This document shows positions 1 through 64,000 of a stretch of DNA of 64,000 nt, piece after piece (position 1 is the first letter of the stretch; every line of letters starts with the position of its first letter). The DNA lies in the NCBI RefSeq assembly GCF_002224645.1, contig NZ_CP022121.1, positions 2,362,501 to 2,426,500 of the forward strand. The letters are read 5' to 3'. A program made the translations under genes and the position numbers. Source of the stretch: Dehalobacterium formicoaceticum. Its GTDB lineage: Bacteria > Bacillota > Dehalobacteriia > Dehalobacteriales > Dehalobacteriaceae. Below the pieces are notes generated by a model. The model was given only the letters and a program-made list of their open reading frames with translations. It made no database searches and was not told the origin of the DNA.

Positions 1-2
1 CT

Positions 3-767
3 TGTGGAATGGCTAGAAAAGGCAACATTCTTTATATTGGAAATTCTCGCGATAGTACTGTAGAAATCTATAATATAGGCCGCCTTACTATGCCAAAGCG
101 TATAGGCCAGTTTGGGCAAGGTGACTTAGCGAACCCTAATGGATTAGCAATAAAGGAAAATGCTCTATATGTAACGAACCTTGTTGATTCTACAGTAGAG
201 GTTTACGATATATCCGATCCGCGGCATCCAAAACGTGTCAGGGAGTTTGGGGCTGGAGAGTTACACCGTCCTGATGGGTTGGCGGTTAACGGGAATATTC
301 TTTATGTATCAAATTCTGAAGATGCGAGTATTGAGATTTACAATGTCTGCAATCCTTATAATCCAAAGCGTATCGGTCAGTTTGGTAATGATACGGAAAT
401 AAGCAATCATATTGGCATGGCAATTATTGGAGAAATACTTTATGTTGCAAATTTTCAACTTATTCATGCAAACACTATATCTATTTATTGCATATCAAAC
501 CCTAAGCACCCTGAGTTTATAAGTAGATTCGGTTCAGGCTTTTTAAACGGCCCTGTTGAATTGGCGATTACCTGTAATACCCTTTATGTGTCTAATTTTA
601 ATAATAACACGATAGAAGTTTTTGATATATGTGAACGTACTGCTCCTGTACATGTAGGGGAATTCAATGCAGGAAATTTAAATCGTCCATTTGGATTGCT
701 TATAGTAAGGGAAGAAGTATGCATGAAATGCGGGTGCAAATGCATTAGGTTATTCAGCGAGGATTAA
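3..767 (+). CDS. LVIVD/YVTN-type beta-propeller repeat protein, 5'-truncated by the window
   Basis: About five tandem repeats of roughly 45-50 residues follow the pattern G-x-x-LYVxN-x5-(S/T)-(V/I)-E-(I/V)-(Y/F)-(D/N)-(I/V)-x3-P-x-R-x-(G/R)-(Q/E)-F, the signature of LVIVD/YVTN beta-propeller blades. Such domains act as binding platforms; no catalytic residues are visible. The first ATG is at 9, but the frame is open to the window edge and that ATG has no ribosome binding site, so the true start probably lies upstream. The C-terminus ends in a cysteine cluster (CMKCGCKC) that is not part of the repeats and could bind metal, which is speculative. No signal peptide can be judged because the N-terminus is missing. 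A terminator follows at 798. Family placement is fairly sure; function is unknown. Confidence 0.7.
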   Translation, partial: CGMARKGNILYIGNSRDSTVEIYNIGRLTMPKRIGQFGQGDLANPNGLAIKENALYVTNLVDSTVEVYDISDPRHPKRVREFGAGELHRPDGLAVNGNILYVSNSEDASIEIYNVCNPYNPKRIGQFGNDTEISNHIGMAIIGEILYVANFQLIHANTISIYCISNPKHPEFISRFGSGFLNGPVELAITCNTLYVSNFNNNTIEVFDICERTAPVHVGEFNAGNLNRPFGLLIVREEVCMKCGCKCIRLFSED

Positions 768-797
768 AAAGAATATCATTTAAATTATTGAAAAATT

Positions 798-840
798 GCC
801 GGTTTAAGTTTATTGTTAATATTAAACTGGCGATTTTTTT
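798..840 (+). terminator. Rho-independent terminator of the propeller gene
   Basis: Ten-base arms at 798-807 and 822-831 (one G.U pair) are followed by GATTTTTTT. It lies 30 bases after the stop codon at 767. Confidence 0.75.
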
Positions 841-843
841 GGT

Positions 844-873
844 AGGGGACAATAGGACAGGCACCTTGTCCCC
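844..873. repeat. REP-like hairpin, family 1
   Basis: GGGGACAA (845-852) pairs with TTGTCCCC (865-872) around a loop containing GGACAGG. The same arrangement occurs at the edge of the RAYT gene near 3581/5521, where a group II intron splits it, and as a tandem pair at 12691-12750. This makes it a dispersed repeat probably mobilised by the RAYT protein. Confidence 0.6.
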
Positions 874-923
874 CAAAGCTTCTTTTTCTGAAACATAAAT
901 TATGCACAACAGCAAGCAAGGCA

Positions 924-967
924 AGGCACTCTACGGTTTAATTTCGTATAGTGCCTGTTATTTTTTT
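924..967. terminator. Hairpin terminator between convergent genes
   Basis: AGGCACT (924-930) pairs with AGTGCCT (950-956), extended by CTACG/CGTAT with a mismatch. A T-rich run follows on the plus strand. It lies just past the stop of the TetR gene, which is on the other strand, and may serve either direction. Confidence 0.5.
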
Positions 968-971
968 AACC

Positions 972-1535
972 CTATTGACCTGAGATTCTATTGATACCGC
1001 TAACCTCTAAATAATACTGGGCTGTCTCTTCGGGTGTATATTTCATTTTATTATCAATCCACCATTTTACTGTTTCGGCAAAACTACCTGCGAGGTGGTT
1101 TAGCACGAAATCCGCAGGGGCATTGACTTTTATCTCATTTAAATATTTGGAAAACATCTCTGTAAGGTACCCCTTAAAATATGCCATAAAGAGTTCGCCG
1201 CTTTCGCAGGATAATACGCCCACAATGTTTTTTTCGCTGTCTTTTAAATGATGGAGGATATGTGTGAGCTTTGTTTCAAGCTCGTTGTTTCCATCCGAAA
1301 AGTCATGGGTTTTCTCTGACATGAGTTCATCTGAAAATACATGGCAGAAAATATCGGTACACATTGCCTTGAGCAGCTCGTCTTTTGTTTCAAAATGAGC
1401 ATAAAAAGTGCTTCGACCAATATTCGCTACATCAATGATTTCCTGTACCGTTATATTGCTGTACCGCTTTGTCTCAAGTAGTGCACTGAGTGCCTTGAAA
1501 ATTGCATCTCTTGTTTTCTGTTGTCTTCTATCCAT
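972..1535 (-). CDS. TetR/AcrR-family transcriptional regulator
   Basis: A 187-residue protein of usual TetR length. The N-terminal helix-turn-helix spans about residues 8-55 and carries the family pattern A-I-F-K-A-L ... Y-S-N-I-T-V-Q-E-I ... A-N-I-G-R-S-T-F-Y-A-H-F-x-T-K-D-E-L-L. The C-terminal half is the variable ligand and dimerisation domain. The ATG at 1535 starts directly at the HTH. A 14-base direct repeat (TAATACCTCTCGTA) lies just upstream. The gene is divergent from a metal P-type ATPase with only 186 bases between the starts, and palindromes sit at that gene's promoter. It probably represses the ATPase and possibly itself. The effector cannot be read from sequence. Confidence 0.85.
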   Translation of the reverse strand: MDRRQQKTRDAIFKALSALLETKRYSNITVQEIIDVANIGRSTFYAHFETKDELLKAMCTDIFCHVFSDELMSEKTHDFSDGNNELETKLTHILHHLKDSEKNIVGVLSCESGELFMAYFKGYLTEMFSKYLNEIKVNAPADFVLNHLAGSFAETVKWWIDNKMKYTPEETAQYYLEVSGINRISGQ

Positions 1536-1595
1536 TATAATACCTCTCGTATATAATACCTCTCGTACAAATATGAAATAATGTTCAGTAACTTA

Positions 1596-1663
1596 CAAAA
1601 TGACCATTTTGATTATTGTAGATGGCATCACATAGCCATATAATCATAATGAACACAATGTTC
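1596..1663 (+). promoter_or_regulatory. Promoter of the P-type ATPase with candidate TetR operators
   Basis: TTGTAG (1616-1621), a 17-base spacer and TATAAT (1639-1644) form a sigma-A promoter reading towards the ATPase. GAACA-CAA-TGTTC (1651-1663) is a palindrome over the expected transcription start. CAAAATG-AC-CATTTTG (1596-1611) is a second palindrome just upstream of the -35. Either could be the binding site of the divergent TetR protein; that assignment is inference. Confidence 0.55.
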
Positions 1664-1721
1664 GATAACAAATAAATTGTACCATTGTTTTACAAACAAT
1701 GCAAGGGAGGGTTTTTATGAA

Positions 1722-3647
1722 ATGAAAAGATTAAACGATTTTTTTGCTGGATTACCTATGACTATAGCAGGTGGTGTGTTTCTGGTCGCAAGCCTAATTC
1801 TGATGTTAATGAAAATTGAAGTTCCCGTTGACCCGGCGTGGGTGTCGGTTATCATCTGTGGGATTCCCCTTCTGTATCTGGCAATATGGAGAGTCATCTG
1901 CAACAAAGGCATAAACAAGATATCTTCAGCGCTCTTAATATCCATTGCCATGATTGCAGCCATCGCCATTGGAGACATTTTTGCAGCGGGTGAAGTCGCA
2001 TTTATCATGGCGATTGGTGCGATTCTGGAGGATAAAACCTCCGAACGATCCAAAAAGGGTCTCAAGGAACTCATTAGCCTTGCTCCGCAGCAAGGACGCA
2101 GAATTAATAATGGGAAAGAAGAAATGATAAACGCGGAAGCAATCAAAGTGGGTTATATTCTGCGAGTTCTTCCCGGAGAAATCATTCCTGTTGATGGGAA
2201 AATCATCAGTGGAAATACATCGGTCGACCAGGCTATCATGACTGGGGAGTCGCTACCTGTGGATAAGGAAGTCGGTGACAGTGTTTTTTGCGGTACCATC
2301 AACCGTTTTGGAGCCATTGACATGGAAGCAACAAATGTTGGTGAGGACAGTTCATTACAGAAGCTGATTCGTATGGTTCAGGATGCTGAAAACAAGCAAG
2401 CGCCAATCCAACGTATCGCAGATAAATGGGCAACTCGGCTTGTGCCGGTAGCATTGTTGATTGCTATTGTGACGTATTTCGTTACTCAGGACATCGTCCG
2501 TGGTGTTACCGTACTGGTAGTGTTTTGCCCTTGTGCTTTGGTTCTGGCTACTCCTACCGCCATTATGGCCGCCATTGGGCAGGCTACCAAACATGGGGTC
2601 ATCATCAAATCCGGTGAAGCACTGGAAAAGATGGGCAAAGTGGATACCATAGCATTTGACAAGACTGGGACACTTACCTTTGGAAAACTTGAGGTTAGTG
2701 ACACGATTTCCTTCACCCAAGAACTGGATGAAAATGAGCTGCTTGCTTTGATTGCTTCTGCAGAATCCCGCAGTGAACACCCTTTAGGAAAGGCAATCGT
2801 CTTACATGCCAAGGTAAAAAACCTTGTTTTGAAAGAGACATCAGGATTTCGTATGGAAGCAGGTAAAGGAATTTATGCTAATGTCTCTGGTTGTAAGCTG
2901 CTCTGCGGCAGCGAGAAATATTTAACAGAAAATGGAATTGACATCCCAAAACAGGTTCGTGATACTCTGGATATTTTGCGCAATCAAGGTAAAGCTTCGC
3001 TTCTGGCAGCTGCAGACGGGATTTGCGTGGGTGTGGTTGGTCTCTCCGATGTACTGCGCCCTACGGCGAATGAGATGGTCGCTGAATTGGGTGAGATGGG
3101 GACACAGACTGTACTGCTTACCGGTGACAACCGCAGGACAGCTGATTATTTTGCAAAACAAGCAGGCATTACCTCCGTGCGGGCGGAATTGCTGCCAGAG
3201 GAGAAGGTAGAGAACATTGTACAATTGCAACAGGAGGGCAAGTCGGTCTGCATGATAGGAGACGGCGTGAATGACGCTCCTGCCCTCAAGACGGCATCGG
3301 TAGGCGTAGCGATGGGAGCCATGGGTAGCGATATTGCTGTGGATGCCGCAGATATTGCCCTGATGAGCGATGATATTTCAAAAATTCCGTATTTGAAACG
3401 GCTTTCCAATGCGACAGTACGCACTATAAAATTCAGTATTGCCTTGTCCCTATTTATAAATTTCGTGGCAATTTTAATGTCATTTATGGGATGGTTAACT
3501 CCTACGACGGGTGCTTTGGTTCATAATGCAGGTTCGATATTAGTAGTTTTGATTGCAGCGTTACTATACGATAGGAAATTTGGGGACAAGGGGACAGGTA
3601 GTGCGCCACGCAGGGGCGCATCATATAGTGGGTGGGAATCCCACTGA
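1722..3647 (+). CDS. Heavy-metal translocating P1B-type ATPase (CPC type) with altered C-terminus
   Basis: Membrane metal exporter with all P-type motifs in order: MTGES near residue 171, CPCAL in the metal-conducting helix near 268, phosphorylation site DKTGTLT near 313, the HP dipeptide of the nucleotide domain near 351, and GDGVNDAP near 512. There is no N-terminal HMA domain or CxxC. The last helix contains HNAGSILVVL, seen in several Zn/Cd/Co-type and related pumps, so the metal is uncertain. The start chosen is ATG 1722, with GGGAGGG about ten bases upstream; the open frame begins further upstream at TTG 1677. The last codons read into a REP hairpin and then into the group II intron, ending at 3647 inside it. 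A spliced transcript would instead read to a TGA at 5562. The divergent TetR gene suggests metal-responsive control. Confidence 0.85.
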   Translation: MKRLNDFFAGLPMTIAGGVFLVASLILMLMKIEVPVDPAWVSVIICGIPLLYLAIWRVICNKGINKISSALLISIAMIAAIAIGDIFAAGEVAFIMAIGAILEDKTSERSKKGLKELISLAPQQGRRINNGKEEMINAEAIKVGYILRVLPGEIIPVDGKIISGNTSVDQAIMTGESLPVDKEVGDSVFCGTINRFGAIDMEATNVGEDSSLQKLIRMVQDAENKQAPIQRIADKWATRLVPVALLIAIVTYFVTQDIVRGVTVLVVFCPCALVLATPTAIMAAIGQATKHGVIIKSGEALEKMGKVDTIAFDKTGTLTFGKLEVSDTISFTQELDENELLALIASAESRSEHPLGKAIVLHAKVKNLVLKETSGFRMEAGKGIYANVSGCKLLCGSEKYLTENGIDIPKQVRDTLDILRNQGKASLLAAADGICVGVVGLSDVLRPTANEMVAELGEMGTQTVLLTGDNRRTADYFAKQAGITSVRAELLPEEKVENIVQLQQEGKSVCMIGDGVNDAPALKTASVGVAMGAMGSDIAVDAADIALMSDDISKIPYLKRLSNATVRTIKFSIALSLFINFVAILMSFMGWLTPTTGALVHNAGSILVVLIAALLYDRKFGDKGTGSAPRRGASYSGWESH

Positions 3648-5520
3648 GTAAGATTTAGCAAATCACTCATAGCGAGTCTTGGACATCATCGGGTAACTTA
3701 TGATGTTAAGCGTAGACAGCAAGGTAGTAGGCCGAAACGCAAGTTAAGGGATGGAGCCCCGAAATCCCAAATGGGAAGGTTGATACTTTTACCTGAGTAG
3801 AAAACAACACTAGTCTATTCGCTATGCAAGAATAGCCTAGCTTCCCCGGGGTCGGTGACCTTGGCATGCTATACATGGTTATGATGCGTCAACGTGGGAG
3901 GCCCTAAGCGCTCTTTACACAGAGAAAGTAAGGCTAACAAGCGATAAGAAAGTTAGGAGGCCGAACGCCTTAGGGAGTCAGATTACTGCATAGTACTGAT
4001 GAAACAGGGTAATGCCTGTAGAGGGAAGGCGGTAACACAACATCGACCTTAAAAGAGAAACATAGACTACACCCGGAGGTAGAAGAACTATGGAAACGAA
4101 ACTGGCAAGGATAGCAGAAGTAGCGAAAATGCATCAGCAAGAAAAGTTTACATCACTGGCCCACCTTATTAATGAAGAGACAATCAAACAATGCCATGAT
4201 GGAATGAATGGTAAGAAGGCAGCCGGAGTAGATCAGAAGACGAAAGCGGATTATGAATTAAATCTGGACGCTAATGTGCAAGATCTCATAGAACGAATGA
4301 AACGGCAAGCCTACAAACCTCAACCAGTAAGGAGAACTTACATCCCTAAGCCGGGAAGTGACAAGAAAAGACCCCTTGGAATCCCAGCATATGAAGATAA
4401 ACTAGTACAGGCGGTCCTTGCGCAGATACTCAATGCTATATATGAACAAGATTTTCTAGAATGTTCATTTGGATTTAGACCTGATCGAGGATGTCATGAT
4501 GCTTTGAAAGTGCTGAATAAAATCGTCAACAAGAGGAGAATCAATTATGTAGTTGACACAGATGTAAAAGGATTCTTTGACAATGTTGACCAGGGATGGC
4601 TCATGAAATTCTTAGAGCATAGGATAGCAGACCCTAATATATTAAGACTCATCGCACGATTTCTAAAGTCCGGTATAGTTGAGGCAGGCATAACTTATGA
4701 TACACCTGAGGGAACCCCTCAGGGAGGAGTCGTATCCCCCATTCTTGGGAATGTTTACCTGCATTACGTACTAGATTTATGGTTTGAGAAACGGGTCAGG
4801 AAAATCTGCAAAGGACAAGCCTACATGGTAAGGTATGCTGACGACAGTGTATTTTGCTTCGAATACGAAGAGGATGCCAGGACATTCTATACTGAGTTGA
4901 TAGTACGGTTGAGGAAATTTAACTTAGAAGTGGCAGAAGAAAAGACGAAGATTGTTTGTCTCAATGAACGTAAGGGTAATAAACACAACGATAAGGATGA
5001 TGGGGGACCCGGTAGAAAACATACCAATAGCTCATTTGATTTCCTGGGATTCACACATTATCTTTGGGTCAGTGACAAAGGCGTTAAGTACATTCGAAGG
5101 AAGACGAGTAAGAAGAAATTTAGGGCTAGTCTCCTTCGGTGTAAGGAATGGATAAGAAACAATCGACATATGCCCAGTAAAGACTTCATGAAGAAGCTAA
5201 GAATTAAGCTACAGGGATACTGTCGATATTATGGTATTACAGGCAATAGGGAAGCAGTCTCAAATTACATCGATGAAGTCAAGAGATTGGTATACAAATG
5301 GCTAAATCGGAGAAGTCAACGTAAGAGTTTCAATTGGGACAAATTTAACCTATTTCTTAGGAAGTATCCATTACCGAAACCGCAAACCTATGTAAACATA
5401 TTCGAGTTAGGAGCAGGTCAAGGCTATGTTCTGTAAATGGTGGAGTGAAGAGCCGGATGCCTTAATAGGGCACGTCCGGTTCTGGGAGGGCTTGGGGCCG
5501 TAAGGACCCGGCTACTCGAT
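3601..5520 (+). mobile_element. Complete group II intron with maturase ORF
   Basis: The element begins GTGCG (3601), matching the GUGYG 5' end of group II introns. Structured DNA without a gene (3601-4089) fits ribozyme domains I-III. The reverse transcriptase ORF lies in domain IV. Domain V is at 5450-5482 with the AGC catalytic triad at 5451-5453 and a complementary closing arm. Domain VI follows and ends ..CTACTCGAT at 5520. The exons join as ..GGACAGGTA|CCTTGTCCCC.., so the intron sits in the loop of a REP-like hairpin. The boundaries follow from the conserved ends and the restored palindrome; splicing itself is not shown. Confidence 0.88.
4090..5436 (+). CDS. ltrA: Group II intron reverse transcriptase/maturase (LtrA-like)
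   Basis: 448 residues carrying the group II RT blocks: RRTYIPKPGSDKKRPLGIPAYEDKLVQ (RT0-1), SFGFRPDRGCHDAL (RT2), VDTDVKGFFDNVD (RT3), GTPQGGVVSPILGN (RT4), the catalytic MVRYADD (RT5), and FLGFTHY (RT7). The thumb/domain X (maturase) forms the C-terminus, including GYCRYYGI and FLRKYPLPKPQTY. There is no HNH endonuclease domain, so mobility would rely on reverse splicing into single-stranded DNA or hairpins. RBS CGGAGGTAGAAG precedes ATG 4090. The protein promotes intron splicing and retrohoming. The closest relatives visible here are two truncated C-termini near 24.0 and 24.3 kb. Confidence 0.95.
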   Translation: METKLARIAEVAKMHQQEKFTSLAHLINEETIKQCHDGMNGKKAAGVDQKTKADYELNLDANVQDLIERMKRQAYKPQPVRRTYIPKPGSDKKRPLGIPAYEDKLVQAVLAQILNAIYEQDFLECSFGFRPDRGCHDALKVLNKIVNKRRINYVVDTDVKGFFDNVDQGWLMKFLEHRIADPNILRLIARFLKSGIVEAGITYDTPEGTPQGGVVSPILGNVYLHYVLDLWFEKRVRKICKGQAYMVRYADDSVFCFEYEEDARTFYTELIVRLRKFNLEVAEEKTKIVCLNERKGNKHNDKDDGGPGRKHTNSSFDFLGFTHYLWVSDKGVKYIRRKTSKKKFRASLLRCKEWIRNNRHMPSKDFMKKLRIKLQGYCRYYGITGNREAVSNYIDEVKRLVYKWLNRRSQRKSFNWDKFNLFLRKYPLPKPQTYVNIFELGAGQGYVL

Positions 5521-5569
5521 CCTTGTCCCCTGAGTTTATTTCTGGTAGAATAACACTGGGGTGAAAAAA

Positions 5570-6328
5570 ATGCCAAGGTGTGCCAGAAAGCCAAGTGAAA
5601 GCGGAATATACCACACTATGCTTCGAGGTATAAACAGACAAGTAATTTTTGAAGATGATGAGGATAAGGAAAAATTTATAGAAACAATATTGCATTATAA
5701 ATCCATAAGTAATTATGAACTATATGGGTATTGTCTCATGGATAACCATGTCCATTTACTAATTAAAGAAACATCAGAGCCAATTTCAATGATCATAAAA
5801 AGAATCAGCAGCAGTTTCGTTTATTGGTACAACCGGAAGTACGACAGATGCGGGCACTTGTTTCAAGAACGGTTTAAAAGTGAGGCAGTAGAAAGCGAGG
5901 TATATTTTTTAACTGTACTTCGTTATATACATCAGAATCCATTAAAGGCGGGTTTAATAAAAAATATTGAAGCATATAAATGGAGCAGTTATAATGAATA
6001 TTTAGGAAAACAAACAGAAGTAGATATCGATCTTACCTTAAAAATATTTTCTAAAGATAGGATCAAAGCTATTGAATTATTAAGGAAATTCATGAATGAG
6101 TTTAATGAGGATAAGTGTTTGGAATATGAGGGAAAATACCTAATATCAGATCAGGAAGTCATATCTTATTTTGCTCAGCATGATATTTCTGACATTAATA
6201 AACTAAAGCAACTAGAAATAAGTAAAAGAAATAAGATCATAGAAGCTGTAAAATCTAAAAAAGGGGTAACAATTAGGCAATTATCCAGAATCACCGGGAT
6301 ATCAAAAAGTGTAATTGACCGGATATAG
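5570..6328 (+). CDS. REP-associated tyrosine transposase (RAYT, TnpA_REP / Y1_Tnp family)
   Basis: The N-terminal Y1 HUH nuclease domain contains DNHVHLLI (His60 and His62 of the metal-binding HUH motif) and LRYIHQNPLKAGL with the candidate nucleophile Tyr119. The N-terminus MPRCARKPSESGIYHTMLRGINRQ is typical of RAYTs. The last ~40 residues look like a small DNA-binding helix-turn-helix (VTIRQLSRITGISKSVIDRI). ATG 5570 is chosen because GGGGTG lies about 8 bases upstream; a GTG at 5561 is in frame. REP hairpins flank the gene: one upstream split by the intron, one overlapping the stop codon (6328-6354). RAYTs nick and join single-stranded REP DNA and spread REPs in the host genome. A remnant of a second copy lies at 12787. 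Confidence 0.9.
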   Translation: MPRCARKPSESGIYHTMLRGINRQVIFEDDEDKEKFIETILHYKSISNYELYGYCLMDNHVHLLIKETSEPISMIIKRISSSFVYWYNRKYDRCGHLFQERFKSEAVESEVYFLTVLRYIHQNPLKAGLIKNIEAYKWSSYNEYLGKQTEVDIDLTLKIFSKDRIKAIELLRKFMNEFNEDKCLEYEGKYLISDQEVISYFAQHDISDINKLKQLEISKRNKIIEAVKSKKGVTIRQLSRITGISKSVIDRI

Positions 6329-6354
6329 GGACGAGGTACCTGTCCCCTCGTCCC
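6328..6354. repeat. REP-like hairpin downstream of RAYT
   Basis: GGGACGAGG (6328-6336) pairs with CCTCGTCCC (6346-6354) around TACCTGTCC. The first base overlaps the RAYT stop codon. It mirrors the split hairpin at the other side of the gene. Confidence 0.7.
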
Positions 6355-6371
6355 CCCTTAAGGAGAAATAT

Positions 6372-8096
6372 ATGAAGCAATTATTACCATTAATAAAGAA
6401 GTATATGGTATTTGCAATATTAAGCCCATTATTTATGATTTTGGAAGTATTGGGAGATGTAATTATTCCCTATCTTATGGCCAAAATCGTTGATGTAGGT
6501 ATTGCAAATCAAGATATAGACTATATTGTAAGAATTGGCATGATGATGATCGGTGTAGCATTAATTGCTATGACCTTGGGAGTGGCCAGTTCCTTTTTCG
6601 GTTCAAGTGCAGGATATGGATTTGCAGCTGAAATAAGACAAAATGTATTTGAAAAGGTGCAGAGCTTTTCCTTTGCAAATCTGGATACATTTCAAGTATC
6701 TTCCCTGATCACAAGACTCACAAATGATTGTAATACCATCGGGCAGGTAACGATGATGAGTCTTAGAATGGCAATCAGGGCACCGTTTATGATGATTTTT
6801 GCTCTGTTTATGGCATTTAAAGTAAACTCATCCTTGGCAAGGGTGTTTTTAATTTCATTGCCGCTTTTAACGATAGCAATTACTGTTGCCTTAAGCAAAG
6901 CGCGACCGCTTTTTCTTATACTTCAAACTTACGTAGACAAGGTAAACGGGGTGATTCAGGAGAACTTGACCAACATAAGGGTTGTTAAGTCATTTAATAG
7001 ACAAAGCTTTGAAGAATCAAAGTTTAAAGTAAAAAATGATGGCCTCATGAATACGGCACTTAAAGCCATTACCTATGTAATCCTTTTAATGCCAATATTT
7101 AGTCTAATTGTTTATTCTACGATCATTGCCGTATTATGGTTCGGCGGAAAGCAAATTACATTAGGAAGTATGAGCGGCGGAGCCCTGATATCCTTTGTAA
7201 CATATATTACACAGGTTCTGATGTCATTGATGATGATATCTATGTACTTTATGAATCTTTTGCGTGGTTCAGCTTCTGTATCAAGAATTGTTGAAGTATT
7301 AAATACCGAATCAGAAATCAAGGAAATATCAAACCCTGTTAAGGAAGTGAAGGATGGTTCAATATCCTTTGAAAATGTAAGCTTTATCTACCCGGGCAGC
7401 TCCGAATTCACGCTTAAAAATATTAACTTTAGCATTAGCTCCGGAGAGACCTTGGGGATTATTGGTTCCACGGGCTCATCAAAATCTACTCTGGTTCAAT
7501 TAATCCCCAGACTTTACGATGTAACTGAAGGAAAGGTAAAGGTAGGAGGAGTAGATGTCAGGGATTATGATCTAGAGCTTTTGCGGGATAAGGTATCATT
7601 TGTATTACAAAAAAATACCTTGTTTTCAGGTACGATTAGAAGCAATATGAAGTGGGGCAACGAAAATGCCGCTGATGAAGAGATCATAGAGGCATTAAAA
7701 CATGCACAAGCCTGGGAATTCGTATCTAACTACGATGATGGTTTAGACCATATCGTAGAGCAAAATGGTGATAACTATTCAGGCGGACAAAAGCAAAGAC
7801 TGACCATTGCCCGTGCTCTGATGAAATCGCCAAAAGCCATCATACTGGATGATTCTACCAGTGCAGTGGATATGACTACTGATGCTAAGATTCAAAAGGC
7901 ATTTAAACAGGATCTGGCGGATGTGACTACTATTATCATAGCTCAGAGAATCTCATCAATCCAGCATGCAGATAGGATCATCGTCATGCATGAAGGGAAA
8001 ATAGAATCGATCGGTTCTCATGACGATTTGATACAAAAATCTCCAATCTATCAAGAAATATATGAATCACAGCAGAAAGGAGTGATTGGAGAATAA
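6372..8096 (+). CDS. ABC exporter half-transporter with degenerate ATPase site (BmrC/TM287-like)
   Basis: Six-helix transmembrane domain (about residues 15-300) followed by a nucleotide-binding domain. The Walker A reads GSTGSSKST (about 364-372), the signature is YSGGQKQRL, the Walker B is IILDDST with Asp in place of the catalytic Glu, and the switch residue is Gln in IIIAQRISS instead of His. This is the pattern of the non-catalytic subunit of heterodimeric exporters such as TM287 and BmrC. The start is ATG 6372, preceded by AAGGAG; an upstream in-frame ATG at 6315 overlaps the RAYT gene and lacks an RBS. The stop overlaps the start of the partner gene by one base, indicating translational coupling. 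Substrate is unknown; multidrug or lipid export is likely for the family. Confidence 0.9.
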   Translation: MKQLLPLIKKYMVFAILSPLFMILEVLGDVIIPYLMAKIVDVGIANQDIDYIVRIGMMMIGVALIAMTLGVASSFFGSSAGYGFAAEIRQNVFEKVQSFSFANLDTFQVSSLITRLTNDCNTIGQVTMMSLRMAIRAPFMMIFALFMAFKVNSSLARVFLISLPLLTIAITVALSKARPLFLILQTYVDKVNGVIQENLTNIRVVKSFNRQSFEESKFKVKNDGLMNTALKAITYVILLMPIFSLIVYSTIIAVLWFGGKQITLGSMSGGALISFVTYITQVLMSLMMISMYFMNLLRGSASVSRIVEVLNTESEIKEISNPVKEVKDGSISFENVSFIYPGSSEFTLKNINFSISSGETLGIIGSTGSSKSTLVQLIPRLYDVTEGKVKVGGVDVRDYDLELLRDKVSFVLQKNTLFSGTIRSNMKWGNENAADEEIIEALKHAQAWEFVSNYDDGLDHIVEQNGDNYSGGQKQRLTIARALMKSPKAIILDDSTSAVDMTTDAKIQKAFKQDLADVTTIIIAQRISSIQHADRIIVMHEGKIESIGSHDDLIQKSPIYQEIYESQQKGVIGE

Positions 8097-9925
8097 TGGA
8101 TAGAAAAAATAAAGCCACATTCAGACCAAGGGATCCAAAGAAAACATTATTAAGGTTATTTAGCTACTTTAAATTTTATAAGGCTCTATTTGTCATTGGG
8201 ATATTATCCATAATAGTTTCATCTTTGATGGAAGTATTTACAAATGGGATGTTAAGCCCTATTATCGATGTATTTGTGAGCGGCGGCTCTATCAACGATG
8301 CCATAAGATTTATCCTCATCATGATAGGTTTTGTACTGTTATCTACCCTTGGCCAGTATATTGGAAATCGAAATATGGCAAGGTTGGCGCAAAAGATTAT
8401 TCATAAAATACGTGCAGATATGTTTGAGCATATGGAAAAACTGCCTATCTCATACTTTGACACCCATTCTCATGGTGAATTAATGTCTACCTTTACAAAT
8501 GACGTGGATATGTTGAATCAATCCCTGGAGCAGGCAGTATCTCAAATCATCGTATCCATCGTAACGACAATTGGTACATTCATAATGATGTTAATTATTA
8601 GCCCTGCCCTTACCCTTGTCGTGGCCATTATGTTTATCTTGATGTTCGTCATTATTAAGATCATCGGTTCAAAATCTGCTTATTATTTTAGGGATCAACA
8701 GCTTAGACTTGCCAATATGAATGGTTATATTGAGGAGATGATGTCGGGACAAAAAGTGGTTAAGGTGTTTAATTATGAGAATCGAGCAATAGAAGATTTC
8801 AGAAATAGAAATGATCAGCTTAGAAAATCATCATCCCGGGCTGCTACATTCGGCGTGATGTTAATGCCGATAATGGGGAATCTAACATTTATGCTCTATT
8901 CCGTAGTAGCTATTCTGGGCTCCTTTATGGTGATTCAGAAAACCCTTAGTATAGGTAATATTGCTGCCTTTTTACAATTTACCAGGACAATATCAAGACC
9001 GATAACCATGGTATCTAATCAGCTTAATACATTGTTTGCAGCCCTTGCCGGAGCTGAAAGAATCTTCGCCATTCTAGATGAAAAAGTGGAAGAGGATGAA
9101 GGAGATGTGGTGCTTGAAAGGGATTGCCAGGGAAAGGGCGGCCATTGTTGGAAGGTTCCTAATGGAGCTGGCAGCTTTGATTATATACCGGTAAATGGCG
9201 ATATCGAATTTAAGGGTGTGGATTTTGGCTATGTTCCCGAAAAACAGGTCTTAAAGGATATCAATCTTTATGCAAGACCCGGACAAAAAATTGCCTTTGT
9301 TGGTTCAACAGGAGCTGGAAAGACCACCATCACAAATCTAATCAACAGATTCTATGAGATAAACGATGGGACAATTCTATATGATGGAGTGGATATCAAA
9401 AGAATAAATAAGATGGATTTAAGAAGCACGATGAGTATAGTTCTTCAGGATGTTCATCTATTCGAAGGAACTGTAGCCGATAACATCAGATACGGCAGAC
9501 TTGATGCCACCGATGGGGAAGTAACGGCGGCAGCAAAGCTGGCCAACGCCCATTATTTTATTAAGCATCTTCCTCAAGGCTATGATACGATGCTAACTGT
9601 AGATGGACTGAATCTGTCTCAAGGGGAAAGACAGCTACTATCAATAGCAAGAGCAGCTATTGCCGATCCGGAGATTTTAATCCTGGATGAAGCTACATCC
9701 TCTGTGGATACAAGAACCGAAAAGCTAATATCCGAGGGAATGGATAAGCTCATGGAAGGAAGAACAACCTTTGTCATCGCCCATAGGATGTCAACAGTTC
9801 GTGATTCCAATGCCATCATGGTTCTGGAACAAGGGGAGATCATAGAGCGCGGAAACCATGATGACTTAATGGCACAAAAAGGAAGATACTATGCACTAAA
9901 TGCAGGAACACTTGAATTAGAATAA
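8096..9925 (+). CDS. ABC exporter half-transporter, catalytic partner (BmrD/TM288-like)
   Basis: Transmembrane domain (about residues 30-330) and nucleotide-binding domain with a canonical Walker A GSTGAGKTT (near 402), Walker B LILDEATSSVD with the catalytic Glu, and His in FVIAHRMS. Its signature motif is degenerate (LSQGERQLL instead of LSGGQ), as in TM288. Together with the preceding gene one composite ATP site is consensus and the other degenerate, which defines a heterodimeric ABC exporter. About 30 residues between the two domains form a Cys- and Gly-containing insertion (DCQGKGGHCW). ATG 8096 overlaps the upstream stop. A 14-bp terminator follows. Confidence 0.9.
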   Translation: MDRKNKATFRPRDPKKTLLRLFSYFKFYKALFVIGILSIIVSSLMEVFTNGMLSPIIDVFVSGGSINDAIRFILIMIGFVLLSTLGQYIGNRNMARLAQKIIHKIRADMFEHMEKLPISYFDTHSHGELMSTFTNDVDMLNQSLEQAVSQIIVSIVTTIGTFIMMLIISPALTLVVAIMFILMFVIIKIIGSKSAYYFRDQQLRLANMNGYIEEMMSGQKVVKVFNYENRAIEDFRNRNDQLRKSSSRAATFGVMLMPIMGNLTFMLYSVVAILGSFMVIQKTLSIGNIAAFLQFTRTISRPITMVSNQLNTLFAALAGAERIFAILDEKVEEDEGDVVLERDCQGKGGHCWKVPNGAGSFDYIPVNGDIEFKGVDFGYVPEKQVLKDINLYARPGQKIAFVGSTGAGKTTITNLINRFYEINDGTILYDGVDIKRINKMDLRSTMSIVLQDVHLFEGTVADNIRYGRLDATDGEVTAAAKLANAHYFIKHLPQGYDTMLTVDGLNLSQGERQLLSIARAAIADPEILILDEATSSVDTRTEKLISEGMDKLMEGRTTFVIAHRMSTVRDSNAIMVLEQGEIIERGNHDDLMAQKGRYYALNAGTLELE

Positions 9926-9945
9926 TTAATCAAATGATAAATAAT

Positions 9946-9988
9946 AAATGATAAAAGGGAATCGACCCCTTTTATCATTTTCTATTTT
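9946..9988 (+). terminator. Terminator of the ABC exporter operon
   Basis: A perfect 14-bp stem (9946-9959 with 9967-9980), a seven-base loop, then TCTATTTT. It lies 20 bases past the stop codon. Confidence 0.85.
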
Positions 9989-10062
9989 ACTGAGTTGAGA
10001 GGCTGAATATTAATCCGTGTAAATGGTAATAATCTCCACATAAAACAAATGGAGGTTATCAT

Positions 10063-11289
10063 ATGAAAACATCTAAGAACAAACTCACGGACAAAGAAAT
10101 GGAATTGGTAAGTCTGCTGATGCAAGATTGCCAAAGCACGGGTGATATACAGTCAAAGCTAAAACGACTATTTGCTGGTTCTATTGAGCAGATGCTAGAA
10201 GCCGAGATGGATGAACATTTGGGCTATGAAAAACATTGTGTAGAGGGTAATAACAGTGGTAATTCGCGCAATGGTTACAATCGCAAGACTATTATAAGCG
10301 ATTACGGGGAAAGCGAAATAGCCATACCCCGTGACCGTAATGGTGAATTTGAACCAAGAATCCTTGGAAAGCGGCAAACTCGAACTGATGAGATTGAGCA
10401 AAAGATAATGGCTATGTACTCTAAAGGAATGTCGCAGCGAGACATTGAGGATAATCTGCGCGAGATATACGGGGCGGAAATCCCTCAAACCTTGATTTCT
10501 AAGATTACAGATAAAATTCTGCCGGAAGTGAATGAGTGGCAAAACCGCCCGTTGGAAGCGATTTATCCGATAATATATTTTGATGGCATTGTGTTCAAAA
10601 GCCGTAAAGATAGCCAAATTATAAACAAGTGCGTCTATTCAGTTTTGGGAATTGATATGAACGGCCAGAAGGATATTTTAGGGATTTGGATAAGCGAAAA
10701 CGAAGGAGCTTCATTTTACGCAAGCATTTGCTCCGACCTTAAAAACCGCGGTGTTACGGACATTTTTATTGCTTGCCACGATAACCTAAAAGGGCTTGGA
10801 GAAGCCATAAACGCGGTATTCCCAGAGACCAAGCAGCAGTTATGCATAGTGCACCAAGTACGCAATTCTACTAAGTTTGTGCAATACAAGGATAGAAAGC
10901 AAGTCTGTGCCGATCTAAAGAAAATTTACGGCGCGGTAAATCTTGACGATGCGGAGTATGCAAAAGAGGAATTTCGGGAAAAATGGGATAAGAAGTATCC
11001 ATCTATTATGCGTTCCTGGGACGCAAATTGGGCTGAACTTACAACGTTTTTCAACTATCCTGAGCAAATCCGGCATTTGGTTTATACAACGAATGCGGTG
11101 GAAGCATACCACAGAATGGTGCGAAAATTCACGAAAGCAAAGGCGATTTTCCCCACTGACGACTCGATAAGAAAGGTTGTTTTCCTATCGGTCAAAGAAA
11201 TCGCTAAAAAATGGACGCTGCCAGCTCGTAATTGGGCGATGGCATACAGCCAGATTATGATTTACTTCGCAGATAGATTTACGGCTTAA
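10063..11289 (+). CDS. IS256-family transposase
   Basis: 408 residues, the normal family length. The DDE catalytic residues sit in the family contexts YFDGIVFKSRKD (first Asp), ACHDNLKGL (second Asp) and TNAVEAYHRMVRKFTK (Glu). The N-terminal half has MLEAEMDEHLGYEK and SGNSRNGYNRKT, typical of this family. RBS TGGAGG precedes ATG 10063. It is intact and probably active. It is clearly related to the transposase at 29204 but differs throughout, so the two are separate arrivals rather than copies. Confidence 0.95.
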   Translation: MKTSKNKLTDKEMELVSLLMQDCQSTGDIQSKLKRLFAGSIEQMLEAEMDEHLGYEKHCVEGNNSGNSRNGYNRKTIISDYGESEIAIPRDRNGEFEPRILGKRQTRTDEIEQKIMAMYSKGMSQRDIEDNLREIYGAEIPQTLISKITDKILPEVNEWQNRPLEAIYPIIYFDGIVFKSRKDSQIINKCVYSVLGIDMNGQKDILGIWISENEGASFYASICSDLKNRGVTDIFIACHDNLKGLGEAINAVFPETKQQLCIVHQVRNSTKFVQYKDRKQVCADLKKIYGAVNLDDAEYAKEEFREKWDKKYPSIMRSWDANWAELTTFFNYPEQIRHLVYTTNAVEAYHRMVRKFTKAKAIFPTDDSIRKVVFLSVKEIAKKWTLPARNWAMAYSQIMIYFADRFTA

Positions 11290-11298
11290 AAGCTGCAT

Positions 11299-11313
11299 GG
11301 GGGCTCTGCCCCC
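11299..11313 (+). terminator. GC-rich hairpin after the IS256 transposase
   Basis: GGGGGC-TCT-GCCCCC, ten bases after the transposase stop. The second IS256 element carries the same hairpin in its own orientation at 29183-29197, so it is a conserved part of this IS type, possibly limiting read-through. Confidence 0.5.
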
Positions 11314-11513
11314 AAACCCCCGAGGTTTATACGCATTGGACTTACCGGTAAAATGTAAAACAGCGAACATAAGCCCGCCGTTTTACCGTATAAGTCCGTA
11401 GCAAGCGTGGGGTCGCTCCTCAGCGTTGCCCTGATTATGCTACAATAAAAGTATTAACAAATTTTTGGATGATTATTCCGTTTACACTAAAGGATGTTCA
11501 GAACCTGAGTTGA

Positions 11514-12482
11514 TTAACGATTCTTTTTAAAGTCTAATTTTTTGGGCATACCAGCAATAATAGTAAAAGCCCCAGTCACCCTGTTAATACCTATTTCAGA
11601 TACCTCCTGCATCTTTTCCTCTGAGACACCCCAGGACAAAGGGGTCATTTTTATTAAATGGTGCAGCTCTTCACTGTTTAACTTAAACTCATAATTAACC
11701 TTTTGGGTGTCAATGATATGGAAATTTTTGCTGAAAAGATCAAGCACCATTTTATTCGAATATAATTCTTTGTCGGTTTCCTGATAAAAGGCCGTTCTTA
11801 ATTCTTTCAGATAATCACTGTCCGGGACAACCTTAATCAAGATCCCTTCATCACCAATAATCCTCTTAAATTCCCCATAATTTGCCGGAGAAAGAATGTT
11901 TAAGATGACATCAAACTGCTGATCCATAAAGGGAGTCTTAGCCAGGTCTGCGACAAGCCAGAAGATATCCTGATAATTTTTGGCGGCAATTTGGATGCCT
12001 CCTTTGGAGATGTCGATGCCCACGCCCAAAAGATGAGCTGTTTCTAAATATTCCTGGTATTCCTGATGTTCCTGATCATTTAAACCGTTGATAATCCGAG
12101 CTAAATGAAAACCTTCACCGCATCCCGCATCCAAAATCTTGATCGATTTAGTTTTGAGATCGAGAGCAGAAATACTCCTGTTATCAGAAATGCTCCCGTT
12201 ATCAGATATAATCTTTCCCATCATCTGCACCACAGCCTCGATTAATGGATCGAAGAAGCCGGTTTGGGATATGATATTTCTGGATTGAAACAGTTTTTTA
12301 TCATATTTTGAATTACCATGATTTTGCAGGAGATTGACATACCCTTTTTTGGCAATGTCAAAGCAATGGTTATTCAAACAAACAATGCTTTTGTTACCTT
12401 GAACAGACATCCTGTCTCCGCAGACAGGACATTTGAGCATGGCGATGTTTTCGCTGATGATAAGTTTATCTTTCTCGGTCAT
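11514..12482 (-). CDS. 23S rRNA (guanine-N1) methyltransferase, RlmA family
   Basis: 322 residues. The N-terminus has a zinc-finger-like cluster (LKCPVCGDRM ... IVCLNNHCFD) followed by AKKGYVNLL and YDKKLFQSRN, all hallmarks of RlmA/TlrB proteins. The SAM-binding motif ILDAGCGEGFHL follows, and the fold ends with a Rossmann-like domain containing ILNILSPANYGEFKRII. The family methylates G745 or G748 in domain II of 23S rRNA; which position cannot be told, and TlrB-type members give macrolide resistance. The start ATG 12482 has AGGAG a few bases upstream. Between residues about 95 and 145 there is a Ser/Asn/Gln-rich stretch (SDNGSISDNRSIS, QEHQEYQEYLE) that looks like a local insertion. Only the stop-codon side is close to the IS256 element. 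Confidence 0.85.
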   Translation of the reverse strand: MTEKDKLIISENIAMLKCPVCGDRMSVQGNKSIVCLNNHCFDIAKKGYVNLLQNHGNSKYDKKLFQSRNIISQTGFFDPLIEAVVQMMGKIISDNGSISDNRSISALDLKTKSIKILDAGCGEGFHLARIINGLNDQEHQEYQEYLETAHLLGVGIDISKGGIQIAAKNYQDIFWLVADLAKTPFMDQQFDVILNILSPANYGEFKRIIGDEGILIKVVPDSDYLKELRTAFYQETDKELYSNKMVLDLFSKNFHIIDTQKVNYEFKLNSEELHHLIKMTPLSWGVSEEKMQEVSEIGINRVTGAFTIIAGMPKKLDFKKNR

Positions 12483-12690
12483 AGAATCTACTCCTCATAT
12501 TTCCCTTTATCTGAAACAGTTTTCGCTTAATCAGAAATTATTTCAGCCTACCCGTCATTTCGTATCTCATGCAGGATCTTAATGATTGCTGCCTGATGGT
12601 TTATTGATCGGTCATCAATGGCTATCAATGGTTATTCTATCCTTTAACGATCTAAAGAGCAAGATAAAAGGATGCCAGCGGGACGGGGGC

Positions 12691-12750
12691 GGGACGGGGG
12701 GACAGGTCCCTTGTCCCTGGCGGGACGGGGGGACAGGTCCCTTGTCCCTT
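12691..12750. repeat. Tandem REP-like units, family 1
   Basis: Two near-identical ~30-base units contain GGACAGGTCCCTTGTCCC (12691-12718 and 12722-12750). The sequence after the second unit (GAATTTATTTTTGATAGCATAACACT) parallels the sequence between REP and RAYT start at 5530-5560, so this was once the upstream end of a RAYT locus. Confidence 0.7.
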
Positions 12751-12786
12751 GAATTTATTTTTGATAGCATAACACTAAGGTAAAAG

Positions 12787-12840
12787 ATGCCAAGATGTGC
12801 CGGAACGCCAAGTGAAAGAGGAGTCCCATGTTCAATAAAG
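12787..12840 (+). pseudogene. RAYT gene remnant (first ~12 codons)
   Basis: ATG 12787 begins MPRCAGTPSERGV, matching the start of the intact RAYT at 5570 (MPRCARKPSESGI), then diverges and stops. The upstream leader and REPs are also conserved. It is the scar of a second, deleted RAYT copy. Confidence 0.75.
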
Positions 12841-13314
12841 TGACGAGTGAATTAGCCAAGGCAAGCCCTTTATGTTGCTTGTATCCTATCAGCAGTAAAC
12901 TTATGTCGTAAGAAGAACAAGCACCTTTTGCATCAATTCTCTGTTATTTATTTAACCAAAATACGGATTGTTAAGGGCGAGCCAATTTTTCCAAATAAAT
13001 TATATTAAGAAGGGAAAACGGTCTTTCCCACGCAACGATGAGCTTGCTCGTAAAAAAGAGCGTGTTGGTGCGTGTTGACCATGGGCAAAGAGATTGCTTA
13101 CCCGACACCTTCTGTTTCTTTGAACCTCAGGGAAAATTGCCATGTGCGGGTTATCATTATATAATAAGGAATGGGGAAATTATTATAGAAGATATATTAA
13201 CGTCATAATCAACGCCATAATCATGACCATAATCAAAACCAAGACCATACCAAGAGTAAAAAACCTGCTAATTGTTTCAGCCTATAATCAGCCGATAATA
13301 AGAGGTGAAATCAC

Positions 13315-14709
13315 TTGTTTAATAATTTATGGATCAATTCCTATCTGGGCAGGCTTCATCAGGAAGTATTGGAGTTATTCTCGGAAGGAATATATGTAAC
13401 AAATGCTGATGGGAAAACACTGGCTGTCAATAGTATGTATGAAAAGCTAACCGGTTTAAATCGGGAGGATCTGGTGGGCAGATTAGTATTTGAACTGCAA
13501 GAAGAAGGGAATTTTGATGTTCTTACCTATCCGGAAGTAATTGCGACCGGAAAGAAAGTAACGACCATGCAAACTACGAAGGCGAACAAAAATGTTTTGT
13601 GTAACGGTTACCCCATCTTCAATGAGGAAGGCAAAATTTCCCTGGTGATCACCTTTGTCAGGGATTTAACCTTAGTTAACCAACTCAAGGAACAGATCAT
13701 GGATCAGCAATTTATGATTGAAAAATATCGGGAGGTCAATAACCAGCGCAAAAAAGAGTTTGATCAAGGGACGACAATTATTAAAAGCGCCCCTATGGTT
13801 CAACTAATGGAAAAATTAACATTGATTGCCAATACTGATGCGACGGTCTTGATTTTAGGTGAAACAGGGGTAGGCAAGGGAGTGCTGGCTCAAAAAATTC
13901 ATGAAAAAAGCATGCGCTCTAAAGAACCCTTTTTAAAAATTGATTGCTCGGCGATCCCTGAAAATCTGATCGAATCAGAATTGTTTGGCTACGATTCCGG
14001 GGCATTTTCCGGTGCCAATAAAAAAGGTAAAGCCGGTTTATTGGAGATGGCCGACAAAGGAACCATATTATTGGACGAAATTGGCGATATGCCTTTACAG
14101 ATGCAGGTTAAATTATTACGAGCAATCCAAGACCAGGAATTTATGCGTGTCGGCTCCACCAAGATCAGAAAAGTAGATGTCAGGTTTATTGCCGCGACAA
14201 ATAGTGATTTAGCGGAAGAAGTTAAAAAAGGTAAGTTTCGCAGCGACTTATTTTACCGCTTATGTGTTGCTGTGCTTAATATCCCCTCCTTAAGGGAAAG
14301 AAAAGATGATATTTTGGAGCTGGTAAATTTCTTTTTAGACAAATACAATCACAAATATCATAAGAATGTATCTTTTACAGAGCAATTCGAAAAAGCTTTG
14401 CTTTCTTATAAATGGCCGGGTAATGTACGGGAGCTGGAAAATTTCATTCAGGGATTTGTTGTTTCTCATGAAAATGATATCTTCGATATCGGTGACCTGC
14501 CCCAGCATATGCTTACGGACACTGCCGAATTATACAATATTGATTTTCAGGATGCTGATAAATCATTAAATGAAATGGTGGGAGATTATGAAAAAAATTT
14601 ACTTAAAAAGGCTATAGAAACCTATGGTTCGGCAGATAAAGCGGCCGAAGCATTAAAGATTGACCGTTCGACAATCTTTAGGAAGATTAAAAAATATGAT
14701 TTAGCGTAA
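13315..14709 (+). CDS. Sigma-54-dependent activator (PAS - AAA+ - Fis-type HTH)
   Basis: A PAS sensor domain (about residues 15-115: LFSEGIYVTNADGKTLAVNSMYEKLTGLNREDLVG) is followed by a coiled linker and the AAA+ domain with Walker A GETGVGKG (near 182), the sigma-54 contact loop GAFSGA (near 229; consensus GAFTGA, Thr to Ser), Walker B TILLDEIGDMP and the R-finger region. The C-terminus is a Fis-like HTH (GSADKAAEALKIDRSTIFRKIKKYDL). There is no receiver domain, so the PAS domain probably senses the signal. The start is TTG 13315 with AGAGGTGA seven bases upstream; no ATG exists before the PAS core. A -24/-12 promoter and paired palindromes lie directly downstream, so it most likely activates the methyltransferase operon that follows. 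Confidence 0.92.
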   Translation: MFNNLWINSYLGRLHQEVLELFSEGIYVTNADGKTLAVNSMYEKLTGLNREDLVGRLVFELQEEGNFDVLTYPEVIATGKKVTTMQTTKANKNVLCNGYPIFNEEGKISLVITFVRDLTLVNQLKEQIMDQQFMIEKYREVNNQRKKEFDQGTTIIKSAPMVQLMEKLTLIANTDATVLILGETGVGKGVLAQKIHEKSMRSKEPFLKIDCSAIPENLIESELFGYDSGAFSGANKKGKAGLLEMADKGTILLDEIGDMPLQMQVKLLRAIQDQEFMRVGSTKIRKVDVRFIAATNSDLAEEVKKGKFRSDLFYRLCVAVLNIPSLRERKDDILELVNFFLDKYNHKYHKNVSFTEQFEKALLSYKWPGNVRELENFIQGFVVSHENDIFDIGDLPQHMLTDTAELYNIDFQDADKSLNEMVGDYEKNLLKKAIETYGSADKAAEALKIDRSTIFRKIKKYDLA

Positions 14710-14730
14710 TAATTGTCGCAGTTTTAAAAT

Positions 14731-14816
14731 TATGTCGCAATGATGCGACATAAGATTTTTCTTTATATACCTATATCGAAATGATTTATCTGTTTTAAGG
14801 TCGCAATGATGCGACT
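14731..14816. promoter_or_regulatory. Paired palindromic enhancer sites for the sigma-54 activator
   Basis: TATGTCGCA-ATGA-TGCGACATA (14731-14752) is a perfect 9-bp-arm palindrome. Its core GTCGCA-ATGA-TGCGAC recurs at 14800-14815. A half site TGTCGCA lies at 14714-14720 and a degenerate copy around 14776-14790. They lie 180-260 bases upstream of the -24 element, the usual distance for bEBP enhancer sites. The second copy is followed by a T-run and could also end the activator transcript. Confidence 0.75.
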
Positions 14817-14989
14817 TTTTTTATTTCTTAAATTATTACAGGCAAATTCAGGTCTGTTTCTATCAGGATAACTCCACTAAATGGCATAGAACCGAAATAT
14901 CCAGCAATACCAATGAATATTCAGCAATAGACCAGGGTATATAATCCACGGATCCTGCATTTTTCGACAAATAATTTGAATTTCTGAGA

Positions 14990-15007
14990 TTGGCATGATA
15001 ATTGCTT
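14990..15007 (+). promoter_or_regulatory. Sigma-54 (-24/-12) promoter of the methyltransferase operon
   Basis: TTGGCATGATAATTGCTT matches the consensus TGGCAC-N5-TTGCA, with GG (14992-14993) and GC (15004-15005) separated by exactly ten bases. Transcription would start near 15017, leaving a leader of about 150 bases. The leader holds a hairpin with TTGGGG/CCCCAA arms but no recognised riboswitch. Confidence 0.88.
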
Positions 15008-15168
15008 TTAATTAATCATGTAAGTTGAGATTAAACATAATACCTTTTGGGGCAGCAACGAATTTACTTTTCACCCCAACAAAAAACCCTCATCATTAAG
15101 TTTTTAATTAGTTAATCCTTCGTGAATTTTTATTAATTATGAAAGGAGAAACCTAGAAAGGAGAATAG

Positions 15169-16848
15169 ATGAAATTGGATACGATAAATGAGAAAGAATC
15201 GAAAGAATCGAAAGAATCACTTTTAGATCATTACTGCACTCCTGCTGAAGCGATGGAGTTGTTCAAAAAGGGCGGCCTATTCGCAGTTCTTGATGTGCGG
15301 GAGCAGGAGGAATTTTCCAGAGGCCATCTGCTTCTGTCCAGCTCCGCACCGTACAGCCGTCTTGAATTCATTGTTCCTGTGCTGGTTCCAAGTAAGACAG
15401 TTCCCATGGTCATTTTTGACAGCGGGGAAAAAGATGACCCCCGGGCCGAGAAGGCCATCCGGCTTTTAGGAAAGATGGGCTATACCCAGGTAAAAATTCT
15501 TAAGGGCGGCTTGGCCGCATGGCAAAATGCCGGTTATGTGGTGGTAGAAGGGTCAAGTTGTATGGCCAAAGGCTATGCCGAGATTTTGGAACAGGAAAAA
15601 GATGTGCCCGGTTACACTCCTGCAGAAATCGACGAGCAGGTGGCTCAGGGAAGAGATGTGGCATTTGTAGATATCCGTGTACCGGAAGAGTTTACCAGCA
15701 TGTCTTTGCCTGAAGGCATTAACGCCCCTGGCTGCGAATCTGCCTATCGTTTGCATGATATCGCGCCTAACCCGGACACCTTGGTGGTATTGAATTGTGC
15801 GGCCAGGACCCGTAGTATTCTTTTTACCCAAATGCTGATTGATTTCGGCGCACCAAACCCAATCGCCTCTTTGAAAGGCGGCACGATGAACTGGAGAAAG
15901 AGCGGCTTTGAATTAGAACATGGCATCAGGAAAAGAATCGCTCCACCTTCTGCTGAGGCACACTGTCTGGCCAAAGAACGAGCCGGTAAAATGGCGGACG
16001 CCTTCGGTATTGAATTTATCGATGCGGATACTTTTCGCAAGTGGCAGGAGGAAGCAGAGGACAATCCCCTCTATATTTTTGATGTGCGCCAACCCGAGGA
16101 ATACGAAGCAGGGCATTTGGAAGGTTCCCGCTCTGCTCCCGGCGGACAACTGACACAGCGTTCCGACGAATATGCCTCTGTGCGTAAGGCTCGGTTCGTA
16201 CTTATTGACGACACAGAGGTTCGAGCCATCATCACTGCTTACTGGCTCAAACAAATTGATATACCAAACGTATACGTGCTTAAAGGCGGTCTGGGGGGCT
16301 CAGGACTTGGCAGGGAAGGCCTCGTCTCCGGTCCCGAACCAAAGCCTATCCCTACCCCCGCTTTTATAAATAGCATCACCCCGGAAAATCTCTCGGAAAT
16401 GCTCTCAGGCATGACCCCCCCGTTGGTGATGAACGTGGGATACAGCGATAAACATCGTCAGGGGCATATTCCGGGATCTGCCTGGGTACCTCGCGGCTGG
16501 CTGGAACTGGCTTATAAAGCAAATCCTGATGCAGGAGTCGTCGTGCTTACCTCGGATTGCGAAGCACATGCCAAACTTGCAGCTGCCGATGCCCAAGAGA
16601 TATGGAATAAGGCCGAAGTTTTCTTCCTTGAAGGCGGCACAAATGCCTGGAAGAACGCCCATTTGCCTATGGAAAAGGACATGCCTGTTTCATTTACTGC
16701 AGAAGATGATATCTGGTACCTGATCTACATGGAACCGGATGCCCCACTAAGTGCCATGGAAGGATTTTTTGATTGGAAACATGAGCTGGGGGACCAAATC
16801 ATTAGTGATGGAACTTTTAACTTCCGCCTTCCGAAGGCAAAGAAATAG
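15169..16848 (+). CDS. Protein of four tandem rhodanese domains
   Basis: 559 residues made of four rhodanese-homology domains at roughly 20-125, 145-255, 280-378 and 402-500. Each has the FD/DVR-x-x-x-E-(F/Y)-x-x-GH or related motif and the LKGG-x-x-x-W motif. Only domain 2 keeps a catalytic cysteine in a proper loop (NCAARTRS, Cys210). Domains 1, 3 and 4 have Ser or Asp at that place (FDSGEKDD, IDDTEVRA, TSDCEAHA, the last with Cys464 two residues later). The final 55 residues are unique. No signal peptide, so cytoplasmic. RBS GAAAGGAG precedes ATG 15169. It is the first gene after the sigma-54 promoter, suggesting a sulfur-linked step in use of the operon's substrate. That role is inference; rhodaneses transfer sulfane sulfur. 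Confidence 0.85.
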   Translation: MKLDTINEKESKESKESLLDHYCTPAEAMELFKKGGLFAVLDVREQEEFSRGHLLLSSSAPYSRLEFIVPVLVPSKTVPMVIFDSGEKDDPRAEKAIRLLGKMGYTQVKILKGGLAAWQNAGYVVVEGSSCMAKGYAEILEQEKDVPGYTPAEIDEQVAQGRDVAFVDIRVPEEFTSMSLPEGINAPGCESAYRLHDIAPNPDTLVVLNCAARTRSILFTQMLIDFGAPNPIASLKGGTMNWRKSGFELEHGIRKRIAPPSAEAHCLAKERAGKMADAFGIEFIDADTFRKWQEEAEDNPLYIFDVRQPEEYEAGHLEGSRSAPGGQLTQRSDEYASVRKARFVLIDDTEVRAIITAYWLKQIDIPNVYVLKGGLGGSGLGREGLVSGPEPKPIPTPAFINSITPENLSEMLSGMTPPLVMNVGYSDKHRQGHIPGSAWVPRGWLELAYKANPDAGVVVLTSDCEAHAKLAAADAQEIWNKAEVFFLEGGTNAWKNAHLPMEKDMPVSFTAEDDIWYLIYMEPDAPLSAMEGFFDWKHELGDQIISDGTFNFRLPKAKK

Positions 16849-16979
16849 CAAAAACTGAGAAAACTGAGAATCGAAATTTTAACTGATCGGCTTGCACGGG
16901 GACTACTCTGTTGCTGCTTTAAGTAACAGTCCTGTGAATTTATAAAAAGAAATCAAGCAAAAATAAGGAGGATTTAAAA

Positions 16980-17627
16980 ATGGCAAATCAAGAAGTTATT
17001 CAGAAAATGAAAGATGCTCTCTTAGCTTTTGATGAAGATATGGCACAAGCTGCTGCCGAGGAAGTGGTCAGTACAGGAGCTGATATTGTAGAAACCATGA
17101 AGGTTATGGGTGATACCATGGGCGAAATCGGCGAACAGTTCCAAGTTATGGAAATATTTTTGCCGGAAGTACTGCTGGCATCAAAGGCTTTTAAAGTAGC
17201 GATGAAAATATTTGAACCGGAACTGCTCAAATCAGGGACAACACAAGGTGAGCGTCCGAGAGCTGTAATTGGCTCCGTCAAAGGCGACCTGCACACGGTA
17301 GGAAAAGATATGGTAACCACCATGTTGACCGTGGGCGGTTTCGAGGTCAAAGACCTGGGGATTGATTTGGATGCTTCTACCTTTATTACCGAAGCCGATG
17401 CTTTTGGGGCAAAAATTATTTGCGTGTCTGCTTTAATGTCCTCGACCATCGCACAGCAAAAAACAGTTATTGAGTTTCTTAAAGCTAAAGGATTACGTGA
17501 TAAATTTAAGGTCATGGTTGGCGGCGGCCCTTGCACTCAAAGCTGGGCAGATTCTATCGGAGCCGATGGATTTGCCAAGGATGCCGTTGGTGCCGTTGAA
17601 GTTGCCAAGAAATTAATCGCCAATTAA
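16980..17627 (+). CDS. Corrinoid (cobalamin-binding) methyltransferase protein, MtmC/MtbC/MttC family
   Basis: 215 residues, the normal length. An N-terminal helical cap (B12-binding-2, about 1-85) is followed by a Rossmann-type B12 domain with the His-on motif VKGDLHTVGKDMV (D-x-H-x-x-G, lower axial His) and the GGGPCTQSWADSIGADGFAKDA segment that contacts the nucleotide tail. It would carry the methyl group between the MtmB-like protein (next gene) and the methyl-THF methyltransferase at 20532. A strong RBS (AAGGAGG) precedes ATG 16980. The 130 bases upstream hold a possible small hairpin but no gene. Confidence 0.95.
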   Translation: MANQEVIQKMKDALLAFDEDMAQAAAEEVVSTGADIVETMKVMGDTMGEIGEQFQVMEIFLPEVLLASKAFKVAMKIFEPELLKSGTTQGERPRAVIGSVKGDLHTVGKDMVTTMLTVGGFEVKDLGIDLDASTFITEADAFGAKIICVSALMSSTIAQQKTVIEFLKAKGLRDKFKVMVGGGPCTQSWADSIGADGFAKDAVGAVEVAKKLIAN

Positions 17628-17666
17628 GTATAATTATGATTTAATAAAAAAGGGGGTTGCACAGAT

Positions 17667-19079
17667 ATGTTGATTAGCAGCAGAGGCAGATTCTTAGATT
17701 TCTGGAAAAGAGCTGAAACAGGTCCGATTTGCTTTCGGGATGATTTTGATACCAAGGTTTATTGGCCCAAGGTAAAGGAAATTACCAAAAAATATGGGAT
17801 TGTATACGATCCCAGTCATATGATTCCTTGTGATGATGATATGCTTGATCGTTTGTGGAAGGCGGCAATTGAGCTGGTTGTTGAAGTGGGCGTATTATGT
17901 GTTGATACGGAAAGAATCATTGAGTTCACGGAAAAAGAAATTCTTGATGTGATTGAAAATATCCCTGATCATTTTGTCATGGGCCGGGGCAATGATGCCA
18001 TTGTGTGCAAGCATCGTGGCATAGAAAATTACGATGACTTAAAACAGCCCGCATTTTTGCATGGCCGCATCTTGGGACCGATTTCTGAAGATATTTATGA
18101 AAAGGTTTGTTGGAGTTATATTCGAGAACCATTAGCAGATCATATTGCCTTCCAGGGTAATTTGACCTCCATCTTTGGTATGCCGGTAACACCGAATTCC
18201 CCTTGGGAAATAATGGCTGAGATGAAATGCACCTCCATCGTTAAGGATGTATGCCGTCGTGCCAGCCGCCCGGGCATGGCAGACGGAGGGATCAGATCCA
18301 TTTCCATACCGGCTCTGCTTTCCGTTAATAATCCTGGCTGGGGCATGCAGCCGGGGGATAACAGATCTGCCTTGCTCACACCTCAGCATAAGGTGGAGTA
18401 CGCTCATTTAAACAGAGCATTAATATGGCATGCGAATGGTAACATCATCCAGGGTGGTATGTGCTGCTATCCGGGCGGTTTATCCGGATCTCCTGCTCAC
18501 TCGGCAGTGACCGGTACCGCGGAGTTCATTTTAAATAAATTGCTCTTTGATCTTACCCTTGATGGTTCTTGGGCAGTTGATGCCATGTATTTCAGTAATA
18601 CCAGTAAATATTCCTTGTGGTGCAGCAATTACCAAAATGCTGCTGTTATGAGGAACACCCATAGTGCTCCATTGATCGGGGGCGGTTGGCAGATGACAGC
18701 GGGAATTGGCAGCGAAGAGTTCTTCTGGGAATCTGCCGCCTCGGCGATCAGCGCAATTGTTCTGGGTTGCGGAGTTTCCGGCGGATCAGGTTGTCAAAGC
18801 GGCGGCTTGGATCATGCCAGTGGATTAGGTTTGAGATTTTCCGGTGAGGTAGCTAAAGCAGTTGCCAAAACAAAACTTACCAGAGAACAGGCCAATGGAC
18901 TTGTCCTTGATATTATGAAAAAATATCAACCATATATTGATGACCACACCGCACACACCTTAGGCGGCGATTTTAGAGAGTGCTATGATTTAGAAACAGT
19001 TGAGCCCAAAAAAGAATATCTTGCTATTTATGAAAAGGTAAAGGCGGAGCTTCGAGAAATGGGCCTCCCCATGAATTAA
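17667..19079 (+). CDS. MtmB-family methyltransferase without pyrrolysine
   Basis: 470 residues. The protein aligns by eye with archaeal monomethylamine:corrinoid methyltransferase MtmB over its first ~210 residues and again at the C-terminus: DFWKRAETG, KKYGI, IPCDDDMLDRLWKA, CVDTERIIEFTEKEI, GPISEDIY, TPNSPWEIMA, RRASRPGM, and FRECYDLETVEPKKEY near the end. In MtmB the pyrrolysine codon (UAG, residue 202) lies three residues after RPGM; here that place is Gly207 (RPGMADGG) and the frame has no amber codon. This parallels MtgB, a pyrrolysine-less member of the TMA methyltransferase family that demethylates glycine betaine. It should methylate the corrinoid protein encoded just upstream, from a substrate other than, or handled differently from, methylamine. 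RBS AAGGGGG precedes ATG 17667. Confidence 0.85.
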   Translation: MLISSRGRFLDFWKRAETGPICFRDDFDTKVYWPKVKEITKKYGIVYDPSHMIPCDDDMLDRLWKAAIELVVEVGVLCVDTERIIEFTEKEILDVIENIPDHFVMGRGNDAIVCKHRGIENYDDLKQPAFLHGRILGPISEDIYEKVCWSYIREPLADHIAFQGNLTSIFGMPVTPNSPWEIMAEMKCTSIVKDVCRRASRPGMADGGIRSISIPALLSVNNPGWGMQPGDNRSALLTPQHKVEYAHLNRALIWHANGNIIQGGMCCYPGGLSGSPAHSAVTGTAEFILNKLLFDLTLDGSWAVDAMYFSNTSKYSLWCSNYQNAAVMRNTHSAPLIGGGWQMTAGIGSEEFFWESAASAISAIVLGCGVSGGSGCQSGGLDHASGLGLRFSGEVAKAVAKTKLTREQANGLVLDIMKKYQPYIDDHTAHTLGGDFRECYDLETVEPKKEYLAIYEKVKAELREMGLPMN

Positions 19080-19130
19080 GATATTAAAGAAGACCGCTAA
19101 TACCTGTAATACCGGTAAGAAAGTGTGACG

Positions 19131-19201
19131 ATCAAGGGCAGCAGAGAAAAAGATTATCAATGCTGCCCTTGATTACACCTTGATTACACCTTGATTACAC
19201 C
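19131..19201 (+). promoter_or_regulatory. Intercistronic hairpin plus three 11-bp repeats
   Basis: ATCAAGGGCAGCA (19131-19143) pairs perfectly with TGCTGCCCTTGAT (19161-19173). TTGATTACACC is then repeated three times without gap (19169-19201). There is no T-run, so this may be a processing or mRNA-stability element separating the MtmB-like gene from the membrane-protein gene rather than a terminator. Confidence 0.5.
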
Positions 19202-19312
19202 TTGATCAATGCAAATTCATTTTGCTCAACTTAATTTAAATGTAAAAATCCCTTCTCTTTGAGATGTCTCGGTTAGTTACATGCTATTTTTCTAGCTGGA
19301 AGGAGGATTTAT

Positions 19313-20368
19313 ATGTCAGATACCACAAATAGTATTCAAGTGCCGAATGTTCAATCATTTCTAAGGGGTTTTCCCTGGGTCGTCATGATTTTGGTGTTTG
19401 CTTTCTTATCTTGGTTGTTTTGGGAACCATTTCTCAGCATGTTTATGGATGGGGAATCCGCCCAATATGCTTCCATTGGGATCTCAACAATCGGAGCATA
19501 TTTAGTCAGTATCTTTGCCATCGCCGGACAATGGCCCTTTCAAAAAGTTGAAAACAAATGGGTTAGGGGAATTCTGCTGATTTTGCTGGCCAAGGTTATT
19601 GCCGCTGCATTTTGGATCATGCTGGTGCGTGTTTTTCATGTCAATATTGTCATGTGGGCCTTTCCGATTATATCTAATGCCTGGTTGATTCTGGCCGCAA
19701 CCAGCTTTGTGGGTGGAGATGCGCATCTGCCCAATGTTCCTCCTGTCAGAAAAATGTTTCTTAATTTAATTATTGCCGTGGGTGGTACCCTCGTTCTGTT
19801 GCGTACCATTGTCATCTTTCCCTCTACCTGGTTTGCCATGCTGCAGCCCATTATCGTGACCGGGGGATTAGCATATCTGTTTCGGCGTGTTAAGCAACCC
19901 ACCTTTAGCATCCTTTCCTGGTCATTACTGTTAGGATTAATGTGGATCTTTGTTTCCGTGGCCTCATGGCTTGGTCATTTTACGATTGATCATAATGCGC
20001 CCCAGTTTTGGACATGGAATTTAGGTGCCGGTTCTGCCGAATTTAATTTATTTTTTGCCTTTGCCTGTGGTCTGAATTTTGCTGTTTTTGCTTGCACCCA
20101 ATGCTGGCCCTTTAGCCGTATCAGACAACCATGGGGTACAACGATCGCACTTTTCTCAGTTTTAACCTGGTGTTTTCTAATCACCCGTGCCATCATACCA
20201 TTATTTAATACGATCGTTCCCGGGGATGCTTCCTTATGGCAAGCACAAATAATGGCGTGGCACACCGTATTTTGGGGCTTTTCCTGGGTCTATTGTTTTG
20301 GTGTCGGTCAAAAACCATATCTTTGGGCAGGACAGAAGACTCCTGGAACCTGGGATGATGTAGATTAA
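19313..20368 (+). CDS. Multi-pass membrane protein in the methyltransferase operon
   Basis: 351 residues with about eight or nine hydrophobic helices, many Trp and Phe, and conserved-looking polar points inside them (for example HFTIDHNAPQFWTWNLG and ACTQCWPFSR). I do not recognise the family. Its place between the MtmB-like gene and the methyl-THF methyltransferase suggests a role in substrate uptake, comparable in position to the MttP permeases of methylamine operons, but no sequence similarity to these is claimed. RBS GGAAGGAGG precedes ATG 19313. The C-terminal tail is short and hydrophilic. Confidence 0.7.
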   Translation: MSDTTNSIQVPNVQSFLRGFPWVVMILVFAFLSWLFWEPFLSMFMDGESAQYASIGISTIGAYLVSIFAIAGQWPFQKVENKWVRGILLILLAKVIAAAFWIMLVRVFHVNIVMWAFPIISNAWLILAATSFVGGDAHLPNVPPVRKMFLNLIIAVGGTLVLLRTIVIFPSTWFAMLQPIIVTGGLAYLFRRVKQPTFSILSWSLLLGLMWIFVSVASWLGHFTIDHNAPQFWTWNLGAGSAEFNLFFAFACGLNFAVFACTQCWPFSRIRQPWGTTIALFSVLTWCFLITRAIIPLFNTIVPGDASLWQAQIMAWHTVFWGFSWVYCFGVGQKPYLWAGQKTPGTWDDVD

Positions 20369-20531
20369 GAGATAATATAATAAAATAAAATATATGGGCA
20401 TCTGGAAAGATATAAGATAGTGTGTAGTGCATAGCATAAGAAAACATGGAATAGCGTAAAATAGCGTAAAAAAACAGAAAATTTATAAAAAATTATGAAA
20501 TGATGAAAAAAGTAAAAAGGAGATTAATTTC

Positions 20532-21392
20532 ATGGAAACCATTTTAAAAAGCAAGACAAAAACTGTCACGATCAGCCCGGATCATCCCTTTGTGATAATT
20601 GGGGAAAAAATTAATCCTACGGGGAGAAAAAAGCTTACTACAGAATTAGAAAATAATGATTTGAGCGGTGTAGCCAGAGAAGCGGAACTGCAAGTGCAGG
20701 CAGGGGCCCATGTGCTGGATGTTAATGTGGGCGCTTCAGGTATTGATGAAGCAAAAACGATGGTTGAAGCGATTAAAATCATCACTGATATCACTAATTT
20801 GCCTTTATGTTTTGATTCGGCCGGCAGTCATGTATTGGAAGCTGCACTTAAAGCATATGAAGGAAGAGCTTTGGTCAACTCGGTTTCCGGGGAAAAGGAA
20901 AAACTAGATAAGGTCCTTCCCTTAATTAAAGAGTATGATGCCGCAGTGATTGCCCTGCCCATGGATGATAAGGGGATTCCCCATGAACCGGAAGAACGCT
21001 TTGCCATAACGGCAAGAATTGTGGAAGCAGCAGAAAAAATAGGGATCGACCGCAAGGACATCATCGTTGATTGCTTGGCCATGACATTAAGCGCCGACGA
21101 TCAATCGGCAAAACTAACCTTGGATACCATGAAGAAAGTGCAAAAAGAATTGGGCTGCAATATGAGTTTAGGGGTCAGTAATATCTCCTATGGTTTACCG
21201 GATCGGGATATTATTAACTCATTTTTCCTGATTGCCGCCATCGATAGCGGACTGACTTGCGCTATTATTGATCCCACCAAAGAGGAAATGAAAAGCGCGA
21301 TTGTTGTAGCTGAACTCATAAGCGGAAGAGATAAGGATTGCTTAGGTTTTCTTAAGGCATATAGGGCGAAGATGAAGAAAGCGAAACAATAA
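20532..21392 (+). CDS. Methylcobalamin:tetrahydrofolate methyltransferase (MtgA/MtrH-like, pterin-binding domain)
   Basis: 286 residues forming a single dihydropteroate-synthase-like TIM barrel. The pterin-binding motifs are visible: IIGEKINPTGRKK at the start, AGAHVLDVNVGASGID, PLCFDSAG, LVNSVSGEKEK, and SLGVSNISYGLPDRDIINSFFL. The size and motifs fit the MtgA type that moves the methyl group from a corrinoid protein to THF, rather than DHPS itself or full-length MetH. It completes a three-component chain with the MtmB-like and corrinoid proteins; methyl-THF would enter the Wood-Ljungdahl or one-carbon pathway. RBS AAAAGGAG precedes ATG 20532. REP elements begin 30 bases after the stop. Confidence 0.92.
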   Translation: METILKSKTKTVTISPDHPFVIIGEKINPTGRKKLTTELENNDLSGVAREAELQVQAGAHVLDVNVGASGIDEAKTMVEAIKIITDITNLPLCFDSAGSHVLEAALKAYEGRALVNSVSGEKEKLDKVLPLIKEYDAAVIALPMDDKGIPHEPEERFAITARIVEAAEKIGIDRKDIIVDCLAMTLSADDQSAKLTLDTMKKVQKELGCNMSLGVSNISYGLPDRDIINSFFLIAAIDSGLTCAIIDPTKEEMKSAIVVAELISGRDKDCLGFLKAYRAKMKKAKQ

Positions 21393-21419
21393 GAAGTTAG
21401 AACAGGGGACGGGGTAGAA

Positions 21420-21590
21420 CGAGGGGTAGAACGAGGGGGTAGAACGAGGGACGGTTCTTTGTTCTGGCACCAGAAAATCTTATAGAACGAGGGACGGTTC
21501 TTTGTTCTGGCACCAGAAAATCTTATTAACGGTAAAACCGTTAAGTCTGGATATCTGTGTCAAACAAAGAACCGTCCCCTGTTTTACCCT
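21420..21590. repeat. REP-like element, family 2 (one full and one partial copy)
   Basis: A ~105-base element (21483-21587) begins TAGAACGAGGGACGGTTC and ends with GAACCGTCCCCTGTTTTA, so its ends are inverted repeats. Inside are nested hairpins, including TCTGG-CA-CCAGA and TTAACGG-TAAAA-CCGTTAA. A duplicate of its first ~43 bases precedes it. Other copies lie at 23947-24004, 24172-24300 and 24469-24545, with a partial one at 58796-58840. Family 1 and family 2 share the pattern GGAC-GGT..TTGT. Confidence 0.75.
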
Positions 21591-21707
21591 AGAGTTAATA
21601 AAAAACTGATCGGGCAAGGGCTTTGCTCATTTTTGTCGAATCCTTAATGCAGTGAAATTCGGAAATTCGGAAATTCGGAAGAATGTTGGCGGATAGGGGG
21701 CGGCAGA

Positions 21708-22961
21708 TTGAAGATTTTGCAGGTGCTTTGCCAGAAACCGTGGCTTACGGGAAGCGGTGTATTCCTGGAAGCTCTGATCCATGCCGGGACTTCAGCCGGT
21801 ATCAGCCCAGGGGTGGTGGCCGGTGTGCCTTTGAAGGAAACGGAAACCGCGGCAAAAATGATGGGACAAGCAGCCTTTTTCCCGGTGCAGTTTGAAACGG
21901 ATGCGCTGCCCTTTCCCATAGTGGGCATGAGCGATGTGATGCCTTATCCCAGCACCAGATATCGGGATCTGACAGAAGAAATGCTGGAAAGCTGGGAGAT
22001 GGCTTTTCGAAAAAAGCTAGTGCAGGCGGCTGAGGTTTTTCAGCCTGATCTTGTTATCTGTCATCATCTCTGGCTCTTAAGCGCACTGACCCGACAAACC
22101 TTGCCCCATATCCCAGTACTGGGTTTATGCCACGGAACCTGCCTTAGGCAGTATCATTTGGCTCCCAGGTTTTCCGGCCTGGCTCGGGCAGGGTGCCGCA
22201 GGCTGGACGGGATTTTTGCTCTTCATGAAGCACAGAAGGAGGAGATTCATCAACTGCTGGATTTTCCCAAAGAGCTGATCCAGGTGAGCGGTGCAGGCTA
22301 CAGTCCCGACTTTTTCTTTCCGCCGAACAAGGCAAAAAGTCTCCGGCCCCTGAAGCTTGTTTACGCAGGGAAACTGAGCGCTGCCAAGGGGGTGCCTTCT
22401 CTGATCCGAGTATTTCAAAGGCTTTCGGAAAAACACCCTGGTATAGAGCTTCATTTAGCCGGGTCAGGGAGCGGTATGGAGGCCCGTGAGATCATCACTA
22501 TGGCAAAGGGCCGGACTGATGTCCTTTTTCACGGCAATCTGAGCCAGGTAAATCTGGGGGAGCTTTTCCGTACCTCCTATCTGTTCGTGTTGCCCTCCTT
22601 TTTTGAAGGACTGCCCCTGGTGGTAATCGAGGCCTTGGCTTCCGGTCTTCGGGTGGTAACGACGGAGCAGCCCGGTTTAAAAAGCTATCTAGATCAGGTT
22701 CCGGGCAGCCGGGAAATGATTCAATATGCGGAACTACCCCCCTTACGGGTGGATCAGCCCTCGGTTCAGGATCTGCCTGCTTTTGAAGACCGCCTTTATG
22801 ACGCCATTAACCTGCAGTTGAATCGGGTCAAAGAGAGGGATGATCACGGACCGGCATGGGAAAAAGCGATTGGCACATTGAGCTGGGAGGGAGTATTTTC
22901 TCGGATGATGTCCTTTATCGATAAAATCTATCAGACAGGATCGTTTAATAAAAAATTTTAA
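21708..22961 (+). CDS. GT4-type glycosyltransferase
   Basis: 417 residues with a two-domain GT-B layout. The start MKILQVLCQKPWLTGSGVFLEAL is a typical acceptor-domain opening. The donor domain contains VYAGKLSAAKGVPSLIRVFQ, HLAGSGSG and the EFGLP-like E-x7-E motif FEGLPLVVIEALASGLRVVTT. The start is TTG 21708, preceded by ATAGGGGG; no in-frame ATG gives the conserved MKILQ opening. The sugar donor and acceptor cannot be told. It is followed by a PHP-domain gene in the same direction 83 bases on, perhaps co-transcribed. The upstream region is REP DNA. Confidence 0.85.
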   Translation: MKILQVLCQKPWLTGSGVFLEALIHAGTSAGISPGVVAGVPLKETETAAKMMGQAAFFPVQFETDALPFPIVGMSDVMPYPSTRYRDLTEEMLESWEMAFRKKLVQAAEVFQPDLVICHHLWLLSALTRQTLPHIPVLGLCHGTCLRQYHLAPRFSGLARAGCRRLDGIFALHEAQKEEIHQLLDFPKELIQVSGAGYSPDFFFPPNKAKSLRPLKLVYAGKLSAAKGVPSLIRVFQRLSEKHPGIELHLAGSGSGMEAREIITMAKGRTDVLFHGNLSQVNLGELFRTSYLFVLPSFFEGLPLVVIEALASGLRVVTTEQPGLKSYLDQVPGSREMIQYAELPPLRVDQPSVQDLPAFEDRLYDAINLQLNRVKERDDHGPAWEKAIGTLSWEGVFSRMMSFIDKIYQTGSFNKKF

Positions 22962-23044
22962 TTTTTAAAAATGAAAGCTGAATGGTATGATAAGGAAGTA
23001 AGTTTTAAGCTTTACCATTCTAAAGATTATGAGGATATAAACCA

Positions 23045-23716
23045 ATGATCATTGATACCCATCTGCATGAAAGTAAATACTCCCTGGATAGTTTTGTTTC
23101 CTTGGAGGAAATTGTTGACCAGGCCCGGGAGATGGGAATGGACGGGATTTGCATTACGGATCATGAGAGCAATGAAATCAAAGAAGAGGCATTTCGTCTT
23201 TCCCAACGGACTGGTTTTTTGATTATCACGGGGGCAGAGGTACTCACCTGGCAGGGGGATGTTACGGTTTTCGGCTTGGAACATATCCCCCAAGAAAAGT
23301 TGCACGCACCGGAGCTTTTGGATTTGGTGGTTAAAGAGGGTGGTGTGGCGGTCAGTGCCCATCCTTTCCGGCAAAACAACCGGGGCATGGGTCAGGCCAT
23401 TCGCGATATGAAGCTTTTGGGTGGTGTGGAGGCCTTTAATGGCAATACGGAGTACCACCATAATATGGATGCCTATTTTTTGGCTCAGGAGCTGGGACTG
23501 CCATGTCTGGGCGGCAGTGATGCCCATGCCCGCCATGAGGTAGGTCGTTATGCCACTGTATTTCCCGACGGTATCCGGGATGAAAAGGATCTGATTCAGG
23601 CCATTTATGCACGGGAAGTTCATCCCGTTGCTTATCTGGAAGGGCAATATTTGCCTTATCCCTGCCCAGAAAATTTTGAAGCCGGGGAAATATTTTCCTC
23701 TTTCCATCGCTTTTAA
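23045..23716 (+). CDS. PHP-domain metal-dependent phosphoesterase
   Basis: 223 residues, a stand-alone PHP domain. Metal ligands are visible in all four motifs: DTHLHESKYS (motif 1), ICITDHESN (motif 2), VSAHPFR (motif 3) and LGGSDAHARHEVG (motif 4). Such proteins hydrolyse phosphate esters, for example histidinol phosphate, 3',5'-bisphosphates or short nucleotides. The substrate here is unknown. ATG 23045 has only a weak upstream RBS (GAGGATATAAACC). The next 850 bases contain no intact gene. Confidence 0.88.
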   Translation: MIIDTHLHESKYSLDSFVSLEEIVDQAREMGMDGICITDHESNEIKEEAFRLSQRTGFLIITGAEVLTWQGDVTVFGLEHIPQEKLHAPELLDLVVKEGGVAVSAHPFRQNNRGMGQAIRDMKLLGGVEAFNGNTEYHHNMDAYFLAQELGLPCLGGSDAHARHEVGRYATVFPDGIRDEKDLIQAIYAREVHPVAYLEGQYLPYPCPENFEAGEIFSSFHRF

Positions 23717-23783
23717 TCCTTTCTTCTTTAAACTAAAAGCAATATCACTTACAGGGCCATTAACTTTTGTCTTTCGGGGCTTG

Positions 23784-23844
23784 GGGTCAGGCTTAAAATA
23801 GTGAATTATTTAAAAAGTAATTCAATATTTTAAGCCTGACCCCG
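23784..23844. repeat. Long palindrome (25 bp of paired arm)
   Basis: GGGGTCAGGCTTAAAATA (23784-23801) pairs perfectly with 23827-23844. Inner arms TGAATTA/TAATTCA extend it after one mismatch. It resembles a third REP or MITE family, with no other copy noticed in the window. Confidence 0.65.
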
Positions 23845-23946
23845 TTTCATTCCCATGTGGCGTCTGGATCGGAATACGTCTTCTCACAAGTGCATTGGCT
23901 ATGATCCGGGCAAGAGCAGCGCTTATGTTTATAGAGTAAAACGGGA

Positions 23947-24004
23947 GTAGAACGGGGGACGGTTCCTTGTTCTGGGCAAACAAGGAACCGTCTCCTGTTC
24001 TACC
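23947..24004. repeat. REP-like hairpin, family 2, short form
   Basis: GTAGAACGGGGGACGGTTCC pairs with the complementary 3' arm ending GTCTCCTGTTCTAC around CTTGTTCTGGGCAAACAAGG. It has the outer arms of family 2 without the internal hairpins. Confidence 0.7.
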
Positions 24005-24172
24005 CTTTCTAAGAAAAAACCCGCTGCCAAGGGCGAAAACCTATATAAGAATATTTGACATAGGAATAGGAAGTAGCTAAGTTTGTAAATGATGAAGTGA
24101 AGAGCCGGATGCCTTATTAGGGCACGTCCGGTTCTGTGAGGGCTTGGGGCCGTGAGGCCCCGGCTACTCGAT
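24003..24172 (+). mobile_element. Group II intron 3' remnant, copy 1
   Basis: The first part encodes LRKNPLPRAKTYIRIFDIGIGSS then stop, matching the last residues of the maturase at 4090 (LRKYPLPKPQTYVNIFELGAG). Domain V follows at 24102-24134, and domain VI ends in CTACTCGAT at 24172. All earlier intron sequence is missing. The 3' exon continues as TTTGTTCTG of a family 2 REP. Confidence 0.85.
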
Positions 24173-24299
24173 TTTGTTCTGCCACCAGAAAATCTTATTA
24201 ACGGTAAAACCGTTAAGTCTGGATATCTGCGCCAAACAAAGAACCGTCCCCTGTTCTACCTGGATATCTGCGCCAAACAAAGAACCGTCTCCTGTTCTA

Positions 24300-24469
24300 C
24301 CCTTTCTAAGAAAATACCCGCTGCCAAGGGCGAAAACCTATATAAGAATATTTGACATAGGAATAGGAAGTAGCTACGTTTGTAAATGATGAAGTGAAGA
24401 GCCGGATGCCTTATTAGGGCACGTCCGGTTCTGTGAGGGCTTGGGGCCGTAGGGCCCCGGCTACTCGAT
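24300..24469 (+). mobile_element. Group II intron 3' remnant, copy 2 (tandem duplicate)
   Basis: Same layout as copy 1, offset by exactly 297 bases: RT tail LRKYPLPRAKTYIRIFDIGIGSSYVCK, domain V at 24399-24431, end CTACTCGAT at 24469. Here the tail reads through to TGA, whereas copy 1 has a TAA three codons earlier. Few differences separate the copies, so the duplication is recent. Confidence 0.85.
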
Positions 24470-24567
24470 TTTGTTCTGCCACCAGAAAATCTTATTAACG
24501 GTAAAACCGTTAAGTCTGGATATCTGCGCCAAACAAAGAACCGTACCCTGTTCTGTACCCTGTTCTG

Positions 24568-24684
24568 TATACGGAAATTCAGGATGCCTTAGAAAGCAAA
24601 GTTGATGTTTTGACTACCGGAAGCCTGGAGGATGACTTCTTTCACAGAATCCAGAAGGAAGAGGTGCTTCTCTATGCTCAGTAG
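24568..24684 (+). pseudogene. 5'-truncated MntA-type nucleotidyltransferase antitoxin
   Basis: The frame reads YTEIQDALESKVDVLTTGSLEDDFFHRIQKEEVLLYAQ and stops at 24684. This is the C-terminal end usual for MntA antitoxins (…VDLvt…l…F…RI.kE.v.LY). The catalytic GSxRxxxxD part is gone, replaced by REP and intron debris upstream. It overlaps the HepT start by 11 bases, the normal arrangement of the pair. Confidence 0.7.
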
Positions 24685-25087
24685 CCGAAATGCCGAAGTA
24701 TTACGGCATATCATTTTATACTGCAATGAAATAGAAGAAAACATGGGCCGGTTTGGAGCAGAGTATGAAGTATTTCAAAAAGATTCCGTTTACAGAAATG
24801 CCGTCGCCCTTTGCGTACTCCAGATTGGCGAACTAACCGGCAAACTCACCGATGATTTCAAAGAAACCTATGACCAAATGCCGTGGACGCAAATAGAAGC
24901 ACTAAGAAATATCGTTGCCCACAGCTATGGCAAAATTGATGTTGAGGGTTTATGGGAAACTATCACGGGAGACATTCCGGAATTAAAAACATACTGCTCC
25001 GGTATTATCCGGCAGCTTGATGTGCTGATGCAGGAGAATAATACGGAAGCTGAAGATGAACAAGAAAAAGGTATTTCAATGGATTAA
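24674..25087 (+). CDS. hepT: HepT-like ribonuclease toxin (DUF86)
   Basis: 137 residues. The HEPN RNase motif R-x4-H-x-Y is present as RNIVAHSY (Arg78, His83, Tyr85), preceded by the family segments FQKDSVYRNAVALCVLQIGEL and MPWTQIEALRN. In MntA-HepT modules HepT cuts RNA and is silenced by AMPylation of its Tyr by MntA. ATG 24674 is preceded by GAAGAGGTG and overlaps the antitoxin stop. Because the antitoxin gene is cut off, this toxin would be unregulated unless it is inactive, silent or neutralised from elsewhere. Confidence 0.85.
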   Translation: MLSSRNAEVLRHIILYCNEIEENMGRFGAEYEVFQKDSVYRNAVALCVLQIGELTGKLTDDFKETYDQMPWTQIEALRNIVAHSYGKIDVEGLWETITGDIPELKTYCSGIIRQLDVLMQENNTEAEDEQEKGISMD

Positions 25088-25102
25088 ACAACGCAATGAG
25101 AG

Positions 25103-25127
25103 AACACGCTGACAGAGCGTGTTTTTT
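25103..25127 (+). terminator. Terminator after hepT
   Basis: AACACGCT-GACAG-AGCGTGTT followed by a run of T. It lies 15 bases past the hepT stop. Confidence 0.85.
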
Positions 25128-25486
25128 TATTAAGGGAATTATGCACTTGCCAAAATCGATTTTATTTTAAAACAAATTTTAAAGTAGTGAAGCTGTCATT
25201 TTATGAGCATCACGACGCTATACATAATGTTTCTGCTAACTTCCAAGATGATCTTTCTTTCATTTTGTGTTGGAAGAGACTCCAACTATTAACAATATTA
25301 AAACTGAACTTCATTAGTGTTGGCAAGAACAAAACACCCACTAAAGAGGGATGTTTCATTTCTGATTAATATCCGTTGCAAGCGGCCTGACCATAGATTG
25401 TGGACGGGGGCGATTAACAAATTTAAAACCAATACAATTTGTGTTATACTTAATTAAATTAAATGCGTGAAGAAAAGAGGAATAAA
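25128..25486 (+). promoter_or_regulatory. Intergenic region with probable promoter of the pyridoxamine kinase gene
   Basis: 25128-25400 shows no convincing gene. TATACT at 25445-25450, with TTTAAA at 25422-25427 (17-base spacer), would start transcription near 25457. This favours the TTG start at 25487 over the ATG at 25463. Confidence 0.45.
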
Positions 25487-26305
25487 TTGAAGGATCAGAT
25501 ACTTTTAATCAACGATCTTCCGGGCTATGGCAAGGTGGCTCTTTCAGCCATGATTCCGGTATTGTCCCATATGGGTTTCAATCTTTATAACCTGCCCACG
25601 GCACTGGTTTCCAACACTTTGGACTATGGGCTGTTTGACATTCTGGACACAACCGACTACATGAAGAATACCCTCGCCGTGTGGGAGAAACTAGGCTTCA
25701 GCTTCGATGCTATCTCGACTGGCTTTATTGTGTCTGAGGAGCAAGTGGGACTGATTGCAGATTTCTGCAGGCAACAATCACGAAATGGGACTAAAATCTT
25801 TGTTGACCCTATCATGGGAGATGACGGAAAGCTCTATAACGGCATATCGGAAAAAACCGTGACGTACATGAGGGAGCTTTGCAAGGTCTCTGACTATATG
25901 ATTCCCAATTATACAGAAGCTGCTCTTCTTGTAGGCATGGAGATCAAGACAGACGCCATTATCATTGATGAAGGGCATCAGCTGATCAATGGGCTTCGGG
26001 AAATGGGCGCAAAATCCGTTGTCATAACGAGTATCCTACTCTCAGATCGGATGGCTGTACTAGGGTATGACGCAGAAACTGATGAATACTTCACTTTGCC
26101 CTTTGAATTTGTACCGGTGCGATTTCCCGGTACCGGAGATATTTTTTCCGCGGTGATGATGGGCAAGGTCCTGTCCGGCTCTTCCCTAAAATCAAGTGTC
26201 CAAGCTGCTATGGATTATATAAGGAAACTCATTGTTCTCAACAAGGACAATGTGGATAAATATAAGGGCATACCCATTGAGGCATGGCTTGGAGAGATGG
26301 ATTGA
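25487..26305 (+). CDS. Pyridoxamine/pyridoxal kinase (ribokinase-like, PdxY type)
   Basis: About 272 residues. The N-terminal QILLINDLPGYGKVALSAMIPVLSHMGFNLYNLPTALVSNTLDYG and the phosphate-binding FPGTGDIFSAVMMGKVL near the C-terminus mark a vitamin B6 kinase of the ribokinase fold; FVDPIMGDDGKLYNG and IPNYTEAALLVG are also typical. It phosphorylates pyridoxal or pyridoxamine with ATP to make PLP/PMP. The start is TTG 25487, with AGAGG six bases upstream; the ATG at 25463 lies almost at the expected transcription start and has no RBS. It is followed 98 bases on by an FMN-binding protein of the PNPOx-like fold, so the two may act together in B6 metabolism, though the second is not a true PdxH. 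Confidence 0.88.
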   Translation: MKDQILLINDLPGYGKVALSAMIPVLSHMGFNLYNLPTALVSNTLDYGLFDILDTTDYMKNTLAVWEKLGFSFDAISTGFIVSEEQVGLIADFCRQQSRNGTKIFVDPIMGDDGKLYNGISEKTVTYMRELCKVSDYMIPNYTEAALLVGMEIKTDAIIIDEGHQLINGLREMGAKSVVITSILLSDRMAVLGYDAETDEYFTLPFEFVPVRFPGTGDIFSAVMMGKVLSGSSLKSSVQAAMDYIRKLIVLNKDNVDKYKGIPIEAWLGEMD

Positions 26306-26403
26306 TGAAGGATATAGGGATATCCTAATAGATAGATAAAGGACAGAGCATCTCCAATAGAGTTATTTGCTGATGGAATTAATAAATAATGTGAGGTTAT
26401 TCG

Positions 26404-26964
26404 ATGAGAAGAAAAGATAGAGAAATGGGCAGAGAATTTGGCTTGTCGATCATTGACAAAGCCCGTTTTGGTGTGGTTTCCATGATTGATGAGTCGGAAC
26501 AGGCCTATGGGCTGCCCCTTTCCATCGTGCGCGAAGGGGATTATCTATACCTTCATTCAGCTAAAGAGGGAAAAAAGGTGGATATCTTCAATTCATCTCC
26601 AGTGGTAAACGTAACATTTGTAGGGGATGTCGCTGTTCCGGATAACTTTTCCGAGGAGGAACTGGACGAGATGGTCAAAGACGAGAATAAAACAGCGTTC
26701 TTGATCAGTAGTGTATTTACCACCCAGTATGAATCTGCAATCGTCAAGGGCAGAGTACAGCCAGTGGATGATGAAGAGGAGCGGGTAAAGGCGTTGAGGC
26801 TGATCTGTGAAAAATATACCCCGGACAAGATGAAGTACTTTCCCTATGCCATAAAGGCAGGTATGGACCGCGTTAATGTTTATCGGATAGACATTAGGGA
26901 ACTTACTGCCAAAAGGAAGAAGTATGATTCAGAAGGTAAAGAAATGAAATGGGGTAGGATGTAG
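26404..26964 (+). CDS. PNPOx-like FMN-binding protein (NimA/5-nitroimidazole-resistance type)
   Basis: 186 residues of the split-barrel flavin-binding fold. The start MRRKDREMGREFGLSIIDKARFGVVSMIDESEQAYGLPLSIVREGDYLYLHSAKEGKKVDIF is the usual pattern of the NimA-like branch. IDxLYxHSAKxGKK contacts FMN phosphate in the family. Members reduce nitroimidazoles or have unknown redox roles. ATG 26404 is preceded by GAGGTTATTCG. It probably shares a transcript with the kinase upstream. Confidence 0.85.
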   Translation: MRRKDREMGREFGLSIIDKARFGVVSMIDESEQAYGLPLSIVREGDYLYLHSAKEGKKVDIFNSSPVVNVTFVGDVAVPDNFSEEELDEMVKDENKTAFLISSVFTTQYESAIVKGRVQPVDDEEERVKALRLICEKYTPDKMKYFPYAIKAGMDRVNVYRIDIRELTAKRKKYDSEGKEMKWGRM

Positions 26965-27069
26965 CTAAGGCAGTTTTTAAAATCGTAAAGGAGGGGAATA
27001 TGGATTACTTTCATCCTCAAAAAGACTGAACTTTCACCATCAGTAACATGCCATGCCCGGCATACTAGA

Positions 27070-27110
27070 AAAAAAGCGGTTGCCTATTTTGAATGGGCAA
27101 CCGCTTTTTT
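27070..27110 (+). terminator. Terminator after the FMN-binding protein
   Basis: AAAAAGCGGTTGCC (27071-27084) pairs with GGCAACCGCTTTTT (27096-27109), followed by further T. Confidence 0.85.
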
Positions 27111-27180
27111 CCGTTTTTCTTATTTAAAAATATTTTTAATAAAAATGAACCGAATTAACTAATTTAATCTCTATATAAGT

Positions 27181-27190
27181 AGACGCGTCT
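27181..27190. promoter_or_regulatory. Palindrome at the sigma-factor gene start
   Basis: AGACGCGTCT is a perfect 10-bp palindrome 19 bases before the sigma-factor start codon and just after an AT-rich TATATAAG stretch that could be a -10 element. It could bind a regulator. Confidence 0.35.
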
Positions 27191-27208
27191 AATGAAGGAG
27201 GGGCTGTT

Positions 27209-27787
27209 TTGCAAGAAGCAGAGATGATAGAAAAGATTCAGAAGGGAGATATACAAGCCTTTGAGCAGTTATTTGAACGATATAAATTAAAAGCCTTGAA
27301 AACAGTTTACTTAATGACAAGAGATAAGGTGGTAAGTGAAGATGTTGTGCAGGAGGCTTTTGTAAAGTGTTATAGCTCTATAAAAAGTCTTAGACATCCA
27401 GAATACTTCAAAACATGGTTCTTTAGGTTATTAACCAGAACAACCTGGCAATACATGAAGAAAGAAAAAAAGATATTACCAGCTGAAGGCATTGTAGAAA
27501 TGGTAGAGGAGAAATGCGCCAAATCCTATGCGGAAAAACTTGAACAAGAAGCAACGACAAATATACTTTATGAAGAAATATCAAAATTAGATCTCAAGTT
27601 GCAGACGACACTAATTCTTTATTACTATGATGACTTTTCAGTTAAAGAAATCGCAAAAATAATGGGATGTTTTGAAGGAACTGTTAAATCCAGACTCTAT
27701 GCGGGAAGAAACAAACTGAAAAACAGCTTAGTTGCACAACATAACCATAATATTTCAAGGGAGGTTTTGCAGTATGAAAATAAATGA
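27209..27787 (+). CDS. ECF-type RNA polymerase sigma factor
   Basis: 192 residues with region 2 (AFEQLFERYKLKALKTVYLMTRDKVVSEDVVQEAFVKCYSSIKSL, including the -10 recognising segment) and region 4 (SKLDLKLQTTLILYYYDDFSVKEIAKIMGCFEGTVKSRLYAGRNKLK). No region 1 or 3, so group 4 (ECF). The start is TTG 27209, five bases after GGAGGGG; the ATG at 27224 is too far from it. The 3' end overlaps the next gene by 14 bases, the usual coupling of sigma and anti-sigma. An ECF-type autoregulated promoter with proper spacing could not be confirmed. Confidence 0.9.
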   Translation: MQEAEMIEKIQKGDIQAFEQLFERYKLKALKTVYLMTRDKVVSEDVVQEAFVKCYSSIKSLRHPEYFKTWFFRLLTRTTWQYMKKEKKILPAEGIVEMVEEKCAKSYAEKLEQEATTNILYEEISKLDLKLQTTLILYYYDDFSVKEIAKIMGCFEGTVKSRLYAGRNKLKNSLVAQHNHNISREVLQYENK

Positions 27788-28580
27788 ATATAAGGATGAG
27801 GAAATTAGATTAAACTTAATTCAAAAAGCTGCAGAAGCAGAGCCATCTGCTGAAATGTTTAGCAGAATCAAAAAAAATATTACTGAAACGGGGTATGAAG
27901 AAAAAATGAGAGGTAAGATATTTGGTTTTAAAAGAGGTAAGATGTCAGTAGCAGTGTTAACATGCTGTGTATTATTACTTGTTTCAACAGCGGTAATTGG
28001 AACAAACTTAGCAACAAGCTGGAAAGGACATAGTACAAATTCTCAGTATATGACCTTCCCTAGCGTGGACAGAGTTATAAAGGATGTAGGATTTGCTCCT
28101 AAATATACAGAAATGTTGCCGGGAGGGTTTAAATTTAGTCGCGGAGGCACTGGCGAGTCAGAACTTTCAGATGAAGCGGGAAATGTTTTAACCAAAACCA
28201 AAGACGTAAATTTTGCCTATACACGAGGGTCTGAGAAATCATCAATATCCTTGAATGTTTCTCAAATAAAAGAAGAATTTATAGATAATAGCTCCAGCAG
28301 CTTAGTGGATAACTATAATGGCATTAACCTGTATTATTATGAAAAAGATTATAAATTTGTGCCGCCAGCTTACGAGCTTACTGAGGAAGATAAAAAAGCT
28401 TATGAAGCAGGTGAACTGGAGATCTCATATGGATCGCCGGAAGTAAGCTATCAAAATATTAAGGGCCTAAGTTGGTACGAAGATGGGTTACAGTATATGA
28501 TTATGGGCAGTGATTATAATTTTACTCTCAAGGAAATGGTTGAAATGTCAAAAGCTATCATTGATACTGACGCAAAATAG
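27774..28580 (+). CDS. Anti-sigma-factor-like membrane protein
   Basis: 268 residues. A cytoplasmic N-terminal part (~60 residues, rich in charged residues) precedes a single membrane helix (MSVAVLTCCVLLLVSTAVIGTNLA, about 62-85). The extracytoplasmic domain (from ~90) includes FPSVDRVIKDVGFAPKYTEMLPGGFKF and resembles the DUF4367-like domain seen in clostridial anti-sigma proteins. ATG 27774 with RBS AAGGGAGG lies inside the end of the sigma-factor gene. It probably holds the sigma factor at the membrane until an envelope signal arrives. The N-terminal part lacks an HxxxCxxC zinc motif, so it is not a classical ZAS protein. Confidence 0.75.
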   Translation: MKINEYKDEEIRLNLIQKAAEAEPSAEMFSRIKKNITETGYEEKMRGKIFGFKRGKMSVAVLTCCVLLLVSTAVIGTNLATSWKGHSTNSQYMTFPSVDRVIKDVGFAPKYTEMLPGGFKFSRGGTGESELSDEAGNVLTKTKDVNFAYTRGSEKSSISLNVSQIKEEFIDNSSSSLVDNYNGINLYYYEKDYKFVPPAYELTEEDKKAYEAGELEISYGSPEVSYQNIKGLSWYEDGLQYMIMGSDYNFTLKEMVEMSKAIIDTDAK

Positions 28581-28586
28581 AAGCGT

Positions 28587-28618
28587 AAAACCGCAGGGAC
28601 AATCCTGCGGTTTTTGTG
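28587..28618 (+). terminator. Terminator of the sigma/anti-sigma operon
   Basis: AAAACCGCAGG-GACAAT-CCTGCGGTTTT, a perfect 11-bp stem with a T-rich tail, seven bases past the stop. Confidence 0.9.
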
Positions 28619-28719
28619 ATGAAACAACGCAGGAACTGCTTGGGTTACCAACCGTTTCTTTTGCCACCCTGCATAAGAATTATGGAGAAATGGGAGAATA
28701 ACTGTGGAGGTGTAATGAT

Positions 28720-28923
28720 ATGACCACAGAAAAAAGTTTTATCCCTGATCCTCATGCTCATTTGCCCGAAGGCTTAAAAAACATGGTAATGAAATCTACT
28801 GAGGAAGATACGATTTACGGTCCTGACAATTTTCCTGTCTCAAGGGTGGATATGGAATCCAGCGAGGAGCTGATAGAGGAAGTGACAGAGGAACCGACAA
28901 AATTGAAAAGCAAGAAAAAATAA
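28720..28923 (+). CDS. Small hypothetical acidic/basic-tailed protein
   Basis: 67 residues: MTTEKSFIPDPHAHLPEGLKNMVMKSTEEDTIYGPDNFPVSRVD, then an acidic stretch (ESSEELIEEVTEEPT) and a Lys-rich end (KLKSKKK). RBS GTGGAGGTG lies eight bases before ATG 28720. No family recognised and no membrane segment. The good RBS and compositional features support a real gene. The IS256 element begins 40 bases after the stop. Confidence 0.55.
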   Translation: MTTEKSFIPDPHAHLPEGLKNMVMKSTEEDTIYGPDNFPVSRVDMESSEELIEEVTEEPTKLKSKKK

Positions 28924-28962
28924 GTTGGGATGCTTAGGCGCATATCCATAGGGACAATTTAT

Positions 28963-30478
28963 GGCAGTGTTTCATATTTCGTGTAATTGGCTATTCCCAA
29001 CAAGGTTTAATACCTTGCAATAATGGGTAAAATTTTAGTACAGTCAGAAAGACAGGGCTCTGCCGGAGGGCAACCTGAGGGTCTGACTGGGGAACTCAAG
29101 CAATTGAAAAGGCGGTCTCAAATGGGGCTGCTTTTTCATTTTCTATTGCTTAGATTCCCAACCCGGAAAACTCCGGGGGTTCGGGGGCAGAGCCCCCGAG
29201 AAGTTATACACCTTTGCTGTCCGTCAGACGTTCCTCAAAGAAGATAGACATCTGCCCCATTATTATTCCCCAATCGCGAATTGGTAAACTCCATTTTCTC
29301 TCAATTTCCATAATGGACAAGTAGATTGATTTTTTTAGTGATTCATCGCCGGGAAAGGTGGTTTTGGTTTTTGTAAATTTCCGTAACATCCGATGAAATC
29401 CTTCTACTGAATTTGTCGTGTAAATTAGCCTTCTAACATTCTCTGGATACTTGAAATATACCGAAAGCTCGCTCCAGTTATCTCGCCATGACTTTGCTAT
29501 CTGTGGGTATTTTTTACTCCATTTCTCCCCAAATTCTTCAAGATGATAAAGTGCGTCATCCTCACATGGAGCCTGATAGATCATTTTTAAATCCGCCATA
29601 ATAGTTTTTAAATCTTTGTATGAAACATATTTTGTTGAGTTTCTGATTTGGTGGATGATGCAAAGCTGCTGCTCTGTTTTCGGGAAAACGCTGTTTATCG
29701 CTGTCGATAATCCGCTTAAATTGTCGTGGCATGCAATTAAAATGTCGTTTATGCCCCGATTTTTCATCTCATTGACTACAGTTGCCCAAAAGCTTGCACT
29801 TTCATTTTCGCTGATCCAAATACCTAATATCTCTTTTCTGCCTTCCATATTAATCCCTAATACTGTATAGGCACATTTGTTGATGATCTTGGCATCCTTT
29901 CTCACTTTGAAGACTATTCCGTCAAAGAAGACTACAGGATATATGCTCTCCAATGGTCTTGATTGCCACTCCATTAGCTGCGGCATGATTTTGTCTGTAA
30001 TTCGACTGATCAGAGCCGGTGATGCATCTACTCCATAGATATCACGCAGGTGGTCTTCTATATCACGGGTAGACATTCCTTTTTGATACATGGCTATCAC
30101 TTGGTGCTCTAAATTATTTGATTTTGTTTGATATTTCTCAATCAATTGCGGTTCAAATTCACCATTTCGATCTCGTGGAACTTTTATTTCCGTCTTTCCC
30201 ATTTGCGTTTGTAACGTTTTTTTGTTGTAGCCATTCCGGCTATTTCCGCTCAGATCTCCTGCCGGGCTATGCTTATCATATCCCAAATGCTCATCCATTT
30301 CTGCTTCCAGCATCTCTTCAATTGTTCCGCTGAACAGGTTTTTCAGCATGGAATGGATGTCCTCCATGCTACTGCATTCCTGTGCCAATAGTTTTACTAA
30401 TTCATTTGCTCTTTCGTTCATTGATAACATCTCCTTTATAGTTATTGTTACCAATTACACGAAATTTTAAGCGTTCTC
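28963..30478 (-). mobile_element. Complete IS256-family insertion sequence with 8-bp target duplication
   Basis: The ends share ATTTCGTGTAATTGG exactly (28976-28990, and as its complement at 30451-30465), with weaker matches out to the tips. CAATTTAT flanks both sides (28955-28962 and 30479-30486). The 240 bases between left end and the transposase stop hold only a GC-rich hairpin (29183-29197) and no gene. It lies between the small gene at 28720 and the serine recombinase. Confidence 0.9.
29204..30421 (-). CDS. IS256-family transposase
   Basis: About 405 residues from ATG 30421, which has AAAGGAGATG upstream. Catalytic contexts are FFDGIVFKVRKD, ACHDNLSGL and TNSVEGFHRMLRKFTK. It is closely related in pattern to the transposase at 10063 but with differences along the whole length (for example LQTQMGKTEIKV in place of IISDYGESEIAI). 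The frame is complete, so it may be active. Confidence 0.95.
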   Translation of the reverse strand: MNERANELVKLLAQECSSMEDIHSMLKNLFSGTIEEMLEAEMDEHLGYDKHSPAGDLSGNSRNGYNKKTLQTQMGKTEIKVPRDRNGEFEPQLIEKYQTKSNNLEHQVIAMYQKGMSTRDIEDHLRDIYGVDASPALISRITDKIMPQLMEWQSRPLESIYPVVFFDGIVFKVRKDAKIINKCAYTVLGINMEGRKEILGIWISENESASFWATVVNEMKNRGINDILIACHDNLSGLSTAINSVFPKTEQQLCIIHQIRNSTKYVSYKDLKTIMADLKMIYQAPCEDDALYHLEEFGEKWSKKYPQIAKSWRDNWSELSVYFKYPENVRRLIYTTNSVEGFHRMLRKFTKTKTTFPGDESLKKSIYLSIMEIERKWSLPIRDWGIIMGQMSIFFEERLTDSKGV

Positions 30479-30506
30479 CAATTTATGAACCGTGGGTATT
30501 GGTGGA

Positions 30507-30533
30507 GGCAGACAGCAGATTAAGCTGTCTGCC
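30507..30533 (-). terminator. Hairpin over the recombinase stop codon
   Basis: GGCAGACAGC (30507-30516) pairs with GCTGTCTGCC (30524-30533). The recombinase stop codon (30520-30522) lies in the loop. Confidence 0.55.
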
Positions 30534-32184
30534 TTTGCCGTATTTCAGCCACTTTCTCGGCTTCTTCGGCAAAAGCTCCGACGACGCCGATGTCACGATA
30601 GTGAATTATGATTTCCTGTTCCGCCGTTCTGGAGTATCGTTCCGCTCTTTCACCTACCTCAATTTTCTCAATAAAAATGTTCAGCAGTTCACCGCTGAGT
30701 TCGGTTATCTCGGTGTACCGCCTTGCCTTATCGATAAATCGGGTGACGTTTGAGATGTAAGCCTGCAGTTCTTCGATGCGCACCGCACTCTTAGGAATTC
30801 GCTCCTTAAGGCTTTTTTGCTCTGTATTGTAATCCTCTGAGAGCATCCGGAACTGCTCGTTGGTTACCTTGCCAAGCACATTGTCCTCATATAAACGCTT
30901 GAACAATTTGCTCAGTTCGATATCCCTTCGGCGCATTAATTCTTGTTCCCTCTGCAGCCGCTCAATCTCACGTCGGGTTTCTGCGTTATTTTTTCGATTG
31001 ATATACTGGATGAATAACGCCTCCTGCTGCCGTGCGAAGTGGGTCACTCTGAGCAGGTCATCCAGTACGATTGCCGCCAGATGGACTTCCCGAAGGTAGT
31101 GAGAACTGCATTTCTCTTTGCCGCGTTTTCGGTAGGTGGAGCACATGAAGTTGTTTTTCACGGCGGCAAGGGTGTGTGCCCGATGCAGGGTCATCTTCTC
31201 GCCGCAATCGAGGCAGCGTACCAAGCCAGAGAACATATCCTGTTCCTCCATGTTTGTCCTGTGCCTTTTGTGTTCACGGATGTCCTGCACGATGTCCCAT
31301 ATTTCCTTCGTTATCAGCGGCTCATGGGTGTTCTCAAACCGCAGATGCTCTGACTCGGGACGCTCGATCCGTTTCTTGTTTTTGTAGGACAGCGTCGTAT
31401 ATTGCAGATTAATGGTATGTCCGAGATAAACCTCGTTTTCCAGAATGTCAGCAATACAGGCGCTGCTCCAAGCATACGGTCTTGTGATATCCACGTTGGT
31501 CAGAATTTTGCCGGTCTTGATGTAGTAATAGTAACCAGGCGAGAACACCTGCTCTTTGTTAAGCTGCTTGGCAATCTGAGTCGGGCCTTTTCCCTCAACA
31601 CAGAGGTTGAATATCCTCTGGACAATCGGCGCCACATCCTCGTCGGGGACGATTTTGCTCTTGGGGTTAGCCTCATCCTTCTTGTAGCCATAAGGCGCTC
31701 TTGTGCCTACACGCTCGCCTCGCTCTGCCTTGGACTTCACAACAGCACGGATTTTCCGGCTGGTATCCTTGGCATAGAAATCATTGAACAGGTTTACGAA
31801 TGGGGTGAAGTCGTTGTCGCCATAAAGACTGTCTACGTTGTTGTTGATGGCGATGAAACGGACTCCGTAGCTTGGAAATATCATCTCTGTGTACTGGCCG
31901 ACCAGCAGGTAATCTCTGCCGAGACGGGACATATCCTTGACGATAATCGTAGCCACTTGGTCGCTTTCCACCAGCTTCATCAGGTCTTTCCAAGCGGGGC
32001 GGTTGAAGTTTGTTCCGCTGTAGCCATCGTCAGAAAGGAAGAGAATGTTCTCAAAGCCGTTGTCGGCAGCGTATTTCTCCAGCATTAGTCTTTGATTCTG
32101 AATGCTGTTGGATTCGCCATCGCGCTCGTCCTCCTGGCTCAGTCTGCCGTAGAGTATTGTGTACTTTTGGTTTGCCTGTGTCAT
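30520..32184 (-). CDS. Large serine recombinase (site-specific integrase/excisionase)
   Basis: About 554 residues. The resolvase domain (1-150) has the nucleophile context ILYGRLSQEDE, SIQNQRLMLEKYA, DDGYSGTNFNRPAW and VKDMSRLGRDYL. The recombinase domain (TRAPYGYKKDE) and the zinc-ribbon (LVRCLDCGEKMTLHRA ... NFMCSTYRKRGKEKCSSH) follow, then a coiled coil (MRRRDIELSKLFKRLYEDN). It integrates and excises elements by Ser-linked double-strand cutting at att sites. ATG 32184 with AAAGGAGG is preferred over an in-frame ATG 72 bases upstream. It is the only integration enzyme in this region and probably mobilised the accessory genes up to about 50 kb. An exact 15-mer of its upstream region recurs at 50118. 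Confidence 0.93.
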   Translation of the reverse strand: MTQANQKYTILYGRLSQEDERDGESNSIQNQRLMLEKYAADNGFENILFLSDDGYSGTNFNRPAWKDLMKLVESDQVATIIVKDMSRLGRDYLLVGQYTEMIFPSYGVRFIAINNNVDSLYGDNDFTPFVNLFNDFYAKDTSRKIRAVVKSKAERGERVGTRAPYGYKKDEANPKSKIVPDEDVAPIVQRIFNLCVEGKGPTQIAKQLNKEQVFSPGYYYYIKTGKILTNVDITRPYAWSSACIADILENEVYLGHTINLQYTTLSYKNKKRIERPESEHLRFENTHEPLITKEIWDIVQDIREHKRHRTNMEEQDMFSGLVRCLDCGEKMTLHRAHTLAAVKNNFMCSTYRKRGKEKCSSHYLREVHLAAIVLDDLLRVTHFARQQEALFIQYINRKNNAETRREIERLQREQELMRRRDIELSKLFKRLYEDNVLGKVTNEQFRMLSEDYNTEQKSLKERIPKSAVRIEELQAYISNVTRFIDKARRYTEITELSGELLNIFIEKIEVGERAERYSRTAEQEIIIHYRDIGVVGAFAEEAEKVAEIRQRQTA

Positions 32185-32302
32185 AATAACCTCCTTTTCG
32201 TTTGGCAAACCGATACGGAATGCTGGGAATGCGGATTTCTCCGCAATCCCAAGCATACCGAAGAGTTTGCCGGAAGTCTACTGAATTTCGAAAGAAAAAC
32301 GC

Positions 32303-32349
32303 TCATATTTCAAGCTCCTTGTCGATTAAAGAGAGGAGCTTGTCCGTGG
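32303..32349 (-). pseudogene. 3' piece of the gene split by the transposon
   Basis: Joined to the piece ending at 36040 after removal of the transposon and one CGTGG copy, the frame continues ..KTPTDKLLSLIDKELEI and stops at 32303. This restored tail shows the transposon interrupted a working gene. Confidence 0.8.
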
Positions 32350-32478
32350 TGTTGACTCCAATCTAAAATGGCGGATAATTCCATGATAAGTGACGGATAT
32401 ATAGTTTTTGACGTATAAATACGGAAAAAGATCGTGGGGGGGAATTAACGCTTTAAAGGCCCAGAGTAATATAAAAAG

Positions 32479-32600
32479 GCAGATGGGCTTTCCCCACCCG
32501 GTAAGGGTGGGAGGAATTACTCCAGGCCTCCCACAGAGCGCTCAGGTTGTCATCCCCAAGACATTGCCCTACCCTCTCCGTGAGAGGAAAACCCATCTGC
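32479..32600. other. Highly structured 122-base segment near the transposon left end
   Basis: GCAGATGGG (32479-32487) pairs with CCCATCTGC (32592-32600), extended by TTTCC/GGAAA. Inside lie hairpins CCACCC..GGGTGG (32494-32510), an alternative GGGAGG..CCTCCC, and CCTCTC-CGT-GAGAGG (32573-32587). It has no gene. It could be a structured RNA, an operon 3' element or a DNA structure used by the transposon. Confidence 0.5.
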
Positions 32601-32620
32601 TTTAAAAATATAGAAAGAAA

Positions 32621-32935
32621 TTAAAATGATAAAATACCGGATAAATACCTAAGGGCCGAGGCTACGGTAGCAGCATCAATAACATTTTCCATAGCGAACG
32701 TTAACTTTTCTTGATTGTAAAAGATGTCCTCTAAGGAACCTAAGTGGCATCCGGCCTGGAAATCAGGGATGCAGGCAAAGAATCCGGAACACGTTTGGCC
32801 AATAAGGATACGAATGCTGGAACGACTTTGGATGGAAATTTCATAATGGCTGCCATAAGAGTAGATGTCAGCAATACGTCCCGTCCAATTTTCTTTTTTA
32901 CCATTTTCCCAACAACAGGAACATGAAAAATTCAT
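32621..32935 (-). CDS. Small transposon-encoded protein (DUF6618-like)
   Basis: 104 residues: an N-terminal Cys group (MNFSCSCCWENGKKENWTGRI) followed by a compact beta-rich sequence (YGSHYEISIQSRSSIRILIG, GFFACIPDFQAGCHLGSLEDIFYN) and a helical end. I recall similar small proteins annotated DUF6618 near clostridial transposons. It follows the ATPase gene by 18 bases in the same direction, so it is probably translated from the same message. Function unknown; the paired cysteines could bind zinc. Confidence 0.55.
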   Translation of the reverse strand: MNFSCSCCWENGKKENWTGRIADIYSYGSHYEISIQSRSSIRILIGQTCSGFFACIPDFQAGCHLGSLEDIFYNQEKLTFAMENVIDAATVASALRYLSGILSF

Positions 32936-32953
32936 TAAAATCCACTCCCTCCA

Positions 32954-33733
32954 TTAATACTGGAACTCAGAAAGAACCCGTTCTAATACTTGGTGATCTG
33001 CCAATTCCAGTTGATTGGAATCCATATCAATGAGACAGTGTCGACAAATCTGATTAATGACCCTGGGAATCCCGGAAGTAAACTGATGGATACGGTTAAC
33101 AACATCCTCAGGAAATAGCATCTTAAGTTGAGAAAGATTGAGATGATGCGAAATATATTCGTATGTTTGTTTCTCATCCAAAGGTGAGAGACGGTAGTGA
33201 GCGGTAATACACTGGGAAACTGCCTCAAAGGAACGAAGTTTTAAAGTATCCCTTAATTCAGGGTGGCCCACGAGGATAAGGGACAGTAAACTTTTGGCAT
33301 CAATTTCAAAGTTTAGTAGGTAACGTATCTCCTTAATAGTCTGGATAGGTAAATCTTGAGCGTTATCAATAACGATGATGGGTAGGCGGTCATGAGTATC
33401 ATATAAATTGACTACGGCATCACGAAACTGTTTTTTCATCCGATCCAGATAGGTTGATGGCTGTACAGATAAATAATAAGGAATTTTGCTATACAGATTT
33501 TTTGGTTTTAAATCTGCATCATTGATATAGCAAAAAAGAAACCGTGATTTATCCAGGGAAGCATCAAGAGTGCGTAAAATTGAGGATTTTCCCATACCTG
33601 GGGACCCGGTCATAACACCAAAACCTTTCGATGCTATTATGTATTTAAGACGGGCAAGAGCTTCCCTGTGCTGTGGGAGAGAAAGTAAACTTTCCGTGGG
33701 GATTTCCCGTAAAAAAGAAAGTTGAGCCATCAT
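32954..33733 (-). CDS. Transposon ATPase, ExeA/TnsC-like AAA protein
   Basis: 259 residues. Walker A GSPGMGKSS (about residues 43-51), Walker B LPIIVIDNAQDL, sensor-like LSLILVGHPELRDTL and the arginine region of the ExeA family (GIPRVINQICRHCL). Proteins of this type assist DDE transposases as target-selecting or activating ATPases (TnsC, TniB, MuB, IS21 IstB-like role). Its start overlaps the transposase stop by four bases, so the two are coupled. It is complete, unlike the transposase. Confidence 0.88.
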   Translation of the reverse strand: MMAQLSFLREIPTESLLSLPQHREALARLKYIIASKGFGVMTGSPGMGKSSILRTLDASLDKSRFLFCYINDADLKPKNLYSKIPYYLSVQPSTYLDRMKKQFRDAVVNLYDTHDRLPIIVIDNAQDLPIQTIKEIRYLLNFEIDAKSLLSLILVGHPELRDTLKLRSFEAVSQCITAHYRLSPLDEKQTYEYISHHLNLSQLKMLFPEDVVNRIHQFTSGIPRVINQICRHCLIDMDSNQLELADHQVLERVLSEFQY

Positions 33734-35089
33734 TTTAAATCACCTTCCAACCCGGAAAAAGAAAGGGCTTGCTTCTTAGTTAGTTTAGTTTCGGCCAGCT
33801 GTTCCAGAAAATTCAATCCAGTAACAGGAGGTGTAGAAGAAAGCTTTTTTTGAAACCCTTTCTTGCTATGACGGTGAATTTTAGCAGGTACGGCATCCTT
33901 AAACTGTCGGCCATCATAGAAAACCCTAATTCCGCATGAAAGGTCATAGGGATCGTAACGGAGGGTAACTTTTTTACCACAAAGAAAAGGTTCCACTTCA
34001 TATTGATTTGTATCCACTGAGATAATACCTGTAAGAGAGACTGTCCTTTCGTCTTTCCAAAGAAAGGCTTCTCGAAGGGTATCGACAGGTGGATGCTTCA
34101 ATTGATAGGAATTTCCTTCCCAACGTGACATGGGCGCTTGTTTGGTAGCAGAATGAAACTTGCGATTGTAAAACTTGTTCAGCCAAAGAGAAAAAAGATT
34201 GTTTAAATCATTAAGAGTAGAGATTTTTCCCTGCTTAACAAGGAGTTCTACCTCGGATTTAAAAGATCTCTCAACAAGTTGGAAGAACTTTTCAACCTTG
34301 CCGCGACCTTGGGGCCTGTAAGGACGGCTATGATGTAATTGAATGCCTAAAGACGCGCAAATATTTTGCAGATGATGAGATGAATAAACGGCACCATTGT
34401 CGCAATAAATACTAAGGGGAACACCATAAAGGGAAACCCATTTCATTAGGGAATCTTCCAACGCAGGGAGTTTTTCTTTCCAATAAAATTGGCCAAACAC
34501 CAGGCGGGAGTAATCATCCAGCCAAGCAAAAAGATAGACCTGACGTTCCTGTCCTGGGCGGGAGGGATCAGGAAGTTTCATGGTATGATGAACATCTCCC
34601 TGAAGGATTTCTCCCCGGAACTGTGCACCAAATTTAGTGTATTGGCCATTTTTAGTGGGTAAAAGAAAGGGACGGGTAAGCCGTTCCTGACTAAAAAAAT
34701 CATAAACCGTACTAGGTTTTAAAACACCATTAGGAACTTTCCCGGCCTGTTCCGGAGAGTAATAATCGTATTAATACTACGCTGCATATTTTCCCGTTTT
34801 AATTCAGCTGCAGCTTCTAGATATTCGGAGGGGATTTTACGGGAACGGCCGCGCATATTAGGCTTTAGTGCTTCGTAGCCCCCTTGTTCGTAGAGTTGGA
34901 GATAACGTTCCAAGGTACGAAGACCAACCTTTTTTCCCTCGGGCAAAAGGTTAGGATATCTACCTTCCGCAATAGACCGAAGGATGGCATATCGTTCTCC
35001 ACGACCCATATTTTCAGCAGGGTGTTTGACAATAGGCGCAATGAGATCATATCTTTGCTGGGCGATTTTTCACGTTCAATCTCTTTCAA
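33730..35089 (-). pseudogene. DDE (rve) transposase with two single-base frameshifts
   Basis: The gene probably starts at TTG 35089 (GGAAAGGA upstream), reads LKEIEREK, shifts frame near 35060 at a run of five A, continues as IAQQRYDLIAPIVKHPAENMGRGERYAILRSIAEGRYPNLLPEGKKVG, shifts again near 34765, and continues VPNGVLKPSTVYDFFSQERLTRPF into the catalytic core. The core has LFAWLDDYSRLVFGQFYW (first Asp), YCDNGAVYSS (second Asp) and GRGKVEKFFQLVERSF (Glu), then a Mu-type C-terminal barrel (VSLTGIISVDTNQYEVEPFLCGKKVTLRYDPYDL). Each shift fits one missing base. Either the gene is decayed or the assembly has indel errors; the neighbouring genes are intact. Confidence 0.8.
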
Positions 35090-35351
35090 AAAAACACATC
35101 CTTTCCTGGTATTAGAATGAATAATATTCGAAAGGATGATAAAGGAAAAGATAGAATTCTGTTATTAATCATAAAGTACCGGAAATATCTGGGGAAAAAA
35201 TCCATAAAATCAACAAAACTAATCTTCGGAGATCCGCCCCAAAGGCGGAAATCTATCAGTGAGAGGGCAACATGCGGATAACTACGGTTGATTGACGGAA
35301 ATAAGAAAAATGAAGGCGGAAAAAAGAGGACCAAGCTTAAAAAAGAATGGC

Positions 35352-35918
35352 TTACATAGCATTGACATAAAAAATATAGCTTAAAGGACTAAAAAAGGAT
35401 AAGTGGCTTTGGTTAGCCTCCAAATGAGAGGCTTTTTCCAATAACGTTTTAAAAGGATGTGAACTCATCGAAACAGTTGCCGGGTGGTAATCAGGAATAT
35501 TGCGGATCAGAAAAATCTCTACTGATTGTTTGGAATTCTCTAAAATAGCACCGAATTTATGAATCCACCTACGGACAGTCCAAGGGGAAGGGGCTGGTTC
35601 TTCAGATAATTTTTCTATAGGTAGGCCGTCTACCAGGCGACCATAAAGAACATCCTCCAACACGGTATTAATATGCCGTTCATAACGGGAAATGAAAAAA
35701 GGCAATAAGGAATATGTCTTTCTGGTCTCGGGGCAATAAAACCGATAGACCACAACAATAATAACGGATTTATCGTAAAGGCGCAGTTTGCGCTCATAGT
35801 GGCCACAACGCCAGCACTTCTTGCCGTACAAAAAATGCCATGGGGGGATTTCCTGCGGCCCATAGATCCTTTTAGTTTGTTTCTTGAATAAGGGCTTGAT
35901 CAGTGTTAAAATTGTCAT
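35352..35918 (-). CDS. Zinc-ribbon protein of the transposon (DUF6431-like)
   Basis: 188 residues. A zinc-binding N-terminal part (KKCWRCGHYERKLRLYD ... VYRFYCPETRKTYSLLPFF) is followed by FISRYERHINTVLEDVLYGRLVDGLPIEKLSE and a helix-turn-helix-like PSPWTVRRWIHKFG. This matches my memory of DUF6431 proteins, which occur next to DDE/ATPase gene pairs in Firmicutes. The layout (DNA-binding zinc protein, transposase, ATPase) recalls the TnsD/TniQ role in target choice, but that is inference. It lies just inside the right end of the element, 121 bases from the tip. Confidence 0.6.
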   Translation of the reverse strand: MTILTLIKPLFKKQTKRIYGPQEIPPWHFLYGKKCWRCGHYERKLRLYDKSVIIVVVYRFYCPETRKTYSLLPFFISRYERHINTVLEDVLYGRLVDGLPIEKLSEEPAPSPWTVRRWIHKFGAILENSKQSVEIFLIRNIPDYHPATVSMSSHPFKTLLEKASHLEANQSHLSFFSPLSYIFYVNAM

Positions 35919-36039
35919 GCGAAGTGTAATTTGGAAGCTGATCTATATATTTATTCAGCTTCCCCTTTTTTACCCATTTTACATGGAATATCTGCCTAAT
36001 AAAGGAAAAATTTCCCGCCAAGTTAGATTAGCGGAAACA

Positions 36040-36408
36040 CGTGGGTGTTTTGGTTGCTGTTTTCGGGAAAACCGAGCGCACGGCAAACTTCTTGCCGCCC
36101 ACAATCATATGGCGGTCGAGACAGATACTGTCTGGCTGCTCGATTAATTCCGTATCCTCAAATAGAGGTAGCAGCTTATTTTCGAGTTCCGTATCAATAA
36201 TACCGGCTGTTTCATAGCCGCCGTCAATGCCCGTTTTTAAGTAATGCTTATACTCATCCTCGACCTTTCTTCGCCATACCCGTGCCTTTTTGCCGCCATA
36301 TTCCTTTGCGATTAAATCGAACTCCGACGTGTACGGATGACCTTTAGGGACAAGGATTATCCTTTCTCCGAACACATAGGCGTCGAAACATTCCTGCTGT
36401 GGTTTCAT
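36040..36408 (-). pseudogene. 5' piece of an integrative-element gene split by the transposon
   Basis: From ATG 36408 the protein runs about 122 codons: MKPQQECFDAYVFGERIILVPKGHPYTSEFDLIAKEYGG ... SICLDRHMIVGGKKFAVRSVFPKTATKTPT. The frame then runs into the transposon end and stops at 36028 after CFR. Excision with one CGTGG copy restores a further 14 codons ending at 32303. The family is not recognised; the short, soluble, mixed alpha/beta sequence gives no motif. Since only the last ~14 residues are altered, the product may still work. Confidence 0.7.
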
Positions 36409-36435
36409 AAATTAATGCCTGCCGTGGCTGGTGCT

Positions 36436-36906
36436 TTAATAATTTTCATCATCGTCATCAACGGTGTGCTCCAAAAAACGAATATCCATATTGTGCTTGA
36501 CGGCTTCGCTTAACGGAACATAGCCTCTGCTGCTGTTGACCAGATGCACGGCTTTTCCTCGCAGCTTCTGCATATCGAGGTAAGGAACCTCCATCGCCGA
36601 TGCCAGAAACAGATTCACCTGCGCCATTTCAACCGCGATTTTATATGACAGCTTTGACAAATGTTCCTCCAGATTCCGTATTTCGCTGTGCTGTATTTTT
36701 GAGTACACCTCGGCGATTTCTCCGCCAAACTGCCTCAGAATGTCACGGCTTACATACTCCCGAATGGCGGCGTTTATGAATTCAGAGCGGTTATCAAAGC
36801 CGAAGCGCTTGTGGTTCTCGTCAGCCAAGCGGAGTGTTTCCGCCGGCAGCGACACAGTGATTTTCTCAATTTCTCTGCTTATATCAACACTCGTTTCTGT
36901 ATTCAT
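36436..36906 (-). CDS. Ribbon-helix-helix-like small protein of the integrative element (1)
   Basis: 156 residues. The N-terminus IEKITVSLPAETLRLADENHKRFGFDNRSEFINAAIREYVSRDI fits a ribbon-helix-helix DNA-binding domain. The C-terminal half is helical (SKLSYKIAVEMAQVNLFLASAMEVPYLDMQKLRGKAVHLVNSSRGYVPL) and ends in an acidic tail (DDDDENY). It may be an accessory DNA-binding protein for transfer or control of the element. ATG 36906 overlaps the end of the next upstream gene by 23 bases. The two proteins share layout and are probably diverged relatives. Confidence 0.65.
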   Translation of the reverse strand: MNTETSVDISREIEKITVSLPAETLRLADENHKRFGFDNRSEFINAAIREYVSRDILRQFGGEIAEVYSKIQHSEIRNLEEHLSKLSYKIAVEMAQVNLFLASAMEVPYLDMQKLRGKAVHLVNSSRGYVPLSEAVKHNMDIRFLEHTVDDDDENY

Positions 36907-37309
36907 TCGGATGCTGATAGGCGTAGATGCCGTCGAAGCGGATGTTGCCGATGGTGTTCTTTACATCCTTCACGCACTTCTTTCTGAGCGCTTCCATACC
37001 ATCACCTTTGAATCTGAGCTGGGAAGCGAAGAGGTGAGCCGCCATCGACTGCTCCACGCACATCCGAAAAAGCTGACGGCATACCCGTGCTTCGAGCTTA
37101 CCAAGCTGATTTTCAAGGAACGCCAGCGTTGTCTTGTTGATGTATTCCTGGCTCGATTCCGTTTGCAGAAAGCCGAGATAAAACTCCACGGCCTTGCAGA
37201 CAAACTCGCTCCTGCTTGATATTTCATGCAGCGGATAGGCTGCGTCAACCTGCTTCACCATGTCGGGATACATCCAGATTGGTACTTTTTCTTTTTTGTT
37301 CTCTTTCAT
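36884..37309 (-). CDS. Ribbon-helix-helix-like small protein of the integrative element (2)
   Basis: 141 residues. KVPIWMYPDMVKQVDAAYPLHEISSRSEFVCKAVEFYLGFLQ is RHH-like, followed by a helical region (NQLGKLEARVCRQLFRMCVEQSMAAHLFASQLRF) that parallels the C-terminal part of the neighbouring protein. RBS CGGAGG lies a few bases before ATG 37309. With its neighbour it could form a heteromeric regulator. No relaxase gene is in the window, so a direct mobilisation role is not shown. Confidence 0.65.
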   Translation of the reverse strand: MKENKKEKVPIWMYPDMVKQVDAAYPLHEISSRSEFVCKAVEFYLGFLQTESSQEYINKTTLAFLENQLGKLEARVCRQLFRMCVEQSMAAHLFASQLRFKGDGMEALRKKCVKDVKNTIGNIRFDGIYAYQHPNEYRNEC

Positions 37310-37796
37310 AATGACCTCCGTTTCTTTTTAAAATTCCGTATGGGACTTCCGCAATAGTGCCTAACAACGGCGTTTTCTCGGCTTACGGACGTTTCATACG
37401 TCGCCTAATTCATTTTCAGGTGCACCTTTGACCCCTTGGCGAAAGTCCTTGAAACGACCCGCGTTGCGGGGCGATGTAAGAGGTGCAGGGGCGGCCTGCA
37501 GCCCCGCGCTTTAACCTGCTATGGAAATCGGCCCGTGATTCACCTACATTCGGGATCTTTTATGTTGCTACCGATTACTGTTTCTGTCCGCTGTCAGAAT
37601 TCTTAGCTGTTGCAATCCTTGACCAGAAAAATGAGCCACGGTGGTTTATTTCTTCTCCGGTATGACGCCAGTGACCGCGAAAGTGAGCCACGCCGGATCA
37701 CTTTTTCGCCTTCGTGGAGGAGATTCTATAAAAGTGAGCCAACTCGGTTCATTCGGGAAGGATGCAAGGGTGCAAAGTGTATAAAACATTGCACCC
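37310..37796. other. Gene-free region with iteron-like repeats
   Basis: TGAGCCA preceded by AAA(A/G) and followed by ..CGG occurs three times at 51-52 base spacing (near 37631, 37683 and 37734). A GC-rich inverted repeat lies near 37462 (CCCGCGTTGCGGG). The region separates the RHH genes from the RepA-like ATPase gene and could be a replication or transfer origin. No coding region is convincing. Confidence 0.4.
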
Positions 37797-37798
37797 TT
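37766..37798 (-). terminator. Hairpin at the end of the RepA-like gene extension
   Basis: AAGGGTGCAA (37766-37775) pairs perfectly with TTGCACCCTT (37789-37798), loop 13 bases. On the minus strand it begins at the TAA (37797-37799) that would end the ATPase gene if its internal TAG were read through. Confidence 0.5.
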
Positions 37799-37868
37799 AC
37801 AACCTTGAATCAGAAATCCGCCAATTCCAACGGTTTCCGACCTTCTCCGTAACGACGCCGACATTCTT

Positions 37869-38765
37869 CTATGCAATGTTGACCGTACGCTCCGAGATAC
37901 CAAGCTCCGCCGCTCTGCGAAATACTTCCTCCGCCGGAACTGATTTTATAAGCATCTTCCTGAGCTCGTCCTCAATCTGCGCCGTCTTAGTCTGAACCGA
38001 ACCTGTGCCGGAGAGAACGTCATCCACAGAGACATCACAATAACCAATCCACTGAAAGCCGTTCTCGGCGTCAAGCGAGAATGCGATGAACTCACCCTCC
38101 GGCGCAAGGCTGCTTTTGTCGTGAGCGACGATACGGACGGCAGGATCGCTTTTCAGCCTGCCTACCAAAAGCACACTTCTCGCCGCCGCACGGAAGTCGA
38201 TAGAGCCGAGTCCACGGTATGAGGATTTCAATCCCTGCGCCTTGTTCATATGACCGATGAGTATAATGGCGCAGCCGGTACGGTCGGCCATAGCACAAAG
38301 CCGTTTGAATATGGGACGCACTTCATTAGCGCGGTGCATATCCACGTTGTCGCCGAGATAGGCCTGCAGCGGGTCAAGCACAATCAGCCTTGCGCCGGTT
38401 TCCTGCACCGACTGCTCCAGCCGTTCATCACAAAGATTCAATTCCTTGTCCGATTCATCAATCACCAGCACACGGGAACAGTCAGCGCCTGATGCTTCGA
38501 GTCTTGGCTTGATGGTATCCGCCAGACCGTCCTCGGCGGATTGGTAGATGACGCTGATGGGTTCCGCAGCTTCAGTTTCCTCCGGCAGAGGTTTGCCTGT
38601 TGTTAAAAGAGCAATCATCGCCAAAACAAAAGATGTTTTGCCTTCGCCTGGGTCGCCCTGTATAATCGTAACCTTGCCATAGGGGATGAACGGATACCAC
38701 AGCCAGCGCACCTGCTCGGTTTCAATGTCGCTCATGCGTATGATTCTGTTTTTCTTTTTCTGCAT
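37869..38765 (-). CDS. RepA-like RecA-fold ATPase of the integrative element
   Basis: About 299 residues. Walker A GDPGEGKTSF (near residue 40), Walker B ARLIVLDPLQAYL, and CAIILIGHMNKAQG with the RecA-fold core of plasmid RepA/DnaB-type helicases. The linker QTKTAQIEDELRKML leads to a C-terminal winged-helix start (SAEEVFRRAAELGISERTVNIA). ATG 38765 with GGGAGGTGAG is preferred over an ATG at 38834. The frame ends at a TAG (37869-37871), but the same frame continues KNVGVVTEKVGNRWNWRISDSRL to TAA at 37797, which is what the rest of the winged helix should look like. The protein may thus be slightly truncated by an amber mutation, or read through. Confidence 0.8.
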   Translation of the reverse strand: MQKKKNRIIRMSDIETEQVRWLWYPFIPYGKVTIIQGDPGEGKTSFVLAMIALLTTGKPLPEETEAAEPISVIYQSAEDGLADTIKPRLEASGADCSRVLVIDESDKELNLCDERLEQSVQETGARLIVLDPLQAYLGDNVDMHRANEVRPIFKRLCAMADRTGCAIILIGHMNKAQGLKSSYRGLGSIDFRAAARSVLLVGRLKSDPAVRIVAHDKSSLAPEGEFIAFSLDAENGFQWIGYCDVSVDDVLSGTGSVQTKTAQIEDELRKMLIKSVPAEEVFRRAAELGISERTVNIA

Positions 38766-38880
38766 TTTCTCACCTCCCTTCTTCTGCGCTTCCATTTTCG
38801 CAGAAGCTGTGTTAGACTGATACAGAGAATACAAAAAATTTATTTTTGTAAAAATAGATTATTTGCAAAGGAGGACAGAC

Positions 38881-39999
38881 ATGTATCCGTACTGCAAGGT
38901 TTTTATAGACAGCGATATGTGCATAGACGCAATCATGTACACCGATGAGAAGCGTCACAGCTTCAAGCGGTTCACGCATATTGGAGAAGGTCTTGTCAGC
39001 TTTTGCGAACTGGACATCAACCCGCTGGTTGAAAAAGTGAAGGAGCTTGACTCCATACCTTTGACGAATGAAAACTACGACGCCATACGCAATGGCGTTT
39101 TTGACGCTATCGAATATTTCAGGGACAAGCATGAGTACGCATATTTCTTTATGGTCGGCGCGCTGAATAACATTCTGCTTACTCAGGTCGTAGTCAAAGA
39201 TGAGGATGCGATGTATAACACGGTTTTTAACGGCAGCGAAGAAGAGGATAACCAGCTGCTGTCACATCTTCGGGAGTGCATCCTGTATCTCGATTCCCTC
39301 GTCGGGCTTTATGATATATTTTCATTTGCGTTGAGCCTCTGCCTTGATAAAGACAATCATACCGACAGGCCGGTTGCGGAGCGTGTCAACGCTTTCTATT
39401 TCAAATATCCCGATTTGGGCAGCTTCACCATCTCGACCGGTTTTGCTGTTATACCAATAAGAAAGGGCTTCTTGGATTTCAAGAGGACAAAGGAAATTAA
39501 CGATACCGGTATCACGGGTACGAGAGAACTGCTGGCGGCGGTGAACACAGACAGCTCCAGAGTGAATGTCCTGCCGTACTACCATGTGCAGTCATTAGAC
39601 GAGATGCTGTTTCTGGAATTTGTTGAGATGCTCAAGCAAGGGATTCCAGTCAAGAGGTGCGCTCTATGCGACAGATATTTTGTGCTCATAGATAAACGCA
39701 AGCGGCAGTTCTGTGACAGAGAATATGAAAACGGCAAGACCTGTCAGGACATTGGCCCGCTGCTCCGTTATGAACAGAGCCTTGAGGCTGACGAGTGTCT
39801 GCAGAGATTTGAAACCGAGTATAACAAAGTCTATTCCCGCTTTTACCGTGCCGACGGAAAGACGGACGCCGAATTTGCTGGCAAGGATATGACACGTGAT
39901 GAATTTCGCACATGGTCAAAGGCGGCATCCAAAGCGAAGGCCGATTACCAGCGGAAGCTGATAACCGGCGATGAGATGTTGAGGATTGTCAAGGCATAG
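38881..39999 (+). CDS. Zinc-motif protein of the integrative element (DUF6076-like)
   Basis: 372 residues. A long N-terminal alpha/beta region without recognised motifs is followed by a probable zinc site, KRCALCDRYFVLIDKRKRQFCDREYENGKTC (C-x2-C-x13-C-x8-C), then a charged helical end. I recall similar proteins labelled DUF6076 in clostridial integrative elements; that is memory, not a search. ATG 38881 has a strong AAAGGAGG upstream. It is divergent from the RepA-like gene, with 115 AT-rich bases between. A stem-loop overlaps the stop codon (39997-40017). Function unknown; the zinc site resembles CGNR-type DNA-binding ends. Confidence 0.65.
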   Translation: MYPYCKVFIDSDMCIDAIMYTDEKRHSFKRFTHIGEGLVSFCELDINPLVEKVKELDSIPLTNENYDAIRNGVFDAIEYFRDKHEYAYFFMVGALNNILLTQVVVKDEDAMYNTVFNGSEEEDNQLLSHLRECILYLDSLVGLYDIFSFALSLCLDKDNHTDRPVAERVNAFYFKYPDLGSFTISTGFAVIPIRKGFLDFKRTKEINDTGITGTRELLAAVNTDSSRVNVLPYYHVQSLDEMLFLEFVEMLKQGIPVKRCALCDRYFVLIDKRKRQFCDREYENGKTCQDIGPLLRYEQSLEADECLQRFETEYNKVYSRFYRADGKTDAEFAGKDMTRDEFRTWSKAASKAKADYQRKLITGDEMLRIVKA

Positions 40000-40086
40000 T
40001 GCGCTCACAGCGCACTATATACCTCGAAGCTGAACACTCGGAAATGTAACTTATAGCTTCATATTCCTGCGTTTTTGAACAGAAAG

Positions 40087-40125
40087 AGGAAGCGTACTCG
40101 GTCTGGCGGGCTGAGTACGCTTCCT
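40087..40125. terminator. Bidirectional terminator between convergent genes
   Basis: AGGAAGCGTACTC (40087-40099) pairs perfectly with GAGTACGCTTCCT (40113-40125). It lies between the stop at 39999 and the convergent stop at 40135. Confidence 0.75.
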
Positions 40126-40134
40126 TTGAATTTC

Positions 40135-40866
40135 TTACGGAGTATATGGCTCTCCGTTTGGCTTATATGCTAGTGGGGTACTGTCCTTTGTTACCGGCGG
40201 CTGAAGCTCTACATATATGACGTCGCCGGTCGGCTCCGGCTGCTCTGACGGCGGCGGAGTTGTTTCGCGAGGTGCAGAATCATCACCACCCATGATGCCG
40301 ATTTTTACGCCCGACTCATACATATCCTTAGCGACGTTTCCGCCGCCCATGATGCCGACCATTTTGTTGATGTCGCCTTTGTCGTCAACGGTCGTTCCAC
40401 CTCCCATAATGCCTACCTTGTGGCCGGTAAGCTGGTCGCCGGAATTACCGACCATTGTTCCACAGCTACCACCGCCCTCATCTTTAATCCAGCCAAAGCC
40501 GAGGAAATAGATTTGCTTCTCACCATCTACGACACGAACATCTCCATTATGCGGCTCGGAGGACGATACGGCTGGCTTTGCCTGTTGCGCTGTATGCGCT
40601 GGTGCGGGCTCTTTTGTTTCTTTTTCTGCTATTATCTCCGTTTCGGGAAAGTTGCTTTCTGTGATAACCTCCGTTACAGGGGTAGGTACATCTGCAGAGA
40701 TAAAAATATGCGGCGTTTCCTCTGACCGAGCCTCAATTTCGGCGTTTGTGGCATTTATTAACGGCTCGGCGGGTAATTCCTCCACCTCGGCGCTTCGTAG
40801 CCACACGGCGGCACACAGCGCGATACAGGCGATAGTTGCGAATACAGCGATTATATGCTTTTTCAT
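40135..40866 (-). CDS. Membrane-anchored repeat protein with GIMGG motifs (DUF6550-like)
   Basis: 243 residues. An N-terminal hydrophobic helix (HIIAVFATIACIALCAAVWL) acts as signal anchor. A low-complexity linker rich in Glu, Pro, Thr and Ser follows (about 30-110), then a globular segment DVRVVDGEKQIYFLGFGWIKDEGGGS and four glycine-rich repeats: MVGNSGDQ, VGIMGGGTTVDDKG, VGIMGGGNVAKD, IGIMGGDDS. A Pro-rich end follows. The domain would lie outside the cell. ATG 40866 with GGGAGAT is preferred over an upstream TTG. I have a weak memory of such proteins as DUF6550 in conjugative elements. No function can be given. Confidence 0.6.
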   Translation of the reverse strand: MKKHIIAVFATIACIALCAAVWLRSAEVEELPAEPLINATNAEIEARSEETPHIFISADVPTPVTEVITESNFPETEIIAEKETKEPAPAHTAQQAKPAVSSSEPHNGDVRVVDGEKQIYFLGFGWIKDEGGGSCGTMVGNSGDQLTGHKVGIMGGGTTVDDKGDINKMVGIMGGGNVAKDMYESGVKIGIMGGDDSAPRETTPPPSEQPEPTGDVIYVELQPPVTKDSTPLAYKPNGEPYTP

Positions 40867-40999
40867 AAGGCCATCTCCCTTCAAGCGACAACACTACCAC
40901 AGCTTTTCGAAGATAGCTACTGAATTATGCGAAAAGTATCCTTTGAAATTGAAAAAAGTTATAACACATGCTATAATTGTCGGTAAGAGGTGAAAATAA

Positions 41000-41197
41000 G
41001 TGGATTTTCCCGCAAAAGTCAAAATGATACGCACAAAACTGAATATGAGCCAAGAAGATTTGGCCCGCGCCTTGAATGTAAGTTTCGCCACAATCAATCG
41101 CTGGGAGAACGGCAAGACTCATCCCAACAAATTGACGATGCAGGTGTTTATATCTTTTTGTGAGCAGAACGGTATTTCCGTAAAGAAATTATTTTAG
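41000..41197 (+). CDS. XRE-family transcriptional regulator, minimal
   Basis: 65 residues forming one Cro/C1 helix-turn-helix: VKMIRTKLNMSQEDLARALNVSFATINRWENGKTHPNKLTMQVFISFCEQNGI. Start codon GTG 41000, with AGAGGTGA upstream. It lies 91 bases before the large helicase-nuclease gene in the same direction and could control it, as small XRE proteins often do for defence genes. Confidence 0.85.
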   Translation: MDFPAKVKMIRTKLNMSQEDLARALNVSFATINRWENGKTHPNKLTMQVFISFCEQNGISVKKLF

Positions 41198-41288
41198 AGA
41201 TAGACGGCTATAGCAATCGCTTATAATAATCGACAAGCTCAACCAAATCATGGTCGATGCTATGAATTAAAATATCGGAGGTTTATAT

Positions 41289-44200
41289 ATGCCCAAGATT
41301 GATGTGGATGCTAAAATCGAAACATGGAAAAACAAGTTGCTTGACTTGGGTAAGCGTAATCGTCTGTTGAATTATCGAGAAACAAAGCGCTCAAGTCTGA
41401 AAATACATACTCCCCAGTGCTTCGATCTGTATAATTCCTTTGTCCAGAATGAGCAGCCTCTTATTTTCCCAAATATCGAAGAGGCTCAGCTTACTTTTCC
41501 AAACATCATAAACGATAGTGATGTTGACGAAGAGGGAGACGACGAAAATTATTATCCGATAAAGACAAACCAAAGTCCCAAAGAGACTCAAAGGACACTG
41601 AAATCTCTAAGAGATAAGGCTAAGACCGCCCTTGAAGAGCAGGGTGTTAATATTTTGTACCTCTCGTTTGGATTTCTTAGGTGGTCTGAGTCTCAGGATT
41701 CAGATTATTGGTTTAATTCGCCGATTTTGCTTGTACCGGCATCGTTAAAAATCGAATCGATATCATCTCCGTATATTCTCAGTCTTCATGAAGATGAAAT
41801 TGTGGTTAACCCAACTTTGGCATATAAACTCGAAAATGATTTTGGAATTATTCTCCCTAAGTACGGAGAAGGCGATGACCTTCGGGCAATCCTCTCCGAA
41901 ATTTTACGCTTATGCAAGGCAAATAAATGGGAAGTTGCGGAAGAAGCAAGTTTGAGTCTGCTCTCGTTCTTAAAAATAAATATGTACAATGATTTGAGCA
42001 AACATAAAGAGGTAATTGCCTTAAACCCAATTGTGCGTACTGTAAGCGGAGACGCTTCAGCCTCTAACAAAATTCCTGATGACATTTCAGATTTTGATTA
42101 TGATAAAAACCTTACACCTTCGGAAATGTTCCAGGTAGTTGATGCGGATTCGAGTCAACAAGACGCTATTCTTTGCGCCAAAAAGGGCATTAGTTTTGTA
42201 TTACAGGGCCCTCCGGGAACCGGGAAAAGTCAAACCATTACAAATATTATCGCTGAATGCCTTGAAGATGGTAAAAAGGTTCTCTTTGTATCGGAAAAAA
42301 TGGCTGCGCTTGAAGTCGTACATAGGAGGCTAACAAGTGCAGGTATAAATGATTTTTGTCTTATTCTTCACAGCTATAAAGCAAATAAACACGCCGTGCT
42401 TGACCAATTAGGGGAAACTCTTGCTTTGGCACAGAAAAAAGCCACTCTGAGTGATGAAGCTTATCAGAAACTTGATTTATTACAAGCCGATAAAGAAAGG
42501 CTAAATGAATACGCTTCACAGGTATTCGATGTTGTTCAGCCTCTCGGAAGATCCATTTATCAAGTAAACGGTGCCCTTGCTCACTTGGAATCGTATGACT
42601 ATGTAATATTCCAGATTGAGAATATTGGAAAGGTTGATGCAAAACTCTTTAACCGTTTTATCTATCTCCTACAGCAGTTTACTTCCACGATTGGAAAGAT
42701 GTCCGATGACTATAAAGCCAACCCGTGGTACGGAGCAACGGTACAGTCTGTATCTCATGAGCTTCGTTATGATGTTGGGCAAAAACTTGGTTCGCTTATA
42801 CCTAAAGTTGAAGCGGCGCAAAAGGAATTAATCACCTTGTTTGATAGAATGTCGTTAGATTGGAACACATCCTATCAAGCTATTATGGACATTATTCCAG
42901 TTGTTAAGGTAGCTGGTCAAGCACCTATTGTTCCTGCTGCTTGGATTCTTGGAAGCACCATCGAACCGCTTTTTGAAGAGGTATCTGAGTGTGAAGCGCT
43001 TAAAAATAAGTTTTGGGAGAAGCATGGAGAATTGGGGGTACAATATTCAGTTATTGCTTCAAATGACGCAACTATCGAATTGTCGCCAATGAGTAGGCTG
43101 ATAACAGCGGAAGCGATTGAAGATGAACTGAATCAATTGACGGAATCCATTACACATCACTTCCCCTATTCAAATATGAACGCAGATTTTGTTTCTGCCC
43201 AGGCTTTATTTAACGAAGCTCGCGTCAAGGCGAACCAATTAAACGAAATCATCGGACTAATATCTGCTTCGTTTGAGGAGACGGTTTTTGCTATTGATTA
43301 CAACGGAATCCTGACACGCTACAAAACAGATTATACATCGTTTTTAAAGTTTTTTAATAAAAATTACAAGGCGGACAAAAAACTGATTCAGGCACAATTC
43401 AAGGAAATCGTGAAGAAAGTGTCTGACAAACAAGTCTTGGAACTCGTGACACATCTCCGTAAAGTCGAGGAGTTAAAACAGTGGTTTTCACAAAACCAAG
43501 GTGGTTTTGTTAAGCTCTTTGGCAATCTGATTACAGATGAGAAGTCTGACTTCCTAAAAACAGAAAATTATATATTGGCAAACTCTTCAATGTTAGGTAG
43601 CGTTCATTTGCTCAAACAGTTACTTGAAATAGCGAATAAATCGGAACAATCTGAAAACACCCTGATTGCCCATTATCAGTTCCTGTATAAAGGATTTGAT
43701 ACAGAATGGGAGCATATACGTAGTTCGTTAACTTGGGCGGCCACTTTCAGAAATTATGTCGGCCAGCTAAAACTAAATTCCCGTTTCGTTGAATCTGTAT
43801 GCTCTGGAGAAATACCGTCAAGTAAATATACAAATATAATAAAGCAGTTGGAAATGCTCACGGAAAATCTCGATAGTGAGTTTCTCTGGTTTATTGGATT
43901 ATTTGAAAATACTAACCCGTTCAAAGTTATCCCAATGGCAGAACTCCAAGACCGCTTAATAGCTTGCCAAAACGGGCTGGCATTGCTCGAAGAATGGATT
44001 GACTTCCGTACTGCAAGAGAAAACTGCAGAGCGGAGGGACTGGCTGACTATATAAGTAAAATTGAAGAACTACATATTGAGGCCTCTCAAATAATACCCG
44101 TGTTCCAGAAGCGTTTTTTCAGGCTCTGGCTTGATGCAGTATTACCAAATTATCCGGCTATTTTAAACTTCCGGCGCAAAATGCATGAAAATGCTATCGA

Positions 44201-46343
44201 TGAGTTCGCACGACTGGATAAAATTCAGTTTGAAATAGCAAAAGCTCGAATCAGGAGCAAACTCATTAATGACTTGCCTTCTTTACAAAGGTTTACAAAC
44301 GGTGTTGATGAGATTAGCATTTTGAAGCGGGAACTCGGCAAGCAACGTCGTATAATGCCTATTCGAAAACTTTTCCGAGAGATACCGAATTTATTATTGA
44401 CCTTAAAGCCGTGTTTGATGATGTCCCCGCTTTCCGTAAGTCTGTTCCTCGAAGCAGAAACATATCAGTTTGATACCGTAATCTTTGACGAAGCGTCTCA
44501 GGTCTGTACCGAAAACGCAATCGGTGCTATTTCACGTGGGAAGCAGGTAATAATCGCCGGAGACAGTAAACAATTACCGCCAACAAACTTTTTCTCTGCA
44601 TCAACTTCATCGGATAGTGATTTTGACACAGATGATGAAAACGAATTTGATGACACCGGTGCTTATGAATCTATTCTTGACGAGGCAGGACTTTTACCAG
44701 AACGTACGCTGCTTTGGCATTACAGGAGTAGGCACGAACATCTTATTGCTTTTTCAAACACAAAAATCTATAAAAACAACCTCATCACATTCCCTGCAAA
44801 CATTGATAAAATGCCTGACAACGGTGTCGAGTATGTGTATGTTCGCGATGGATTCTATGACCGTGGCGGGAAAAAGGGAAATGTAATCGAAGCAAAAAAA
44901 GTAGCCGAAATGGTCTTCGAACACTTCCGAAAACACCCTAACCGCTCTTTGGGGATTATTGCTTTCGGTGAAGTTCAGCAAATGGCAATAGATACTGCTA
45001 TTCGTGAAATGCGTTTGAGGAATCAAAGTTTTGAACATTTTTTTAAGGAAGATTCGGATGAGCCATTCTTTATAAAAAACCTTGAAAACGTTCAAGGTGA
45101 CGAGCGGGATACAATTATTTTCAGCATTGGATACGCAAAAGACTCTGCCGGTGTTTTTCGCATGAATTTCGGGCCTCTAAGCAAATCAGGCGGCGAGCGC
45201 AGACTTAATGTTGCCATTACCCGTGCCAAGTATAATGTAAAGCTTGTCGGCTCAATTTTACCAACCGATATTGATGTCGAAAAAATAACATCAGATGGGC
45301 CTAAATTGCTTAGATCATATATCGATTTTGCCATTAATGGAGTAGAGTCACTTGCACGTGAGACTACTGAATTTGATGTAACCGAACACGACTCACCATT
45401 TGAAGAAGCAGTATACAATTTTCTTGACAGAAAAGGCTATAAAGTTGCAACACAGGTGGGTTGCTCTGGTTACCGTATTGATATGGCGGTAAACCATCCG
45501 AGCCTCAGCGGAATTTATGTTCTTGGTGTTGAATGTGACGGAGCCGCATACCATTCTGCAAGGACTGCACGGGAAAGGGATCGTTTGCGTCAAGAAGTTC
45601 TTGAAAATATGGGGTGGAATATCTATCGTATATGGTCAACCGACTGGATCAAAGACCCACGGACTGAAGGCGAGGCACTTATTGCCGCAATTAATGATGC
45701 AATCGCTAATTATGGTGATACTTCAAAATTTGAGTCTTCAGTTGATATGTCAGACGATGAGCCAGAAGCTGACGACTTTGTGTCTGTTGATAAAAAGGAA
45801 GTGAGTATTACCGAACAAGTAAATCCTTACGGCTTTGCAGAAGCGAAAACAACAAGCTTAAACACATTGCCACGCAACTCCAGCGGATATTTGGACATAG
45901 CTGATTGCATTATGGCATATGTGAATAACGAGTATCCTATGCATTATGAATTGCTCTGCCAAAGGCTTGCGCCGCTTTATGGCAATGAAAAAGCAACCGT
46001 AAAAGTTAGGCGAGAAGTCGATTACGGCATAAACCGGTTACGCAATAAAATTATCAAAAAAGGAGACTTCCTCTATCCTGCTGGATGGCAAAAAATCATA
46101 GTGCGAGTGCCTAATATGCGTAAAATCGGCCATATTGCAGTAGAGGAAATTGCAGAGGCTATGAATACTATTCTCCAAATCGCTGTTGGCAGTTCGCGAG
46201 AAGGACTTTGCATAGAAACAACACGAGTCTACGGCTGGCAGCGCATGACACAGGGTATTGGTGCCTCAATGTATGCAGCCTGTGATTTATTGATAAAACA
46301 GGGTAGAGCGCAAGAAATTGATGGGAAGATTGTGCCGAAATAG
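41289..46343 (+). CDS. DUF4011-helicase-Vsr-DUF3320 defence protein (Hhe type)
   Basis: 1684 residues. The N-terminal DUF4011-like part (WKNKLLDLGKRNRLLNYRETKRS) leads to an SF1 helicase with Walker A GPPGTGKSQTI (near 307), DEASQVCTENAIG (near 1066), GDSKQLPPTNFF and NVQGDERDTIIFSIGYAKD plus VAITRAKYNVKLVGS in the second RecA domain. A Vsr/MTES_1575-like nuclease follows (about 1370-1460: FEEAVYNFLDRKGYKVATQVGCSGYRIDMAV..VLGVECDGAAYHSARTARERDRLRQEVLENMGW), then a DUF3320-like C-terminus. Proteins of this architecture were reported as the single-gene antiphage system Hhe. ATG 41289 is preceded by CGGAGG. It is intact and probably acts against invading DNA. Confidence 0.88.
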   Translation: MPKIDVDAKIETWKNKLLDLGKRNRLLNYRETKRSSLKIHTPQCFDLYNSFVQNEQPLIFPNIEEAQLTFPNIINDSDVDEEGDDENYYPIKTNQSPKETQRTLKSLRDKAKTALEEQGVNILYLSFGFLRWSESQDSDYWFNSPILLVPASLKIESISSPYILSLHEDEIVVNPTLAYKLENDFGIILPKYGEGDDLRAILSEILRLCKANKWEVAEEASLSLLSFLKINMYNDLSKHKEVIALNPIVRTVSGDASASNKIPDDISDFDYDKNLTPSEMFQVVDADSSQQDAILCAKKGISFVLQGPPGTGKSQTITNIIAECLEDGKKVLFVSEKMAALEVVHRRLTSAGINDFCLILHSYKANKHAVLDQLGETLALAQKKATLSDEAYQKLDLLQADKERLNEYASQVFDVVQPLGRSIYQVNGALAHLESYDYVIFQIENIGKVDAKLFNRFIYLLQQFTSTIGKMSDDYKANPWYGATVQSVSHELRYDVGQKLGSLIPKVEAAQKELITLFDRMSLDWNTSYQAIMDIIPVVKVAGQAPIVPAAWILGSTIEPLFEEVSECEALKNKFWEKHGELGVQYSVIASNDATIELSPMSRLITAEAIEDELNQLTESITHHFPYSNMNADFVSAQALFNEARVKANQLNEIIGLISASFEETVFAIDYNGILTRYKTDYTSFLKFFNKNYKADKKLIQAQFKEIVKKVSDKQVLELVTHLRKVEELKQWFSQNQGGFVKLFGNLITDEKSDFLKTENYILANSSMLGSVHLLKQLLEIANKSEQSENTLIAHYQFLYKGFDTEWEHIRSSLTWAATFRNYVGQLKLNSRFVESVCSGEIPSSKYTNIIKQLEMLTENLDSEFLWFIGLFENTNPFKVIPMAELQDRLIACQNGLALLEEWIDFRTARENCRAEGLADYISKIEELHIEASQIIPVFQKRFFRLWLDAVLPNYPAILNFRRKMHENAIDEFARLDKIQFEIAKARIRSKLINDLPSLQRFTNGVDEISILKRELGKQRRIMPIRKLFREIPNLLLTLKPCLMMSPLSVSLFLEAETYQFDTVIFDEASQVCTENAIGAISRGKQVIIAGDSKQLPPTNFFSASTSSDSDFDTDDENEFDDTGAYESILDEAGLLPERTLLWHYRSRHEHLIAFSNTKIYKNNLITFPANIDKMPDNGVEYVYVRDGFYDRGGKKGNVIEAKKVAEMVFEHFRKHPNRSLGIIAFGEVQQMAIDTAIREMRLRNQSFEHFFKEDSDEPFFIKNLENVQGDERDTIIFSIGYAKDSAGVFRMNFGPLSKSGGERRLNVAITRAKYNVKLVGSILPTDIDVEKITSDGPKLLRSYIDFAINGVESLARETTEFDVTEHDSPFEEAVYNFLDRKGYKVATQVGCSGYRIDMAVNHPSLSGIYVLGVECDGAAYHSARTARERDRLRQEVLENMGWNIYRIWSTDWIKDPRTEGEALIAAINDAIANYGDTSKFESSVDMSDDEPEADDFVSVDKKEVSITEQVNPYGFAEAKTTSLNTLPRNSSGYLDIADCIMAYVNNEYPMHYELLCQRLAPLYGNEKATVKVRREVDYGINRLRNKIIKKGDFLYPAGWQKIIVRVPNMRKIGHIAVEEIAEAMNTILQIAVGSSREGLCIETTRVYGWQRMTQGIGASMYAACDLLIKQGRAQEIDGKIVPK

Positions 46344-46435
46344 ACCCCCAACTCTCGCGGTTGATTTGTAGCCGTTAAATCAGGTCAAGAATTGAGCAGA
46401 GTGGCGCTATGGTCTTGCGGGACAACGCCTACATT

Positions 46436-46477
46436 GCCATTTCCGTACCGATTTGGAGTATGGTTCAATAAGTTTCC
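46436..46477. repeat. 42-bp direct repeat, left copy (candidate att site)
   Basis: CCATTTCCGTACCGATTTGG plus AGTATGGTTCAATAAGTTTCC. The copy at 50114-50155 differs at only about four places. The two bracket the IetAS genes. Confidence 0.65.
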
Positions 46478-46523
46478 ATATTAAAAATATGCTTTCAGCT
46501 GCTTCTTTGCTGCTCTTGCTGAA

Positions 46524-48800
46524 TTACCTTATGTCGACTAATACGCGGTTAATATTGCGGATTTCTATAGGAGCTAAGTTTTGATACTGCTGGAGAATAG
46601 CATCATACAAAGCGCCGCCGTATTTTGGGGCATCAATAGTTATAGCTGTAAAATATTTAATCTTTTGTGTACCGAACCCATTACGCCCGATGGCATGGAG
46701 TGTTAATGCAGGATTCAATATCGAAGAACCCCTCATCGTTACAAATTTTCTGATTACGGTATCCCATTTCAAATCTACAGCCCGTAAATCCGTCTCATCC
46801 CAATATTTTTTTGCTGGATGGCTCTTAGGAAATTCCGACTTGGAATAACCATTATCTAATAAACCCTTTACCTGAACTGCATGGTCAGGCTTGAGAAAGT
46901 TAAGCGTTTTACTTGAAAAGCCTTTTTTTGTAAAATTGTAGGTCATGTCATGAGGAATAAAGGTATCCTCGATACAGTTGCATGAATAAGCGTCGGGGTC
47001 GTTTACGTTCGGATTCACGATAGTCGAGACAGTCCACGTTATGGTGATATTTCCTTTAACATCATTAATTTTGGGAGCAAAAATAGGCAATCTGACTGTT
47101 TGCGAAGAATCAAGTACACCAGAATAGAGAATTGTAACTTTGTTATCTTCGCAGTTAAGAATATCATCAACATTATCAAGACAAAATCCAAATCCCTGTT
47201 CATCCTGCGTTAATGTGTTACACTTTTGAGCGGTGTGAATTAATAAAGTGCGACCGATATGAGGAATAATTCCGTCGCTCTTAGCCATTAGCTTCCCAAT
47301 TTTATGTACTGCGAACGGTGATGCGAAGCTTGTCCCTGCAGAGGTTGATAAAGTATTGGGAGCTGCTCCGACTAACACAAAGGGTCTATCAATGCTTCCA
47401 CCAAACTCAAGTATATCGGGCTTAATTTTGGCACCTTCTCTGCCTCCGCCGACACAACTGTATGATGCCCGTGTTTTTGAGCCGTCAGCGGCAAAGGTGT
47501 ATGCTCCGATACCCATCCCGTTAACCATATCCGATGGTGACTGAATTCGGTTATGTGGATAATCACATTCGCCATCATTTCCAACTGCGACACAGATTAA
47601 AGGGTTTATATCACCATCGGCAACTTTATAGGTCAAAAGGTCGAGGACGTAGGTGAAGCGACTTATGCTATCATCTACAATCGCCCCCACCGGGCCGAAG
47701 GACAGGTTATATAGTTTGATGTTGGATTGTCCTGTTATAACATTTTCGATAGCATCAATAGCCTCGTAAAGCTCTAAATCAAAACGATTTTTTATGGGCA
47801 GTACACGATAGCTCTCAACGGACACATGCGGTATTTCCAATCTATCTGTTGAACTACGCCCGGCAAGGTTTCCATATAAAACAGTTCCACAAACACCAGT
47901 ACCGTGTTCTACGCAACTGGCATCCTCTGGCTCGGAAACACAATCGATGGCGGTCACATATTTGGACAACAAAGGCACGCTTTCGGCGACACCACCATCA
48001 AATACACCGACTGTAATCTTTGACTTTTTCTTTGCATCTGGCGCTTGAGGTGCGCTATTTGAAGGTAGTGTTCTGATAGGTGCAATACTGACCTGGCCCA
48101 TTGGATGAATAGCTCTCAAAGGGTTTAGTGCCGATATTTTTTCTACTTCATCTTTGGAGCAATTTGCAGAAATAAAGGTTGGACCGCCGTCGTAACTGCG
48201 AATAATCATACGATCTTCTGGTAATTTGCTTGTGCTGCGAAAAAGAGAAATCATTTCATCTGTTTCGCCAGCCATGGGATGCAATATTATTTCAACGGTT
48301 CCAGAATCCCAATCATCGGGAAACCCCATAATTTTTTCATCCCGAGAAAGCAAATCCATGGAGCGAATGGAGCCAATCTGATTTCTCCATGATTCAACAT
48401 TATCCTTGAGGCCTTTTTCTAAAGTGGTTTTCAAGTTGCTTAGTCCCCGATCCGTTGCCTTAACAAAATAAAGCTTAGCATCTGTATCTTCTTCAGATTC
48501 AATTCTATATTTCCTACCGCCGACTATTTCTAAGCTCCCATCACCAGGGATAATTGAAGTAGGAACGTAAGATTTCGCTTCAAATTTTGGCTCCATACGA
48601 ACGCATATTACTTTTTCGTCCAAAAATATTTCTTCCTGCTTCTGTACCTGCTCAAAAATATGATCGATATAGCGGATCATATTTTGTTTTGCAATTGGAT
48701 ACTCATTAGGAATTTTCTTTTCCATAGGACGGGTCTTCTTCCTGATTGGTTCAACATATAGCTCGCCATTAGCGATTATTGGATGTTTTTCATTCGACAT
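46524..48800 (-). CDS. ietS: Subtilisin-like serine protease of an IetAS-type defence pair
   Basis: 758 residues. An N-terminal ~260-residue region unrelated to the protease core precedes an S8 domain with all catalytic residues: Asp268 (VGVFDGG), His299 (EHGTGVCG), oxyanion Asn408 (AVGNDGE) and Ser491 (AGTSFASP). The C-terminal 260 residues are beta-rich. No signal peptide, so intracellular. ATG 48800 is preferred because GGGGG lies nine bases upstream; an ATG at 48809 touches that RBS. It overlaps the AAA ATPase gene. The pair AAA ATPase plus S8 protease corresponds to IetAS, reported as an antiphage system and earlier as a plasmid incompatibility factor. Confidence 0.87.
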   Translation of the reverse strand: MSNEKHPIIANGELYVEPIRKKTRPMEKKIPNEYPIAKQNMIRYIDHIFEQVQKQEEIFLDEKVICVRMEPKFEAKSYVPTSIIPGDGSLEIVGGRKYRIESEEDTDAKLYFVKATDRGLSNLKTTLEKGLKDNVESWRNQIGSIRSMDLLSRDEKIMGFPDDWDSGTVEIILHPMAGETDEMISLFRSTSKLPEDRMIIRSYDGGPTFISANCSKDEVEKISALNPLRAIHPMGQVSIAPIRTLPSNSAPQAPDAKKKSKITVGVFDGGVAESVPLLSKYVTAIDCVSEPEDASCVEHGTGVCGTVLYGNLAGRSSTDRLEIPHVSVESYRVLPIKNRFDLELYEAIDAIENVITGQSNIKLYNLSFGPVGAIVDDSISRFTYVLDLLTYKVADGDINPLICVAVGNDGECDYPHNRIQSPSDMVNGMGIGAYTFAADGSKTRASYSCVGGGREGAKIKPDILEFGGSIDRPFVLVGAAPNTLSTSAGTSFASPFAVHKIGKLMAKSDGIIPHIGRTLLIHTAQKCNTLTQDEQGFGFCLDNVDDILNCEDNKVTILYSGVLDSSQTVRLPIFAPKINDVKGNITITWTVSTIVNPNVNDPDAYSCNCIEDTFIPHDMTYNFTKKGFSSKTLNFLKPDHAVQVKGLLDNGYSKSEFPKSHPAKKYWDETDLRAVDLKWDTVIRKFVTMRGSSILNPALTLHAIGRNGFGTQKIKYFTAITIDAPKYGGALYDAILQQYQNLAPIEIRNINRVLVDIR

Positions 48801-49914
48801 GCTCTTCATCCCCCTTTCTGTTTACACTGAGATATCTTGAGACAGTGGTCGATGGTATTTGTGTTATCATCGAGATATCTCTTACGCTCAAGCCGGAAAA
48901 TTCTTTTTTTAGTAATCTGCAGATATTGGTTTTGTCTTCTTTTGTTGCTAAGGGTTTTATTTTATATAATTCCGATAATGCAATTATTTGAAGAGGTTCG
49001 TTCGGACTCAGGAACGCCCTCCGTTTCATATGCTCGCTTAGTTTACATATATCTGCGGCATTTATATTTTTCGTGTGCTTGACTAAATAATCCAAAGTAT
49101 CCTTTCTCAATTCATCTCCGAATTTCCCGAGATGCCTTATTAACAAAGAGCGACGCTCGCGTTCATCGGGCATGGAAATAGTTAAGGTTCGGTCAAATCG
49201 CCTCCATATAGCTTTATCAAGAAGCTCGGGATGATTGGTGGCGCCAATGATCACACAGGAGGAAGGACAGTCTTCCAATTCTTTTAATAACACATTTACC
49301 AAGCGTTTTAGTTCACCTAAATCGCCAGCATCATCTCTCCGCTTTGCGATGGCATCCAATTCATCCAAGAACAAGATTGTTCTCTGTGATCTTGCGTAAT
49401 CGAAAATGTTTCGGATATTTTGACCAGTCCTACCAAGATAACTTGAAATCGACGATGCCAAGTCAAGCGTTATTATTGGCGTGTTTAATCGGTATGCAAG
49501 CCAATAAGCGATATAAGTCTTGCCGACTCCGGGAGGGCCATCAAGCAATATACTGTTAGGCGGAACGATATCTTCTCTCAGAAAATCTTCGAGGATTTGT
49601 CTTTCCTTGATAAAGTCTTCAAGCTGTTGCCTGATAAAATCCTCTAATATTGGATCGGGCATTTCAATCGGCTCTTCGATTTTTACAAGGGAATACCTTG
49701 TTTCCTTATCAACGGGCAACGGCTGCAAATCAATTGAGCGGGTTACAGGGCTATCGAGTCTTGAGTAGGCTAATGCTTTTGTTATTTCCTCGGCGGCAGC
49801 GGGGTAGTCCTTTTTTATTTTCCTTGCAATCATGAGCGCCGTTGCCTCAATGTTCTTTTTATCAGCTTCCAAGCTTGAACGGACAAGTTTGGGTATTAAA
49901 TCAAATGCATTCAT
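48790..49914 (-). CDS. ietA: AAA+ ATPase of an IetAS-type defence pair
   Basis: 374 residues. An N-terminal helical region with repeated LEDF motifs (about 90-115) precedes the AAA+ core: Walker A DGPPGVGKT (near 126), Walker B TILFLDELDAIAKRR, sensor 1 CVIIGATNHPE, arginine fingers AIWRRFDRTL. The C-terminus carries a likely helix-turn-helix (LSVRDISMITQIPSTTVSRYLSVNRKG). ATG 49914, nine bases after AAGGAG, is preferred to the GTG at 49923. The gene precedes and overlaps the protease gene, so the two are co-translated. It probably senses or remodels a target and controls the protease; the HTH hints at binding DNA. Confidence 0.87.
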   Translation of the reverse strand: MNAFDLIPKLVRSSLEADKKNIEATALMIARKIKKDYPAAAEEITKALAYSRLDSPVTRSIDLQPLPVDKETRYSLVKIEEPIEMPDPILEDFIRQQLEDFIKERQILEDFLREDIVPPNSILLDGPPGVGKTYIAYWLAYRLNTPIITLDLASSISSYLGRTGQNIRNIFDYARSQRTILFLDELDAIAKRRDDAGDLGELKRLVNVLLKELEDCPSSCVIIGATNHPELLDKAIWRRFDRTLTISMPDERERRSLLIRHLGKFGDELRKDTLDYLVKHTKNINAADICKLSEHMKRRAFLSPNEPLQIIALSELYKIKPLATKEDKTNICRLLKKEFSGLSVRDISMITQIPSTTVSRYLSVNRKGDEEHVE

Positions 49915-49923
49915 CTGTTCCAC

Positions 49924-50350
49924 TCCTTGCGATTATTTAATTTTGGCACAGTTATATAATAACCATAATTCAAGAATATGTCAATAGATATTGTTCCATT
50001 TTATAATATAAATCAAAAATGGCACAGAATATTCGAAGCAGGACAGAGGCGAGTATAGTCACAAGTGAAAATAAAATAAGCGAGGCAATATCGTCACGAT
50101 GTGCCTCGCTTGTTCCATTTCCGTATCGGTTTGGGGTATGGTTCAATAAGTTACCCTATTGGAACGTGCCTTTTCCCAACTTTTTTATTTTTTTAGCTGG
50201 GAAGATCTTTCTCCTGACTATGACATCCAATCTGACCACTTAACTAATGCTCAGAATGACAAACATGAATGGATGTTTCATATTGTAAAGACAGTCACTT
50301 CATGGTATATTTTTAATGGTATTAAAATAATTAATAAAAGGGGGGAGAAA
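49924..50350. other. Edge of the accessory region
   Basis: Holds a perfect hairpin AAGCGAGGCA/TGCCTCGCTT (50078-50087 with 50102-50111) followed by TGTTCC, then the right copy of the 42-bp repeat, then about 190 bases without a supported gene leading to the transporter at 50351. Confidence 0.5.
50114..50155. repeat. 42-bp direct repeat, right copy (candidate att site)
   Basis: CCATTTCCGTATCGGTTTGG plus GGTATGGTTCAATAAGTTACC. Its TTCCGTATCGGTTTG also occurs exactly, on the minus strand, just upstream of the serine recombinase start (about 32217-32231). This may be the right junction of the integrative element; inference. Confidence 0.6.
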
Positions 50351-50914
50351 ATGACAAGCGAAAACAATCAATCTTCTATTGCCAATCCATCACCACTTGG
50401 ACTCTTGGGGTTTGGCATGACCACATTGCTGCTGAACCTACATAATACTGACATCATACCTTTATCAATTGTAATTGTAGCAATGGGTTTCGCTCTTGGC
50501 GGGTCTGCCCAGATAATAGCCGGAATTATGGAATTTAAAAAAAATAATGTATTTGGCGCAACTGCCTTCACTTCTTATGGCTTTTTTTGGTGGTCTTTAA
50601 TCATGATCTGGATCAATCCATTTCAGGGAATTGCAGCTGCAGATGAAAAAAGCATGGGATTTTATCTGCTATTATGGGGTATCTTTACTTTAATGATGTT
50701 TGTAGCTACACTGAAGCTTAGCCGTTCATTGCAATTTATCTTTCTGACCTTGACAATGCTATTTATTCTTTTATCAATTGGAGATTTTACCGGAATTCAT
50801 TTTATTAAAATTTTAGGTGGTTGGGTAGGAATAGTATGCGGAGCTTCAGCAATTTATACAAGTCTTGCTCAGGTTATCAATAACGAATATGGAAAAACAA
50901 TGTTACCACTTTAG
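50351..50914 (+). CDS. Acetate/succinate uptake transporter, SatP/YaaH (GPR1/FUN34) family
   Basis: 187 residues with six predicted membrane helices. The family motif NPSPLGLLGFGMTTLLLNLHN is at the N-terminus, followed by GFALGGSAQIIAGIMEFKKNNVFGATAFTSYGFFWWSL, also diagnostic. It imports acetate or succinate with protons, or releases them. ATG 50351 follows GGGGGAG; longer frames upstream run through the repeat region and are not supported. A terminator follows. Confidence 0.92.
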   Translation: MTSENNQSSIANPSPLGLLGFGMTTLLLNLHNTDIIPLSIVIVAMGFALGGSAQIIAGIMEFKKNNVFGATAFTSYGFFWWSLIMIWINPFQGIAAADEKSMGFYLLLWGIFTLMMFVATLKLSRSLQFIFLTLTMLFILLSIGDFTGIHFIKILGGWVGIVCGASAIYTSLAQVINNEYGKTMLPL

Positions 50915-50940
50915 TTTAAAAAACCTGAAACATAAAAAAT

Positions 50941-50965
50941 GAGCAGCTTTGGCTGTTCTTTTTTT
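50941..50965 (+). terminator. Terminator after the SatP-like gene
   Basis: GAGCAGC-TTTG-GCTGTTC with one wobble pair, preceded by AAAAAAT and followed by seven T. The rest of the gap up to 51336 holds short AT-rich repeats (AAGCATATGAACACACGCATATGAA) and no gene. Confidence 0.7.
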
Positions 50966-51336
50966 ATGCTTTCTGATAAATTTTGAATATGTATTTGCCC
51001 TTTCTTAACATAAAACACAGAATAATTCTCCGGTTACATAACCCAATACCCCAATTAATTTTGCACCTCAATGCTTCCCGGGTAAATATTTTGGCAAAAA
51101 AACAGGACAATTGCCTCCTCTTGTCAAAATAATTGGCCATACCCGTTTCTTGCTTACTTATGAACACAAGCATAAAAACAAGCATATGAACACACGCATA
51201 TGAATACGTTAAAAATTATTCCCGGATATTTAACGGTTAAGGAATCCAGCAGGTAGCCGGAAAAGTACATTTCGTATGTTTTCGTATGTTTTTGAAGAAA
51301 TTGGATTGGAGCCATCTTATTCAAGGAGGTGCGGAC

Positions 51337-52836
51337 TTGAAAATGAAAAACCCAAAACGGCTTGGAGGCCGCTGGATATGGGTATGGTTTATCCTTTTAT
51401 CCTTATTTATCGGGTTGGTTCTTGCATTGTTTTCCGGCAGTTTACAAATCAAACGAAATATCCACGCTGATGCCTCTTTGGACGATTTCCGGGGGTATAT
51501 GGATGAACGCATCCCCGCTTTAATGAAATTGTATCAGATTCCAGGCTGCAGCATCGCACTTGTGCGTGATCACGAAATTGAATGGACTGAAAGCTTTGGT
51601 TACGCGGATGTAGAGAAGGGAAGAATCCTGACCACCGATGTCCCTATGAGCGTTCAATCCATCACCAAATCCGTTACGGCATGGGGAGTAATGAAGCTTG
51701 TCGAAAAAGGTTTGATTGATTTGGACGCACCTTTGTCGGTTTATCTGAAGAGCTGGAAATTTCCAGAGAACGATTATCCGGTGGAAAAAGTTACAATACG
51801 CCGTCTTTTAAATCACAGCGCGGGGTTGCCCCTGGGTGACTTCACCGACACTTATGCCCCCGGAGAAGAAATGCCTTCCCTCCGGGAAAAACTCACCCAA
51901 GAAGCGATTTTGCTGCGCGAGCCGGGAGCGGGGTTCTCCTACTCCAATGTGGGCTACAACCTGCTGGAACTCTTAATTGAGGAGGTCACGGGGCAAAGCT
52001 TTGCGGAGTATATGCGCTCAGAGGTGCTTCTTCCCCTGGGCATGGAAAGGGCTGCCTTTGCTGTAGACGAAACTATGGCCCAATATCCCCCTACGGGATA
52101 TACTCTCGATGGAAAGCCGGTGCCGGTTTACCTTTATCCCACAAAGGCATCAGGGGGCCTTTTTGCCACGGTTGAGGATATTGCCCGGTTTGCGGCGGCG
52201 GACATGCAAGAAAATCCGGTACTAAGGGCTGAAAGTGTCCGGCTGATGTATGCACCTGAAAGTGAAGTTCGTAAAATCGGAATTTACGGACTGGTGTTTG
52301 ACGCTTATGGATTGGGGCATTGTACCGAAACGCTGCCAAACGGTGCCCTCTCCGTTGCTCACGGCGGTCAGGGTAATGGCATCATGACCCACTTTCAAGC
52401 TGTGCCGAAAACAGGTGATGCCTTTGTGATCCTGACCAACAGCCAAAGAAGCTGGCCGTTTATATCCTATTTACTCAGCGACTGGGCCCAATGGCGTTCC
52501 TTCCCCTCTGTCGGCATGAGAAGAATTATTTGGGGGCAATACGTATTGAGTGCAGTAATCGGGATGCTGGTATCCGCGAGCCTGCTCATTGTTTTAAGCC
52601 TGGGTTTGAGCTTCGCTCGACAAAAACGAACCGGTATCAGAATATTTCGGATTGGCTGCGCGCTTCTTTTGCTGGGAACATTGATCTGGGCCGCCTGTCA
52701 GAAGTATTTATTTATATCCTCGGTCTTTCCGGTTTTGTCCGGATGGCTTGGGGGTGCGGTATTTGTGTTCGCCATTTTTTTATTCATATCGGCATTGATA
52801 CCATGCCGGAGTCATATTCAAAATGTAAGGAGCTAA
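51337..52836 (+). CDS. Membrane-anchored serine hydrolase (class C beta-lactamase/PBP4* fold)
   Basis: 499 residues. A signal anchor (WIWVWFILLSLFIGLVLALFSG) precedes the hydrolase domain with SxxK as SITK (MSVQSITKSVTAWG), YSN as FSYSNVGYN, and the third motif as HGGQGNG. The C-terminal ~110 residues hold about three further membrane helices. The layout fits extracytoplasmic beta-lactamase-like esterases or peptidases of unknown substrate; true beta-lactamase action is unlikely. The start is TTG 51337, six bases after AAGGAGGT; ATG 51343 is also possible. It is followed closely by sbcD. Confidence 0.85.
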   Translation: MKMKNPKRLGGRWIWVWFILLSLFIGLVLALFSGSLQIKRNIHADASLDDFRGYMDERIPALMKLYQIPGCSIALVRDHEIEWTESFGYADVEKGRILTTDVPMSVQSITKSVTAWGVMKLVEKGLIDLDAPLSVYLKSWKFPENDYPVEKVTIRRLLNHSAGLPLGDFTDTYAPGEEMPSLREKLTQEAILLREPGAGFSYSNVGYNLLELLIEEVTGQSFAEYMRSEVLLPLGMERAAFAVDETMAQYPPTGYTLDGKPVPVYLYPTKASGGLFATVEDIARFAAADMQENPVLRAESVRLMYAPESEVRKIGIYGLVFDAYGLGHCTETLPNGALSVAHGGQGNGIMTHFQAVPKTGDAFVILTNSQRSWPFISYLLSDWAQWRSFPSVGMRRIIWGQYVLSAVIGMLVSASLLIVLSLGLSFARQKRTGIRIFRIGCALLLLGTLIWAACQKYLFISSVFPVLSGWLGGAVFVFAIFLFISALIPCRSHIQNVRS

Positions 52837-52840
52837 GCAC

Positions 52841-53995
52841 ATGAAGCTGTTACATATCGCAGATTTGCATATCGGCAAACGGGTCAACGAGTTCAGTATG
52901 CTTGAGGATCAGAAATACATACTGAAGGAAATCCTGAAAATTGCAGATGAGCATAATCCCCTGGGGATCATTATGGCCGGGGATATTTATGATAAAAGTG
53001 TTCCTCCGGGCGAGGCGGTTGAGGTACTGGATGATTTTTTGACGGAACTGGCGGCCAGAAAGATTCAGGTCTTCATCGTCAGCGGAAATCACGATTCCCC
53101 GGAGCGGCTGAACTTTGGCAGCCGGATTATGCAGCATACGGGGGTCTATATCGCAGGCACCTTTGACGGCAGGTTGAAGCATATTGTCCTTAATGATGAA
53201 TTCGGTCCTTTAAATATTTATCTTTTACCCTTTATCAAACCGGCTGTGGTAAGCCCGCATTTCCAGGACCAGGATATCCAATCCTATGAGGACGCGGTAA
53301 AGGCAATAATTGATCATGAAAAAATCGATCCCCAGGAAAGAAACATCCTGGTTGCCCATCAGTTCATAACAGGGGGCAGTAAGGAACCGGAGAGATGTGA
53401 TTCCGAGACAATTTCTCTGGGAGGATTGGATAATATAGATGCCGCCGTGTTTGATGTTTTTGATTATGTAGCTCTGGGGCATTTGCACGGACCTCAGTCC
53501 ATCGGCTGGGAAACGGTTCGTTATGCCGGTTCACCCCTGAAGTATTCCTTTTCTGAAGCACGCCATCATAAATCTCTGACCATGCTCCAGCTAGGGGATA
53601 AAGGAGCCTTGGATATCGGGACCGTTCCCCTCCATCCCTTTCGGGACATGAGAGAAATCAAGGGTCCCCTTCATGAATTGATTGGAACTCACGGGTCATC
53701 TCCGGAAAATGATCAGGATTATATCCGGGCAATTTTAACTGACGAGGGTGAGTTGTATGATGCCATTGGACAGCTGCGCCAGGTTTATCCCAACATCATG
53801 CGCATCGACTTTGATAACAGCAGGAGCATAGAGGAGATTAACTCAAAATCTGCTGCTTATGGGGATGTAGCACAAAAAAGTCCCTTGGAATTATTTGAGG
53901 AATTTTATCTCAAGCAGAACAACGTGGAAATGACAGCGGAGGAACTTGGTATGATGGAGGAAGTTTTTGAGGATGCGGGGGGTGCCGGGAAATGA
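52841..53995 (+). CDS. sbcD: Exonuclease SbcCD subunit D
   Basis: 384 residues, a calcineurin-like nuclease. Metal-binding motifs follow in order: HIADLHIGK, MAGDIYD, VSGNHDSPERL, LVAHQF and ALGHLHGPQ. The C-terminal part is the capping and SbcC-interacting domain. SbcCD cuts hairpins and processes broken or palindromic DNA. The stop overlaps the sbcC start (ATGA). ATG 52841 is preceded by AAGGAGC. The gene stands in a genome with many palindromic REPs, which are natural SbcCD substrates. Confidence 0.95.
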   Translation: MKLLHIADLHIGKRVNEFSMLEDQKYILKEILKIADEHNPLGIIMAGDIYDKSVPPGEAVEVLDDFLTELAARKIQVFIVSGNHDSPERLNFGSRIMQHTGVYIAGTFDGRLKHIVLNDEFGPLNIYLLPFIKPAVVSPHFQDQDIQSYEDAVKAIIDHEKIDPQERNILVAHQFITGGSKEPERCDSETISLGGLDNIDAAVFDVFDYVALGHLHGPQSIGWETVRYAGSPLKYSFSEARHHKSLTMLQLGDKGALDIGTVPLHPFRDMREIKGPLHELIGTHGSSPENDQDYIRAILTDEGELYDAIGQLRQVYPNIMRIDFDNSRSIEEINSKSAAYGDVAQKSPLELFEEFYLKQNNVEMTAEELGMMEEVFEDAGGAGK

Positions 53996-56900
53996 AGCCA
54001 TTAAAAATAGTGATGAGTGCCTTTGGGCCTTATGCGGAAAAGGTGGAACTTCCTCTCACTCAATTGGGGCAGGAGGGCCTTTTTTTGATCACCGGAGAAA
54101 CGGGAGCAGGGAAGACCACCATTTTTGATGCCGTCGCTTTTGCTCTTTTTGACGGTGCCAGCGGTTCGGTACGTACTGTGGATACCTTAAGGAGCGATTT
54201 TGCCAGACCGGAGACGAAAACCTATGTGGAACTGGATTTCTTGCATAAGGGGCAGGAATATAAAGTGCTGCGCAATCCTAAATATGAGAGGCCTAAAAAA
54301 AGCGGCACCGGTTTCACCAATGAGAATGCTGATGCCACATTCTACTATCCTGACGGCGGGGTAGTAACAGGCAACAATAAAGTTACCGAAAAAATTGTAT
54401 CACTCTTAGGGATCGATTATAAGCAGTTCAAACAAATTGCCATGATTGCCCAAGGAGAGTTTTTGAAGCTTCTCCTTGCGGAAAGCAGCGAGCGGGCGGG
54501 GATTTTTCGTAAGGTATTTAATACGGATATTTATCTCTCGGTTCAGGAGGCCTTGAAGAAAAGAGAGAAAGAACTAAAAGGCCGATACGAGGAAAAAATA
54601 CGGAGCATTTTGCAATTCATGGACGGCATCATATGTAATGAGGAGCATGAGGATTATGGGGAGCTTTCCGGACTGATAGCTAAGAACAGTGTCCACGGAA
54701 CAGAAGAAGTCATTAAATTGCTTCAGGGGTTGATTAAGGAGGACAGATCCATCTTCCAAGCGGCTAAAATGCAGTCTGAAGAAATTGACAATTTGATTAT
54801 GAGAAAGGCAGCGGAGCTTAAAGAAGGAGAATATGTAAATAAATCATTTGCTGCTCTGGAACAGGCGGAAGAATCCCGGCAGGAGCTTTTGAACAAGGCA
54901 GAAGAAATGGAAGAGAATGAAAAAGCAGCCGGAGCTGGGGAAAAGGCCCTCTATGGGGTAAAACCCGTTTGGGACATCTATTTGCGTGAGAAAAAGGCTC
55001 ATGATGAACTAAAGAGCGGAATAGAAAAACTGAGTACGATAATTGAAAGGCAAATCCCGCAGGTGGAGGAGCTTCATTATGCCTTGCTGGCAGAGCAGAA
55101 AAAGGAACCCATCAGGGAGAGGTGGGCCGGTGATTTGATGAAGCTCACGGAAACCCTGCCCCAATATGAAAAAGTAGATAAGCTGAAAAATGAAAAAGAG
55201 AACCTGGAAAAAGATTTGAAAGCCGCAGAAATTTCCTTAGCAGCATTGAAAGCTAAGCAGGAAGAACTGTCGGAAAAGAAGGACAAGCTTAAAGAGGAGG
55301 AAGGTGCGCTGAAGGACGCGGATATCCGGCTCTTGGAGTGCACCAATTTACTCATCAATCTGGCCGCTGATGAAAAACTCTTCAATGCTATGATCACCGA
55401 CATGGCTGTTTTGAAGCAGATGGAGACGGAGTACCAGGAATTGCAAGGATCCTTCCTAAAGGCGGAGAAATTATATCAAGGGATAAATGAGGAATACATA
55501 GAAAAAGAGCATGCCTTTTTTCGGGAGCAGGCAGGTATTTTGGCAGAGAGTCTGGAAGAGGGGTCTCCCTGCCCGGTGTGCGGCTCTACCCAGCATCCCA
55601 AGAAGGCCGAAGCGACAGCAGATGCCCCCAGGGAAGCAGACATCCAAAAGTTGAAAAGCCAAAAAGATAATAAACTGAAGGCCATGCAGCTGGCCAGTGA
55701 AGATGCCGGCCGGAAAAAATCCGAAATAGATACATCCCGGACTCATTTGATGCAAAGGGGCAAAGAACTGTTTGAGGAGCACACTCTGGAAATTCTGGGA
55801 ACGCCGGAAAACTCGGAAAATCATGAAAATTCGAAAACTCCAAAAAATATCCCGGAGTTGGAGCTGATGACAGTAAGAAGTCTTACCCAAACCCTGGAAA
55901 ATAAGGGTAAGCAGACTGAGGCAATAGGGATCCTGGAAGCCCAATCAAAAAGAAAGGTAGCCTGTGAGCAGGAACTGGGGCAGCTGGAGGAGACGATTCA
56001 GAAAATTAATGAATCTTTCACCGGGCAGTCAGAGGAGCGAGGCAGCCTTCTTGCAAAAGTGAGCAGCATCAAGAGTGAAATCAATACTCTCCTAGCCCTA
56101 TTGGAACACCCCTCCCTGGAAAAAGCTCAGGAAATAATCGGGTTTACCGCAGAAAAACTTAAGGAATCAAAAAGGATGCTTAAGGAGGCAGAAAACCTCT
56201 ATCAAGAAAACAAGGGTGCACTGGACAAAAATAAAGCATTACTCCTGGATCAGGAAGAGAGATTGAAAGGGGCTGTCCGGACAGCAGAGAATGCTTGGGC
56301 AGATTTTACAGGCAAATATCAGGAATATGGCTTTAGGGATGCGGAATCTTATCATGAGGCACTGCTCCCGGAGGAGAATCTTTCCCAACTGCAAAAGAGT
56401 ATTGCCGACTATCGGGAAGCCTGCAAAATCACCAATGGGGATATCCTCCGCCTCAGGGAAGAAACGAAAGATAAGAAACCTCAGGATCTTCAGAAGATCC
56501 TGGAAGATCAAAAAGCATGGCAACTGAAAAAGGCTGCCTTGGACGATCAGGCGCAGCGGGTTCTGGGCAGGCTGCAAAACAACGAGAAAACGGTGCAATC
56601 AATTGTCAGGATTGACGGAGAGCGCCGCCAAACGGAAAAGGAATATCTGACGGTGAGCGGCTTAGCGAAAACTGCCAATGGGGAGCTTGCCGGCAAGCAG
56701 AAGCTGGCCTTTGAACAATTTGTCCAGGCATCTTACTTTAACCAGATCATCCAGGAAGCAAATAAGCGGCTGTCGGCGATGACAGGCGGAAGATACGAGC
56801 TGCTCCGGAAAGAGAACGCCACGGACCACCGGTCTCAATCCGGATTAGAGCTTGATGTATTGGACAACTACACCGGAAAGATCCGCACCGTTAAATCATT

Positions 56901-57189
56901 GTCCGGGGGTGAGTCCTTCAAGGCGTCTCTCTCCCTGGCCTTGGGCCTTTCTGATGTCATCCAAAGCTATGCCGGGGGCGTGGAGATTGATACCATGTTT
57001 ATTGATGAGGGTTTTGGAGCCTTGGATACTGAATCCCTGGAGCAGGCCATTGTCACCCTAAACAATTTAACCTCAGGGAACAGGCTGGTAGGGATCATCT
57101 CCCACGTCAATGAATTAAAGGAAAGGATCGACAAAAAAGTGATCATAAAAAAGGGCATGCTGGGCAGCTCTATTGAGTTAATGGGATAG
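53992..57189 (+). CDS. sbcC: Exonuclease SbcCD subunit C
   Basis: 1065 residues, an SMC-like ATPase. Walker A ITGETGAGKTTIFDAVAFALF is at the N-terminus, followed by long coiled coils. The zinc hook CPVCGS lies near residue 526, and the C-terminal lobe has SLSGGESFKASLSLALGLSD (signature) and DTMFIDEGFGALD (Walker B). Length and layout are normal. A repeat-like stretch (ENSENHENSKTPKN) interrupts the second coiled coil. Translation is coupled to sbcD by the four-base overlap. Confidence 0.95.
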   Translation: MKPLKIVMSAFGPYAEKVELPLTQLGQEGLFLITGETGAGKTTIFDAVAFALFDGASGSVRTVDTLRSDFARPETKTYVELDFLHKGQEYKVLRNPKYERPKKSGTGFTNENADATFYYPDGGVVTGNNKVTEKIVSLLGIDYKQFKQIAMIAQGEFLKLLLAESSERAGIFRKVFNTDIYLSVQEALKKREKELKGRYEEKIRSILQFMDGIICNEEHEDYGELSGLIAKNSVHGTEEVIKLLQGLIKEDRSIFQAAKMQSEEIDNLIMRKAAELKEGEYVNKSFAALEQAEESRQELLNKAEEMEENEKAAGAGEKALYGVKPVWDIYLREKKAHDELKSGIEKLSTIIERQIPQVEELHYALLAEQKKEPIRERWAGDLMKLTETLPQYEKVDKLKNEKENLEKDLKAAEISLAALKAKQEELSEKKDKLKEEEGALKDADIRLLECTNLLINLAADEKLFNAMITDMAVLKQMETEYQELQGSFLKAEKLYQGINEEYIEKEHAFFREQAGILAESLEEGSPCPVCGSTQHPKKAEATADAPREADIQKLKSQKDNKLKAMQLASEDAGRKKSEIDTSRTHLMQRGKELFEEHTLEILGTPENSENHENSKTPKNIPELELMTVRSLTQTLENKGKQTEAIGILEAQSKRKVACEQELGQLEETIQKINESFTGQSEERGSLLAKVSSIKSEINTLLALLEHPSLEKAQEIIGFTAEKLKESKRMLKEAENLYQENKGALDKNKALLLDQEERLKGAVRTAENAWADFTGKYQEYGFRDAESYHEALLPEENLSQLQKSIADYREACKITNGDILRLREETKDKKPQDLQKILEDQKAWQLKKAALDDQAQRVLGRLQNNEKTVQSIVRIDGERRQTEKEYLTVSGLAKTANGELAGKQKLAFEQFVQASYFNQIIQEANKRLSAMTGGRYELLRKENATDHRSQSGLELDVLDNYTGKIRTVKSLSGGESFKASLSLALGLSDVIQSYAGGVEIDTMFIDEGFGALDTESLEQAIVTLNNLTSGNRLVGIISHVNELKERIDKKVIIKKGMLGSSIELMG

Positions 57190-57315
57190 TTTACTGTGAC
57201 AGATCCTCTTTGAGAGATATCAAAGCAGGTCATTTGTCGTTTGAAAAGCGACCGGCCGCTTCATCGAAATTGCTACCCCTAAAACATAATAAAACTGAGA
57301 TTGGGAGAAATCAAT

Positions 57316-57630
57316 ATGAAAAAAGTAAAAATAACGGCGATGAAACAAACAGTTTATCAAGACTTGATAGATAAATATGAAAATCCCATACAGCACGCTT
57401 GCAATATGAAGATTGGGCAATTTTCTGTTGCTAATGGGTGGGAAAAGCCTAAAGAAATGTGTGATAGTGCATGGGAAAGTATGTCTCCTTTTGTTATGGC
57501 ACTTGCCCACGGCGGCGAAGATTTTTATGACGGGTGGATGAAGAACAAGAAGTCGGCAATGATTTCGTGTAATGACGGCTTCCGTCCAGTGAGCTTTTTG
57601 ATTGAGACACTGGATGAGGATGCGGAGTAA
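57316..57630 (+). CDS. TIGR04076-family small protein
   Basis: 104 residues: KVKITAMKQTVYQDLIDKYENPIQHACNMKIGQFSV, PKEMCDSAWESMSPFVMALAHGGE and ISCNDGFRPVSFLIETLD. The spacing of Cys residues and the C-x-DG-x-RPV-x-F ending fit TIGR04076, whose function is unknown. ATG 57316 has GGGAGAAA upstream. It is a single gene, convergent with the EamA transporter. Confidence 0.8.
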   Translation: MKKVKITAMKQTVYQDLIDKYENPIQHACNMKIGQFSVANGWEKPKEMCDSAWESMSPFVMALAHGGEDFYDGWMKNKKSAMISCNDGFRPVSFLIETLDEDAE

Positions 57631-57655
57631 AAGATAAATCTAATCTGGAACTGGT

Positions 57656-58555
57656 CTAATATGGCGTAGTAATGCTATTTGGATTTTTTCGTTTGAATAT
57701 TCCTTCAGTAAATACGGCGCCACCGATAACCAATAAAGCACCAAGAACTTGGATTGGATCCAGTATTTCTCTTAAAAACAAGACTGAAAAAGCAACAGCC
57801 GATAGGGGCTCCAGGTAGCCGAAAGTCGCGACTGTTTGAACGGGCAAATTATCAATCGAAGAAAAGTACAGGTAACATCCAATCCCAGTATTGATAAGTC
57901 CAAGGATGAATATGGGAATCCAATCACCTTCCCTAACATGAATGACAAAACCCTGCCGAAAGCCTAAAAAGATAGCTACAGTTAAAAAACTGATAGTTAG
58001 CTGAAGCATGGCATTGCTCATTCCTGTGATGCTATCCGCCTTTTTATTAAAAATCAACATAATTGCATACATGATGGCAGACATAACTCCACAAAAGAGT
58101 CCCCAGGATGTCTTGCCATCGTGCATCGCCTGTGTGTTTATGAGCATAATCCCAAAGATTACAGTAACAAATCCTACAACTTTGGGCAGAGTGAATTTTT
58201 CCTTAAACAGCAGCGGGGAAAGAACCATGACAATTACCGGGCCGCAGTAATAGGCAAGGGATGCGATACCGACACCGATTTGTTGATAAGCTTCATAAAG
58301 GAACATCCAGCTTACTGCCATTGCGATACCTGATATTGTAAGATAAATTAGATGTCGCTTGTTTTTGGTAATGTCAAGTTTATTTCCTGCTAATTTAAAC
58401 AAGGCTATGAGCAATAAGCTGCCGATCAATGTACGTAAAAAGATGATTTCATAGCTTGTAAGTGAAATGTAGCTTGCGACAATGCCGTTTGACCCAAATA
58501 GTAATAGTGCCAAGATGTATTTGAGGTATGATATTTTGTTGATTGCTTTTACCAT
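57656..58555 (-). CDS. EamA/DMT-superfamily transporter
   Basis: 299 residues with ten predicted helices in two EamA repeats (about 10-140 and 155-290). Typical features are LFGSNGIVASYISLTSYEIIFLRTLIGSLLL near the N-terminus and ATFGYLEPLSAVAFSVLFLREILDPIQVLGALLVIGGAVF in the second repeat. Drug/metabolite exporters of this family move amino acids, nucleosides or other small molecules; the substrate is unknown. ATG 58555 is preceded by GAGGGTACAG. Confidence 0.9.
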   Translation of the reverse strand: MVKAINKISYLKYILALLLFGSNGIVASYISLTSYEIIFLRTLIGSLLLIALFKLAGNKLDITKNKRHLIYLTISGIAMAVSWMFLYEAYQQIGVGIASLAYYCGPVIVMVLSPLLFKEKFTLPKVVGFVTVIFGIMLINTQAMHDGKTSWGLFCGVMSAIMYAIMLIFNKKADSITGMSNAMLQLTISFLTVAIFLGFRQGFVIHVREGDWIPIFILGLINTGIGCYLYFSSIDNLPVQTVATFGYLEPLSAVAFSVLFLREILDPIQVLGALLVIGGAVFTEGIFKRKNPNSITTPY

Positions 58556-59090
58556 ATCTGTACCCTCTTTGTTGAAAAAATCATGTACTTATTGTATCAT
58601 GGCCTTGTGAATTACAAAAGTGAATGTTTGTCATGTAATATATGATAAAGTCAGATGCAAGGGTGTGCTCCAATATGGATATGGGATATGAATATGGATA
58701 TTCAAAAATTCATGGCTTTTATCTAGACGGTGGAATATGGCAGCTTCACAAAAGCAGCTGCGCCAGCGATTTCGTTCCTCCTTGTTCTAACACAGGTATA
58801 TCTGGATATCAATGTCGAACAAAGAACCGTCCCATGTTTGCTCCCATGTTTGCTTGCCGATCAAAAATAGTTTGACCTTTTTTAGAAAAGGAGTACAATT
58901 CGGGAATGAGGGGAAAAAATCAGGGGGATGAATGAATTATATTAAAATAGCGTTTGACATTTTCTTGCATTTGGATAAATATTTGAATATCCTCATAGGA
59001 CAGTTTGGCACCGGAGCATTCGCAGCCAGCGGCGGCAATCAGTATCCTTAATTCCCGTATTAAGTCAAAATAAATCTAAAAGGTGTATAA
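58556..59090. other. Intergenic region with a partial REP and a DedA-like gene fragment
   Basis: 58796-58840 carries the 3' arm of a family 2 REP (CTGGATATC..GAACAAAGAACCGTCCC). 58932-59051 is a short frame listed separately. The remainder shows no gene or clear signal. Confidence 0.6.
58932..59051 (+). pseudogene. DedA-family N-terminal fragment
   Basis: MNYIKIAFDIFLHLDKYLNILIGQFGTGAFAASGGNQYP then stop. The segment HLDKYLNILIGQFGT matches the usual start of DedA membrane proteins, after which the sequence departs and ends. AGGGGGATGA provides an RBS. It looks like the remains of a deleted dedA gene. Confidence 0.5.
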
Positions 59091-60752
59091 ATGGTTCAAA
59101 AACAGACTTCCACAAAAGGTTTTACCATATTAAGCATCGCCGGGATTATTAACAAATTCTTGGCAGTTATTTATGTGCCTATTCTTACCCTGCTTATAGA
59201 TGATTATGGCAATGGGATATATAATGCCGGCTATATGATCTATACTCTGGTTTTTGTCATCACCAACACAGGTATCCCGGTTGCTATCTCCAAATTAGTT
59301 TCCGAACAGATGTCGCTGGGAAACTATCAAGCTACCAGACGCACCCTGAAGATTTCATTAGTCATTTTGGCGCTCCTGGGGTTTTTCACTAGCTCATTTA
59401 TGGCGATTTTTGCGGGACCCTTATCTAGGGCCATTGGATGGCCGGAAGCCTATTTGACCATCTTAGCCCTCTCACCGACTATGTTTTTTGCGGCTGTCTC
59501 CTGTGCATTTCGGGGATATTTTCAAGGTCGGTCCAATATGATGCCAACTGCTGTCTCACAGGTTATTGAGCAGTTTATCAATTCATCGTTGACCATCATT
59601 TTTGCCTGGTTGATGTTACGCTATGGTTATCATTATGCTGCCGTACACGGGATTAGTGATGCGCATCAGGTCAAACTGATTGCCATCGAGTTTGCTGCGG
59701 CCGGTGGAACTGTGGGGACATCTGTCGGTGCGATCGGTAGTGTGGCATATTTAGCCATCGTTTATTTAAAGAGCAGGAAATCCATTATCGATGAAGTAGA
59801 CTTACAGACAGAGAAATTTCATGTGGAGTCGAAACGGGTGATCGCAAGGAGAATTCTCAGATATTCATTGCCCATAACACTAGGTGTTTTTGCAGTTTAT
59901 GCAGCCAATCTCATCGACATGAAATATACGAAAAGCCGTCTTATGACAGCTGGGTTTAGCGCCTATGAAGCGAGTTCACTTTATGGGATTCTAACGACCC
60001 AGTTTCAGAAAATCATGAATATCCCTCTTGTCATTTCAACTGCTATGGCTGCAACCATCATACCCTCGGTTTCTGCCGCCTCTGCCATCAAAGATATGGG
60101 ACTGCTAAGCAGAAAAATAAATGAGAGCTTGCGGGCGATCTTTTTGCTCACAATACCGGCGGCCATAGGTCTTGCTGTTCTAGCCAAACCGGTGATAACC
60201 ATTTTGTTTCCCGCTAATGTTCATGGTTGGGTTCTTTTGGAGATTGGTTCTACTGTAGTAGTGCTTATGTCACTTGTACAGGTACAGGGAGCAATCCTCC
60301 AGGGAATAGGGAAGACCCATTTACCAACTATCCATATGGTTGTTGCTCTAATCTTCAAAGTAATAATCAATTACAATTTGATTGCTATTAAAAGCATTAA
60401 TGTCAACGGCGCTGTTATCGGGAGTATGGTCTGTTACGCCCTGGCTGCTATACTAAATCATTTAAGCATTAAAAAACATGCAGGGGTAGAGGTATATTTT
60501 AAAAGCATTTTCTTCAGGCCGTTATCTATTTCTCTGGTGATGGGGGTACTGGTTCTGTTTTGCTATAAAGGTTCAGAGATGCTTTTCTCCGGAATCATTG
60601 CTTCGGCCTATTGGCTCAACTTAATTTCTGTTTCTCTTTCTATCGTTCTTGGTGGAATTATCTATCTCTTTGGTATGATTAAAATTAAAGGAATTACTGC
60701 AGAGGATTTAAAAAGACTTCCGGTCAAGATACCCCAACGTTTAATAAATTAG
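59091..60752 (+). CDS. Polysaccharide/lipid flippase, SpoVB/MurJ-like (MOP superfamily)
   Basis: 553 residues with about fourteen membrane helices. The N-terminus GFTILSIAGIINKFLAVIYVPILTLLIDDYGNGIYNAGYMIYTLVFVITNTGIPVAISKLVSEQ and the internal CAFRGYFQGRSNMMPTAVSQVIEQFINSSLTIIFAW match the SpoVB/YtgP group. These proteins are thought to flip lipid-linked peptidoglycan or polysaccharide precursors in vegetative growth or sporulation. ATG 59091 lies nine bases after AAAGGTG. It is convergent with the glycosyltransferase operon at 60.8 kb. Confidence 0.9.
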   Translation: MVQKQTSTKGFTILSIAGIINKFLAVIYVPILTLLIDDYGNGIYNAGYMIYTLVFVITNTGIPVAISKLVSEQMSLGNYQATRRTLKISLVILALLGFFTSSFMAIFAGPLSRAIGWPEAYLTILALSPTMFFAAVSCAFRGYFQGRSNMMPTAVSQVIEQFINSSLTIIFAWLMLRYGYHYAAVHGISDAHQVKLIAIEFAAAGGTVGTSVGAIGSVAYLAIVYLKSRKSIIDEVDLQTEKFHVESKRVIARRILRYSLPITLGVFAVYAANLIDMKYTKSRLMTAGFSAYEASSLYGILTTQFQKIMNIPLVISTAMAATIIPSVSAASAIKDMGLLSRKINESLRAIFLLTIPAAIGLAVLAKPVITILFPANVHGWVLLEIGSTVVVLMSLVQVQGAILQGIGKTHLPTIHMVVALIFKVIINYNLIAIKSINVNGAVIGSMVCYALAAILNHLSIKKHAGVEVYFKSIFFRPLSISLVMGVLVLFCYKGSEMLFSGIIASAYWLNLISVSLSIVLGGIIYLFGMIKIKGITAEDLKRLPVKIPQRLIN

Positions 60753-60820
60753 CCCAAATAAATTTATCATTCTGATTAGGATCATAAAATTTTGGCTGCA
60801 TGGAGGCATAATGAAGTGCA

Positions 60821-61870
60821 TCATGTATCAACCGCTTCTAAATTGCTGTTTGCATGAAGATAAACGGGAAATAAAATATTTTCTTTTCTGTAAATGCTTA
60901 GAAGCTGTTTGCCCACAGCTTCCAAGCTGCGTTCCTGTGCAACTTTCAGGCCGGACTCCGTAAGAACGGGCAAAGTGCCGGTCAGGATGCCTTTCGCTTT
61001 TTCTTTGAACTCGGTCAGTTCTTTTGCTTTGTACACATTTTTCCGGTCAGCAAGCCAGCCCTCATAGACCGGAATATCCCGGACAAGAGTAGGAATACCG
61101 CAGGCGAGCGCCTCCAGCACTACAATCCCCTCGGTTTCTTCCTTGGAGAGAAACGCAAACAGGTCGCAGCCGCAGTAGGCATCCCGCAGTTCATCCCGCT
61201 CCACATAACCCGGAAAACACAAATTTTCCGGCGCATTCTTAATGGCAGTGCGTATACTTTTAGGAACAAGATTCAGATTGGTATATCCAAACCAAAAGAA
61301 CCGCACATCCGGCATACTGCGCGCCAGCTCCACAAAATCCAAAAGCCCTTTGCGCTCAATATAATGACCGACAGAGATAACAGCTTTGGTATCCGGAAGA
61401 AGCTGATACTTCGCGCGGAATGCGGCGCGGCGTTCTTTGCTGGGTGCAAAAAAATCCGTGTCGATCCCGTTGGTGAGACTGTATATCGGTTTTTTTATCC
61501 CATAGCTTTCCAACAGCTTTTTCGAATAAGGCGTGGGGGTGATGATTACATCGCCCAGTTCGTAGCAAAGGATGATCCAACGCCTGAACAACGGCGCGAA
61601 TAAATTGGAACACTTAAAGGAGTTTCGGAAATCCTCCATGGTGGTATGTCCATAATATACAACCTTCCTGTGCTGTTTCCGCGCCAGCCAAGCTGCCACC
61701 GGCGAATCAGGGAAGACAGTATTGATATGCACCACTGCTGACGGTTCTGCCCACTTGTTGGTTGTTTCAACACCGGCACGTTCCAGCATGGCTTTTTGAT
61801 GCATAATTGCTTGTCCGACACCGCTTTTTCGCACCAGTGACAGGCCTCCGGCATATAAGGTAACACGCAT
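60821..61870 (-). CDS. GT4-type glycosyltransferase
   Basis: 349 residues of GT-B layout: MRVTLYAGGLSLVRKSGVGQAIMHQ opening, AVVHINTVFPDS, VYYGHTTMEDF, SVGHYIERKGLLDFVELARSMPDVRFFWFGY, FPGYVERDELRDAY and the E-x7-E motif KEETEGIVVLEALACGIPTLVRD. It resembles the diglucosyl-diacylglycerol or lipid glycosyltransferase branch, which is suggestive only. RBS AAAGGAG precedes ATG 61870. It follows the TVP38-like gene by 13 bases, so both are in one operon with a two-component system upstream. Confidence 0.87.
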   Translation of the reverse strand: MRVTLYAGGLSLVRKSGVGQAIMHQKAMLERAGVETTNKWAEPSAVVHINTVFPDSPVAAWLARKQHRKVVYYGHTTMEDFRNSFKCSNLFAPLFRRWIILCYELGDVIITPTPYSKKLLESYGIKKPIYSLTNGIDTDFFAPSKERRAAFRAKYQLLPDTKAVISVGHYIERKGLLDFVELARSMPDVRFFWFGYTNLNLVPKSIRTAIKNAPENLCFPGYVERDELRDAYCGCDLFAFLSKEETEGIVVLEALACGIPTLVRDIPVYEGWLADRKNVYKAKELTEFKEKAKGILTGTLPVLTESGLKVAQERSLEAVGKQLLSIYRKENILFPVYLHANSNLEAVDT

Positions 61871-61883
61871 ATGAAAACTCCTT

Positions 61884-62480
61884 TCAATGCATCAGAGATA
61901 CGATCTGATGAAAAACCGTATTCAATCCCAAGGTATAAAGAGCTATATTGGCGGGTTTACCGAGCAGGATAACGGCGACAAAATTTTTCCAACTCATTTG
62001 GGTGGTACCGGCCAAATAGCACAAAAAATCATCCGGTGCCACCGGAAGAAAAATCGCGATTGCAAACCATTTGGCAAATTGACTCGCGTTTCCCGTCCAC
62101 GTTTCATACTTTGCAATTGTTTTCTCGTTAAAAATAGAGTATAAAATTGGCTTACCGCAGTTTCTGGCAATGCAGAATGCCGTAATGGAACCAATGCAAA
62201 TGCCAATATAATTGTAGAGTAAGCCTGTCCATGGACCGAACAGCAATACGCCCCCCAAGCAGCCGAGACCCCCCGGAAGGATTGGAACGACCACCTGGAC
62301 AGCTTGAAAAGCGATAAAAACCAGCGCTCCGATTGCACCAAACCCTGCGATATATGCCTGCAAAGCCTCCAGAGACGTGAAAAGATGCCGATTGTAGGCA
62401 TAAACAAAAAACGCGATACAAACTGCCAGGCTGAGTACAGAGAATGCGTTGATGGTTCTTTTTGTTAAGTTCTTTGACAT
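61884..62480 (-). CDS. TVP38/TMEM64 (DedA-related) membrane protein
   Basis: 198 residues with about five or six helices. The core motif GGLGCLGGVLLFGPWTGLLYNYIGICIGSITAFCIARNCGKP and FLPVAPDDFLCYLAGTTQMSWKNF are characteristic. Relatives may move lipids across the membrane. ATG 62480 with GAGGTTAG is preferred; in-frame ATGs at 62495 and 62510 lack an RBS. With the downstream glycosyltransferase it could serve a membrane-lipid or lipoglycan pathway. Confidence 0.87.
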   Translation of the reverse strand: MSKNLTKRTINAFSVLSLAVCIAFFVYAYNRHLFTSLEALQAYIAGFGAIGALVFIAFQAVQVVVPILPGGLGCLGGVLLFGPWTGLLYNYIGICIGSITAFCIARNCGKPILYSIFNEKTIAKYETWTGNASQFAKWFAIAIFLPVAPDDFLCYLAGTTQMSWKNFVAVILLGKPANIALYTLGLNTVFHQIVSLMH

Positions 62481-62594
62481 AACATCTAACCTCATAATTA
62501 AAAAATTCATTTGTTGCCTGTATTGAAACCAGTATAAGCAAGTGGATTAAACTTTGTCTATAATAGAGTTAAACTGCAGATAAAATATTATCAA

Positions 62595-63284
62595 TTACGC
62601 CTTAAACCGGTAGCCCGCACCCCGGACAGTCTGGATATAACGAGGATTGCTCGGGTCTGCTTCTATTTTGTCCCGCAGCCGGTTAATGTGGACGGCAACA
62701 GTGGCATTATCGCCCATGGCGTCCATACCCCAGATGCGCTCATAGAGCGTTTCGCGGCTGAACACCACGTCCATGTTAAGCATCATAAACAGCAGCAGTT
62801 CATATTCTTTATTTTTCAGATCAATTTCTGTTTCGTTCATATAGACCCGGTGGGTATTGGTGTTGATGCGGATATTGCCCATGCTGATCTGCGTTGGTAC
62901 GGTCTTGCCCGTCTGCTTCAATCGGGCGTACCGTGCCAGATGCGCCTTGACCCGCGCCACCAGCACGCTTGGCGAAAAGGGTTTTTCGATATAATCGTCC
63001 GCGCCGAGTCCAAGTCCGCGTATCTTGTCGATATCCTCCCGCCTAGCTGTGACCATCAGAATCGGAATATCCAGTGTCTCCCGCAGCTCACGGCAGACGG
63101 TAAAGCCATCCATACCGGGAAGCATAAGATCAAGCAGGATCAAATCAAAACCGCCCTTTAAAGCTTTTTCCATACCGCTCTTGCCGTCCGGCGCGATCTC
63201 TACCTCAAAATGGTCAATCACAAGGTAATCCCGCTCAATGGCGGCGATGGCGTTATCATCTTCTATTATCAATATTTTTTCCAT
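62595..63284 (-). CDS. OmpR/PhoB-family response regulator
   Basis: 229 residues. The receiver domain has the acidic pair EDD at 8-10, phospho-acceptor Asp52 (LILLDLMLPGMDG), Thr in MVTAR and Lys in IEKPF. A winged-helix DNA-binding domain spans about 130-229 (LKNKEYELLLFMMLN, TVAVHINRLRDKIEADPSNPRYIQTVRGAGYRF). It starts one base after the kinase stop in the opposite reading sense of the list, i.e. it lies downstream of the kinase in the same operon (kinase 63286, regulator 63284). It probably controls the TVP38/glycosyltransferase genes 84 bases further on. Confidence 0.95.
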   Translation of the reverse strand: MEKILIIEDDNAIAAIERDYLVIDHFEVEIAPDGKSGMEKALKGGFDLILLDLMLPGMDGFTVCRELRETLDIPILMVTARREDIDKIRGLGLGADDYIEKPFSPSVLVARVKAHLARYARLKQTGKTVPTQISMGNIRINTNTHRVYMNETEIDLKNKEYELLLFMMLNMDVVFSRETLYERIWGMDAMGDNATVAVHINRLRDKIEADPSNPRYIQTVRGAGYRFKA

Positions 63285-63285
63285 G

Positions 63286-63999
63286 TTATTCCTCCGCTTT
63301 TGGCAGCCAAATTAAGATTTCCAGACCGCAGTTTTCTTGGGACTTTGCCTTAATGGTTCCCTTCATGCGGTGTACCGCATTGGCTGCGATGGCAAGGCCA
63401 AGACCACTGCCGCGATGGGGGTTCTGCCGTGACTGATCACTGCGGTAAAACACCTCGAACAGATGGGGCAATGCATCCTCAGAAACACCTGGGCCATCAT
63501 CACAAAGAGACAGACAATATCCGTCGTTTTCCTCCTCCAAAGAAATGTCCAGATTTCCCGTCGCCTTAGTTTTATACTTTAAGCTGTTCTCGATAATGTT
63601 TGTGAGCACACGTCGAAGATGATCCGGGTCAGCCGCTATTGTCGCCGGCACAAGTACATTTATAGAGATGATAAGCCCCTTTTCCTCGTACTCTGCGCCC
63701 AGTGCTCGTACAAGCTGCCGCACCTCATCGTCAAGCCGCAGAAGTTCCGGATTGTCCGGGTACTCGCCCAGCTCCATTTTGGAGAACAAAAAGATCTTTG
63801 CCAGCATACGGTCGATGTCCTCGGCCTTGCTCTTTATGATTTCCAGATATCCTTTTTGGGCCTGGGGCGTTTTGGCAACACCGTCCAAAAGTCCCTCCAC
63901 ATAAGCGCGGATCGAGGTCAGCGGACTGCGCAGGTCATGTGAGATGCCGACAAGCAATTCCTTACGACTGTGCTCATGCTGCTGTAACAGCTCAACCGT
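63286..63999 (-). CDS. Sensor histidine kinase, N-terminus beyond the window
   Basis: About 237 C-terminal residues are present; the frame is open to the window end. The dimerisation domain carries the phospho-His in GISHDLRSPLTSIRAYVEGL. The ATPase domain follows with N box NIIENSLKYK, G1 SLCDDGPGVSE, F box LPHLFEVFYR and G2 HRGSGLGLAI. The sensor region is not in the window, so the signal is unknown. It forms a two-component pair with the response regulator that follows. Confidence 0.93.
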   Translation of the reverse strand, partial: TVELLQQHEHSRKELLVGISHDLRSPLTSIRAYVEGLLDGVAKTPQAQKGYLEIIKSKAEDIDRMLAKIFLFSKMELGEYPDNPELLRLDDEVRQLVRALGAEYEEKGLIISINVLVPATIAADPDHLRRVLTNIIENSLKYKTKATGNLDISLEEENDGYCLSLCDDGPGVSEDALPHLFEVFYRSDQSRQNPHRGSGLGLAIAANAVHRMKGTIKAKSQENCGLEILIWLPKAEE

Positions 64000-64000
64000 T

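Follow-up and report, generated by a model that had tools for sequence, protein, structure and literature searches.

Homologues of MtmB that lack pyrrolysine (Pyl) were already recognised in 2022 and noted in Ca. Formimonas warabiya DCMF (PMC9768040), and many of them have no known function. The first to be given one, in 2026, is MtqB of Methanococcoides methylutens Q3c, which demethylates choline and tetramethylammonium and methylates free cob(I)alamin from both, while being slightly active on methylamine and inactive towards TMA and glycine betaine; the other non-Pyl branches of the 1,061-sequence tree are unassigned (PMC13044021). By analogy, choline-like amines would be the default donor expectation for a Pyl-less MtmB. 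A further point of comparison is provided by type I mlp clusters, which have been proposed for S/Se-methyl metabolism; one version of the text of that paper makes no mention of MtmB (PMC10418091).

Dehalobacterium formicoaceticum is an anaerobic dichloromethane (DCM) fermenter with pyrrolysine biosynthesis genes (PMC6778437). The window analysed here, a stretch of 64,000 nucleotides of its genome, encodes at 17667-19079 (+ strand) a non-pyrrolysine methyltransferase of the MtmB family, as judged from Pfam, phmmer, alignment, tree and structural model; this protein of 470 aa is referred to as MT1. The open reading frame comprises 470 codons, starts with ATG and contains zero in-frame stops. In the Pfam scan, PF05369 (MtmB) is the sole match (6e-79, 266 bits, profile positions 4-450 of 450; curated cut-off 25 bits), and PF06253 (MTTB) gave nothing at E<=1. 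In a phmmer search of the PDB, only MtmB of M. barkeri was found (best 1l2q/1tv2, E 2e-57). An AlphaFold model (30 aligned sequences; mean pLDDT 89) superposes in VIA-align on 1nth with a Z of 52.1 over 454 residues (rmsd 2.2), i.e. the MtmB TIM-barrel fold, at 28-29% identity to M. barkeri MtmB1 (1nth, 1l2q, 1tv2), and the RPGM and C-terminal ECYD motifs are shared; Foldseek agrees with this result. The glycine betaine methyltransferase MtgB (9yce, 2qne) is likewise Pyl-free and works with a corrinoid protein, but it belongs to the MttB superfamily (PF06253), and the MT1 model matches MttB/MtgB structures with a Z of 23 at about 12% identity. The original prediction had called this protein a pyrrolysine-free MtmB homologue on the basis of five ordered motifs, and both the profile comparison (no better-matching family) and the structural comparison bear it out; all five motifs were located in MT1, with RPGM at R201-M204 and Gly207 three residues on. 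MT1 is a full-length, Pyl-free member of the MtmB family that has lost the Pyl-associated residues.

Gly207 (codon 18285-18287, + strand) sits, by translation and a 46-protein alignment, in the column of Pyl202 of M. barkeri MtmB1. Throughout the window clade (the tree clade of MT1, see below), the loop following RPGM lacks one residue relative to the Pyl enzymes, so the pairing depends on the alignment; of the two phmmer alignments, one sets Gly207 against Pyl and the other against a gap. The earlier assignment of Gly207 to the Pyl site thus stands in the 46-protein alignment and in one of the two phmmer alignments, and MT1 is without pyrrolysine whichever alignment is taken. The M. barkeri residues E229, E259, Q333 and Y335, which lie around Pyl, are kept in 10/10 Pyl proteins of the alignment; MT1 has none of them and carries S234, G264, G340 and Q342 at these columns. 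Other non-Pyl proteins have W, C, V, I, A, M, T, K, Y or G in the Pyl column. An MtmB homologue of DCMF (L021, C1:1721234-1722586), the long-branched sister of the window clade, carries a lysine there (RPGMPIKG), lysine being the backbone of pyrrolysine.

The genome of D. formicoaceticum contains four MtmB-family genes, of which two (710 and 707 bits) are interrupted by a single in-frame TAG and the others have none, and 17 MttB-family genes, eight of them with an in-frame TAG. The loss of Pyl is therefore specific to the gene and not forced by the organism, since the same genome has TAG-bearing mtmB and mttB genes.

The missing Pyl-associated residues, as aligned, argue against monomethylamine as the main donor of MT1; the lack of Pyl does not strictly exclude this amine, since MtqB, without Pyl, is slightly active on it. 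A site that cannot form the amine-activating Pyl adduct most likely takes a preactivated donor, i.e. a quaternary ammonium or a sulfonium/S-methyl compound. F162, Y268, W302, Y308, F309 and W354 are invariant in the window clade, where the Pyl enzymes have V, I, G, W, G and L, respectively, and the same holds for D206, which adjoins G207 and is L in the Pyl enzymes; small or aliphatic residues thus prevail in the Pyl enzymes at these positions. F162, Y268 and W302 lie at or beside predicted strand ends. These aromatic residues and D206 are compatible with a putative cation-binding box, an idea built on sequence and predicted secondary structure and not on pocket coordinates. The wealth of aromatic residues in the clade would suit a donor that is specifically a quaternary amine of the choline/tetramethylammonium type, with MT1 working like MtqB, the sole non-Pyl MtmB of known activity (PMC13044021); we give this reading somewhat less than an even chance. 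MT1 and MtqB are both Pyl-less MtmB homologues, and the corrinoid partner of MtqB is MtbC-like, but MtqB is a methanogen enzyme with known substrates and a CoM-directed MT2.

The partners of MT1 are encoded on the same strand. A corrinoid protein of the MtgC/MtbC type (16980-17627, +), with its DxHxxG motif at residue 103, precedes MT1; the MtgC model, which is that of the MtgB partner, and the MtbC model score best with it, both below their curated cut-offs. Downstream of MT1 follow a polytopic membrane protein (19313-20368, +) and a methyl-THF:corrinoid protein methyltransferase (MT2; 20532-21392, +), a pterin-binding TIM barrel that retains the methyl-THF methyltransferase motifs. The corrinoid and THF partners expected in the original prediction are thus present. 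It had further taken a Pyl-less MtmB branch with such partners to point to a new methyl donor; the partners and the loss of Pyl hold, whereas the lack of Pyl in a branch is not enough to infer a new donor, since MtqB uses choline and tetramethylammonium. No corrinoid-activating enzyme was found within the window operon, and the activase must therefore come from elsewhere in the genome. Type I mlp clusters hold MtaA-like proteins and an activase, of which the window operon has neither.

The explanation that we consider probable, with moderate confidence, is that MT1 belongs to an inducible donor:corrinoid protein:THF system which is independent of Pyl and would use a methyl-onium (N+ or S+) donor. 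The TIM barrel of MT1 would bind a small methylated donor and hand its methyl group directly to Co(I), with the adjacent corrinoid protein as acceptor and no involvement of pyrrolysine; MT2 would then move the methyl group from the corrinoid protein to THF and hence into the Wood-Ljungdahl pathway. We infer this direction of methyl flow for a set of steps that are reversible in principle, and the sequence gives no direction. A flow from methyl-THF via the corrinoid protein to an acceptor methylated by the MtmB homologue is nevertheless improbable: the sigma-54-dependent control and the presence of a dedicated membrane protein are in keeping with catabolic uptake, and to our knowledge every characterised MtmB or MttB relative demethylates, which counts against the reverse direction.

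The genes at 15169-21392, together with the regulator upstream, form a candidate sigma-54 operon, for which we infer induction; the activator and its promoter would activate these genes in response to the donor or a signal of its presence. The regulator (13315-14709, +) is a PrdR-like sigma-54-dependent activator of PAS-AAA+-HTH architecture with GAFSGA loop and Walker A motif. It is followed by two copies of the palindrome GTCGCAATGATGCGAC (14734-14749 and 14800-14815), by a sigma-54 promoter-like -24/-12 element, TGGCATGATAATTGCT (14991-15006, +), and by a four-domain rhodanese (15169-16848, +), presumably accessory, with the CAARTR loop intact in one domain; the corrinoid protein, MT1, the membrane protein and MT2 complete the order. 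TGGCATGATAATTGCT is the sole -24/-12 element with <=1 mismatch on either strand of the window, and a near-identical element, TGGCATAATAATTGCT, is found at the equivalent place in DCMF. The palindrome has two sites genome-wide at <=1 mismatch, both between the regulator gene and the rhodanese gene, and two related palindromes are present in DCMF. These could be activator sites or terminators of the regulator gene; copy 2 of DCMF has no T-run, which favours the activator site without settling the matter.

In DCMF, the regulator (71% identical), corrinoid protein, MT1 (85% identical), membrane protein and MT2 are conserved at 71-85% identity and in the same order; the rhodanese is absent and an enoyl-CoA hydratase is in its place. 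The DCMF locus (L061) also contains, at 4167-6900 downstream of the regulator, an insertion that is IS66-like in our reading of its open reading frames, and the end of the regulator and the region of the first palindrome are duplicated there. The operon is a compact testable case, with a small, well-defined clade, a cognate corrinoid protein and MT2, a candidate inducible promoter that is conserved, and two culturable hosts; the identity of its donor would reveal the role of Pyl-less MtmB in bacteria and any move of the family beyond amines.

The membrane protein, with at least eight TM segments, matches no Pfam or NCBIfam family. It probably carries the donor in or the product out. The absence of a Pfam match means that it is not a recognised BCCT or EamA transporter, which weighs against a donor of the choline/tetramethylammonium type. 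Copies of the membrane protein are found beside the paralogous mtmB of the same genome (89% identical) and in DCMF (82%); beyond these, the 398 genomes of the phylum yielded one distant homologue. The membrane proteins of the two Dehalobacterium clusters are thus 89% identical and their MT1s 38%, which suggests a related compound. A model of the membrane protein made from four sequences (pLDDT 46) is too poor for fold comparison. The distant homologue (31%), which lies in a B12 diol dehydratase cluster of another Bacillota genome, was considered as a lead to the substrate and was rejected as too remote. The intergenic stretch between mtmB and the membrane protein gene (19080-19312) contains repeats of two kinds, inverted (AAGGGCAGC...GCTGCCCTT) and tandem (short copies of TTGATTACACC), which are possibly a processing or attenuation element.

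In the maximum-likelihood tree, all ten Pyl proteins group together (100/100), and MT1 falls into a clade of its own with ten members (100/100); in other parts of the tree, some long branches meet. The window clade consists of three lineages: MT1 and its DCMF ortholog; proteins of Selenomonas, Schwartzia and an Acidaminococcaceae MAG (52-54% identity to MT1); and those of a rumen Firmicutes MAG (41%) and the Dehalobacterium paralogue (38%). In a sample of 398 genomes from across the phylum, 28 have an MtmB-family gene, and among those of the 28 that were placed in the tree the window clade is represented only in the host genome itself and in Schwartzia (G349); within the order to which Schwartzia belongs, a window-clade gene is present in 16 of 189 genomes. 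The clade is uncommon. A search of plasmid and phage collections gave no match.

In the Selenomonadales relatives, the gene often follows a corrinoid protein gene and usually lies near genes for a corrinoid activase and MtaA-like proteins, both of which the window operon lacks; some loci hold a second corrinoid protein. Several of these loci, not all, have LarE, DUF2292, MetQ and O-acetylhomoserine sulfhydrylase nearby, as well as Cys/Met PLP enzymes and sulfonate-type ABC genes. In rumen-type Selenomonadales (L082-L087, L114-L122), the clade gene is found inside or beside type I mlp-like clusters with sulfur/methionine genes, and in one genome (G547, L115) degenerate MtmB fragments lie downstream of the gene, as if a second copy had decayed. 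The sulfur/methionine contexts of these 52-54% relatives, which are not amine contexts, speak against a choline/tetramethylammonium-type donor. The type I mlp make-up, tied to S/Se-methyl metabolism (PMC10418091), and the neighbouring LarE, DUF2292, MetQ, O-acetylhomoserine sulfhydrylase or sulfonate-type ABC genes point instead to an S-methyl donor (thioether or sulfonium), with THF as the putative methyl acceptor in Dehalobacterium and a thiol in Selenomonadales, and the first gene of the window operon, a rhodanese, is in line with this. We regard this S-methyl assignment as rather unlikely all the same: the operon of DCMF has no rhodanese, and the sulfur neighbours vary among the Selenomonadales genomes and may be regional. 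Nor would these clusters replace methionine synthase, a role that was considered and rejected, in that MetH-type genes (PF02574) are present in 174 of the 189 genomes, including 13 of the 16 clade carriers, the other three carriers being draft genomes; a search for MetE (PF01717) gave mostly weak matches, some of which are the adjacent MtaA-like gene. A broader proposal, that the clade is a separate Pyl-free MtmB branch with a donor new to the family (e.g. S-methyl/sulfonium), for whose methyl group the acceptor would be THF in acetogen-like bacteria and a thiol in the rumen Selenomonadales, is put forward tentatively. In the rumen, such enzymes could, as a speculation, compete with methylotrophic methanogens for methyl groups.

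Both D. formicoaceticum and DCMF ferment DCM, and a non-Pyl MtmB-family protein showed the top log2 fold change (+11.87) in DCM-grown DCMF (PMC9768040), so that the operon might serve the metabolism of DCM or another halomethane. The induced protein, Ga0180325_111810, resembles MT1 in being an MtmB-family protein without Pyl and in coming from a bacterium of the same family of DCM fermenters, but it is 30% identical to MT1, falls on another branch of the tree and increased on DCM (PMC9768040). Its reported identity to WP_089610783.1 is 30.32% (PMC9768040), which equals the BLASTP identity of 30.32% found here between a DCMF homologue (L026, C1:1874254-1875603) and MT1; MT1 is thus very probably WP_089610783.1, and L026, as judged from these identities, very probably Ga0180325_111810. 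For WP_089610108.1 the published identity is 28.26%, and the paralogue gave 27.35% in this analysis, a near but imperfect agreement. L026 has Ile at the Pyl column. The argument for a DCM role from the induced DCMF protein was therefore rejected, since the identities assign that protein to another paralogue (30.3% identical) and the true ortholog of MT1 is a different gene (85%). Members of the window clade are also present in rumen bacteria that are not known to use DCM, and we consider a halomethane function highly improbable; the preferred reading remains a methyl-onium donor whose methyl group would be delivered to THF.

The second non-Pyl MtmB gene of D. formicoaceticum (L063, C1:1922500-1942499; cluster at 2592-17367) encodes a protein with Cys at the Pyl column. 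Its cluster comprises a sigma-54 regulator, a CobW GTPase, an MtaA-like protein, a corrinoid activase, a URO-D protein with a thioredoxin-like C-terminus, the rare membrane protein in its 89% identical copy, and a glycyl radical enzyme carrying a GCVEH motif together with the cognate radical SAM activase; an MtmB homologue adjoining a glycyl radical enzyme looks unusual. This enzyme reached no equivalog cut-off and matches choline lyase and diol dehydratases about equally, the former match being a further point for a choline-type donor. The region of the window operon is flanked by two related open reading frames that resemble mutator-type transposases (10063-11289 and 29204-30454), on opposite strands and 18 kb apart.
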